Below are positions 1-64,000 of a stretch of 64,000 nt of DNA, in pieces; position 1 is the stretch's first letter, and each line of letters starts with the position of its first letter. The DNA is from Pempheris klunzingeri (lineage: Eukaryota > Chordata > Actinopteri > Acropomatiformes > Pempheridae), in assembly GCF_042242105.1 (NCBI RefSeq), contig NC_092012.1, positions 11,385,470 to 11,449,469 of the forward strand, in the 5' to 3' direction. The notes below the pieces were generated by a model. The model was not told where the DNA came from, did no database searches, and saw nothing but the letters and a program-made list of their open reading frames with translations. The position numbers were made by a program, and so were the translations under genes.

Positions 1-5509
<5,509 letters not shown>

Positions 5510-5510
5510 G

Positions 5511-5511
5511 C

Positions 5512-5546
<35 letters not shown>

Positions 5547-5550
5547 CACA
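5511..5550. repeat. CA microsatellite
   Basis: A run of CA dinucleotides with one AAAC interruption, starting two bases after the TPP2 stop codon. It therefore lies in the TPP2 3' UTR. Confidence 0.95.
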
Positions 5551-8500
5551 TGCATGAGCAGCATGACCATACATGGTCCATTACATGGTAACCTGGGTAT
5601 CATGTCCCTCAGGGTCACATGGTCTATGCATCTGGTTTTTCAAGTTTTAAATGTAGGTGAACACCAAAATGAAGGACAACGCTGAGTGTATAAAAAAATG
5701 TGTCCAGTGCACCAAACCATTTACAGTCATCCTGACTTTAAAATGTCTTGTTGGACACTTGCCAAGTCTTGTTGATACTGTAGATCTGTGCTTTCTCAGT
5801 TGGGTGTCTTATTTTATTTTGGTGTCATCTACACATTTTGGAGGCTTTCACACGTACCCATCCCCAGCTGTCCGAACTCCATATCATAGAAATAATCTAA
5901 ATTTCTCATGTAAATACTGTAAAACGGCCAGTGTGGACTCCTGGGATGCATCCCAAGTTTAAAAAAAAAAATCTACTCACTTTTGAAAAAATCAACAGCA
6001 GAAAAGCTCATAACTGGTTATGATACTGAGATGCTATGATACTTCAGTGGGAAGACAGGAGGACTTGCTGCTGCACGATACTCGGACACACAGTCTGCCT
6101 GATCTCCGAATTAAAAGGGAGGCTTGGACTGAAATTAATATCTTTTTTTTGTTTGTTTTTAGATTGTTCCAGCCAGGCTGGGTCGATTTAAAGTTAACAT
6201 TTAGTCTTGTCTGTCTTTTTAGGCTCAGACTCACAGTCTCAGAACACAAAACAGTGTTGAGGTGCCTTTCTACACGTACCTTACCTTTTCTGATGGGTTG
6301 AAAAACAGTGCGAGGGTTTTGACCACAGGGAGCTGCAGAATCAGTAGCGAAAGTCAACGCTCAGCCGCTTGCAGTCATTTCTCCCATCAGCCGTTCGTGT
6401 CAAACGTTGTTTTTAAAGCTCTTATCGGCAGTATGACGTGTCAGTGTTCTGTAAGCAGGCCGTCGGTGACTCGTCAGGTAATCCACAAACACTTTGTGGG
6501 CTCCTACTTACCTCAGAGGTGGTGGCGACCCACCTCATACTGCAGTTAGCTGAGCAGCACGTTTGACGACCATCCAACAGACCTCATTAATATAACAGAT
6601 GCAGTTGGCGGCAGTGCTCGGATGTTCAGATAAGTTTTCATTGTAAAATGTTCACACAGTATTGAGATGTATCTCGGCAGCATTCAAAATGTTGCATTTG
6701 TACACAGTGTCATAAAATAATGTACATACACACTTAACATAAAGAATATTAAGATGCAATAGGTATATAATACAAATGTTATACTAATTGATGTATTTTG
6801 CATATATGCATGTCTTCTAGGATGTAAGAAAAAAAAATAGTTTTACTTGGAAGCAGATTTTAGTTTGTTTCAATTTGAAAGATTTTTAATCCCAAACAAG
6901 GTTCTGACGATATTCACTGTTGTTGTTTTCATGAGTGTGTGTGTGTGTGTGTGTGTTTGTGGATGACTTTACATGTATTTGTGAGCATACTTTGTGTATA
7001 TGAACATTTTCTCCCAACAGAACTGAAATGACGGACATTTAGAGCAGGGCAAACATTTCTTTTTTTTTTTAGTTCAGATACTTTATTTATTTTAAAGGGC
7101 CATGCCAGAGGTTTTATAAGTTTTGTCTGATTTACTACAATTTACATACTTTAGCGAACCATTTTGAATCCTATGTATTTTCAGGCCAGGCAACTGTTCA
7201 TTCATTTCTTTACAAAATAATATTAGCAGACTTTTTGACATTTTCTTGAGTTGTTTAAAGCCATAGTGAACACCAAGTCTGCATTAATCCCTATAAACAG
7301 ATATTTGCATGTGAATGCAGAATCTGCTGAAAGTGTTTTTGATATCGGAACCATGCGTTTTGACGTCTGAGTCGTAATGACCAACCACGTTTGAGCAAAT
7401 GAGGCAGAAAGCATTGACCCATCGGCCATCATCTGACAACGATTTTGCCTTTTTTTTTTTTTAGATTCATCTGCATTCATAGGCAGATTTATGAAGAGAT
7501 TAACCGAAATGTTGTGGCCTTGGATATCCGTTATCGGGATATCTATGTAGCTACCAGGATTTGGCAATATTTTAATCAAAACATAATGACAGGTTTGATC
7601 GAGTCTTACTAAACTACACCCACACAGTCATGATGAAGCAAATTAGCTTTGTACATCTTTTAATAATTTTTTTTTTCCCCAAAACTTTAACTTTGACTGG
7701 TGCCTGTTTAGTCATGATTATTTAAATACTTGAGAGCTAAAACCACACGTTCAGATGATGCATATAAATAATCAAAGTTGCTGCAGTGCTTTACTCTGCA
7801 AAGAGATGCAACTTTAACAAAAAATGAATACAGACATGATGTTCACTATGATGAAATACAACATGAAAGAGCTCTGCACCAATTTAGCAGCAACATTGTC
7901 AGACTGACAATGGACAGTTTTTTTTAAGAAAAACTCAGTTCAGCTGGGTGTGTTCTGCTTGTAGTGGCTAATGTTGCGTTGAGCCTCAAGCAGAGATGGT
8001 GAGCATGTGTCTCTCTAACTCCATTCTCACAACGTTTTTTTCATTTTCACACTTGTAATCTTCAGCTTTTTCTCGTCATACAGAGATTAGTGGGAAACGA
8101 TGACTAGAAAACGAATCTGTAAACCTGAAACAGCACTGCATGCATTTGTAAATATCAAGCATGCACTGTTTTTGGCTGATGAGCTAAAATGTGTAAAAAC
8201 AGCTGGTATGGTCCTTTACCCCTCCTGAATCGGATAACAAATGAGGACACATGGTTTTCATAGTGGCAGTGCAAAAAGAGGAGCAGACACAGGTACAGAC
8301 TACATAATACGTCTTTAACATTTATATTTGAGATTCTCGACCATTACAGCTTATAGATTTAAAAAAAACAGAGTGGTTTCCTGTCACTGTCTGTAGTGTC
8401 AGTTTAACCAAAGAATGATTTTCTCGTATTAAGTTAGTTTGTCAAAGAAAGAATGCCTCTTACTCCTACTCCTAGAAGTGATTATGTTTTTAGCTGCGAC

Positions 8501-9528
8501 TTGTCTGCAGCGTCCTCAGCACAGGCCTCTCCGGGTGCGCAGGGTCTCACTGGAGTCCGTTGGGTTTGGTTTCTGACAGAGTTTGTCCTCATCATCTTCA
8601 CTTTTTACTTTCCGCTTCTTCTTTTCTTCGTCCTTTTTTTCTCCTGTCGTCTGTGTTTGGGGTTTGGTTCAGATAGATGTTTCGTTCAGGGCTCAGCTGT
8701 CTACCGTACGCGTTGCCAATGACAGTCTCTCCGAAAATGGCCTTAACTTTCACCACAGGACTGTACCGTCCATTTCTGGCACCTCTGTTGCTCTCACTCT
8801 GCCGGTGTCAGGAAACACTTCAGAAATGCTTCTTCCGGATGTTGAGTGTTTATATTTATAGTCATAAAATCTAGTAAATGCCAATATTTTACAGAATGTT
8901 ATGAGATAAGGTTGTATGCTCTTATTAGTATTATTTTATATCCATTCTTCCTCAATGACGTGAGAAAGACCCCGAGCTACTGTCACATATTTTGTGGTCA
9001 CATGGAATTAAGTCACAAACAAGGAAAACGACACTGAATAAAAACGATTTGGAAGAATTTGAAATGTGTCTTGGTCATCACTCGTACATACAGCCATGCA
9101 GAACAAATGAGTGTCAACCCATCTGGTAACGGCTTCTGTGTTTTTGTTGTTTTGTTTGAAGCTTTCGAAGCGAGCGGTTTCTTTTCGTTACCCTCTGCAT
9201 TTGAAACTTTGAAAAAGATAAAGTACAAGAAGAAGTTAAGAGACAAAGGGTTTTCTTTCAAATTATTTTTAACTGTTGAACCACAGAAATGTAAAAAAAA
9301 AAAAAAAAGATATTTCGGTTACAAAAATTAAAAGAAAAACATTAAATCTTCACATCTGAGAAGCTGGAAAAATGATAGAAAAGATGTCAATCAATCAATC
9401 CATCAACTACTTGTCTCTCTTCCATACTATGTGATAAAGTTTATAGTTCAGACAACAACTAAGCTAAAACACAGACTGTCCTGCTCTTCATAACAGTGCA
9501 AAGCATAATAAACCTTATAACCTTACAT
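5551..9528. other. TPP2 3' UTR and intergenic DNA without a supported gene
   Basis: AT-rich DNA with T and A homopolymers and a GT microsatellite at about 6935-6956. The open frames on both strands are short, lack splice-bounded conserved peptides and resemble no family that I know. Part of it is presumably a long TPP2 3' UTR. Confidence 0.6.
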
Positions 9529-9755
9529 ACAGTACCAGTCAAAAGTTTGTATACACCCTGTCATTCAATGGCTTTTCTTTTTTTTCATTATTTTCTACAT
9601 AGTTTAATACTGAAGACATTAAAATTATGAAGGAACACATATTAAATTAAGGAGTCATCAAAAAAGTGTTAAACAAACCAGAATATGTTTTACAATAATA
9701 CAAATAAAGCAACGTTACATGAGAAGGTGTGTTGATGCTTTTCACTGGTACTGTA
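9529..9755. mobile_element. Short Tc1/mariner-derived MITE
   Basis: The left end reads cagtaccagtcaaaagtttg and the right end, reverse-complemented, reads cagtaccagtgaaaagcatc. These are imperfect terminal inverted repeats flanked by TA-containing sequence. The 227-bp element has no coding capacity. The cagtaccagtcaaaagtttg end is a familiar fish Tc1-type terminus. Confidence 0.75.
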
Positions 9756-10244
9756 TATCAGCACTGTATATTTGAATATTTATCCACACCCTGTTCTCTC
9801 ACTCCCAAGGTGCACACATGTTAAGGGTAGCAGCATCTGACCCCCCCCAGACCCCTCCTAGAGGGAGAAAAGTGGCTGTTTGGCATCTTTAAAAGTGATA
9901 TTTCCCAGGTTAATCACACAGTTGTGATGATGGTTGAAAATTTTACTGCTGAAATATAGTATTTTGTTCATGCTGGAGATGACAGGCTGTGCAGACTCTG
10001 TATAAACCACACCTTCCTTTCACTACAAATCCAAACTGACACTCTTCTCCACTTTTTTCTGTACTTTTTTCAGATTTATATACAAAATATTACAGGAAAT
10101 CATCAAAGGAAACCTGTTAGCTGTTCTACTGTCAAATTTAAATTGCTTTACTGCTTTTAATGTAGCCTTACTGTAAACTTGAATATACACTCTGTTGCTG
10201 TGGGGCCATTGAGCGATCCATCTATCCATTACCGCGTCTGTCCG

Positions 10245-13219
10245 TCACTCTCTACACGTTGCCATGAAGATCTTCATCTCTCCGTCTTCAGCCAGCAGGC
10301 TTGTGTGAAAACTCTTTTTAAAGTTCTCCGTGAAAGTCAGATCCGTCTCAAACCTGACCTTGTTGGCCCAGATCAAAGTCGTTCCTGGTTTGCAGAAATG
10401 CTTCATGGTGACCAGGAGCTCGTCCAGGAAGTCGTGATGGTAGACCACGTCAGCTGCCAGCACGTAGTCGTAGTGATACACGGATGTAGGGAAGGTGCGC
10501 TCTAGGTCGTGACCCCAGGACAGAGTTTCCACCTGGGGCAGGTGCCTGCAACGTCCCCTGGTGTTCCTCATCACGTTGGCTTGGAGGTTACTCAACACCT
10601 CAGGTAAGTCTGTGGCTGTGACTGAAGCTCCTGAGGACGCAGAGACACGAAGCATGCCATCACCATAGCAACAGTAACAGAAAAAGGCCCGTATTGGTGA
10701 CCCTTGTTGAGGTTTAAACTTAGACCGTTCTTGTTTTGTTTAGTCTGTTGATAAAATCATCAAATTTATGATTTCATCAATTGTGATCTTTGTGGGCTTA
10801 TATTAAATATATATATTTTTTTATTATTATATTATATATATATATATATATACACTACCGTTCAAAAGTTTGGGGTCACTTAGAAATTTCCTTATTTTTG
10901 AAAGAAAAGCACTGTTTTTTCAATGAAGATAACATTAAACTAATCAGAAATACACTCTATACATTGTTAATGTGGTAAATGACTATTCTAGCTGCAAATG
11001 TCTGGTTTTTAATGCAATATCTACATAGGTGTATAGAGGCCCATTTCCAGCAACCATCACTCCAGTGTTCTAATGGTACATTGTGTTTGCTGATTGCCTT
11101 AGAAGGCTAATGGATGATTAGAAAACCCTTGTGCAATTATGTTAGCACAGCTGAAAACAGTTTAGCTGGTTAGAGAAGGTATAAAACTGACCTTCCTTTG
11201 AGCTAGTTGAGTATCTGGAGCATCACATTTGTGGGTTCGATTAAACTCTCAAAATGGCCAGAAAAAGAGAACTTTCATGTGAACTTGACAGTCTATTCTT
11301 GTTCTTAGAAATGAAGGCTATTCCATGCGAGAAATTGCCAAGAAACTGAAGATTTCCTATAACGGTGTGTACTACTCCCTTCAGAGAACAGCACAAACAG
11401 GCTCTAACCAGAGTAGAAAGAGAAGTGGGAGGCCCCGCTGCACAACTGAGCAAGAAGACAAGTGCATTAGAGTCTCTAGTTTGAGAAATAGATGCCTCAC
11501 AGGTCCTCAACTGGCAGCTTCATTAAATAGTACCCGCAAAACGCCAGTGTCAACGTCTACAGTGAAGAGGCGACTCCGGGATGCTGGCCTTCAGGGCAGA
11601 GTGGCAAAGAAAAAGCCATATCTGAGACTGGCCAATAAAAGGAAAAGATTAATATGGGCAAAAGAACACAGACATTGGACAGAGGAAGATTGGAAAAAAG
11701 TGTTATGGACAGACGAATCGAAGTTTGAGGTGTTTGGATCACACAGAAGAACATTTGTGAGACGCAGAACAACTGAAAAGATGCTGGAAGAGTGCCTGAC
11801 GCCATCTGTCAAGCATGGTGGAGGTAATGTGATGGTCTGGGGTTGCTTTGGTGCTGGTAAAGTGGGAGATTTGTACAAGGTAAAAGGGATTTTGAATAAG
11901 GAAGGCTATCACTCCATTTTGCAACGCCATGCCATACCCTGTGGACAGCGCTTGATTGGAGCCAATTTCATCCTACAACAGGACAATGACCCAAAGCACA
12001 CCTCCAAATTATGCAAGAACTATTTAGGGAAGAAGCAGGCAGCTGGTATTCTATCTGTAATGGAGTGGCCAGCGCAGTCACCAGATCTCAACCCCATTGA
12101 GCTGTTGTGGGAGCAGCTTGACCGTATGGTACGCAAGAAGTGCCCATCAAGCCAATCCAACTTGTGGGAGGGGCTTTTGGAAGCGTGGGGTGAAATTTCT
12201 CCAGATTACCTCAACAAATTAACAGCTAGAATGCCAAAGGTCTGCAATGCTGTAATTGCTGCAAATGGAGCATTCTTTGACGAAAGCAAAGTTTGAAGGA
12301 AAAAAATTATTATTTCAAATAATAATCATTATTTCTAACCTTGACTATATTTTCTATTCATTTTGCAACTCATTTGATAAATAAAAGTGTGACTTTTCAT
12401 GGAAAACATAAAATTGTCTGGGTGACCCCAAACTTTTGAACGGTAGTGTATATATATATATATATGTTGTCTGAATGGAACTGGAGAGTCCTCACCCAGC
12501 AGACTGGCCACAATGGTTACCAGTCCTGTTCCTGCTCCCAGCTCCAGCACCTCCTTTCCCTGCAGCTTCACCCTCTGTCTGTTGTTGTCCAGGAAGGAGC
12601 ACAGGGCCAATGCCTGCAGGACAAACCGATACAGACCCCTTCCTGTGATTTGTTTTCTACATATGTATCCAACTATTTGTATAAATGGTGTATTTGTTCA
12701 ATGCTTTCTGATGCGCTCACCGCTGGCCACATTACCGCTCCAAAGGAGTCTATGGACTCATAAATGACGATGTCTTGCCCAGCGTAGTGGTAGATATCTT
12801 TATCAAGGCTGCGGTGGATGTTGGGAACCCAGCCTGGTGGCCTGTACGGCTGCTCAGCTGTTTGTTTGATGTGCGTCTGTCCTGTGAAGAGAGGATGGAT
12901 CAAAATTGTAACGGAGGTGAAACAATAAAGGCAAAAATAAAGTTTAAATACAATGTAAACACACAATGCAACAATATTAACGTGAAACACAAGTTAAAAA
13001 GAAAATCGAATGTCTCAGTACGTTGATGTGATGCAATAAAAAGGCATCAGTGCTCTGACAGGCACAAGAAGAGACAAAACATTTTAAGATGTGAACCAAA
13101 CAACCTCGCTGGAATGAAAAAACGAGTCCCTGCTTCTCTTCCTTATAAGTTCAGACACTCTTCACAATTGGACAGTTCATAATAGTTTTGGCCTCACCAC
13201 ATTTTGGCTCCACGTCCAT
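10245..13219 (-). CDS. mettl21c (copy A): METTL21C-like protein-lysine methyltransferase, copy A
   Basis: A class I, SAM-dependent methyltransferase of the METTL21 family, whose members methylate lysines on chaperones and similar proteins; METTL21C is muscle-linked in mammals. Exons on the minus strand: 13198-13219, 12721-12881, 12496-12613 and 10245-10630. They sum to 687 nt (228 aa), near the 264 aa that I recall for human METTL21C. Visible motifs are the conserved N-terminal strand YAGQDIVIYESIDSFGAVMW, SAM motif I ELGAGTGL, the acidic loop TATDLP, and DYVLAADVVYHH. The LLAEDGEMKIF end resembles METTL21C. The 22-nt first exon (MDVEPKC plus one base) was chosen because it ends in a GT donor at the required phase; it is the least certain part. 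A Tc1 transposon occupies the last intron. The 3' end of the last exon is almost identical to copy B. Confidence 0.8.
10853..12448 (+). mobile_element. Near-complete fish Tc1-like DNA transposon
   Basis: The 1596-bp element is bounded by matching terminal inverted repeats, cactaccgttcaaaagtttg at the left and its reverse complement at the right. TA duplications (10851-10852 and 12449-12450) flank it, and it sits inside a TA microsatellite that continues on both sides. It lies in the last intron of METTL21C copy A, in the opposite orientation to that gene. It carries one transposase gene with a single frame break (see next entry). The ends and coding sequence show little decay, so the insertion looks fairly recent. 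Confidence 0.93.
11254..12296 (+). pseudogene. Tc1-like transposase with an N-terminal frameshift
   Basis: A cut-and-paste DDE transposase. The long open part (11325-12296) starts in the first helix-turn-helix domain (MREIAKKLKISYNGVYYSL). It continues with an RSGRPR AT-hook-like linker, the second HTH (TVKRRLRDAG) and the catalytic domain. All three catalytic acidic positions are visible: D in LWTDESKFEVFG, D in QQDNDPKHTS and E in DLNPIELLWEQLD. The natural start appears to be the ATG at 11254 (MARKRELSCEL), but that frame does not join the rest. An apparent one-base deletion near 11285 separates them. No other stop or frame break was seen. The copy is probably not active as it stands, but is otherwise near intact. 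Confidence 0.88.
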
Positions 13220-13716
13220 CTGGTTTCACCTCGTGTCTCGCATCTCGCATCTCAAATTTAACTAACTGCCACTAATCCTGCCAGATACATTAATGTCCCA
13301 ACCCTCTTTTTTTTATCCAAGAGTAAGTTGCCAAAGCACAAGACGGCAGCAGTAATTGAGCCAGATAGAAGTAAAGGCCAAGGAAAAATAAATGCTGTCG
13401 TAGCTTCTGATCATGTGTAACCTTGTTTGTGGCGATGGAAAATACTGCATGTTAAAAGGATGGCTCACCTCAACATATTTTCTCACTTTCTGTGGTTTCT
13501 CTGTATTGGAATATTTCTTTCCTGGATGAGTTTCTCTGTTGCTCAAGACATCTACAGGCTGCAAACACTTTTCCTTAGACCTACTTCCCACTGAAGACGT
13601 AATCCCTATGATATAGAGGTGGTGGTGGACATTTCAAAACTTAAGCAGATGATAGAAAAAGTTTCTTCATGTCCTCATAGCTGGAAAGACGAATGCAATT
13701 TGGGCGAACTGACCCT

Positions 13717-15960
13717 TTAAACAGGAGGAAGTGGGACTTGTGTTGATACAGAAAGAGACAACTCACCTTTAACGTGTCCATTGCCGGCTGTGGTGCAACT
13801 ACTCGAATCACTGTTTCCTGGTTTGTCCTCCTCGTCCTCTCTATGGTCGGCATCTTTGAAGGCCGTTACCTCCTCCTCCTCCTCCTCCTCCTCATCAGAC
13901 TCATGCATTTCTTCCTCACCATCTCCTCTTTCAGGCTCTGACATAAGAGGCTCCTCTGCTACATCATCTTCTTTTCCTTTATTTTTCTCTATGTTGACGT
14001 AGTGCAGCTCAATGTCATTGCGTTTTTCCTGCACAGCCTTTTCTTCGCTCTCCTCATCCTCATCCTCAACCTCCACCCTCTTTTCTTCCTCAGCTTCCAT
14101 CCCTGCATCATCTCCTTCCTCTTCCTCTCTACACGTTGCCATGAAGATCTTCATCTCTCCGTCTTCAGCCAGCAGGCTTGTGTGAAAACTCTTTTTAAAA
14201 TTCTCCATGAAAGTCAGATCCGTCTCAAACCTGACCTTGTTGGCCCAGATCAAAGTCGTTCCTGGTTTGCAGAAATGCTTCATGGTGACCAGGAGCTCGT
14301 CCAGGAAGTCGTGATGGTAGACCACGTCAGCTGCCAGCACGTAATCGTAGTGATACACGGATGTAGGGTATGTGCTCTCCAGGTCGTAGCCCCAGGACAG
14401 AGCTGCCAACTGGGGCGTGTGCCTGCAGCGTCCCCGGGTGTTCCTGCTCAAGTTGACTCTGAGGTTGTTCAGGACCACTGGAAGGTCTGTGGCCGTCACC
14501 CAAGCACCTGAGGATCAAATCTTTCAAATCTTTTTCAGAAATAATAGATAACCTCTCAGGCTCATCATTTCTCCTCTTTCAGGCCTGTCAGAGACACTCC
14601 AAGAGGGCCCATGAACTCAAACACACTACACACTGGAAAGAACTACCTGTTAATTACCGAAAGCATCTCTTTACGTACTGATTGACACTCTCACACTAGC
14701 ACAACCATTATGGCCCATGTGCATCAACTCTATTTTTACTTAATGTGTTTCGTTTTCGTCTCTTGTTTTTTGACTGACTTGTACTCTGTACCTGCCCCAA
14801 TGGCAAAGTGAACTTCTTACCGAGGAGCGTTGCTACAACAGACACCAAGCCGGTTCCTGCCCCGATCTCCAGGACGGCCTTGTCCACAAGACTCAACTGC
14901 TCCCGATGTGTGTCCAGGTAGTGACAGAGGGCCAGAGCCTGAGGGAAGGTCAAGATGAGTTACAGAGAGGTGTTTCACGGTTCAGATCTCCTGGAGCAGG
15001 TTAAATATAGGCCACAGAAGGCCACAGAGGCAAAGATGAGATAATTTACCAGCAAAGCCTTTGTAGATTAATGTGTTTAAGGGTGTCTTAGGCAGGCTGA
15101 GGATAGAGTCTAGAGGATAGAGGGGCCATCAGAGCGGAGGCAGCAGCATGTTGATGTATGACATCCCAATAATCCAGAACTGACGCTAACACTCTGACTA
15201 GTGACTGAATCAGGTAAACAGAGCCATACAGGTTGGTACTATACATGGAAGGATTACCGAGCGGGCCTGAAGGAGTAGCCAAAACATTCACTTATAAGAT
15301 CTCACATGGGAGAAACCAGCATGACACATTTAAAGTGATCTTATCTGTAGGACTTTAGAGCGGCAGAGTTCTGCATGCATGCAATATGGGCCCTTCAACT
15401 CTATGGGCAGAGATCCAAAAACCAAAACCAAAGCGACAGCATTAGAAGCTCTGCCTAAGGCGCCTTGAGGTGCATGCGAATGTAATTATTGTGCTGGCTG
15501 CTAGTCAGTGTACCTGTCTTGCTTGGGTGCAGGGGTCTATTGTGTCATAATCCGCACAGTATGTATGTCATATTGTGGCAAATGAGGTTGCAAATCTGAA
15601 TAAAGGTGCTACTCACTGCCGGCCATATCATGCCTGCATAGGAGTCAAGGCCCTCTTCGATGAGGATCTCCTGCCCCACATAATAGTACACCTCTCTGTC
15701 TGTCCTGTAGAAGAAACACGGAGCCCAGGCTGGTCTTTGTTGCTTCTGCGCGGCTGATTCATCTGAGCGATACAAAAGTCAGACGCTGAGATCTCTGTTG
15801 TCTGAATTTTGGATTTGGATTGAATTGTTATATTCATGTTACCTTTTTCTTCCTTTTTATCTTCCTCATCATTGTCATCATCGTCTTCCTCTTCCTCTTC
15901 CTCCTCCTCCTCCTCCTCCTCCTGCTCGCTTCTCATATAATCCACAAATAAAGTATCCAT
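13717..15960 (-). CDS. mettl21c (copy B): METTL21C-like protein-lysine methyltransferase, copy B, with acidic extensions
   Basis: Exons on the minus strand: 15843-15960, 15617-15762, 14821-14938 and 13717-14507, totalling 1173 nt (390 aa); all phases agree. The methyltransferase core has YYYVGQEILIEEGLDSY, EIGAGTGLVSVVATLLG (SAM motif I), VTATDLP and DYVLAADVVYHHDFL. Unlike copy A and mammalian METTL21C, the protein has a Glu/Asp-rich N-terminus (after MDTLFVDYMRSEQ) encoded by a GAG repeat, and a C-terminal extension of about 130 residues beyond MATCRE that is mostly Glu/Asp with a poly-Glu run near 13870-13893. Where copy A has TGA after MATCRE, copy B has a Glu codon and stays open. The extensions look disordered and low-complexity; no known domain is seen in them. 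Start chosen as the first ATG of the open frame that feeds the exon 1 donor. Confidence 0.85.
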
Positions 15961-18900
15961 ATAAAATCCTGTAGACTGTTGGATGCACAGATATGTGTTA
16001 GCATGTAAAGCATGTCAAAATAGAGAAAGTATATCAAGCGCATTAGAGACTGAGCTTCAATGAAACATTTTACTAATGTAATCATGTTCTGTCTTTTAAT
16101 GTGATAGTGTTCTTAGTTGTTTTTGATTCTATTGTGAAATAATCATTAAAAAAAAAAGACAACATAACATTTAGCTTACTTATTTTTCTACTGTAATTTC
16201 AGCCTTTCTCTCCATACTTTTGCTGTGTTTACATTGTCATTTATTTTCTTTTGACTCTAAATGCAGCCCTACAGTCAGCTAAATGAGGCAAAACAACTCT
16301 GGGAGAACACACCCCTCAAATGTGACCATCTCATATAAGCAGTGCACAATAAACTACATACTATCCAAATTCATGTTAAAAACTTCTCTCTACAAGTACT
16401 TCCATAAATATAGTAAAAACGGACACCCTACCTGTGACCTTTGACTTAATGCTGCTTTATTTCCCAGTGAGAGGAGCAATCTGAGTGCATCTGGGGACCT
16501 CTGACTGCAAGGTTATAGAGACTCAGCATCCTATTGGACACACCCATCTTCATCACAAGGGCATGGGGGTATTTTTAGAGCCGTGCCCAATATACATAAA
16601 CACATGCAAGATTCAAGAGCAGAGCGCACGTAGATATAAACACACAACCACACACACACACACACAAACACAAACACACACTAACGAAGACGAGTGAGAG
16701 AGCCAAAAGGAGAGATCCAACGACAGCAATGTTATGACACCAACAGCCTCGGATCGTTGATTCCGGTGTTGTGTATGGACTTCCCTGCTGGTGCTTCCTG
16801 GAAGCTTCTCTCCAAGGTCTGTAACCTCACATGGGATATAGTTTGAATGGATATAACATGAAGGAATACTAGACCTGTAAACATGGCTGCACTAACTCCA
16901 GTTTCCAGTTGCAATGATCAAATAACTTTTTGAGATTTGGATTTTGGGTTCAAATATTGGGATATTGTACATAATCGCTGGTGATGCTTCAGCTTTATTT
17001 AACGGTCAATATAGGATTTGTGTTTGGCTTGAACACATCTTCAGAAAGAGCCTTTGTGTTGTCATGAAAACATTTAAAAACTTAAAGCCTCCTAAACTCT
17101 CACTTTTAATTTCTTTTAAATTGGTGCACCTTCTTTTGCAAAACTTGTATCAGACGATAACGTAAATGAAAAGTAGATCAATGTGAAAATGACGCATGTT
17201 GTCTTGAACATGTCCTCGTTGTGCTTACTTGCTTTCTGCAGTGGCCTTCTGCAGTAACAGGATCGGGCTGGCACGAAATCCCCAACGTATCAACCCCCTG
17301 AGAGAAGAAGGGGCCTCCTGTAACACAAACCCCAATTAGACCTGCCGTTTTAAAAGCCTTTGACAGTGAAGTATCACCTCCCAGTTTCAGGTATCATCAA
17401 TCTAAATACGCTCACATCCCAAAAGCTGAAATCCATCCAGGATCTCAGGGTGGTTTGACACATTAATGGGAAGTGCACAGTGGTTAAGTAATCGCCAAAC
17501 TGTGCTGTTGATGTGGAGCAGCCTTATTTTGATAGTTTTCAAGCTTGACGAAAGGCAGCGTCTGTCTCCCAGTGAACGGTTGTTTGTTGTCAAGAGACTG
17601 TTGAAAGACTCATAAAGCTAACTGATATCCCTGCAAGGCCGCAGACTGTTTTTCAGCTGTTAAGTATTTGTTTGTCTTGACAGTGATAAGCGGTGCTTCA
17701 CTGCTGCCAGCTTAGATACCCTCTCTGTTCCTCTTTCATCCGACTCCTCACCGCGCCTATGTTTCTGCAGCCAAACAACACATATCATCACAGTGGCAAA
17801 AGGTCAAGGAATGAAAGGATGGAAAATGTTGGAGGACTTGGTGCCATAAATTAGATATCAGATTTAATAGGTCACATTAATAACAGGTCGCTCCAACTAA
17901 CTCTGTCCAAAATAATCAGGCTAACTGGTGAGTGTCCAAAACATAAAACTGCACATAGGATGCTGCCCAATATGGGTGTGATCTCTAATTTGACCTTTTT
18001 TGAGTGTTTTTCTGGTGAAATGTTATGCATGTTGCACAGAGTGGATGAATTCATTGAATTAGTTGGATTTGCTGGTTTGGTTAACTTGATTATGACTATT
18101 GATTTCCTGCTCAACTGTCTAAGCTTTTCATGCATGTCACATTATGCAGGGATGATGAACACTGTATAAAACTCTAAAACTAACAGTTGTAAAAAGCTAA
18201 GCAACAAAATTGTTGCAGCTACTGTAATAGACCAATAATAAAGGCAGTTTCCGCTGAATAAAACAACAAAACCAAAAGTCTATAGTCGGGCCAGTGGTCT
18301 GGCTGTAATGGTGATAACTGATTATCTGGTTACTTTGGGGCAGCGGGAACTGGCTGTGAGCACAATGTTGGCATAACATCATCTTCTACGTTACTACGAC
18401 AAACCTGTTGACAAAAAGTTCCTTATTTGCACATGTAATGGATACAGAGCAACATCATTATTTGAAATCATGTTTTCTGAATATTCACTTTTTTACCACT
18501 GTTATGGGCTCCACCAACACCTGAAGGAAACATCTTTCTCACTACTATTACTATTATTATTATTATTATGGCTCATTAGCTGCTAAATCCTCTGATATGT
18601 TCACCAGCCAGTCGCCAGTTGTGTCACATATAGTCTCATTGTTTTCAAAGGGTGTATCCTCTGCTCAGTGTCCCTTTCAGTACATCTCAGTCTTTGCTTG
18701 ACATGCTGGACTCTATATTAACTAAACTGACAAACACAAAATATTTCAGTTTTTGCCCTTATTCTGAAAGAGAAAGAGACCTATTTACATGGCTGGAGAA
18801 AATTAATACTCCATTAATATTCCTGTTTACATGCAGCTGTGCATGATCCAGTTAGAGTACAATGGAATACCTGCAGCCACTGGGGCCATTTTGCATGAAA

Positions 18901-20032
18901 ATAGGATTCTTCAAAGTTTTCCACTGGTGACTTACTTGTTCCTTCAACCACCTCCTTGAAAAATTATTTGCACATAAAACCTGTTCATATCCTAGTCTTT
19001 TAAAATGCTTAAAAGTAGTTGTTTCTCCTCCAAATCAGAAATGCCAGCTTTTATTTTGAAAGTGCATCTTAACTCCAGCCTTGTAAACTGTCGGCTAGTT
19101 GTTTAAAACGCACAGAGCTGACTGGGAACAGGACAGAGGCGGTTAAAAACCCCAACTCAGATGCATATTTTGAAATGCACTGTATATGCGTCCAATTTGG
19201 AGTATCCAAACAGAATATAGTGTACACGTGAACCACATCAAATTTAGAATATTGTCATGTAAACTTAGTCACTGTCAGACCTGGTCAAACTTTCACCAAC
19301 CTCAGTTGTACTCTTAAGCTAGGTTGTGCTTGCTGCTGACTGTTATTAACGTTAGCAGGTTTTATCTCCAGTCATTCATGGTCCCCAAAGGATTCATCTT
19401 AAGAAAACTGCCAGTCATTCCAGCATTAAAGCTAAAACATTCAATAACTATTGAAATACTGAAATAAATGCATGTTGCTCCTGCTCTTGTTGAAACTAGC
19501 ACTTCTAGTGGTGATAAAAAAACATGATCATATTGTCCATATGAAGTCACACAGCAACAGACCTCCTAAATAAAGTCCTCAGGGTCATCAGAAATTCACC
19601 CAGAGCCATCTTTGCCCACATTGCCAGTGCAGTGAGCGGACTGGACTAAAACAACACAGTCAGCTGAGACCTCAATTGCGAGAATGTGCTGCTGAAGCAC
19701 GACGAGGTGGTTCTTGCACGGTGTGACACCTTTTGATGAATCCAAAACGTCCACTTAATAAACGTCTGTATAAAAAGTGTATCCAGAGATGCCAGTTTAT
19801 TAAAGTTCACCTAAATGCAAAGCAAAGCAACATACCTGGAATAAATCGGACTTTTTAGCAGATTGAATTCAGTGTTCATTTTGAAGGTTGTGGTAAATAC
19901 TGTAAATAATAATGATAAAATTTGTAAAAACATGGATCACAACTTGACATAGTGATGTACAAGCATATCAACACGATTAAGTCTCAGAGGAGAAGAGACA
20001 TCTGGACACTTGTTCTCTGTCTGTCTAACAGT
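15961..20032. other. Intergenic DNA between METTL21C copy B and METTL21E
   Basis: About 4 kb without a supported exon. It holds an interrupted CA repeat (about 16649-16680), a short TTA run (about 18541-18570) and AT-rich unique-looking sequence. BIVM and POGLUT2, which I recall near ERCC5 in tetrapods, are not recognisable here. Confidence 0.6.
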
Positions 20033-22401
20033 TCAGGCAGCAGCCTCTCCTTCCTCCTTGGTCCCTCTGTCCTTCCTCCAGGCTTGGTACAGTTTGATAC
20101 TCAGACTGGGGAGGTCATACAGCTCCTCCAGGTGGAAGCGCTGCCGAAAGCGATCAACAAAGCTGTTCTCTGGGTCCAGACGAAAGCGCATGGCCCACAG
20201 GATCTGCGTGTTTTCCTGGCACAGGTGATCAAAAGTGTCCATCAGCTCGTCCAGGTAAGGATGAGAGTACACCACGTCAGCTGCCAGGATGTAGTCGAAA
20301 CAGTGAGTGGCACGAGGGAAACGCTGCTCCACGTCCTGACCCCAGGTGAGCTCTGTGACCTGGAGACAGAGATGATCTAGAGTTGATTGCTACACTGTTA
20401 AACGAGCATATTCTGTCCCTTATTTCAAAAAGCTTGTTTTTAAAAGGAAGTCTTTGACATTTACTACATTTGGCCCATTACCCCAAAAAAACACCAAGAA
20501 AAACAACAAAAAGACAATGTAACATACTGTTTTTAATATATCTGAATATATTTCATCCAGTATCCTCCTGACTATATCACATCTGAATATATAAACCTAC
20601 TAGAGGGATGTACTTGCACCGGCCCTTGGTGTTGCGTGTAACATTGTACTGGAGGTTCCCCAACAGTGCCGGTAGGTCGGTGGAGGTCACCTTAGCACCT
20701 GGAGAGAGACAAAGCAGCTGAGCGTTAAATGAGATACAACAGCGACAGAGAGAGAACAAACAGATTAGGACTAAGAGACTGAAAACTATAATAATTGAAT
20801 TGTTTTGTCTACGAACCCAACAGGCTGGCGACGATGGTGAGGAGCCCAGTTCCGGCACCCAGTTCGATCACATTTTTGTCTGCGAGGTTGTATTTGTCTC
20901 TGTTGGTCTCTAAGAAATGGCACAACACCATTGCCTGTGGGAGGACACGGCTTTATAACCCTGTGATAGTGGCTCAAAATAAAGAGGATACATGGCAGCT
21001 GACTGTAAATGTTGGGAGAATGCGTAAGTTTGGGCGTACCGAGGGCCAGAGTACAGCTCCGTAGAGGTCAGTGGACTCTTTGATACGGATCTCCTGGTCA
21101 GAGAAGATGTATCCCACCCAGGCCTCTGGCCCAATGACAGAGGGGTGGAAATTTCGAGCCATTATGGCTTTGGCTAGCTCTGCATCCACAGCAGCTCCTG
21201 CTTGGACATCCACAGAAGAGACAGATATTATATTAAAGAAATAACAGGATGGCTGAATTCCATTTAGATGACCAAGTTCCTCGTTGCCTCTGCTGTTTGC
21301 TTGTACTTTGTTGTGTACGATGTAGACGTGTCTGATGCTCCAACAACTCAGGCAACGACAGTACAAGTAACTCTATATCCTTATTGTAGGTTAAAATTAG
21401 TTGTCTGACCTGAAGTTGAGTTAAAACACACTGCTAATTAGTTTTTCATCTTCATATGACTCATCTGCCTTGGCACTTGCGAGTTACACAAGTTGCTGCA
21501 GCAAAGTGATGTGACATAGCGATGAGAAATGACTGCTAAAACGTGAAATCTTCCATTGTAGAGAAGAGGAAGGAGAAATGTCATGGATGGATGCTAAAAG
21601 AATAGGCCAAATTACACCAAATATTAAATATTTGAATGGCTTGATGTTTTTTGTACAACAATCCCAGCAGCTACGGCATCAAAATCAGCTGAAAGAAAAT
21701 CTCAACAACAGCATGACAGACAATCCTGCTGTGCATTATTGGTAGGCGTTTCATTTATTTTGTGCACCACGGCACCGAAATAGTCAGAGAGCCATGAATC
21801 AAGCAGATGAGTGATCATGTTGTCCGTCTTTAGTATCACATAGTAAGTAACATTTAAGTCTCTGCTCCATAAATAAAACACATTTAGGCTCATAAAGCCC
21901 CTCTGATCCTGCTCTGTTTGTTTGTAACACTGTGCCGATGTGTCGGACCATAGCCACGTGTTAATCAGAGTTTCTGACTCACAGCCTCAGTTATGAAACA
22001 CCGGTTTAGAGAAAAGGTCAGGGGAGCCCATGGAGATACAATGCAAAGGTTGAGTTGGGTCAGGGTGAGCTCAGGAGCTCAGTTTACAGCTTTTGGTGTA
22101 TATAAATACTTGTTACTTATGTCACTAACATGCAGTAGTTTGCAGAGAGTCCATTTCACAAACAGCCATTTTAGATTCACACTCAGTTTTGGGGGGGATT
22201 TATAAACAACTTCACATGCATATGATCTCAAATTTTAAAGACTTTTAAAAAAAAAAAAAAAAATGTTGATCAGAAAAAAATTACAAACTGTCCTGTGCTG
22301 CCAGCACCAATTAATGCCACTGAATTTAGAAAGAAAAATCTTTAGTTTTCTGTTGTGTACTCTAAATTCTCACCTTCTTCTTTGGTGTTGGAGTCCTCCA
22401 T
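20033..22401 (-). CDS. mettl21e: METTL21E-like protein-lysine methyltransferase
   Basis: The third tandem METTL21 gene. Exons on the minus strand: 22374-22401 (MEDSNTKEE plus one base), 21040-21197, 20817-20934, 20601-20698 and 20033-20359. They total 729 nt (242 aa) and are phase-consistent. Core motifs: IFSDQEIRIKESTDLYGAVLW, IELGAGTGLLTIVASLLG, VTSTDLPALLGNLQYNV, TELTWGQDV and DYILAADVVYSHPYLDELM. The C-terminal part, ILWAMRFRLDPENSFVDRF then LPSLSIKLYQAWRK, resembles METTL21E rather than METTL21C as I recall them. Its last coding block is split by an intron (20360-20600) that copies A and B lack. The donor there is CTA|gtaggt and the acceptor ccag|GTC. The 28-nt first exon ends in a GT donor and feeds the next exon in the right phase. 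METTL21E is a pseudogene in humans but active in mouse muscle. Confidence 0.83.
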
Positions 22402-23248
22402 GGCCTTGGACTGTTGAGCCTCCATATCTGAAGGAGTCCAAGCATGGGCACGAGAATGCCTCACAGAGAAAATTTATAGCGGCCAATTGCTCTTCTTAGT
22501 TTGTGATCCCGGATGTCCTTTGGATTTGGGTCAATCTGGATCCAGATCTCTTGCAGGCTGTCGCCCTCTGTGGTTTTAAGTTACACACAAATACACTGTT
22601 TCCCCAACTTCTTGTCCAACTTCATGTCCGCCCTCAACTCCCCCCCACATCTCCAGCTCTCCGTGGGCATGCTTAAACCCTTCTCTAATGCAGCACAGCT
22701 GACGGACAGCAACAGCCGCTCTGTCCGACTGCTGAACTGGAGCTGGGAAGCGAACGGGAGGAGAAATGTCTCCTCAGTTTACCTAAGAAGTTAAAATAGC
22801 ACTTGGTGCAAGTGATAGAGACTTCAGGTGTTTATTCAGAAACACCAAAATGTTTTTCACATGTGTAAAAGCCTTCATGTTGGTGGGTGTTCAACACAGA
22901 CTGAGGGAGGGGGGGGGGACTGAAATATAGTTCGAAATTTGACGGTTGTGTGGTGCTGAAAACTTGCACCCATCCAAGTCTCACTGTTAACACACTAGCA
23001 TGACAAATGGCAAAGTCTGAGCCAGAAGGAAGAAACACTTCAAAAAATGTATCTCAAAAATTTTATGCAAAACTTTCTCTCATTCTTCAACATACCATTA
23101 AATAGGTATACATATTTTCTATCACATCAATAGTAGACAAAATATACACTAAAGCTAATTTCTTCACTTATTTCATGATTTTCACACTTATCTCTGACAT
23201 CAAATATCAGACTGCTTAGACAATTTATTTTAATGTCATATCCGAAGT
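22402..23248. other. Short intergenic spacer, METTL21E promoter side and ERCC5 3' side
   Basis: No exon is supported. It contains the presumed upstream region of the METTL21E-like gene at the left and the ERCC5 3' UTR end at the right, where a minus-strand AATAAA occurs at 23224-23229. Confidence 0.6.
23224..23229 (-). promoter_or_regulatory. ERCC5 polyadenylation signal AATAAA
   Basis: The canonical hexamer on the minus strand lies 19 nt after the ERCC5 stop codon, implying a very short 3' UTR. Assigned by position only. Confidence 0.6.
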
Positions 23249-26200
23249 TCAGTTTTTTCCTCCAAGCTTCTTCCCCCTTCCCTTTCCTCTAACGGTTCCT
23301 CTCCCTCTTGCACTTTTCGCTCCACGGCCTCGGCTGCCTTCGAACACAGATCGGGCTGTGACCATAGCAACCTGACCGCCACCGTCGCTGTCCTCGCCAG
23401 AGCTGCTGCTGCTGTTCGCCCCGGTCCTCTGAGGCACAGTCTTAGTAGACTGAGGGAGTGACTTCACAGGGAGTGACTTCACAGGGAGTGACTTCACAGG
23501 GAGTGACTCCTGGCTGATGCTGCTTACATCCTTCAGAGGTGGAAGAGGAGGTTCAACCATCACCTCAGACCCCAGAAATCCTCCTCCTGCAGTAGACCGC
23601 TCCTCTTCTCTCTCTCCTCGTCCTCCTCCTCCTCCCTTCTTTGGACTCTTGCTTGCTGCATTCCCCTTCTTAGATTTGGATGGTGATGGCATTTCCTCCT
23701 CACTGTCCTCCTCCTCCTCTCCTCCTCTTTCCTTTCTCTTCATGCAGGTGACTGCTCGGCGGAGTCGCTGGCTGCGGATCGCCTGCTTTTCCTGTTGCTC
23801 CAAGCGGAAGAACGAGTCGATCCGCAGCTGAGTCTGAACCAAACCAGTAATAGATAAATATAAAAGATATAACACTACAAAGTGGTTGTATTCTCTCCAT
23901 TAATTACTTTTTTTTTTTTCAGATTTACACAATCAAACTGGAGGCTTTAGGAGAGTCAGACACAGAGTGTGCCTATCAGTGATGATGTGACAGTGTTACA
24001 GACATTTACTGCAATATGAAACCTCTCAGTCTTATCATATACACTACTCACAAAAAGTTAGGGATATTCGGCTTTCAGGTGAAATTTCAGGATGAACCAC
24101 CACCAATACATTTCCTGGTTCAGTTAGAATTGGTATTTAAACAGTCCTCCTCATCGTGTTGTTCACATTCTGACATCATGAGACCAAGACGACACCTAAC
24201 TATTGATCAGCAGCACCTCAAAACTGGAGGCTTCAAACAGGTCCTCAGACAGAAGTGTCCACTGAGCTTAGAGGGTCACAGTGTCATCAGCATGTTGCAA
24301 CAGAGATACAGAGACTGGAAGAGTCACAGAAAGGAGAGGAGTGGACGTCCTTTGGCCACATCCCAATTTTACGTTTACCCTCGTTTACCCTCCACTGTTG
24401 TTAGATTTTCTTTCAATAAATTGTTTAAGATGAAGAAACTACCAGTGCATGCTGATACTTAAATGTCCTACTTTCATGATATAATATCACTGTAGCATTA
24501 ACTTTTTACATTTTCCATAAGTTTCACCTGAAAGTCGAATATCCCTAACTTTTTGTGAACCCTGTATATTATATTTTCTTACAAGTAGATTATAAATTGT
24601 TATTCGGTACTATTAACTACTGTATATTAAAGTGGATATTGTTACAATGTTATTTTAATCCAATTGAGCTGTCAATGTTTAGGGTGCTTTACTCAAGTTT
24701 GTATTGGTAAGTTAATACTACCACTAACAATAGTAAAAGGTTTATGTTTAAATTGTTTAGCCATTCATTTTAGCGAAAGAAATCAACATTCATTTTAGCT
24801 ATATCAGCAGTTTATTCATATTTTTAGTCATTTCAACTGCTCATCTTTTACTTTTGGTGTTATTTAACTATTTCAAACAGTTAATCCATTGTTTTTTGTT
24901 AACTATTACAACATCTTTACACACTTGCTGACTGCATGTGTTGTGCTGACGGGCAGCTTTCTGGTCATTGTAAATACAATAAAAAAAAGTATCCTTCCTA
25001 GTTGGGTTACCTGCTGGGTGTTGAGCTGCTTGATCACAGGTTGAAGAGTCTCGTCTGTCTTCTGACTGCTCCAACCAAAACGACTCAGACAGAACGTGAA
25101 AAAAAAAATGGTCAAGGAAACTTCAAACATTCATGAACACACGTGCACATAAATGCACAGAGAGCGAGAGAAAGGATATTCTTTGAGCATGTCGAGTTGT
25201 GGGCGTCCCCAGCTGAAGGAGCTGTCCGACTGGTCCACGGCAGGTTCCAGGTAAGCCTGAGCCACCACAGGGTTGGGGAACCCAGGCTGCAGCTTTAGGT
25301 CCCTCAGTTTCTTCTTCACCTTCGTGTCCCGAGGATCGGCCACCAGACGCTTTTTCTCCTGAGCCTCGGACCACCATTTACTAGAGGGAAGAAACAATTA
25401 CCAGGCAAGACACCAATAAGCCTTTAGGAACAGAAACCATCAACGTTAAAAAGTACAACATTTTGTTAAAACTAGTTTTAACTAGAATCTCCTCCAGTAA
25501 CACTGAAACACACACACATACACACACCTGAAGTGTATGAGTGGGTCCAAGCTTGGCCCTGTGAACTCATTCAGTATCTCCATGCCAGTCACATATCCGA
25601 CCCCCGGCACCCCCTCTGTGTAGTCACTTCCCAGCAGGTACGCTAGGTTTATCAGTTTATTCCTGTCCAGACCTGAGAGACAGAGAGAGGGAAAGAGAGA
25701 AAGAGAGAGAGGAGACAGTAAATGCACCCTCTGGTCACAGTGAGAAGCATTTGTGAGCCTGAATAGTCGTCCATACGGAAATGTGACCAGTGTAATGTAT
25801 CGCTAAGTATTATATGCATTTAAAACGGCGCTATGACTGAAATCAGGCATGGTGCCCCAGAGCTTTAGGCCCTGTGGTCAGTTTGCTGACAGCCCATCTG
25901 TAAACTCTCACTCAAACACCTGTCGCTGAAATGTCCAATATGAAACCATCGGATTAGCGCGGAAATGCGTTATCCTACGACAATTTCAACATCCTACTCT
26001 TTGATTTCAGCGGGACACAAAACAGCAAAATAAAAATCAGCTTCAGTTGCAGTTAGAATGAGAATGAAACTGAATAAATATGATAAAAGGGAGCCTGAAT
26101 AAACCTGCAATATACAGACACACATAGGTTTCATAGAAAAAAAAAAATAATCCAGTAAAATGGTATCATGACTCTTGGTGGTTTGGCTTGTTTCCTCCAT

Positions 26201-27249
26201 CAAACGGGATATTGAGACGTTAGCTGATTTAAATGAAAGTTGGCTGGGTTGCAATTTCTATATGCACCTCCAATATGAAAGAGTCAAAAGCCAGTGAAAA
26301 AATGAAGAGGAAGAGAAATATCAAATTCTGGCCAAAAAAAAAAAAAAAAAAAAAAGAAAGAAATATTTTTTTCTAAATACATTTGACATCATGAATGCAC
26401 TTACATTTTTCCCATCATCTTTTAGACTCTAGAGTGAAAGACTGTCTGTGGGTCACAGTTAATGGAGACCGTTGGCAAACAGGACAAGAGGAATCTAATA
26501 CTTAATAAGGATCAAACATTAACACACACACACACACACACACACGATGGCGAGCACTGACCCAGCAGGTTCTGCAGGTCACTGTACTGGTAGTGTTCGA
26601 CATATTTGTTCTGGCTGAAGAAGTTCTTGTAGACGTGTCGCCCTCCGAACAGCCACACGTCCGAGTCGTCCGTGATGGTCCCGTGTGTGTGGTCAGCGCG
26701 GTCGAGTGCCGCGCACTGAGCCTCGGCCTCCATCGGAGCCACCAGGAACGGCACGCCGAACAGCCGCAGCAGCTCCTGGTATCAGGGGGGAAACAGCCAT
26801 CACTCACAGAATAACTACAGTGATTTGGTCTTCTGAATTCTTGATAATACCAAATCCTTTTGCCCTGATTTTATATAAGTTTTGGTCTGTGATATTATGA
26901 CTATCACCCTCTCTCTCTACTGGCAGCCTGTGACATCTAAGAGTGTGAGTGAGTTGGCACTGACTGCATGACTCTGGGAAAGTTTGGCTAAAGCACCACA
27001 GAGAAATGTATCCTCACCAGTCAGTTCACACCTTCTCTGAGTTATGTTGATCAGCTGGAAGCTATGTTGATGATCCACAGTGTGAGTGGATGTGATTTTA
27101 TAGAGTCTTTGGTTCACCTGGCTCTCCAGGTGCATCTGTCCGGTGACTGTGTTCGCCATCCTCTCCTGCTGCTGTTTCAGCTCCCTCAGGCTGCTCTGCT
27201 CCACCTGCAGAGAGCTCTCCACAGCCTCCAGCTCATCCTGGAACACACA

Positions 27250-27280
<31 letters not shown>

Positions 27281-30200
27281 TTGTGTTTCCATCACTTTGA
27301 AGTACATTACATTGACATATATTCACGTCCAGCTGCCCTTACTTTAACCTTAAGCCAAGTCTTCTCCCTAGAATTCACATTAAGGGGACTTTTTGTCCCC
27401 AAAAGGAAGGAGAGTCTCCACAATGTGACCAGATTTATCAATCTGCTGATCAGCTCAGCCTAAAGACCAGCTGACCAGTTCAAACACATTTTATTTGTCC
27501 ATTTTTTCAGATATTCATCCCTAAGATTTCTGTCTTAGTGGTGGTGCCCACAATATTGAAAAATAAAATGTAGGTCTATATGGAGGGCTAAATACCACTA
27601 GAACTAATTTCAGAAAGAATATTTTGCGTAATTTTGAACTAACCTGTTAAAATAGCATTGAAGTCAAAATCTGGCGTGTTTTAACAATACCTACCAGATC
27701 AAATTGTTCCCATTCACTGACGGCTGGAGCCGAGCTGGACTCCTTCGGCTCGTTCTCTTCAGTCTGTCTCTTTTTGTCCTCCTCTTCTTCTTCTTCTTCT
27801 TTGTCTAATTTCAAAGCAGTGGCTGGTTCGCTGGGAGCCTCTGTCAAACTTTCCTCTGGGTTTCCTTCCTCCTTGAGCCCATCATCATGGACCTCATCTG
27901 GAGATCCTCTCGCTCTGATCATTACGAGCGAATCATCTGCATCCTGCTCTTTAGATTCCTCCTCGGACACCTCGATGAAGCTCTCTGAGAAAACACGCAA
28001 AAAAAGCACTTTTGTGAATATCAACTGCTTCAAGAAATTATGAATGAGCACCACCTGAAACCAACCGTGACTGTACCTTCTGACTCGCTCTCCTCACTGC
28101 TCTCCGACTTCACGTCGTCAGGATGAAGGTCAGTTTCCGCACTGAGAGGTTTTCCGCATATCGGAGCAGAGAGGTTGATGGGTAATGTGTCCTGACTGGA
28201 AGCAGCCTGTGGTTGAACCAGCTCGCCGTTCTTTGCGATCAGTCTGTGCTCCGTTTCTTTTATCTCCAGCTCTTCTCGTTTCTCCGTCGGTCCTCTACTT
28301 CCTGTCCTCATGTCCTCCGTCACCTGCCCTCTCTTCGTCTCCCCTCCTGACTTCATCTCTCTCTCATCAGGTTGGTGCAGCGCCGCAAAGCGAAGTGCTT
28401 TGTTTCTCTGACCGATCACTTCCTCCATCTCATCTTCAGAACTACTGACATACAAACTATCTCCATCTCTCACATGTAACATTTGGACTGTTGGGTTCCC
28501 TTTAAAATCTGATTTTCCAGGAGGTAAAGAGTTCACGTTGTCAGGTTCTGTCTCTTCCTCTGAACTGCTGATGACCACTTGTGGCACAGGATGGTGAATA
28601 TTTGCCTGCAGTTTGGTGGGAGGGTTGCTGATTAGAGCCCCATGTTCAGCAGCACCGTCTTCCTCCTCAGCGAGAGCCTGCTGGATTGCCAGCAGGGTAC
28701 GAGGGGACACGCTACCATCCTTCTCATCCCGGTCCACCTGCTCCTCGTCTGAGCCGTCGTTCATTGCAGCCTGGATTGCCTCGAGCGTGCGAGGCGAGGG
28801 CGGTGACTTGTCCGGCTGAGACGGCTTTGAGACAGATGGTTTAGAGTTTTCTGAGAAGGGACCCCGCGCTGTCTCCTCTTCCTCACAAGCAGGACGCCAC
28901 AAAGGCTCTGGTCTGTCTGCTGCTCGTCTCTTGCAGCCTGACAGGGAGCTCCCAGACCACGGTGCTGCGGCAGGTTGGCTCTCAGGGGCTGTTTCTCTCT
29001 TTTTGGAACCTAGGCAGGAAAAGTCGAGTGGTTTAAACACAAAAACGACATTTTAGATTTGTGTCTACAGGATTTGTGTCTCTTTCACAATGAAACCCTG
29101 TTTAAAGGTCCTTTCCGTAAAACATGCAGCCTTTATTTTACAACAACCACTACTTAAAACACACCATAAGATTATAGATTCATTTCCTGCCATCTGGGTT
29201 ACCATTGGTTTGTACAGATTTCAATATGGCACCAAATCTCCTTGCAAGGACGTAACATACAATATGATGCAATATAAGACGAGCAATGTAACTTAGAATT
29301 TTTGATGCGCTCAATAAATCTAAATTAAATTAAAAATGGCAATTAGGAATTTTTCTGTAAAACACTAAAAAACTATTAACATTGTAGCTGCTCTCACCTT
29401 TAATGAGGATATAGTGGGAATGGTCCTCTGAAACCAGTCGGTGTGACTCCACGCTGTGACTCTGCTGCTCCCCGTCTTGTTGGCAGAGCTGTGGAGCGCT
29501 GCCGGCGCTCTGCTGGCTCATCTCTTTCTCCACGCCCTGCAGACGCTGGTTCAACTGGTTCCTCTGCAGCAGGCCGGCCAGCTGGTACTGGGAAAAGTCT
29601 CCTGACCGCTAAGAGGGAGCGAAGAAGAGTCCGTGTTGAAGCGGAGGAGATGGTTGAGTGTGTGAGTGTGAATGTGAATGAGAGTCAACAGTACCTCTGG
29701 AGGTTTGTGGTACATGGTACGGCGCCTCTTGGAGAACTCTTTCATTTCTTTGAGTATCTCATGTTTCATCTCCGGGGGCAGGCTGGCAAACTCCTCCGAG
29801 TTGATGTCCACTGAGTTGGGAGCTTCATACAATTCCCCCTGAGACACAGGGAGCAATCTGGCTTCAAATGTGAATGATAAAGCCGGGCTGGGCCCATAAA
29901 GCGGACATACTGAAGATACTGACACATGAAAAACAAGATATGATGCCCAAACAGAGGTTTTCACTGTTGACTTCACCACATGAAAGCAGTTAAATACATT
30001 TAGAACATGCTATTTAATTTGATTCACGTGTACAGGTGCTAATTTTACCTGATACATGTCATAACTGTCAACCCTGTCCTCCCAATCTTTCTCCTCCTCT
30101 TCCTCCTCCTCTGCTTCCGAACTGCAAGAATGAAACACACTGAAACAATTGTAGCACCAGCAGAGTTGAAGTGAGAGTGAAATATAAATACACCATATAA

Positions 30201-31244
30201 AACAACACGCTTTGCCAAGCGCTCCTTCCTGCACAGTTATTGCTACCTCGCGACCGACTGATCGCCTTATGAATCTAAAACAGTTTGTTTTCTCAGTGCT
30301 CCTGCTTGTTAAGCAGAGGATGGATGTAAAAGTCTGGACTGTGGATATTCTGACTGCATTACTCGCCACTTTATCCTCAATAACCAGCGAATAGTGACCT
30401 TTCCCAGACACCTCACCTGCTTTTGTCCTTCTCCTCTGCAGCTGGCAGGGCTGGCAGAACATACATGTCGTCCACCTCATCTCTCCTCACAGTGGAGAGG
30501 CTGGGTAGAGGCTCCTTACTGTGGCGGGGAAAGAAAAGAGGGATCCTTAAGAAGGCAGGACTTAGTGCTGCGTTTTCTTTACCATCCCTCCTCCTCCTCC
30601 TCCTCCTCCTCCTCCTGTACACTGCTCCTCTTCCCTTACCTTCGGTCTCCAAGTGCAGCTTTGATAGCTTGTCTCTTCAGGAAAGCCTTGAGCAGTTTCT
30701 CATTGGTCTGTTTGGACTCTCGGCTCAACTCCTCTTTCCGCTGCCTCCTCAGAGCCTGCAGGAGAGCCACGATAAATGAAAGAAGAAGTGAAGAATGGCA
30801 TCAATTTTTAACAAATATGCAAAAACATTTGCACAGATGCTGGTTATGTGGTTCACTGGACGCACCAGAGTCTGTTTCTTCAGCAGCGGTGCATCCCCAT
30901 CAAACACAAAGACCGGCCTGATGCGGAAGAAGAGCAGCTTGCAGATGCGGTGGAAGAGAGTGAGGAGGTGAGCGTTTTGGACACTGTTACCTTCACGGTC
31001 CCTCACCCCCTTCACTGCCTGGTTCAACCATATACTGATGTCTGGGGGTGTCCAGTTAAGGTTAACGCTGTGGCTTCACGTGATTAAATGAGTTAGTTAG
31101 CTGGCAGAGAAATTGACAAAAAGAAGAAAAAAAAGATCACCACAAAGTCAGGATACCGACAGCAAGGATCTTTCCCTCCAGAGTCTCGGGGTTGATGGGT
31201 TTCCCTGTGCTCTCCAGCAGCCTCCAGAGTCCGTGCACTCCCAT
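23249..31244 (-). CDS. ercc5: ERCC5 / XPG, structure-specific 3' endonuclease of nucleotide excision repair
   Basis: XPG makes the 3' incision at DNA lesions and stabilises TFIIH. There are 15 coding exons on the minus strand: 31157-31244, 30866-31041, 30640-30755, 30417-30518, 30049-30121, 29695-29838, 29398-29608, 28077-29009, 27695-27984, 27118-27237, 26562-26775, 25528-25672, 25180-25380, 25011-25095 and 23249-23833. They sum to 3483 nt (1160 aa; about 1186 in human). The N nuclease domain (residues 1-90) starts [11 protein letters not shown] and has D30 in AVDISIW and the Asp of [10 protein letters not shown] long acidic spacer follows. The I domain (about 750-870) has MEAEAQC (E767, E769), [11 protein letters not shown] and [14 protein letters not shown]. 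The PCNA box QLRIDSFF starts at about residue 968, and a basic tail of RGRG repeats ends the protein. All catalytic acidic residues are present, so the enzyme should be active. Two introns appear to be U12-type (listed separately). Confidence 0.95.
23457..23512 (-). repeat. ercc5: 15-bp tandem repeat in the last ERCC5 exon
   Basis: About four head-to-tail copies of gggagtgacttcaca (plus-strand view), in frame and encoding a repeated L-P-V-K-S pentapeptide in the disordered C-terminal tail after the PCNA-binding motif. The first copies are almost identical, so copy number may vary between individuals. Confidence 0.85.
24042..24566. mobile_element. Deleted Tc1/mariner-derived element in an ERCC5 intron
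   Basis: The ends match as inverted repeats: ctcacaaaaagttagggat at the left and ttcacaaaaagttagggat when the right end is reverse-complemented. The match goes on through the ggatattcg and ctttcaggtgaaa segments, and TA bases flank both sides. The interior (about 24178-24361) keeps a decayed piece of a Tc1 transposase DNA-binding region, ending [18 protein letters not shown], but no catalytic domain. At about 525 bp it is a non-autonomous deletion derivative. It lies between ERCC5 exons 15 and 14. Confidence 0.85.
25096..25179 (-). promoter_or_regulatory. ercc5: U12-type AT-AC intron of ERCC5 (intron 13)
   Basis: On the minus strand the 84-nt intron begins ATATCCTTTC and ends TTTTTCAC, so it has AT-AC ends instead of GT-AG. 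The start is the consensus of a U12-type 5' splice site. A perfect minor-class branch site, TTCCTTGACC, lies at about 25110-25119 with its branch A (25112) 16 nt before the 3' end. Removing this segment gives [12 protein letters not shown] across the junction, which matches the conserved XPG sequence. No GT-AG pair nearby restores that peptide. Confidence 0.93.
26522..26545. repeat. CA microsatellite in an ERCC5 intron
   Basis: Twelve uninterrupted AC/CA units just downstream (gene sense) of the donor of the exon at 26562-26775. Confidence 0.95.
27243..27280. repeat. Compound CA/GA microsatellite in an ERCC5 intron
   Basis: A CA run followed directly by a GA run, a few bases upstream (gene sense) of the acceptor of exon 27118-27237. 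In gene sense it reads CT then GT repeats and partly serves as the pyrimidine-rich tract. Confidence 0.9.
31042..31156 (-). promoter_or_regulatory. ercc5: Probable U12-type GT-AG intron of ERCC5 (intron 1)
   Basis: The 115-nt intron begins GTATCCTGAC on the minus strand, close to the minor-class donor GTATCCTTT. It ends with CCTTAACTGGACACCCCCAG. This contains a good U12 branch motif (CCTTAAC) about 14 nt before the acceptor and has no long pyrimidine tract before it. Splicing joins KILAV to DISIWLNQ and restores the first catalytic Asp. Confidence 0.75.
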
Positions 31245-32303
31245 AATTACTGTGGTCAAAACTCACCTGAAGTACTGCGAACACCAACAACTAAAACAAG
31301 TTAACTTTGATTGATTAATTTGTCCATTTGTCCACAGGAGAGGCAAGACAAAACCATCGAACCGGCACTTTTCAACGTTTGTTTGTATCAGTGTTTATGT
31401 CCGTGGAGCACATAATGTGTACGCACAAAGGTTCCGCATCGTTCAGGGCGGGTCATATTCAGCTGTTACACCAATCTGTTTCAATGCAGAGTCAATTTTC
31501 TGATCGGAAATCAGTTCTATATTTGATTGTTTTTATAGCAGCTCCGATAGAAGGATTCAGACGCCGATCGGAGATCAGTTTTATAGGGAGGAAAAGGGAC
31601 GGAGAGCTGCAACAGCAAATATTATTGTCCTGAGTTTTGCCTGTCAGGATTTCTTCTGTAACGCTGCTCCTCCCACAAAGTGGACGTGATATAGAAATGG
31701 TTTGAAAGATTTTGAAAAAAGGATTTGGGGTATTTATCAATGCAAAGTGCTGAACAGTTAACTCCTCGCGGCTTTAGTTAGAAAATTAGAAGCGGTTTCT
31801 TGACAGGAAGTTTTGCCTGAAAGACCAGCCTTACGGTGAAATAGAATCCCATGACGGAGACAGAAGCCAACTGTGTCCGGTGACTAAATAAACAGCTTAC
31901 AGCGAATTAATCGACGAGGTTGGGCTCATTGTTAGCCGGTAAGTCGTGTTATCTGACAATTTCCTTGAATCCTGACATAAATATTTGGTACTAGGAAGTG
32001 CCCTGAGCTAACAGCTGTCCTAATGTCGTTGACTTTAACTCGGCTGTTAAACTTTCCCCTTAACGCTCGTCTTCAAACCGCTAATGTTAGCATGTTAGCT
32101 TCCCCGGCTAGCTGCCGTTATCGTGTAACGTTATCAGGACTTTCGCTGTTAACTCTGACCTTTAACCAGCGGCCTTCTGTGATGGCTGTCATAAACACTC
32201 ACCGAGTCTGTAAATGATAACAACAACATGTTTTCCCCCATTTGTTGATTGTCACAGGGCCGAGAGTCACCTGGGTTTCGGCTGAACGACAGACTCCTCC
32301 AAC
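31245..32303. promoter_or_regulatory. Shared ERCC5/BLZF1 promoter region and BLZF1 5' UTR
   Basis: The ERCC5 ATG (31244, minus) and BLZF1 ATG (32304, plus) diverge from a gap of about 1.06 kb. A probable non-coding first exon of BLZF1 ends near 31939 at ttgttagccg|gtaagtcg. The coding exon then begins at the acceptor gtcacag|ggccgag (32258). No obvious TATA box was found for either gene, as is usual for divergent housekeeping promoters. Confidence 0.55.
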
Positions 32304-35300
32304 ATGACTGCTGCTGTGAGAGGTAACGTTGTTTCCGTATTATTAAATCTCATATACAGGTGTTTACATGTCCTACTTGTTCATCCGCTTCACTTCACAT
32401 AAAACGTCTGTTTTGTCTGAGTCGTTTGAAATCACTTTTGCTTCAATCGTGTCCTCTGTAATCTGTTTTCATGTAGTCTTTCTCTACTGTTTATTTGTTC
32501 TATCAAACTATATAACTTACTCACCTAATGTTACTTATTGGAAGGTTGATAATCAAGATGCTGATTTCTGTGTATCCAGCTTACACAGTTGGCCTGTGTT
32601 AGACTGACAGTAGTGTGTTCAGACCCATTTAAATTGTATTTTAATCACTGCTGCAAGTTCGTACCTTGAATATAAAACATCATAATTGATTTCTTGATTT
32701 TCAAAATTGTGTGACTGCTGATAAATACAAAAACACAACATCTGCACTCATCCACACAGTTGTGGCTGGGTATCATGGGAATTTGTTTTTATACTTGTGC
32801 AGTTCACCTTTTTTTTTTTTTTTTTTTGGTGCCGATACCAAAGCCGTCATTTTGTAAACACCTTACTTTGTGTGTCTAGACACAAAGAGCTGTACAAGAC
32901 ATTGCCAGGTTTAAATAAGGTGTAAAAATGGAAAAAAATTGAATTAAATCAGGAACTAGCTTAAAGGGTAAACAACTTGGAGCAACAGACACGCTTTGGT
33001 TGGTACCAATAAGTATTGAATTTCAATACTCAGCCCAGCAGGCTGCTAGAGAGGGGCAGTGGTGATTAACTTTGGTATTTACTTCATACCTTGAAATATT
33101 TGTCCATGTTTGGCGTTGCAAATCAACTATTTTGTTGTGTATTACAAAGCTGACTCACATCAGGATTAACATTGGACCATACATGACACGTGCATCCCAT
33201 TGCATCCTCACTGATTTATAGAAATGCTCACATGTTGGATCGCTCAGGATGCATTCAAGTGCACAGTGTAAACTTGGCATTATTTATTTCTTCCAGCTTC
33301 TGCCAAAGTGCCTATCCGAGGTGCTGGTGATGGCATGGAAACAGAAAAACCACCAGCCGTCCTGGAGGTAAACACGGATACGCTACCGCCAGGTCCGTCT
33401 GCAGTTCCCCTCCTGAAGGTGGCCAGCCCAAAGAAAAGCCCCAAATCTACTCATCCTGCCCGTCCTGCTGCTGCCCCCCAGCCTCTCGGCGTGCTCCATT
33501 TGGGCAAAGTGAGCCGAGAGGCCTGCACAGAGGTGGAGGCTGTGAGGATAGTTGTCCCGCATGCCGCTATTAGCCGTAGCAGGCGCATAGGACCTGCTGA
33601 GGGGAAAGGGGAGGCTGGGCAACAGTCTGAGGAGCAGGGCTCTCCCCCGCTGCCTCTGGTGGAAGACTGGAGAGGACAGCTGGAGAAGCTGCAGAACTCT
33701 GAGCGCAGGCTGCTGCAGGACAAGGAAGGCCTTTCCAATCAGCTCCGTGTGCAGACAGAGGTAACGCCCAATGAAGCAAATACATTTATTTTGATGTTAG
33801 ACACTCCAGGCAATGCACAGTCAGATTTATTGCTCTTGAGTGTATCAAAACATGCAGAAATTCACTTTGTGTGCCAGGTGAACCGTGAGCTAAAGAAACT
33901 CCTGGTGGCGTCGGTGGGTGATGACCTTCAATACCACTTTGAGCGCATGTCACGGGAGAAGAACCAGCTGATCCTGGAGAATGAGGCTCTTGGCCGGAGT
34001 CTGGCGCACACCGCAGAGCAGCTGGAGCGCATGAGTATCCAGTGTGACGTTTGGAGAAGCAAGTTCCTGGCCAGCAGGTATGAAAAAGACAAGGCAAACA
34101 GTTGGAAAGGGATGCAGGTCTTTATGTTGGGGCATCACCAGTACCTGTCCTCTTGTCTTCCATTTTAAAAGAAGCTTTATGTGGGCAAACATCTGTCAAG
34201 GATTTCAAGAAAATTTCAACATGGCGGCTGGAGGACAAACTAAAAAAGATTATTGTTTTACAAGGATCAATAAGAGAGAAGTTGCATAATTACTGTTATC
34301 ATGCTGAGTAAACACTTGCATCAATACTGTCTCTTCAGAGTCATGGCGGAGGAGCTGACGAATGCCAGAGCAGCTCTGCAAAGACAGACCAGAGAGGCAC
34401 AAGGAGCAATTCAGGACCTGCTGTTAGAAAGAGAAGAGTTCTCCAGGGACATGGTGCACACTCACAGGTAACATACATACTAAATTAAGTAAAACAACTT
34501 AAAAATCCTAAAGATGAGTCAAAGAAAAGGCGCTCAAACTTGGTTGAATTCAACACATTAGGACTGCCTGCAGACTTAAGTTGCCACCAGATGAATAACA
34601 AATGGAGTCATTGCTCCACTTAATTTTCTGTCAAGAAAGTAAACATTCAACTTGAGGTGCCCCACTTTACAGTTCATTTGTTAAAAAAAAGTTATTTGAA
34701 ATGTGTGTAAAATACACACAAGACACATCTCTAGTAGCTGTACATAGGCCCATATATGTTTAACAGATTACCCTCTGTTAAAGCAAAGAAGTAGACTCGT
34801 ATTGGCATTTCTTTGTAGCAGGAACACTTGACCGACACTTGCCTTTTTAAGTTTCTTTTTAATTGTTGAGCTTAGTGAACATGTACACTTTCTGCTCGAT
34901 ATTTGTTTGCATTCACAAAATTGCTGTGTAGTGTTTAGCTGTGTGCTTTTAATTTGAAATGTTTATTAATGTGATTATGAGTTGAAGTTGAAGGACCAAA
35001 GGTAAAGGCATTTCAAGGGTTTGTCCAGCCTGCAGTATTTTGTTAGCATAGATGAAGATGACTGAGTCTGTGTGCTGACTGTTCTTGCTTTCCCGTTGCC
35101 AGATCTCTGGAGCAGCTCCTGGTGTCTCTGCAGTGGGGCAGACAGCAGACGTACTACCCCAGCGCACAGCCCCTCAGCACCGGAGAGCTGGCAGCAGCTA
35201 ATCACAAGCTGGCGGACGCCATCAACTCCCACCTACTGGGCAACACCAGCAGCAGCCAGGTGAAGAGCAGCGGTGCAACAGCTGAGCAGCTCTGCAGCAC

Positions 35301-35599
35301 ACCAGCTGAGAAGATGGCTGAGAAGGTACGAACTCTTTATCCTCGTACAGAAACCGACCGTTTTCTAACACCTGACATCAGAAAAGTTTACAAATATCTG
35401 TTTTCCATCTTAGGTGCTGAAAATTTTGGATCCAATTTCCTGTTCAGAAAACAAGGCAGATCCTCCGCTCAGTGACTCCACCCCCCCAAACTTCCTCGGC
35501 AACAAGAAGAGCATCGGCAGGTTTCACCCATACACCCGCTATGAGAACATTACGTATAACTGCTGCGAGCGCTGCACTGGAGACATCCTGGTGCTGTAG
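32304..35599 (+). CDS. blzf1: Golgin-45 (basic leucine zipper nuclear factor 1)
   Basis: Golgin-45 is a Golgi matrix protein that binds GRASP55 and Rab2 and helps to hold medial cisternae together. Coding exons: 32304-32322, 33297-33760, 33878-34077, 34339-34467, 35103-35325 and 35414-35599. They give 1221 nt (406 aa; about 400 in human), and all phases agree. The N-terminal third (MTAAVRASAKVPIRG onward) is Pro/Ala-rich and disordered. The middle, from DWRGQLEKLQNSERRLLQDK through VNRELKKLLVASVGDDLQYH and SREKNQLILENEALGRSL, is the predicted coiled coil. The C-terminus YENITYNCCERCTGDILVL carries the paired cysteines and hydrophobic end that contact the GRASP55 PDZ domain in the mammalian protein. 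The gene is divergent from ERCC5 and convergent with TRMT10C. Confidence 0.93.
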
Positions 35600-36906
35600 A
35601 GTCCAAGATCTGCTAAACGTTCCTGCCCGACACCAGTGCAGCATCAGAGGCTATTTAAAGTAATGAGCAGGAGAATGTTGCTGCTCTGCGTTGAGTCGAC
35701 ACCAGAACTTCGCCGCTCAAGCACACATTTTTTATATCTGTGTGTATTTGTGGCTCTGATTGTTGGACAATTTCTGATAATGGTTTTAAATTTCTCTTTT
35801 TTTTTTTTATCAACCTGCTGTTCATTTTGTTCACTTTAACTTGGAAAAACGTTAAATAAGATAATGGAGTTGTTTGTTCAGAAATTATGATGTGAAAGTG
35901 ATAAAAACAGTGCAATTTCAGAGCTGGTTTTAACTATGGAGTGTTATTTATTACTGGGATGCGAGGTGGAGATGAGTCAGTGTTACATGCACAACAGACA
36001 CTGCCAGCGTGTCCGTTTATTCAAACTTGAACATTAGACTAGTGTAGTAAGTTTTATTTAAATAATCCTATAATAACTTAATGTGGGTCTGAGGTTTGAC
36101 AGGGCAGCCTGATGTGGAAAAACCTTCCAGGATGTTAACAAACAACAGACGATGAGCTCATTGCACAGTTGATCTGTGACTGTACAATATCAAAAATAAA
36201 TGTGGGTGCCTCCTGTGCTGCAGGGGTCTTCCCAGCTTCTCTGTATCATGGTGCTATTGTATTTCAAAAACAATTTATTCATATACATTGTAAATTACAT
36301 GCTTCAGATATAATGCACATTTAATATTTTGGAAGTGATTTGACAGTACTATATTATTATTATTATTATTATTATTGTGCAGCAGCATTATCAAACAAAG
36401 CCCTGATATTATCCAACACACACGTCCAGTTACTCTCAAAGGGTTTGGCTTTTTATTGTCTTACAGCGAATGACCGTACAAAAAGATTATGTTTGATTTG
36501 TTCATTGAAACATGTTAATTCATTTGGGTGATGTTTTTTTGTAAAAGAAAAAAAAAAAATCTCAGACTGTTGTTCTTTTTGGTCCCAGAATACAACATGA
36601 AACTACGACATGGATAGTAATGTATTACACAGGCCTTTCTGAGCTGTATGACGGTATTTTCTGTGTTTTGGATTATTTCATCTGCATGGAAAAGTTTGCT
36701 CTTCGCAGCGAAGGTATAATTTACAGTGAAAGCAAAATATTTATTCATCTTTTGTTTTCCATATCAGACCAAAATAAAGACCAAAGTAGTTTCTACATTT
36801 TTTTAAAAAATGTCTCATGCTTGACTTGTTTTTAAGCCTGCATTTCAACTCAGTCAAAAAACAAAAAAAGCAATAAGTAAGCATCAATGACCACCTGTTA
36901 CAACAT
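35600..36906. other. BLZF1 3' UTR and convergent spacer to TRMT10C
   Basis: AT-rich non-coding DNA with a TTA run (about 36350-36376). A plus-strand AATAAA at 36195-36200 is a likely BLZF1 polyadenylation signal. A second one lies in the aaaataaagacc stretch near 36774. No gene is seen. Confidence 0.6.
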
Positions 36907-36912
36907 TTTATT
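36907..36912 (-). promoter_or_regulatory. TRMT10C polyadenylation signal AATAAA
   Basis: The hexamer on the minus strand starts four bases after the TRMT10C stop codon, so the 3' UTR would be only about 20-40 nt if this signal is used. Confidence 0.6.
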
Positions 36913-36916
36913 CACT

Positions 36917-38449
36917 TCACTTATCATCCCACCACATCTTTTTTTTGCCTGCGTCTTTCCTTCCCTCCATGTGGCTCTTCACTGATGTCCGTACTCTGGT
37001 TGCAGCTGGTTTGTTTTCTTTGTTGTAGGCCAGTCCAGCCGTTCTGTTTCCACTGGTGAACTCAGACCTGTAAAGACTTTGGCCCTGATTTTTAAATGTC
37101 CTCTCACCAGATCTTAACCACCTGTCCCCATCCTCTCTTGGCCCATTATTCGTGACTCTCCTGACTCTCTGATTGCTGATCTCCTGTGTACGTTGTTGGT
37201 GGAAGCCATGGTGCTTCCTCTTAGGCACAAACTTCAACGCCTCCTCCCATTTCCCCGTGTCCTTGATAGTGAGCATGATGTGGAACATCTGGTCCAGAGT
37301 CAGGTTTTTGGCCCCCATCTCCCAGTGGAGGTACTCGTCCAGCGGTAAGCGTGCTGTGGCCAGCTTCAGACGTTTGGCATTAGCCAACGACAAGCCTGTC
37401 TGGATGGAGCGGTCCACTAGAGCTCCGATGATGTAGACCTTGGAGTGGTCAAACGTGCGGAGGACATTCGGGGAGTCTGCAGTGAGGTATACCAGCTGTT
37501 CGCGGGGGAACATGTCGACATGCTGGCGGTGGGTGCTGGTGATGAGCAGGTGCTCCCAGGTCTCTGCACCGTACCGTTTGAGCAGCTCTTGCTGGTACGC
37601 CCCGTCTGCCTGCAGGTTGCAGAAGTGGAGGTGGTAGGGCTCAGTGGCACGCCGGTTGCACCCTTCCACTTCCATCAGCTGGTTTATGGTGTTCTCTACC
37701 TCCCGCCTGGACATGTAGGAGTTGTAGCTCATGTCGAACACCAGCGGCTGACCAAACAGCATGGCCTGGGCGCTCCTCCAGGCCAGCAGTTTGTCCAGGG
37801 AGCGGCTCCAGTACTGGAGGAACAATGTGTTTTTAAACCCATGTCCTCCCCGATCGCCTCCTTCCTCTGCATCGCTGTCCTGTCTTTTTTTCTGCTCTAT
37901 CGAAGCTTCCCTTTCTGCCTTCCTCTGCTGCTGCTTCTCCTTACGGTTCTTTTTGTGGCCCTCCCTGATAGCCAGGTACTTCAGGTACTTCTTCCTGGAG
38001 GACTTGGTGGTGAGCTCTGCCAGCGTCTGAACCTCCTCATCAGTGATCTCCTCTGGTACGAGCTTCCCAGCTTGCCTCCACATCACAACCAGCTCCCGAG
38101 TTGCCTCCAGAGAAGAACTGCTCTTTAAACCACCTCCTGGTTCATCATCATCATCACTTGCATCCTCTTCATTCACGGCTCGTTGATTCTCCTCCGCTGC
38201 AACTTTGGATCTCATTACAGATTTCCATTTATCCAAATCTATTGTCTGTATGTCCTCGGATTTCTCTCTATTTGGTTGGAGGGCATCTTTCCACACTGGC
38301 CTCCCAGTGTTGAAGTGGCGAGTGAGGAGGTCTCGGTGATGACAGGCGCTGCCGATTGGGAGGAAACTTACAGTTTTCCTCTTGGGGACACAGGACGCCA
38401 CAAAATGACAGAGTTCATGGACAGCTTTCGTGTTGATGAGCCGTAACAT
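36917..38449 (-). CDS. trmt10c: tRNA methyltransferase 10C, mitochondrial RNase P subunit 1 (MRPP1)
   Basis: With SDR5C1 this protein makes m1A/m1G at position 9 of mitochondrial tRNAs, and with PRORP it forms mitochondrial RNase P. It is a single uninterrupted coding exon of 510 aa, as in other vertebrates. The N-terminus (MLRLINTKAVHELCHFVASC) is basic/hydrophobic with few acidic residues, as expected for a mitochondrial presequence. A Lys/Glu-rich helical region precedes the TRM10 SPOUT domain, where QPLVFDMSYNSYMSRRE, YIIGALVDRSIQTGLSLANA and LPLDEYLHWE are visible. The catalytic Asp is in VFDMSYN or GALVD by family analogy. After FVPKRKH, about 98 residues form a basic, Asn/Arg-rich tail that the roughly 403-aa human protein lacks. 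The gene is head to head with TXNL4B. Confidence 0.93.
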   Translation of the reverse strand: MLRLINTKAVHELCHFVASCVPKRKTVSFLPIGSACHHRDLLTRHFNTGRPVWKDALQPNREKSEDIQTIDLDKWKSVMRSKVAAEENQRAVNEEDASDDDDEPGGGLKSSSSLEATRELVVMWRQAGKLVPEEITDEEVQTLAELTTKSSRKKYLKYLAIREGHKKNRKEKQQQRKAEREASIEQKKRQDSDAEEGGDRGGHGFKNTLFLQYWSRSLDKLLAWRSAQAMLFGQPLVFDMSYNSYMSRREVENTINQLMEVEGCNRRATEPYHLHFCNLQADGAYQQELLKRYGAETWEHLLITSTHRQHVDMFPREQLVYLTADSPNVLRTFDHSKVYIIGALVDRSIQTGLSLANAKRLKLATARLPLDEYLHWEMGAKNLTLDQMFHIMLTIKDTGKWEEALKFVPKRKHHGFHQQRTQEISNQRVRRVTNNGPREDGDRWLRSGERTFKNQGQSLYRSEFTSGNRTAGLAYNKENKPAATRVRTSVKSHMEGRKDAGKKKMWWDDK

Positions 38450-38877
38450 CGCGATGGATTACTTAACACTAAAGCTGTTTCGAACTACAGATAACTATGA
38501 AGTATATACCGCTTTAAGCTGTCATGAAAACGTGACAAGCACCTTCTGCATCTTGTTAGATCTGCAACACAATCCCGAAGTTGCGTCCACGCTTGTCACA
38601 TACTGAAGGAAGGTCACGTTGTTACACGGTGTTACACTAAAATGTGTCGTAGTGAGAAAAAAAAAAGTTTGTTGACCAAAACAAAATGTTTCAACCACTT
38701 AAATCTTGTATTAGCTTTAGCTGTCTGCATCGTGTACATATAAATTGTCATAATTATTTATTTCACATTATTTTTCTATGCAGTTTCCACGCGGACTGTT
38801 TCTCAGCGTCGTACAGCGACGGTGACGTCATTTCCTCCTGCTATCACAACAAGGAAGCTAATTCGTTAGCCTCGAAA
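38450..38877. promoter_or_regulatory. Bidirectional TRMT10C/TXNL4B promoter with a CRE
   Basis: Only 428 bp separate the two diverging ATGs. A perfect palindromic CRE (TGACGTCA) lies at 38823-38830, followed at once by a TTTCC (GGAAA) element, 47 bp before the TXNL4B start codon. No TATA box is evident near either gene. Transcription factor use is inferred from the motif only. Confidence 0.65.
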
Positions 38878-39607
38878 ATGAGTTTGTTTCTGTCAAAATT
38901 AACTTGCAAAAAAGACATAGATGAAGTTATCAAATGCGTCGCAGAAAAAGTCGTAGTTTTGAGGTTTGGGAGAGACGACGACTCGGCTTGTCTCCAGCTG
39001 GATGAGATTGTAAGCAGGACCGTTATTGTAAATAACTGCTCGGCTGCTCACTGGCAATGTGGCTTTAGCTAATTTAACTGTTTTCTGTCGATTTTAGCTG
39101 TCAAAAACCGCCCATGACCTGAGTAACATGGCGTCCATCTACATCGTTGATGTGGATAAAGCTCCCATCTACACAAGATACTTTGACATCAGTTACATCC
39201 CCTCCACTGTTTTCTTCTTTAACGGGCAGCACATGAAGGTGGATTATGGGTGAGAGAACGAGGTTTAATGAGGGTTTCTGTTTCTTGTATGTCTCTGACA
39301 AGTGCGTTGGATTCTCTGCGTCTAAATGCTTTAATTAATATGCTTATTATGTTCTCTATCAATCTGGTCATTAAACCTCAATGGTGCACAGTCAGTTTGA
39401 CCTTATTTGGTAGATAATTGTTGTCTTTTTTTCTCTTTCAGCTCCCCAGATCACACCAAGTTTGTGGGCAGCTTCAAGACCAAGCAAGATTTCATGGATC
39501 TGATTGAGGTCATATACAGAGGAGCCATGCGTGGGAAGATGATCGTCCAGAGTCCCATTGATCCTCAAAATATTCCCAAATACGATCTCCTCTATCATGG
39601 AATTTAG
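38878..39607 (+). CDS. txnl4b: Thioredoxin-like protein 4B (Dim2)
   Basis: TXNL4B is a Dim1-family thioredoxin-fold protein involved in pre-mRNA splicing and cell-cycle progression. Three exons (38878-39009, 39098-39249, 39442-39607) give 450 nt, 149 aa, the same length as the human protein. Typical Dim-family segments are [59 protein letters not shown] and the end [11 protein letters not shown]. There is no redox CXXC motif, as expected for this family. A polyadenylation signal lies at 40277-40282. Confidence 0.96.
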
Positions 39608-40276
39608 CATCAGCGCCTCGACCGTGCTGCCTTTTTATCATAATGATCTCTTGTGGGGTGGCATCAACCACTACTGGTTGATAAACTGACAAAACATAGT
39701 TTTGGCTTTGAGCCACCAAGTAAATGTCTCTACTATAGATGGTAACTCTCAGACAGCACACTGCCCTTTACTTCTTGTCATGTTTAAAGGTTCACTGTAA
39801 CAAGATGTATGTAAAACCAGGAAACATGTGTTACATGTTTCCTGGTTTAATGAGGAAGGAAATGTTTTCAACACTTTTGTAAGAACTCAAGGATACACAC
39901 ATGTTTTTTATTTGACTGACTCTGAATAACATGAAACTCCACAGGGCACAGTCAAGGAGCATGTATACACAGGAACACTGTTTACCCAAACCTTTGGAAA
40001 ATACTCTTGGTATCATGTAAAATCCAACAGGACATGTTAATTGATGAGAAATAATCAGATATTTCCATAATTTTAGTTTTTCTCACCTTCTGTATCTCTC
40101 ATGTCTCATGAGAGAGACGATGTGTCTTTTCATGAATGACGTTCTGGACTTATTTTTTGTGGTTTTATTTATTTCTGGTGTAAATGCAGTGGCACCTTGA
40201 TGTTTCCCGTGGAAAAGAGCTGCATATCAGCAGAGAGATTGATTAATTTATCCAATGTACATGCTCACTTTTTGAT

Positions 40277-40282
40277 AATAAA
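40277..40282 (+). promoter_or_regulatory. TXNL4B polyadenylation signal AATAAA
   Basis: Canonical hexamer 670 bp after the TXNL4B stop, followed by T-rich DNA. It is the first good plus-strand signal that I found downstream. Confidence 0.6.
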
Positions 40283-40763
40283 CTTTTATATTTTATCTTG
40301 CATCACAAATGTTTAATGTTGTCCCCCATCTCCCTGTAGCCTCTGTTTATGCATTTTTCATTTTTGTGTAAAACGATACTTTTACACTTCTATCAGCTTG
40401 CCTCGTCATACAAGCATGTAGAAGTATGAGTTTTAAGAAATCGCACTAAATATCACAAACATAATTTAACAAGATACAGTTCGACAGCCTCACAAACTGT
40501 AGCTTTAACAACCATAAGATTGAATCAAGACCTCAACAATATTTTGAACAAAAGCTGAACAGTATAACTTTCATGCAGGACTGTTTTATCCAGGTATACT
40601 TAAAAAAAACTGCCTGCTGAGTGTAAATTCTAAATAACAATTGACTAAATAACCAATAAATCAATAGATGACTAGTAACAATTTTAGTTGTATCCTTTGC
40701 TGATATAAAATGCCTGTCACTCATCTGCTCTCTGCAACTTATTTACTCTCCATCCATTTGAAT

Positions 40764-43397
40764 CTAAAGGTGTATTTCTACATTTACAGTAGACGCCATG
40801 CTGTCTCTTCTCCCCTCTGACGGAGGCCCGGGTGCTGCGTCTTCTGAACGAGCCACACGAGACGCAACATCAGCTGCTGAGGAATCGTCCGTGTTCTCAT
40901 GCCTCTCTTTGATCCAGACGTCATACAAAGAGTTAGACCTGTATTCAAACTGTATTCAAAGAGAAAGGCGAGGGAGTAAGTCGGAAAGCAATATGAGGTA
41001 GAATCTTCACCAGTTTGGTTTAGTCTCCATCTCTGTGAGTAACCAAAAATAGGTCTAATGTTACAGTGATGGCTCACCTCTGTCGGTTTCTCCTCTGTCT
41101 CAGTGTTTTGTTTCTTCTGTATTTTGCCTAAATAGAGATAATGTGATCAGACAAATATACGCTTCTCCATTATAGATATAGTCATCACAATCTTTCTCAA
41201 ATTTCTGATAATAATTATTCTTACCTTTGCATTTAAGAGCAGCTCCAACGCAAACACAGAGCAATACAATGCTGAATACACCCAGAACAGGCCACTTCCA
41301 CTGGACTCCACCAGCTGGAGATTCCTCCAGAGACCCTAACAATGAGGGATGTGTGTTTTCATGCCCAGCGCCATGGTGCTCAAAGGCAACAGTCAACTGT
41401 TCTTAAATGAATTCATGTTTTTACAATCAACCGTACCTGCAGCCTGTCTTGTTACGCTGTCCCTTGTTGGGCTGTGTTCCTTGTAGCTGTAACCCAGGCT
41501 GTGGGTGTCCCTGCCCCAGTAGAAGTTGTTGGTGCGTAGCGGGAAGAAGGGGGCCATGTAGGCCTGCGCTCTCTGGGCCGGATGGACCTGGTCACTGTCA
41601 GGGTAGGCTGCTTCACTGTGGTTCCTTAACCACCTCTCGAGAAGCCTGGCACCCATTCACACAGCGCAGATAATGCTATGAAATTCTTAATAAACCAGCG
41701 TTGTTAATAAAATGATTGCAGTGAACTCAAATGCACTGTTCACAAAATTGTATCTTCATTTCTACTGATTAAAGGATAGATTCACAACAGTCTGTGAATA
41801 CATGAAGAGGGAATTTCATACTAAGAGATTCGAAATTCCACCTCCTCATATTAGCTTCAGCTGAACTTTATAATGCATTAGAAGGAATCGCTCTGGAGAC
41901 AATGTGGATGCTTTACAATTACAGCAAATATCTCTTTCAAGCCAGGGTTGTTTTTAAACAGACTTAGAAGAAATGGGAATAGTGCTAAGAGTTAAAATGA
42001 CACGACTTACTTGTCAATGAAGCTGTGATGCAGCATGAATATGGGGTCATTGGCAGCGGTGGGCACCAGAGACAAAGTGCCATTGAAGTATCTGTGGATC
42101 AGGTTGTGCATAGAGGCATTCAAGTGTCTGGAATCGTTGGGAATATCAAAACCTGGGAGCACAGAGGTACACATTTGAACTAGATTTACAATTACTTTTT
42201 TTTGCTGATTATATATCGAACTGTTTTATTGCTTTATATTGTAGAATTCTATTATAAATTGTTGAAGTTTTGGTGGCAGGGATTTGAAAAAGGTCACCCG
42301 AATTATAATGTATAAATCAGGCAATTTAATCTACCTTCTAGCATGTTCCTGAAGCTGTTCCTAGATGTTAAGTTAAATGGGGGAGTGTCATAAAGTTGTT
42401 TTCCCATTGTGTCTTCAACATCCTCTGTGGTCGGCAGTGTTTCGTACATTGGATCCTTGCCAGGGTTGCGGATCAGATGTGCAGGATCGGAGGCAGAGTC
42501 GATGCAGATAATACCAAGACTTTCCTGAAATGGACATATGGTCTGTTGGGAGAAAAGAAAGAAGGAAGAGTTTGATGAGGACAGCTTACAGACATTTGGA
42601 AAAGAATGGGAACGATATCTCACCTTCCACTGTGAGAAAAGGGAAGCACTGTCTATACGGCCACCTTGGCCAACTCCTCCAAAGTACTGGTTGGTGCAGA
42701 TGTTACAGTGGCTGGTTCTGGTCCAGTCCCAGTATGGGATATAGAAATCCTGATTCCCAGTGAGCTCCCTGATCTCCCTCTCAACAAAGAGTAAAAACAC
42801 TCGGTGCCAGAAGGTAAAAGCGGGTCCCCGGTGTGCAGCATTATTTTCAGAAGCAGTGTATTTCTTAGCTGAGTAGTAGTGCAGCCATACATATAAATCA
42901 TAGACACTCGAGTTGTGAAATTCATAGTTCTCCTCCTCTGTTGTGTCATTGCTTCTAAGGATCATATACCGGCTGCTGAGGCTCTGTTTTGCCTGGTGCA
43001 GGCTTGAGAGGAAGGTCTCCCTCTCAGAATCAGACAGATCTGTTATCTCTTTCCTCTCCACGTGGTGCCGTTGCAGACATTGGGGTCCTCTCCAGCCTGG
43101 GAGGCACTGACCACAGTCATACCCATCGTAGTTCCCCCAGCACGTGCACACTGAATCATAGAAGGCGCGAGGCCAGTTCACCCTGAAGTCCACTGGTTTT
43201 GGGAGGTCTCTTGCAGGATGTGGTGCACAGACTCCTCTCCCTGAGTTGAATCCACAAGGAGAGCCCTTCCATCGGGGGCAACATGTTCGGGTCTGCAGAG
43301 CCTCAGGTGTTGTGCAGGGACGTGGAAACTGGGCCTCCACCCCTCTGAGGCTCATCAGATACAGGACCAGCCAAAACAACTGGAAAGACAGCAGCAT
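40764..43397 (-). CDS. Tyrosinase-family copper oxidase, divergent tyrosinase-like protein
   Basis: Type I membrane copper enzyme of the tyrosinase family. Seven exons on the minus strand: 42624-43397, 42335-42542, 42011-42152, 41437-41645, 41225-41335, 41078-41127 and 40764-40949. They sum to 1680 nt (559 aa) in one frame. A signal peptide ([22 protein letters not shown]) leads to QFPRPC and a Cys-rich EGF-like region ([15 protein letters not shown]). Copper site A: His in [18 protein letters not shown] and FWHRVFLL. Copper site B: His in [13 protein letters not shown] and FMLHHSFID. All six ligands are present, so catalysis is possible. One TM helix ([20 protein letters not shown]) precedes a tail encoded by two extra exons. 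The first four introns match the TYR gene as I recall it. The tail lacks the EEKQPLL-type melanosome signal of TYR and has a possible YDVW motif. It could be tyrb or a further fish paralogue, so I give no symbol. Confidence 0.88.
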
Positions 43398-45074
43398 GTT
43401 GGAGAGGATGGAGACAAAGTCCCCATAAAACACCAGGAGGATACAGCAAACTCACCAGCTGGCCAGTGGCAGTGTCCTTTTAAAGGGAAAATGTTGGAAC
43501 ACTCTTTGGTACTTATGATGCAATATTGGTACAAGTGGCCCCAAGGCATTTCGGGAACATCTCCATCTCCTGCTCTGTCTCTTACGAAAGACTGTGCCTG
43601 TGCCAGCCAAAAAGGTTCATCCCAATCAGGGAAGGCTGCTTGATAAATATTTTAAAACTAAGCTAAAAATGTCATGTAAGCCTTTAACTATCCATTACAT
43701 TTTCATGGTACAGACCTGAAATTCTTTTTTGCACTCTGCTTTGCAGTATGTATTACTGCCTTTCTTTTCAAATGTAGTATTGTTTGTTGTATATTGATTT
43801 TATGCATCTGTGAATTCTATTTTTGATGTGTTTATTTTATTACTATTTCATTGTCAATGAGTTTTATCTTCCAGATAGTTTTTATTTATTTAATGTATGA
43901 AAGGTGCCATACAAATAAGGTTTATTAAGCTCCTGTTGAAAATAATAATAATAATAACAGCAATACAGACAGACAGATAGATCATTTTTTCATAGAATTA
44001 ATCACAGTTGTGTTGTATCAGCTGTGTCAACAAGGGACAAGTTCATCAGGTAATCTGGTTTAGACAGTGTCCTGTGTGTGTGTGCGTGTGTGTTTGTTTT
44101 TATTTGGCCTTGTGACAAAGAGAGAGAAGATAAGAAAGGACAAGAAGAAAAACACAAATTTGGAAGTTGTACCCTGTCCTTGATCACATGTGGTGCTGTG
44201 CAGTAGTCCTTTTTATGTTTCCTGTTCATGTCATGGAGTGACATGAAATACGAATAGCTGTATGTATGTTTGAGGACATTTTTTAGGGCACTGTTGAATA
44301 ATAACACATTCCTCTTAAAAACTAATGTCTATGTCTGTAACATGAAAAGTCGGTGATGGGGAAAGAATTTCTTTTGATAAGTTAAGAGCCAAAGTCCTGT
44401 CAAATATATGAGACTATATGATAAAGTTCAGCAGTAACATTCAAGCATCTAACATCTACAAAATCTACAAATTTGCACATCTAACATTTACAAACAAAGG
44501 GTTTTTTTTAGTGCTTATATAACTAATTCTAATTTAACTTTTATGGACAAAAAGCTTTTAAGAAATAACAATGAAAGAAATCCTCTATGAAAAGTAATGT
44601 CTGACTGACGAGTGCAGGGGCTACTTTGACTTTAATTCGCTTGTATATAATATGACCAGAAAACATCTTAGAAAGATTGATAAAAGAAGAAACTAAGATC
44701 TCCCCATATAAATTACCCCTTTTAACACCATGCATTGTGACAGCAAATAGAATAGCCCTTTATTCACAAAACTAAATCATATGAAACACCACAATTTTTT
44801 CATCAGGCACAGTAAACTCCAACCGTATGATAAATAAATGATAAAGTAATCTATACTGTAAGTTTGTAGAGGTGACTCTTTTGTTTTGAAAAACGCCCGT
44901 ACAGGAAGTGACTCTTCTTCTGGTGGAACAGAAGGAAGTGACGCAGTTATGGCAGCGACCTTGTACTGAGCATGGTATACTAAAAATTAGCAGATTAACC
45001 GCCTAAAATGCTCGTATATCGGCCAAACGAAGTGAACATTAGGTGTATATAGGGTCCCTTTCAAGGCCAACATC
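43398..45074. other. Spacer between the tyrosinase-like gene and MRPL16
   Basis: Near the left end, a minus-strand TTTAAAAGG (about 43475-43485) lies some 80 bp upstream of the tyrosinase-like ATG and could act as a TATA-like element. The rest is AT-rich with an AAT run near 43942-43957. At the right, two ETS-type CAGGAAGTGAC/AAGGAAGTGAC motifs (about 44902-44912 and 44932-44942) mark the probable MRPL16 promoter. No gene is seen. Confidence 0.55.
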
Positions 45075-48000
45075 ATGTTTTCATTCATCAAGGCAGCTGT
45101 CGGCGGGTTGACCGGGTTTTGTAGAGCCAACGGTCTCCAACAAGGTAACAGAAGTTAGCTAATGCTAACACTATAGCAGTGACATTTACGTTGATAGCAG
45201 GTAACAAAACTAGCACATTTTGGAGTTGGAGTTTGTTAGATAGTCATCCCCAAAGCAACGCAAAATTACAGTAAGATATAAGTTTGCAGAGCATTAATAA
45301 TGAGGCATTACTCGAGCTGACATGTACCATACAGAACATCGTAATGCTACAATGTCAGGTACCAACTATTAACATGGAGGACAGAAGTAGATACTAGACA
45401 GAGCAAGCACCACACACATAAAGTAAAAACATGAATCACTGTGGTATATTAATGGGGTGGTTAGAATGACAGACATCCAAGAACTGTAGTTAGTATATAG
45501 AGACATTCTGGTGGTGACAAGTGCACAGAGAACTGGAAGGTATGCAGGAGCAATGGACTCTTTATGGGGACAAAGTTTACCTCAGATTAACCATTTTTCT
45601 ATGTGGAGACTTGAGAACATCAGCTTCAGACAAGGACAAGTTCCACCAAAACTTAAAGGTCCCATACTATGCATAATGCACTTTTAAATGTCAAGATACA
45701 TATGTACAGTGTGTCTCAAGACCCTCAAACTATGAGATGAGACCACCCATTGTCTTTTTCTTCAGCTCCATCTTCCAGTAAATGTGCGTGGAAAACATGC
45801 TGTTTAGTTGTGGCTCTCCTTATGGTGTCATTTGGGCATCTGTTGATCAACAGGTTGACAGATTGAAGCACGAGTGAAGCAGCAGGCTGTTCTGTTTTTC
45901 TAAAATGGAGCGTTCAGACAGAGGCTGAAAACAGCTGCAGCAGAAAGATAATGTGTTTTTTGAGCATTAAACCATGTAAACCTGTTCCATTAGGATCTCC
46001 AACTAACTAGTATAGACTTCAAAATGAGCAGAATATGGGATCTTTAATTTCTGCCAGCTGTCTCCTCAATCTGCAGTGTCTCCCCCTGTTTGTCTCTGCT
46101 GTTTATTCAAACTGAGCAGTACTGTATTAGTAGTAACCTATTACAGTTCTGCATTAGTCTGAACTTTGCCAAACAGCATGCCAAGATGTGTCAGTTGCTC
46201 TTTGTTCCACAGGTCCTTTCCACAGCCGCTTGAAAGTCCTCACGGCTGGACTGAAGACGTATGACATCCCTCCAGATTACAGCGGTAATCAGTCATCTTC
46301 TTTGTTGTAATTTATTTATTAGGATTTTTTAAAACAATTTAGTAATATTTTCATTGATATATTATTTGATCAAATACAACACTGCGAAGGCATGCATGTG
46401 TACACTACACAGTATAAAAGAAGAGGATCTAGCCTCCAGGTCTGAAAAGAGAAGCCAACTTTTAAGTGCCTTAAACCTGCATTCTTTCTAATGACCAGCA
46501 GGGGGTGACTCTGCTGTTTGCAAAAAGAAGTTAGAATGAATAGAAGTCTATGAGAAAATGAGCCTACATCTAAACACATTCCTAATGAGTTTATGGTCTC
46601 CGTCACTAGTTTCAAGTCTTTTTCAACACAGAATGATGTACATTTAGTAGATTATAGGCCTGTTTAGAGGAAAATAGACAATAAAGCAGGATATGCTTTA
46701 GGGTGGGGCTGAGTTGTGACTAACCAATCAGCGGCAGTCTTTGTGAAATCAATGTCAGTCCTGGCTCCATATCAACCAAGATGGCGACGCCCATAAAGCT
46801 ATATTCAAGGCTTCAGAATGGCCACCAACCAATGGGCGATGTCCATTTGGCTACGTCCACTTCTTGCGTACAGTCTATGTTAATGCAAAGTGGAAGACGT
46901 GAGGAAAAAGACACCATAGACAGTTCAGCAGGCGTTGTTCAACTCGTTCAAGTTGGCATGCTGTGTTGCTGTGTGTTGATGCTGTTCATGATTCCTCACT
47001 CTTGTTCTTACCTCTAAAGATGTGGTGTTGCCGGACAAACCCAAACTGAAGTTTGTGAACAAGGTGCCTAACTTAAAAAAGGCCAAGAAAGAGATGAAGA
47101 AGCTGCGGGATATCCAAGGCCCATCTAGGACAGCAAATACCTTTACTACAGGACAGTACGCCATTGTGGTGAGTGCAGTCATTTTCTGCTAACACTGGTG
47201 TTTGTTGATAAGCATCAAAGCCTATGAAAATAACTTTCTTTAACTGTATATTAGCAGGCTCATAATGCCAATAGCTACATAATTTACAGTCCTTACAGCT
47301 CTCTCCCTCACACATGTCCTAACTCTACATTAGATGCAAGTGAAAAATACAAAGTGGTTCATCAGAACACGACATACAAATGACTTCCCCCTCTGTCTGT
47401 CTGTCTCTCTCTCTATCCCTCTCTTGATGCCCAGGCTCTGGGAGGGGGCTACCTTCACTGGGGTCACATAGAGATGATGCGTCTAACCATCAATCGCAAG
47501 ATGGATTCCTGGACTACATTTGCACTCTGGCGCATCAGTGGCCCGTATAAGCCCGTCACGCGTAAAGGTCTGGGTCAGCGCATGGGCGGGGGCAAGGGAG
47601 CCATCGACCACTATGTGACACCTGTCCGCTACGGCCGTTTAATCGTGGAGCTGGGAGGAAAGGTGGAGCTGGGGGAGGTTGAGCATATCTTGACTGAAGT
47701 GGCAAAGAAGCTACCCTTCCCTGCCAAGGTGAGATGATAGATTCTGTATGTACTACGCCAGTAGTAAATTGTATCATTACAGCAGCATCCAACACGAATA
47801 TAGTACAGTTAAATAAGATAAATACACAGTAAGGAAAAAAGTAATAACATTATCCCTAATTGTAACAATTTCTCTGCACAAAACATGTTTGTCTGACTCA
47901 GTTCCATCTGCACACAACCTTTGTTGCAATTCACAAAAATAAAAATACAGCAAGATCTTTCAACATTCGTTGTTGTTGGAATTGAAATGTGTAAAGTTCA

Positions 48001-48302
48001 ACTCTTTTTATCACTTTAATTGTCACTGATTTGAAAATACTGCACGTCTGACAGTTTTTCCCTTTAGTATCAATGTGTTACAATATGTCACTCCTGTTTA
48101 TTTACTTCAGGTTGTGAGCAGAGAGAGTCTAGAAGCCATGCAAAAGAAACAGGCTGACATGGAGCAGAACAACCAGAATCCCTGGACCTTTAAGCAGATA
48201 GTGCGCGGCAACATGCTCGGCATCAGGAAGGTGCTCAGCCCCTTTGACCTGCATAACCATGGACGCTTCACAGGCAAATTTCACTTCCCGGGGAGGGTGT
48301 GA
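45075..48302 (+). CDS. mrpl16: Mitochondrial ribosomal protein uL16m
   Basis: A component of the mitoribosome large subunit, homologous to bacterial L16, near the peptidyl-transferase and tRNA elbow site. Five exons (45075-45144, 46213-46284, 47020-47168, 47435-47728, 48111-48302) give 777 nt, 258 aa (about 251 in human). An N-terminal presequence [20 protein letters not shown] has no acidic residues. The L16 core is clear: [60 protein letters not shown] and GRLIVELGG. The end is [11 protein letters not shown]. Introns 1 and 2 carry repeats. A polyadenylation signal is at 48510-48515. Confidence 0.96.
45653..46047. mobile_element. MITE-like element in MRPL16 intron 1
   Basis: It starts ttaaaggtcccatactatgc and ends gaatatgggatctttaa, an imperfect terminal inverted repeat around about 395 bp of non-coding DNA. 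The same ends recur in many teleost genomes from memory. No target duplication could be fixed by eye. Confidence 0.55.
46489..46880. repeat. Common teleost interspersed repeat in MRPL16 intron 2
   Basis: The run from cctgcattctttctaatgac through gaagtctatgagaaaatgag, caagatggcgac, aatgggcgatgtccatttgg and the end tacagtctatg is a pattern that I recognise as a high-copy repeat of percomorph fish. It has no coding capacity. Its class is unknown to me. Confidence 0.55.
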
Positions 48303-49787
48303 CAGGCCTCAATACATTCTGTCACACTGTGACACCATCCAGACCACACCTTTTGAAGAAGCAACCGACATTTTGAAAGGCTCTGATGTTCAGTAATTGT
48401 TTGGGAATTGTCTTTTATTTTTGTGTTTTTACACAAATGTATTTGTGAATATGACATTTTGTTAAAGGGATGTTATTTCCCCTTTCTGCTTAAAAAAACA
48501 ACAACAACTAATAAACTAGATTATGTATTTCAGTTTCACATGGTGGCTCATGTATTGTGATATTGAACTTTAACGTTTTTCTATCTTATCAGCTACAAAA
48601 AGATGTAAAAGAGATGTGAAAACAAATTTCTACAGATTTAACTAAATCAGGAACTAATAATACATAAAACACTTAAGTATTTATCCTCATTATTGAAGGT
48701 CGCATATCAGTTTTTATGTAAGGGGCAACAAGTGATTTATAGGTTTTTACCTAGAATTCCAGTTGCTGATTTGGTGATTGAAATATGCAAACCTTATTTA
48801 TACAATCTGTAAATCTATGGAGAGCAGGTTGCCCTCAGAAAATGAACCTGTGCTTCTGAGGCCTATTGCAACTCAGAGAGAGTAACATGCTTTCACGGCA
48901 GATTGGAGATGTGTCTCTAGGGCTCATTGATGCCAAAAGTTTGACTTATGAGTGTTATTCAGAGATTGTATAGAATTAAATAGCAATATTTTCTCTATCA
49001 ATGGGTCTATACCGAATAGTACCCATATAAGTGTAAAATTAAACAAACAGTGGCTTTTGATAACACCTCTGTGTGAACCTGCTGTCAGAGTATCACGGGT
49101 CAGTGTTTCCGGAAACACTAATAAAAACATTCTTGTACAGGAAAATTAATTTGTGATACAAAAAAAACAATCACATTTTGCAAAATGGTTTCAATCCACT
49201 AAGGTGTGCTCAGCCCTATTTGCCCTGCGGCATACCTCACAGGTAGCATTGACGTCCTGGCCATGTGACCATGCGAGGTTTTGTTTTTCATCTTAAGAAA
49301 GTATCCTATGTTGCCAGTACGTTAATGAATTAATAGTTTCATTATAAACATTAGATCAGAGTTATAAAAGTGTAGCCTCCCTATCTAGATTTTGGCCCTG
49401 CTAATGTAACACGAGGTTTCGCCTTAGACGGCGAGCTGCCTGACAAGCGGACTTCCGGGAAAAAAAATTGACGCTGTCATTTTGACGCATGCGCAGTGAG
49501 CTCTGATTTGTTCGAAAACAGCAGCGCGAAAAGTTAGCTCGACCGCTGACAACAACTTTGTTCAATGTACGATTTTATACGGAAAGACGTCCACTAATCT
49601 TGTGAATTAACGCTATATAACTTGTTTCAGGTCTTGTTGTTTCCTCAAAAAGAGTTCATGTTTATTGTTGCGTCAGTATTTCATAATTTCGACTTATTTA
49701 CTTTAGCTCAGGCAGACGGTATTACATCGCGCTAGCTAACGCGTAGCTTAGCCATAACCACTGTATCGTTTTAACTAGTTAGCAGCT
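48303..49787. other. MRPL16 3' UTR, spacer and CENPQ promoter
   Basis: An AATAAA at 48510-48515 probably ends MRPL16. The right end holds the CENPQ promoter: an ETS-type ACTTCCGG at 49451-49458 and an NRF1-like GCATGCGC at 49487-49494, in a GC-richer stretch upstream of the ATG at 49788. No further gene is seen. Confidence 0.6.
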
Positions 49788-52700
49788 ATGAAGCCTGTAC
49801 GTGGCTCCAACAGGGCCGCTTCTAAAGCACCTAACTTGAAAACCAACAAAAAATCAGAGCAGAGGACGAAACATCGAGCAGCAGAGCATCAGGTAAGATG
49901 TTTGTCCAGCTGGTGTTGACTCTACGTTTTTATTCAGTCAGCTCTGGTTAGCTTCTCACCTTAATGTGCTTCACATGCTTTAATAATGTTTTCACAGGAT
50001 CCGGGGCCCAGTGACACAAACCCTGGCAAGAGCACCCACCGAAAACCAGCACAGAAGAGGAAAGGTTAGAGCAGCTCATTCAGCACGGTGTCCTGCCTCC
50101 TCAGATGTGCAAATATTATACATCGATGCAAGTGCAACATGCTCTAAATGTTGGATCACAAAGCAGATTAATACAGATTGACACTGTATGTTTTCTGATG
50201 TTGCTCTGGTTTGTGTCCTGAAAAGCTGAAGGCTCATCTTCAGTCCCTAATAAAGTCAAAGGTCAGGACAACTGGAAGCTGATGCCAGGATCCTCCATCT
50301 CTGCTCTGGAGAACGTAATGGACTTGTCCATACTGTGAGTTTCACTGTGTTCATTTGAATTAAATTTTTACAGCTGAAACCTTTTGTTCCTGTTGTTGTT
50401 GTTCTGAAAAGCCAGACTAGACTGCATTATATTGAGAAGTGTGTCTTGATATTTTGTTTTTTTTAGCGGGGAGAAATTCTAGAAACGATAATGCAATAAT
50501 ATGTACAATTGAATTAACACCTCTTGCAAAGTTTTAACAAAAGCTGGCCATTATAAGCTTTGTGTAGATAAAATATTTTGCAGAGGTGTTGTACAGGATC
50601 ATATTAGATTGCATAGGTACCCATTAAAGTGGCCAGGGAGTGTAATAAACTGATTTATGTGATCTGTGTCAAGACTATAGATTTATGTTGCATTTTTATC
50701 TTTCAAAAAACATATAATCAGCTGATATATCATTATTGGATTTTTAGAATAAATATTGATTGATTGATCGGCCTCAAAAATCCAGTAAGGGTCAGATTGT
50801 ACCCACTTAAGCCATTCATCACTTTTCCCCGTGACAAAATAAGGAGGCACTTAAACTGCTGGCAAGTAGTTGACTTTGTAAGGACAATTTGTTTTTCGCA
50901 GAGCTACTCTTGCTTTGAAGTGGACAGAGAAGAAAGAGAGCCAGGAGCATCTGAACACAATGAAAAACAGGTGGGCAATAAGTGAAAATAACGAAGATGG
51001 GAATAAATGGCATGAACTTACACATTCAACAAATAAGATGCAGTTACCTTGAGTGCAGAAGATCAGGATCTTTGTTAATGTTCACCTTAAACATCCAACA
51101 AAATTTCCCAGAAATAAATACCCAGAATTTATAAATTAATTAGAACTTCCTGGTGCAATGGAAATACATCCTCACATCTTAACGCATAAGGAAAAAACGG
51201 CTTGATTCATTGTGTGCAAGATAACAGGAGTGATGTGTAGCGTGTAGAGAATCTTGTACTTAGGCCTCCTTAGTCTGCTGCATGCAAAAAACCTGATCGA
51301 ATCCTTATCCTGGATTTAATCTGTCTGTAATGGTGGCGTTACACATGATGAGGTCTGGTGATACTAGACTGTGTTACGATGGTAGCATGTGTTTATTTAC
51401 TGTTTATCGTTGCGACTAACATAATGTTAAGCTATGAGTACTTCTAAAGCACTAATGTACCTAACTGAGCATGTGATCTAGAGAATTTAAGATAAAAACA
51501 TTGATATATTTGACTTGAAGGGTTTTCAACGCCTCTACGTCATTGTGTAATGTGTTAAATTTTTTGTTTATCCTGTATCAGTATCTCTAATGTGCTTGTA
51601 ACTGTGCTTGTAGGTGCGCAGCAATGCAGCAAGAGCACATTTACAATAAGGGTTTAAAAGATAGTGGTTTTACTTTTCAGTGATAGTGAAAATGATGATT
51701 TTCATCAGAATCAACTTTATTGGCCAAGTTTGTACAAGCAAACAAGGAATTTGACTCCGGTGAAACTTGTCTCTCTATGTACAGTAAGAAAATTAGAAAT
51801 AAACTACAACAATAAGAATAAGAACAGAACAATATAAGTACTCATAACAACAGTATATACAGTGGGGGTAGGTGTGGTGCATTTATGTAGTGCAAACAAA
51901 CAAGATTTAGACCATAATAGCTCATAATAGCTGTAATTAGCACAACGATCACCATGGTGATAAGATTCCTGTGAATTCCTGTGAGTCATCACCCAGCCCT
52001 TATCCCTTATATCAGCCCTCAATCTGATTTTATGGTTGATTATTTCAAAGTACCGAAAAGAATAAACGTTGATTGTCAAAGATTATGTCCTACTTTTTTT
52101 TTCCTGATTTTTTTTTTTTTTTCCCCAAACTTTTCAGGTTCCTTGCTCAATGTGCACAACTCAAGGTTCCAGTGCAAAAACAAAAAAAATTGGAGCGATC
52201 ATCTCAACGCCACCATGAGGAGACCAAGAAGTCAGTGGCTGGAAAGAAGACTCTGAGCACCCTGGAGGTGAGAAATAGTGTAGTCTGAGGAGGCATGAAC
52301 ATCTACTCTGTGTTACTTTTAGAGAGAGATACTTTCAACTTTCCTTCAGTCTTTTTTACTTAATCTTTGGATTTATTCCGTTGGATTATTTTTTACATCA
52401 CAGATAGTGCTGAAAGAATTAGTTGACTAATCAATTAGTGCTTTGATGGAAAATGTATTAGCATTTTTGATGATCTGTTTAACATTAAAGTACTTCTGAT
52501 GGTGTTAATAAGTAGGCAGGCAGGTTTTGTTACTTACTCATCAAGTAGATGGTGTAAATCCACCAGCACTCTGCCGGCTCCCAGGCCGTCCAACCCCGAG
52601 AGCGAAGTACAGCACACCGGGCGGGTTACGGCAGTAGCTCTACTCTTTCTGGAGCTTTGCAGAGCAGTCGCAAAAGACATCACTTGGTTTCGTTTTAGTT

Positions 52701-54642
52701 AGCAAAGATTTGTATTATGTTTCGAACTGAATATTTGCAGGCTTCTCCTGTGAAGGTAATATTATTTTTCTTGTATATATTGATAAGTGTGAGTTTGAGA
52801 CCATGTCCTGTGTGGTAGCAGCAAATAGCTACTGAGGAAAACCAAAGCGCTTTCCTTTGCCTGTATTGGTGGCGCAATGGTTGAGGCACTTCCTTTGCAC
52901 CATATATCGAGCCTTCATTTTCCCAGAAGATGATGATAAGGAAAACAAAGTTTTTGTTCCATTTAAAACAAAAACATTGTTGGTTTTGCAACTTTTCTCT
53001 ACTATATCTACTATTTTTAACTATAGTCAGGCCCGTTGGCCGGACAGAATAAGCACTTTGATGTCTGTAGTTGTGTGATGTAATGTCTTGCTCTTTTGTC
53101 TGGGTTTCCAGGAAGACTTGAGGGCTGTGGTCAGTGCCCTGGAGAAGACAGAGGAGGAGACGGTCTCTTTACAGCACACATGCAGCACACTGAGAGACCA
53201 GGTGGAGGACGAGGAGGAGAAAGCTAATGAGGTGCAAAAAGCATCAACTCAACATAACAAAATGTCTTTTTGCCCACAACTTTAGATATATGTTGTGATT
53301 TTTTTTTTCTCCCCATGAACATTATGCAATATTACTTCATTCTACAACCGGTTGTTGATTAGTTGAAACTAGACTTGAGTTTTTATGTCTCCAGACATGC
53401 TCGTGAAAGGCTACTCGGTATTTTATTTGCAGGCAGGAAACGCATACGTTTGGATAAAATTATTGGTCCGACTTTCTCTTTATACATTATTCTACTGCAG
53501 TATCCCAACATCATCATCTTTCAATTTCTCTACGCTGTGTGTAAAGTTATATCTATTTGTGATGTGAAGTCTCTCATCCAAAGTCAAAATCGATCTTGGC
53601 TCATCTTAGAGATTTCCAAAACACTTTGTCATGAGGTTTTCACAAAGTTTTAATAGCAATGCATTGACAAAAAAGGCTATTTCATAACCGTAGACATCAG
53701 CATTAAGGAGACCCAGAAACGGAAGGGGTAGACAAACAAGTGAGTTTACGCTGCTCCTGTTGATTCAGTCGAAATGCATCTGAAATGTGGTTGTTATGTT
53801 GGTAATATCACTTAGTATAATCCATATGACCCACATCAAGGTTTCTGTTTATCTCAACTATTAGATGAAGACATAAAAGATGTAAAATGATACTCAGTGC
53901 AGTGCCTTTCCTCCCATTTGTGTTTACACAGATCTTACAGATGGCTGAACAAGCAGTGCTCAACCTCCCCCCTCTCCCTCCGCAAAAAGGTGAAACAACA
54001 TTAGAGGTGAGCATAAAAAAACACACTCACAACGTCAAGTATCAGCTTGACTTGTCCCTGTTGCAAAATGGTTGTTTTCACCTCTAAAGGTCCACATTGT
54101 TCCGTCACATTTTCTGAATAAGATTGTGGTCAAAATGTCTGAGTTAGCACTTCCTCTACAATGTAACTGTAAAGTCTAAACATGTTCTGTGGCGCAACTT
54201 TTCTTGTAATATTGTGAAAAAAGTGTGAAATCTTTCGAAACGCAGAGTGAGAATGTGACCTCTGTGGTTCTGTATTGTCTGGGTAAATCTATCAACTACA
54301 GATCTCAACTACAAGATGATGTGGTGTTTTTGTATTTTTTGTATTGTTTTTGTCACAACACTCCACACTTACAAGAAACACGCGAAACCACACAGCAGTG
54401 CTTATTGTTTTTGTTTTCCTCAGGCAAGGTTGAGAAAAATTATTCCAGACGGTGACTCTAAGACCACTGCCCGGAAACTGGGAGAAATCCTGCAGGAATC
54501 GGAGGCCATCCAGGATGCCCAGGCGCTGCTGCAACAGGCTCACAAACACGCTGATCAGCTGTTCAACCCCAGCTTCACTCCAATCAATGATGCACTTTGT
54601 TCAGACTGGAACCTCACCAAATCCCTCCTCACACAGGACTGA
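49788..54642 (+). CDS. cenpq: Centromere protein Q, CCAN (CENP-OPQUR) subunit
   Basis: CENP-Q belongs to the constitutive centromere-associated network and binds microtubules together with CENP-U. Eight coding exons: 49788-49892, 49998-50064, 50226-50334, 50902-50970, 52138-52267, 53112-53231, 53932-54006 and 54424-54642. They total 894 nt, 297 aa (about 268 in human), all in phase. The N-terminus is basic ([15 protein letters not shown]), as in the microtubule-binding tail of CENP-Q. The coiled-coil body includes [32 protein letters not shown] and [19 protein letters not shown]. The C-terminal part has LPPLPPQKG, where human CENP-Q has a similar LPELSQK segment. Exon 50902-50970 was found by phase: it joins SIL to RFLAQ without a gap. 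A polyadenylation signal is at 54908-54913. Confidence 0.88.
51707..51900. repeat. Interspersed repeat fragment in a CENPQ intron
   Basis: The phrase aatcaactttattggccaag, followed by caaacaaggaatttgactcc and later cagtgggggtaggtgtggtg, is a familiar fish repeat, probably the 3' end of a retroelement. It has no open frame of note. Confidence 0.5.
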
Positions 54643-54907
54643 GAAAACATATGTGAAAGGGAATTTACAGATATAAGAAGAGTACGCACGTTGCATGGGG
54701 ATATGTTACTTGGTGACTTTACGCAGTTCCACTTTTTGTGGTACCTGCGATAATCAAATTCAGCCAAACAAAACTGCAGCCTCTACGTGTGGAATCTGTT
54801 TTTTTTTCTTTTGTGCCCGCAGTAATAATAGTAAAAGACTGTGGCTGACAGCAGTTTAACAGTAATTATTGGGAAAGTTTAAACCCCAAAGTTACTGCAA
54901 CTTGGTC

Positions 54908-54913
54908 AATAAA
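54908..54913 (+). promoter_or_regulatory. CENPQ polyadenylation signal AATAAA
   Basis: Canonical hexamer 266 bp after the stop codon, in ggtcaataaaaggaac. Confidence 0.6.
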
Positions 54914-55040
54914 AGGAACATCACACAGACAGAAAAACTACCACTCATTTTGTTTTAACCCGAGCAATTGGCATTCACACATTGCAACGTGCTTCTTCAT
55001 GCCCGCTCCCCAGTTTTCTTTTTCTTTTTTTTTTTTTTTT

Positions 55041-55173
55041 AAAGATTATTTTTGGCATTTTGCCTGTATTGGAATAAAAGTAAAGCAAGAAAAAGATCCA
55101 CAACCAGAATCAAACCACAGATGTTGCGGTTATGTGCTATGCACCTTAAGCACACGACTACCGGGGTGTCCCT
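55041..55173 (-). repeat. tRNA-derived SINE remnant
   Basis: On the minus strand the sequence starts GGGACACCCCGGTAGTCGTG and runs to a GGTTTGATTCTG segment. These resemble the A box and B box of a tRNA-type RNA polymerase III promoter. A T-rich tract follows on the far side. This is the structure of a fish tRNA-SINE, decayed. It is not a functional tRNA, because no cloverleaf can be formed from the diverged arms. Confidence 0.6.
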
Positions 55174-57036
55174 TCTCGTGTATTTTACATTATTCAATTT
55201 TATATGAAAATTTGAATTTAACTGACTATTTCTCATGAATACATTATTTATTTATCATTTTTTGTAGAGATATACTGTCAGATATCCAACTTCTCTCTGA
55301 TCATTTGAGCCTAAACGCCAGAACACACAAACTTCATTAAAGAAATACTGGACTTGCAAATTAAAACAAACAACAAAATTTTCCCCCTGTTGGACGTTGA
55401 AGAGATGATTTCATGCTGTAGACAAGAATAAACTCTATGATCAGATGTAATTAAAGAGGATTCAGAGAGACTGGCTTGTTTATTTGTGTTTTATTGTAGA
55501 AAGAAAATAAATGCAAAGTGCTATCATTAACTACAGTTGTATACCTTTTTGCCAACTGTCAGAATAGGTGTGGTTTTTAAAAACAAATGATAGCAAAGCT
55601 TTCTTCTTCTTCTTTGGTACATTCACAATGAGATAATGATCTTGCAACATATTGACATCCTGCTCCTGTTGTGCTTCAGTCCTCTCACAGCCGTAGACAC
55701 GTACAGTCATTGGTATGTTGGCATAGTTTATGGCACCAAATATGACGAAATAGACTAGAAGATGTTTAAATCTGAACACCTTGAGCTTGAGCTCAACAGA
55801 GTGATGGATGTGTTCACTGTTGATACTGACAAGGTAAATTCAGCATCATGTTGCTTGGACCATCGTGCATCTTGATGGTTTGTTATCTTGGAGGAATCCA
55901 TACAACAAATGGTACCCTGGGGCCAGGAGGTATTGATGCTTTGTTGACTTTGGCTTGTGTTTACTATGAAGGTGTTTCCCTTCTGCTGAGAAATGGACGA
56001 AATGACTCATGATCAACACGAGTTCATTTTTCTGCTCTGTTATGACCTCGCCTTCAACGTGCCACAACAGGGGCTGATGACACTTAATGCACGTCCATTT
56101 CTATCTTATATAGCTGACAGCGGAGAAATCCCACCTGGTTCTGAGATGTGTATGTTCTCCGGCTCCACTCTAAATTTTCACACGACGAATCATGCCAGTT
56201 GAGCTATGTGCTGGATGTTTCTGGCACCATCGACCCAAGCCTTTAAATCCAACTTTTTCACACCACTGGAAGGAATTCCCAATCAAAAAGTTGTTGTAAT
56301 CAAACCATTGTTAAACTCTTATCTCTTTAAGTTACAGTCAGATCAGTCAACAGGATTACATCTCTACAGACAGGAAATGTAATGTTAACGATACTTATCT
56401 TTTTCTCCATCTGCTGTGGTTTTTCAGAAACACTTATAAAACTGGCCTGATTTAAAGTAACTCAACCCCTTTAAACCTGTCGTTGTCTTATTGACACGGC
56501 TTATTTGGGGGGGTGGGGGTTGTAGCAATTTACTCAAATGGAAACATGAACCAAAGTAATATTTAAAGGCAGAGTCTGCAACTTTAGAGAAACTAGCAAG
56601 AGTAGCAACCTTTCTGTTTCCAACTGAAAATATCCACAGTGAATAGGCTGCTGCTGCCACATCCCTCGTTCGCTCTGCATATAATTGTTGATCCTCTCTC
56701 AGCTTTTCAGTCTGATTAACAACTCTGTTAAAGGCCACAATCATGTAAACAGCTTTAGCCAGCAGCCTTGGCCTTGTGGAAGACTGCTGTAGTTTGCACT
56801 GGTTGCAATTGCAGCGTGCGGGCTTGTGCGCAGGCAGGTCGGCTCATGAGTTTATAACGGTCCTGTGACAGCCACAGACACCAGATTAATGTCTTTACTT
56901 TGTCAAACCATTTTATTTATTGATGGCTATGTTGTTACGAGAATTTCTACCAACATAACAAAAAGTGCTTCTAAATTAAGTTCCAGACCCTGCACTTAAC
57001 ACATTTTACATTTTTATCCACAAAACTGCTTTATAC
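55174..57036. other. Spacer between CENPQ and the GPCR gene
   Basis: No exon is supported on either strand. Minus-strand AATAAATAAA at about 56912-56921 is the likely polyadenylation signal of the GPCR, about 120 bp after its stop. Confidence 0.6.
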
Positions 57037-58595
57037 CTACATCTGTGAATTCTTAAGTGAGTTCTTAAGCGACTTCCTTCGTATGGACTCCGAGGAGTCA
57101 TCATTGAAAAGTCGATCGATAGTTGATACAAGCGAAGCTCTGATGGCGCGGCCTAAGCCTCGAGCAGCAAACACATACAGCACAGGGTTAAGAGCACTCT
57201 TGATGTACACCAGGAATAGAGAGATGTATGTGCCAAGACGTGCGTTTTTATAGAGTCCAGGGCGTCTCTCATCCAAGGCCTGCAGGAACCGAAAAACAAA
57301 ATAGGGCACCCAGCAGGTGAGGAAGAGGAGCATGGTGAAAAAGAGTAGGTGGTACATCCTGGTCATCCTTCTGGCATTTGAAGGGGTGGAGGAGGTGGGC
57401 GTTGGGGGCACTGTTTGCTGAATGGTGAGCAAAACAGCTAGGTTACTTCCCAAAAACACCAGTAAGGGCAAGATGAAACCTGCTACCGTTTCTGTGACAA
57501 ACAGCCCCAAGTTGAACTTCCCACTTTCCAGGCACTGGTATGTCCCGTTAATTTCAATCAGGATGGCACTGTGGAGGTACGGCGCAGACAGGATTGTGGC
57601 TATCAGCCACAAGATGCCACAGGCCAGAGGGACGGCCCAGGTGGGGCGTTGCAGTCGAGCCCACACAGGCCTCAGCAGACACAGGCACCGCTCCAGGGCC
57701 ACGGCGCAGAGGAGGAAAGCGGAGGCGTACAAGCCAAGGCCTCGCAGGAACATGATCAAGCGGCAGAAGACGTGGCCAAACGGCCAGCTGAAGTTGTAAG
57801 CGATGTAGCCCAACATGAGGGGGGTTCTGAGGAGCAGCACCAGGTCAGCCAGGGCCAGGTTCAGGACATAAACACGGAAACTACTGGCAGCACGCGTGTT
57901 CCCACTACTGCCTCTGCGCCCCAAGTGACGATTACTCCGCAGTCCAAGTGCCCAAACCACCAGGCCATTCAGAGGAACTCCCACCTTCAGAAACCAAGAG
58001 GATGACAGACCTCTAGATCAATACTGTAGTGTCACATGTGGAGAAATGCTCTTTATTGCATAAAGTTAAATTACAAGATCAATAACAATCCTATTCCTGT
58101 CCAATAAATGTTTTACATTTTTTGTTTTTGTGGGGATTAAACAAACGAGATATAATATCTTCACTAATGAGTTTCAAGACGTTGCTGTAGTCTCTGTTCA
58201 GAACCAGGCTAGCTATTTCCACCTGCTTCCAGTATTTATGCTAAGCTAAGCTAACCAGCTTCTGGTTCCAGCCACATATTTAATGTACCACTGGTGAACC
58301 TCAAGATGAGGTCATTCAGTAGCTCCTAAACCCCACAACCATCAAATGATCCCCGCTATCCCTGATGGCTACTATAAACCATCATGCAGCCCCACTGTCA
58401 GTAGTGCACAATGTTTATAGCACAGGCTGTCTGTGGACGATTTCTCACCAGGAAGATGAGCAGAGTAGCTGTGATTTGGATTCCTTTGACCAACTCTGTT
58501 TGCCAAGAGCTGCTGGAGCTGCTGGAGCTGTTGGTGTTGGTTGGAAGTCTGCTCATTGCATGGACAGGAAACTGTGTACTGTTCATATCAGCCAT
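57037..58595 (-). CDS. Class A GPCR, leukotriene B4 / prostaglandin D2 receptor-2 type
   Basis: A seven-helix receptor of the chemoattractant/eicosanoid group. Two exons on the minus strand (58449-58595, 57037-57984) give 1095 nt, 364 aa. The intron falls inside TM1: LLIFL joins VGVPLNGLVVW. The N-terminus has N-glycosylation sites (NST, NSS) and a run of eight Ser. TM2 is LNLALADLVLL. TM3 has the disulphide Cys of VFCRLIMF and ends ALERCLCLLRPVWARL, so DRY is replaced by ERC. The partner Cys lies in GTYQCLES. TM6 has CWVPYFVF and TM7 has ALNPVLYVFAARG. The tail is Ser/Arg-rich (DDSSESIRRKS). The TM1-TM2 part looks most like BLT2 (LTB4R2), while the TM3 end and FNDDS tail recall PTGDR2, whose human gene I recall near MRPL16. 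I cannot choose between them, so no symbol is given. Confidence 0.85.
58200..58290. repeat. Teleost interspersed repeat upstream of the GPCR second exon
   Basis: It contains the stock phrase atgctaagctaagctaacca with flanking agaaccaggctagc and ccacatatttaatgtac. I recognise this as a common fish repeat. It lies in the intron of the GPCR gene. Confidence 0.5.
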
Positions 58596-59551
58596 TTAGG
58601 TAATGTCAAGCTGGAGATAAGCTGAAACACAAAAGATACTGACTTGATTTTGGGGCTGTTTGTCTACTATGAAATTTCACTGGAAATATGAAATGTCACA
58701 CAAGCATTGCGTTATCACCATTGACAAAGATGGAAAATGCGCAACGTGCAGGATTGCATATGAAAATGGATTTCACATGTTAGTTGCCTAAAACACAGAC
58801 AGGTTGGTGTCCTCATCACACACATGACACCATAGACTTCCTTCCTTCCTATGTTCTTGGTTTAGTTTCTTTGCTGAGAACTCTTCTGTGTCATAATTAA
58901 CATGAAAAGATTCAGTATGCACTTGGTTTTATTCAACGCTGTGTCGCTCTGCGATCTGTATTCAACTTGTTTTTTTTATCACTTTAGAGGACATTGCATT
59001 GACCTGCATTCGTTTGCTGGAGACTTATCTGTTACCCTTAAGAAATCTAATAGATAATGGCCCAGCATAAAGGACCAGCATTTTTTTTGTCTTTAAATGT
59101 CAAAATGTGATTAATACAAGAGTACAAGTGAGATTCAAGAGAGAAGAATCTGCTTTTTTTTTTCCTGCAGCCACAGGCCGCAGGGTCCTGCCTGACCATT
59201 CATCTTGACCGGGTCTGTTCGTGTGCAGCTGGAATTAGATCAGCTTGCGCGTGCTAATGAACACTCCTCTCCACGCAGTGGCAGCGCTATCCTGTGCCAA
59301 AGTTACTGACGGCAGTTGTGGTTCCCTGACAGAAAGCTCACAAAGTTCAGATTTCTTGAATCTACAGTAACCAAGAGGTTTAGGATTTACAATCTGTGCC
59401 TTAAAGTAGGTGCCAAAAGGCTGCTTTTGCATAATTTGGATGTTAAATCAAAGAGTGTGCTTCTTACCTTCTTTATTTGCCTTGTGAGTGGGAGAAATGG
59501 AGCAGGAGATAAAGAAAAAAGGAGTGCCTACTGCTTGTTATAAGAACAATC

Positions 59552-59594
<43 letters not shown>

Positions 59595-62500
59595 GCGTGT
59601 CTCTTTCCTGTATGATTGCAACACACACTCTATGAATTATCTTCTATGAACATCAGACACATTACTTTCGATCGTCTTCAAACAAAATACCAATTGCTCT
59701 TAATCCAAACTGCCTTCAACAACTGCTCTGTATGAGTAAACAGTAAGTTACATTTAAATGATAAATAAAAAGCTAGAAGGCAATTAAAAGATTTAGATTT
59801 CAGTAATGTTATGCAAGGCACCTGATTAGTGTACTCGCTGCAACGGTGCACATTCATATTCTCCAATTTACTTATTTATTCTTCTGCTTGTTATTTGGGG
59901 CAAAACTACGGTTTTTATATGATAAATCTCATATTGGTTGACCATGTTGACCAGCATCCTTAGACTCCTACTTTTTTTTTTTTTTTTTTTTTTAGATATA
60001 TAGACTTTCTCCATTGTTTTCTGCTTATGTTTTGATCCATTAACAGCCTGAGGGTGGCAAGCTGACAGTCACAGATGGCGCCAATCAGAGTGAGAAACTG
60101 TGGTTTTAACACAGGAAAAACAATCAGAAAGACACCCCATTGTTTCCCCCTTAACAAATAGATTCATCTGTAGTTTTAGCATGGTGTATGTAATACCGCT
60201 GGCACCACATACCAAATTTATTTATTTTGGCTAATTTAATCATTTTCCACATGAAGACGTCATCCCGCTCACACAGCTGTATGATGTTTAATAGGTGTTG
60301 TGCACAGGAGAAGAAGAGATCAGTTTGTGTGTTGGGGCAATGGTTACTCAGAATATTAGTTGCTCTGAGCACCAAAGCACGTCCTGATTTTTAAAGTTAG
60401 GTTGATTCAACACAACTTTCGGCTGCCACGGGACATCCAGTCACCCAGCTAACACAGATGTGTGTTGTCAGGTTTGCGGAGGGTGCCGCTCAGCTATTAG
60501 AGGAACCGCCTCCCAAAATGTAGAAGTCTGTGGGTCTGATCCCACTGTGGCCAACATACATGTGAGCTGCTAAAGATCCTGCAAACACTGCACTTTACCA
60601 TGATACTGGCTTTTCGATTGAAGCAGATTTTGACACTGCATTTGACATTTTCAGCAAAAATTAGCACAAAAAATTAGGCCTTATGTAGTTGTAATTTAAT
60701 ACTGCAGCTGAAATTCTATTTTTTTTGTTAGTCAGTGCACTCAAGAAAAGACCAGAACTAACACTATTCCTCTTTACTGTCAGTCCCATTCATGTAAACT
60801 GGTCATAGATATATACTTTCATTTGTAAAAAGGATCATTTCCTAAAACAGCTGGCTTTTCATGTTGTGGTCTGAAGTCATGCCATATATGAGGTTTTTTA
60901 AAACGATAATGACATGTTGATGCAATAACTAATTTCTTCCAGTAGATGGCGGCGCTGCTCATTGGGTAAACTAAGGAAACCTCATTAATCATTTCTGTCT
61001 TGGTGTGGCTTTTAGGATTTACATGTTTTTTTAAAGGCTGGACTGAGACATGACTGTGTATACAGGGGCAGCTTTGAGGGATTTATGTGTTGAATGAATT
61101 AGACAACTGCCTCGGTCATTTCAGGGGATTTTATTGTCTCACACGTATCCTGAAAAAGGCACATTTACGCAGATTTTCCTGATGAAGATCTTGCCAATCA
61201 ATCAGTAAATTGAAACTATAAGTACACAAACTTAATCTAGTTAATTAGAATATAGGAGTCTTAAACATTTGTTTATTTTTTTTTAGCACTGTAATCAGCT
61301 TGTTCAACTGCAATTCCAATGCTTGTTTGTAACCATTTTGCAGTGGATCCACCAAGTGGCTAAATACTTAACTCTGAATGGAAGTGTGACACTATTTTCA
61401 CAGAGGCAGATAATGGCTAATATGTAAAATATCAATTTATAGTGACATTTTTTAATGTGGAGCGTCACCATGCTCGTGAATGGGAGGAGTCAGACCATCT
61501 GGATTTGGGGTATATAGGCCTGCACATATTCATGTCGCTGCAGTCGTTCCAATTTTAATGTGTAATTTATTTTTGTTTTGATCAAACTTTAATCAGTCTT
61601 ACATTGGCTGAATGGTTACAGAACACCAAGTCATCATCAACATCTATTTCAATTACACATCCATAAAGGAACCATACTCATAAATGGACATTCGACATGT
61701 TTGATACATTTACTAAATCAATTGAATTGTCCGAAATATTCTGTGCTCTTAAATAGATTGATTTAGATAGGAGAAAACATAAATACAAATAACAAATAAC
61801 CGTTTGTTTTTTCGAACTGATGTCTTTCAAGCACACAGAAAAGGGTTAAAAAAGGAACAGTTTGTAGCTGAAATGTTGCCATGACATCTAATTTCCATGA
61901 CATCAAAGTAACAAAACCTCATCTCTCTATCAAAGCCTATTAGACTCATACATGTTACATGAATGTGCAAATATGTTGTGTTGGTATGTTGTGATGATTG
62001 AAATATTAAATTTACTTTGGTGGAAGTGTTTATCTATTTATCTGTTTATTTCATATCAGTACAAGTTACGCTTTTATTCTCATCATATCAAAGTCAGTAT
62101 GATAAGAAAATGGCTGTAACTCAACAATCAGGTACTTGGCAGATGTGGACTCACAGCAAGTTGAATATCGAAGATCTGCACACATATGCAGTCTAAAAAG
62201 TCATTCACAGCACAGCTTCAGTGTTTTCCCTCACTTTTCAAAAATCCTGACCATCAATGAATGCATGATTATTCCTGCGATCTAAAACTAAAAAAGTATG
62301 TCCATAACAAATTTTAAGCCTTTAGACCAATCGGACCAAATGTGGCATTTTTCCATATGACACTAAATATGGTCATTGGTCAAAATCTACAACAATACAG
62401 TTAACATTTTGAATCTTTTGATATCTCATTTAAAGACTTCAAAGTTATTTCCAGACGTAATGACACTCATCATGATGGACGACCCACCTGCATTGAGCGA

Positions 62501-64000
62501 AGTGATCATTTAGAGCTTATAACCCCTGCGAGTTTCTAATTGTATCGCTCTAATGCAGCAAAATCTAATTTTACTAAATGAATATGACTTTCTTACAAAC
62601 ATACATAACCGACTGTTGCAAGCGACATTTTATATTGGAGATATTTCCCATAATGCATTTTAAATGTATTCTCTTAAATATTTATCTATGGCAATCTGGA
62701 AATGAACTCCTCTGGAAACTGAACCTTTCAGTTCTTATTGTTTTACATAAGTGTGACATCACACGGTGGGGAGGTTAAAAAAAACTCCTTTTTAGTTTCT
62801 GTTTGGAGCCAGTGGAGCCAGTTTACACCACTAACCTATTTAGTTTGAGAAATTAGATATTATATGGTTGTTACTGACAGATCCTCTAAAAAAAAAAAAA
62901 AAAACAGCCAACTTTGAACACTAACTGAGACAAAACTGACATGTTTTTGTGCAAGTAGTCTTAGAATTTAAGTTTAAGATCTAACTTTGCTTTTCAGTGA
63001 ATCAGCCAGTGAGGACAAACAGTTCCAATAACCAAAAAAATTGAGAGTCGTGCGTATATTTAAAGTAGTTTTTGGAATTGAATCATAACCAACGTCGGTC
63101 TTTCCACCTGAAAGCTCACCCACACCTCCTTTATACTGCTAATTTTAGATGCAGGGGTTTTAATCGGGGGAAACCGAGCTCTCGTATGTCACTGTGAGAG
63201 AGCAGGAATGAAACACCACTCTGTTGCTCTTCGTCGCTCGTACTGTTTAGTCGTATAATGTTGTTTTGGAGTGAGACAATAGCTTCTTTTGGCCTCAAAC
63301 AGATGTTGTTAGTGAAATGAAAATAATTGCAGTACATGTCTACTGGAGAATAAACCTCTGGCTGTGCTGCCACATGTCACAATTTGAGTGCAGACAGACC
63401 ATAGATGACGGCATCGAGAGCTAAAAATGTTATCAGATCATATCAGCTGTATGCATGTGCGTTGGGCCTCTCATACAGATCCCACATATGACAGGAAAAC
63501 ACAGTGAAGTCAGGCCCTCGCGTTGCCCACGTGGAAACACTGTAACAGAGCTGTAGAAACAGAGAGAAAAAGAAAGTATGTTATTCTTTTCTCTTCTTTT
63601 GACTAGTTATAAACACAACTCATACAGTCCTTTTCTCTAATGAATAAACTTTCATATGTCATTTCTTGTTTCCTCGGCGGCAGCTCATCAAAGAATCGAA
63701 AGTAGGTGAGGTGCCGAGTGAAGGTGATGGAGACGACAAAGGTCTTCTTGACAAACTGTTGTGTTTTGTCTCTTCAGTTTGACTCCGAAAGAAGATTAGG
63801 ATCTGCTTCCCCCTTAATGCAGAAATATGATGTCATCTGAGGTGACAGACACGTACACGCTCTCTGTCTCTTTCTCCCAACATATATTCTCACATGATAT
63901 GAAGTTTTCTGATCGCCAGGACAATACACAAACTTTTTTGAAATGAAAAGGGAAACTTGCAGAGCGATTTCCTCCCTACGTTTGTAATCTGTTAGAGGCG
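58596..64000. other. Gene-poor right end of the window
   Basis: Over 5 kb of AT-rich DNA with A/T homopolymers (for example about 59972-59993 and 62889-62904) and a CT microsatellite at about 59555-59590. Open frames on both strands are short, and none has splice-bounded conserved peptide. The left end should hold the GPCR promoter. I see no RNA gene. Confidence 0.6.
59555..59590. repeat. CT microsatellite
   Basis: Eighteen uninterrupted CT units, flanked by cttc and ccctgcg. Confidence 0.95.

Follow-up and report, generated by a model that had tools for sequence, protein, structure and literature searches.

Intron 13 of ERCC5 (XPG) in the fish Pempheris klunzingeri is, with high confidence on the evidence of its splice signals and of the protein joined by its removal, a compact U12-type (minor-class) AT-AC intron. 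It runs from 25179 to 25096 on the minus strand of the window (the whole stretch of 64,000 nucleotides that was analysed, to which all positions refer), where we very probably have a real U12-type intron and a fresh example of a known intron kind. A first-pass annotation of the same DNA had described it, and its coordinates, AT-AC ends, length of 84 nt, branch motif and branch distance of 16 nt were all exact on re-reading.

ERCC5 gene model

23249..31244, minus strand: ERCC5 (XPG) coding region, 15 exons, 1160 codons plus stop

The model has an ATG at 31244, a stop codon ending at 23249 and 14 introns. In a PDB search it matched full-length human ERCC5 (9pd5_S, residues 1–1182) with E 3e-262, which confirms the gene named at first pass, and the human match of the full model extends over residues 1–1144. 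Pfam XPG_N and XPG_I were found in two scanned segments of the model. Human ERCC5 encodes the orthologous protein and has 15 exons as well; the number 13 previously given to the intron agrees with our 15-exon model, in which it is number 13 of 14.

Scoring with a U2 splice-site matrix served solely to propose junctions. It gave no GT-AG join for intron 6, and for the intron 7 acceptor its best position was 28938, against 29010 in the model, which lies beyond the matrix search range. Introns 4 to 9 were placed by eye and the intron 14 acceptor by script; the intron 7 acceptor is uncertain because conservation is poor along the long region of exon 8 and the human protein is no guide there.

Signals of intron 13

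25096..25179, minus strand: ERCC5 intron 13, AT-AC, very probably U12-type, 84 nt, phase 2
25171..25179, minus strand: intron 13 5′ splice site ATATCCTTT, 9/9 to RTATCCTTT
25111..25119, minus strand: intron 13 branch site TTCCTTGAC, 9/9, branch A at 25112
25096..25098, minus strand: intron 13 3′ splice site CAC
25180..25380, minus strand: ERCC5 exon 13, 201 nt
25011..25095, minus strand: ERCC5 exon 14, 85 nt

Read directly and by script on the minus strand, intron 13 starts with ATATCCTTTC, its first A being at 25179, and contains TTCCTTGACC at 25119..25110. Its branch A lies 16 nt from the 3′ end, and a run of ten T (T10) stands between the branch site and the CAC end. U12-type introns have the consensus 9-mers RTATCCTTT at the donor and TTCCTTRAC at the branch site, and our motif scores are equal-weight matches to these 9-mers; the branch site, called perfect at first pass, agrees with TTCCTTRAC at all nine positions. 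According to a review (PMC3584512), the 5′ splice site and the branch site are the defining features of U12-type introns, the optimal distance from branch to 3′ end is 11–13 nt, and a distinct polypyrimidine tract is absent. This absence is a typical, non-defining trait of the class, and intron 13 departs from it with its T10 before CAC. The branch-to-end distances of intron 13 (16 nt) and of intron 1 (14 nt, see below) both exceed the cited optimum.

The T10 tract so close to the 3′ end looks like the polypyrimidine tract of a U2 intron, and AT-AC introns of the major (U2) class do exist (PMC6717393, PMC8280824), which could make intron 13 one of these. However, in sodium channel genes every AT-AC U2-type intron carries G at +5 (PMC2831892), whereas intron 13 has C at this position, within a donor that matches the U12 consensus at 9/9 and together with a 9/9 U12 branch site; we consider a major-class AT-AC intron highly improbable.

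Taken singly, ATATCCTTTY has one match in the window (shuffle mean 0.38) and TTCCTTRAC has three (shuffle mean 1.47). The full AT-AC pattern, searched at full consensus with a spacer of 30–60 nt, was found once in the window and in 0/100 shuffles, and twice in the 646-Mb assembly, where the reversed-pattern control gave 0 matches. The second assembly match lies on contig C22, where each of the three frames meets a stop in the 150 nt upstream; it is apparently non-coding and probably due to chance. Thus, of the two compact full-consensus AT-AC patterns in the assembly, that of ERCC5 alone lies in a recognised gene. Counted by site, a 9/9 donor is present at 1/9166 AT sites in the window, namely that of intron 13, and a 9/9 branch site lies 8–20 nt upstream of 2/7596 AC sites, that of intron 13 and one at 17793.

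Splice ends placed by the protein and by splicing rules

The codons joined by removal of the 84 nt align gap-free to human XPG at Glu960. The join is in phase 2 (GA/G) and makes fish Glu938, the equivalent of human Glu960; the human counterpart of the intron position was placed at the protein level. Since the 9pd5_S alignment as printed stops before the intron 13 junction, the latter is covered by separate XPG alignments: human XPG is gap-free over 95 aa across the join (E 1.5e-35, three human XPG alignments, PDB).

Joins were enumerated between two conserved anchors, from 200 donor positions and with acceptors at least 20 nt downstream, which gave 4126 in-frame stop-free joins. Only 85 of the 4126 had ends among the listed pairs (GC-AG 22, GT-AG 19, AT-AG 16, GT-AC 16 and AT-AC 12), and among these 85 the 84-nt AT-AC join had the top score against the human segment (289), ahead of the best GT-AC (272), a second AT-AC (271), AT-AG (270), GC-AG (266) and GT-AG (262) joins. 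The first-pass statement that the junction reads correctly only with AT-AC ends therefore holds in so far as this join is the best of the 85, but not strictly, since the identical protein is encoded by two other joins of 84 nt (TA-CG and AT-GT), whose ends are displaced by one or two bases. Neither of these is a usual spliceosomal pair; the protein sets the length of the intron and leaves a margin of two bases for its ends, within which AT-AC is the choice by splicing rules. In the PDB alignments the reading frame is kept both with AT-AC ends in intron 13 and with GT-AG ends in intron 1. The junction peptide matches the assembly only at the ERCC5 locus, in two pieces that meet at intron 13, and no retrocopy with the spliced join was found in the assembly at E up to 10, among the best-scored candidates.

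A GT-AG pair might be used here instead, or alternatively, as the 19 in-frame stop-free GT-AG joins (top score 262) allow; an example is 25158..25084 (75 nt, in frame), which has a T-rich tract ahead of the AG at 25085/25084. This join, however, drops EFC residues common with human and scores 27 below the AT-AC join, and its donor, TCT/GTGCATTT, is by eye a poor U2 site, all of which makes the use of a GT-AG pair very unlikely. As a separate observation, the stretch 25084..25158 (minus strand) overlaps intron 13 and is possible as a cryptic major-class alternative, in a minor or stress-induced isoform. That a GT-AG intron is masked by an error in sequencing or assembly is hardly credible: although a single assembly stands behind the splice-site bases, the errors would need to leave a 9/9 donor and a 9/9 branch motif, and removal of the intron as called keeps both frame and protein.

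Intron 1, a probable second U12-type intron

31042..31156, minus strand: ERCC5 intron 1, GT-AG, 115 nt, phase 1, probable U12-type, splits the Asp30 codon
31148..31156, minus strand: intron 1 5′ splice site GTATCCTGA, 7/9
31055..31063, minus strand: intron 1 branch site AACCTTAAC, 7/9, with its branch A (31056) 14 nt from the 3′ end

Reading of the other introns of the model against the same 9-mers brought out intron 1 as a second candidate, absent from the first-pass annotation. It interrupts the codon of Asp30, a catalytic metal ligand, and it ends with CTGGACACCCCCAG, without a long pyrimidine tract before the AG. Its join was set by the gap-free human protein alignment and not by splice score, and the U2 matrix ranks this protein-fitting join third of 11. 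The donor core GTATCCT occurs at 11/7609 GT sites in the window and the branch core CCTTRAC at the right distance for 10/8564 AG sites, intron 1 being included in both counts, for a joint background of ~1.7e-6. A looser rule (7/9 plus 7/9) gives ~4e-4 per site pair, and this is the fairer figure, because the GTATCCT and CCTTRAC cores were picked after seeing intron 1. On these motifs, intron 1 is probably U12-type, of the GT-AG subtype. The 12 introns besides 1 and 13 are all GT-AG in the model, match the donor 9-mer at 2–5/9 and the branch 9-mer at 4–6/9, and look ordinary.

Minor-spliceosome machinery in the assembly

All four minor-class snRNA genes (U11, U12, U4atac and U6atac) are present in the host genome. 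With Rfam models, and over the gathering score, U11 (118.9 bits), U12 (128.7 bits) and U6atac (135.2 bits) were found at one locus each, and U4atac at two (L009 and L010, with 96.9 and 83.1 bits); one U4atac-like locus may be a pseudogene or a second gene. For the family of CCDC84 (CENATAC), a factor specific to AT-AN introns, four above-cut-off matches lie in a 4-kb stretch of one contig, and stops interrupt three of them.

The intron 13 donor has seven contiguous bases complementary to the genome's own U6atac and five to its U11, and TTTCCTT, which begins one base upstream of the branch motif, gives 7 nt complementary to its U12. The longest complementary runs for intron 1 were 4 nt with U6atac, 4 nt with U11 and 5 nt with U12, the U11 and U12 runs lying outside the motifs. 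Duplex energies computed for U11 and U12 separate neither intron from random sites: those of intron 13 were equalled by 676/3000 random GT/AT sites (U11) and 244/3000 AG/AC sites (U12), and those of intron 1 by 1276/3000 (U11) and 707/3000 (U12). The snRNA pairing of both introns is thus consistent with the U12 class, and no proof of it.

Predicted splicing and effects of retention

If intron 13 is processed as its signals suggest, ATATCCTTT would base-pair first with U11 and afterwards with U6atac, TTCCTTGAC would base-pair with U12, and the minor spliceosome would take out the 84 nt and join GA/G at Glu938. When the intron is not removed, an in-frame stop is added and the protein ends after 953 aa, so that retention would cost the region encoded by exons 14–15; the last exon junction being 120 nt downstream of this stop, nonsense-mediated decay would be expected. 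Retention of intron 1 ends the protein after 35 aa.

When CENATAC was depleted in human cells, effects were seen on 92% of the A-type minor introns, 24% of the G-type ones and 0/85 major AT-AC introns or related subtypes (PMC8280824). Shorter minor introns showed higher retention in mouse and human (PMC6717393), and were more retained in zrsr2-mutant zebrafish (PMC9501576). From these data on CENATAC and on length, intron 13 should be among the more retention-prone minor introns and sensitive to CENATAC loss, and intron 1 should be less CENATAC-dependent.

With full-consensus U12-type signals in intron 13 and a first intron that looks U12-type, the repair protein ERCC5/XPG is probably reliant on the minor spliceosome. 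A wider proposal, which we regard as less likely than not, is that the minor spliceosome controls ERCC5 twice, through a GT-AG intron at the Asp30 codon after the start and through a compact AT-AC intron before the C-terminal region. Loss of U12 or CENATAC would then lower or truncate XPG and lead to a nucleotide-excision-repair defect, with intron 13 acting as an unusually retention-prone switch, being AT-AC and very short. If both introns are minor-spliced, a core repair nuclease would depend on the minor spliceosome at two points, through subtypes with a different CENATAC response, and disease or inhibition of the minor spliceosome would be tied directly, at the level of a gene, to the repair of UV damage.

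Other genes in the window

33308..34168, plus strand: ORF divergent from ERCC5 and upstream of it, with a DASH_Hsk3 match above the Pfam cut-off, presumably resembling golgin-45/BLZF1
36917..38449, minus strand: open 510-aa ORF, presumably TRMT10C-like, in which Pfam finds a tRNA (guanine-1)-methyltransferase domain
11325..12296, plus strand: open 323-aa transposase ORF, HTH_Tnp_Tc3_2 and DDE_3, Tc1/mariner-like
13717..14499, minus strand: lysine methyltransferase ORF, Methyltransf_16 (Pfam)
20241..20952, minus strand: stretch similar by eye to 13717..14499; one frame scanned, no Pfam match
42303..43433, minus strand: tyrosinase-domain ORF (Pfam)
57037..57984, minus strand: rhodopsin-family receptor ORF (Pfam)

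The resemblance of 13717..14499 and 20241..20952 suggests a METTL21-like tandem pair. In sheep, METTL21C is given in the same region as ERCC5 (PMC8327097).

Comparison with known systems

U12-type splice sites have reportedly been described for human XPG, and the architecture of the human gene is said to be the subject of a 2001 paper; the human case may well be in print already. Among the open-licence texts examined, we found no paper on minor-class introns of ERCC5/XPG, and for xeroderma pigmentosum together with the minor spliceosome the text examined treated only XPC. Minor introns are known in information-processing genes, including those for DNA repair (Burge et al. 1998, cited in PMC6865273), and genes with two minor introns are known as well, 50 in mouse and 50 in human (PMC6717393). 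DNA damage is reported after reduced minor splicing in human A549 cells and in a liver-cancer model in zebrafish, and for leukaemia cells of the mouse Parp1 is named as a transcript relevant to repair whose minor-intron retention is raised (PMC12332006); the main text of that paper has no word beginning with Ercc.

Compared with known GT-AG U12-type introns, intron 1 shares the GTATCC donor, the CCTTAAC core 14 nt from the end, phase 1 and the lack of a long pyrimidine tract before the AG, but it has two mismatches in each 9-mer, which makes its class call less certain. Intron 13 shares with AT-AC U12-type (A-type) introns the ATATCCTTT donor, the TTCCTTRAC branch site, the AC end, a phase other than 0, and a place among mostly major-class introns in a gene of information processing; it differs from them in its 16-nt branch-to-end distance and its T10 tract. 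It is also very short, at 84 nt against U12-type medians of 451 nt (retained) and 1398 nt (not retained) in zrsr2-mutant zebrafish (PMC9501576). Intron 13 is thus a good example of a known intron type and not a new type, and the arrangement of two such introns in ERCC5, the first of them probable, is the part most worth following.
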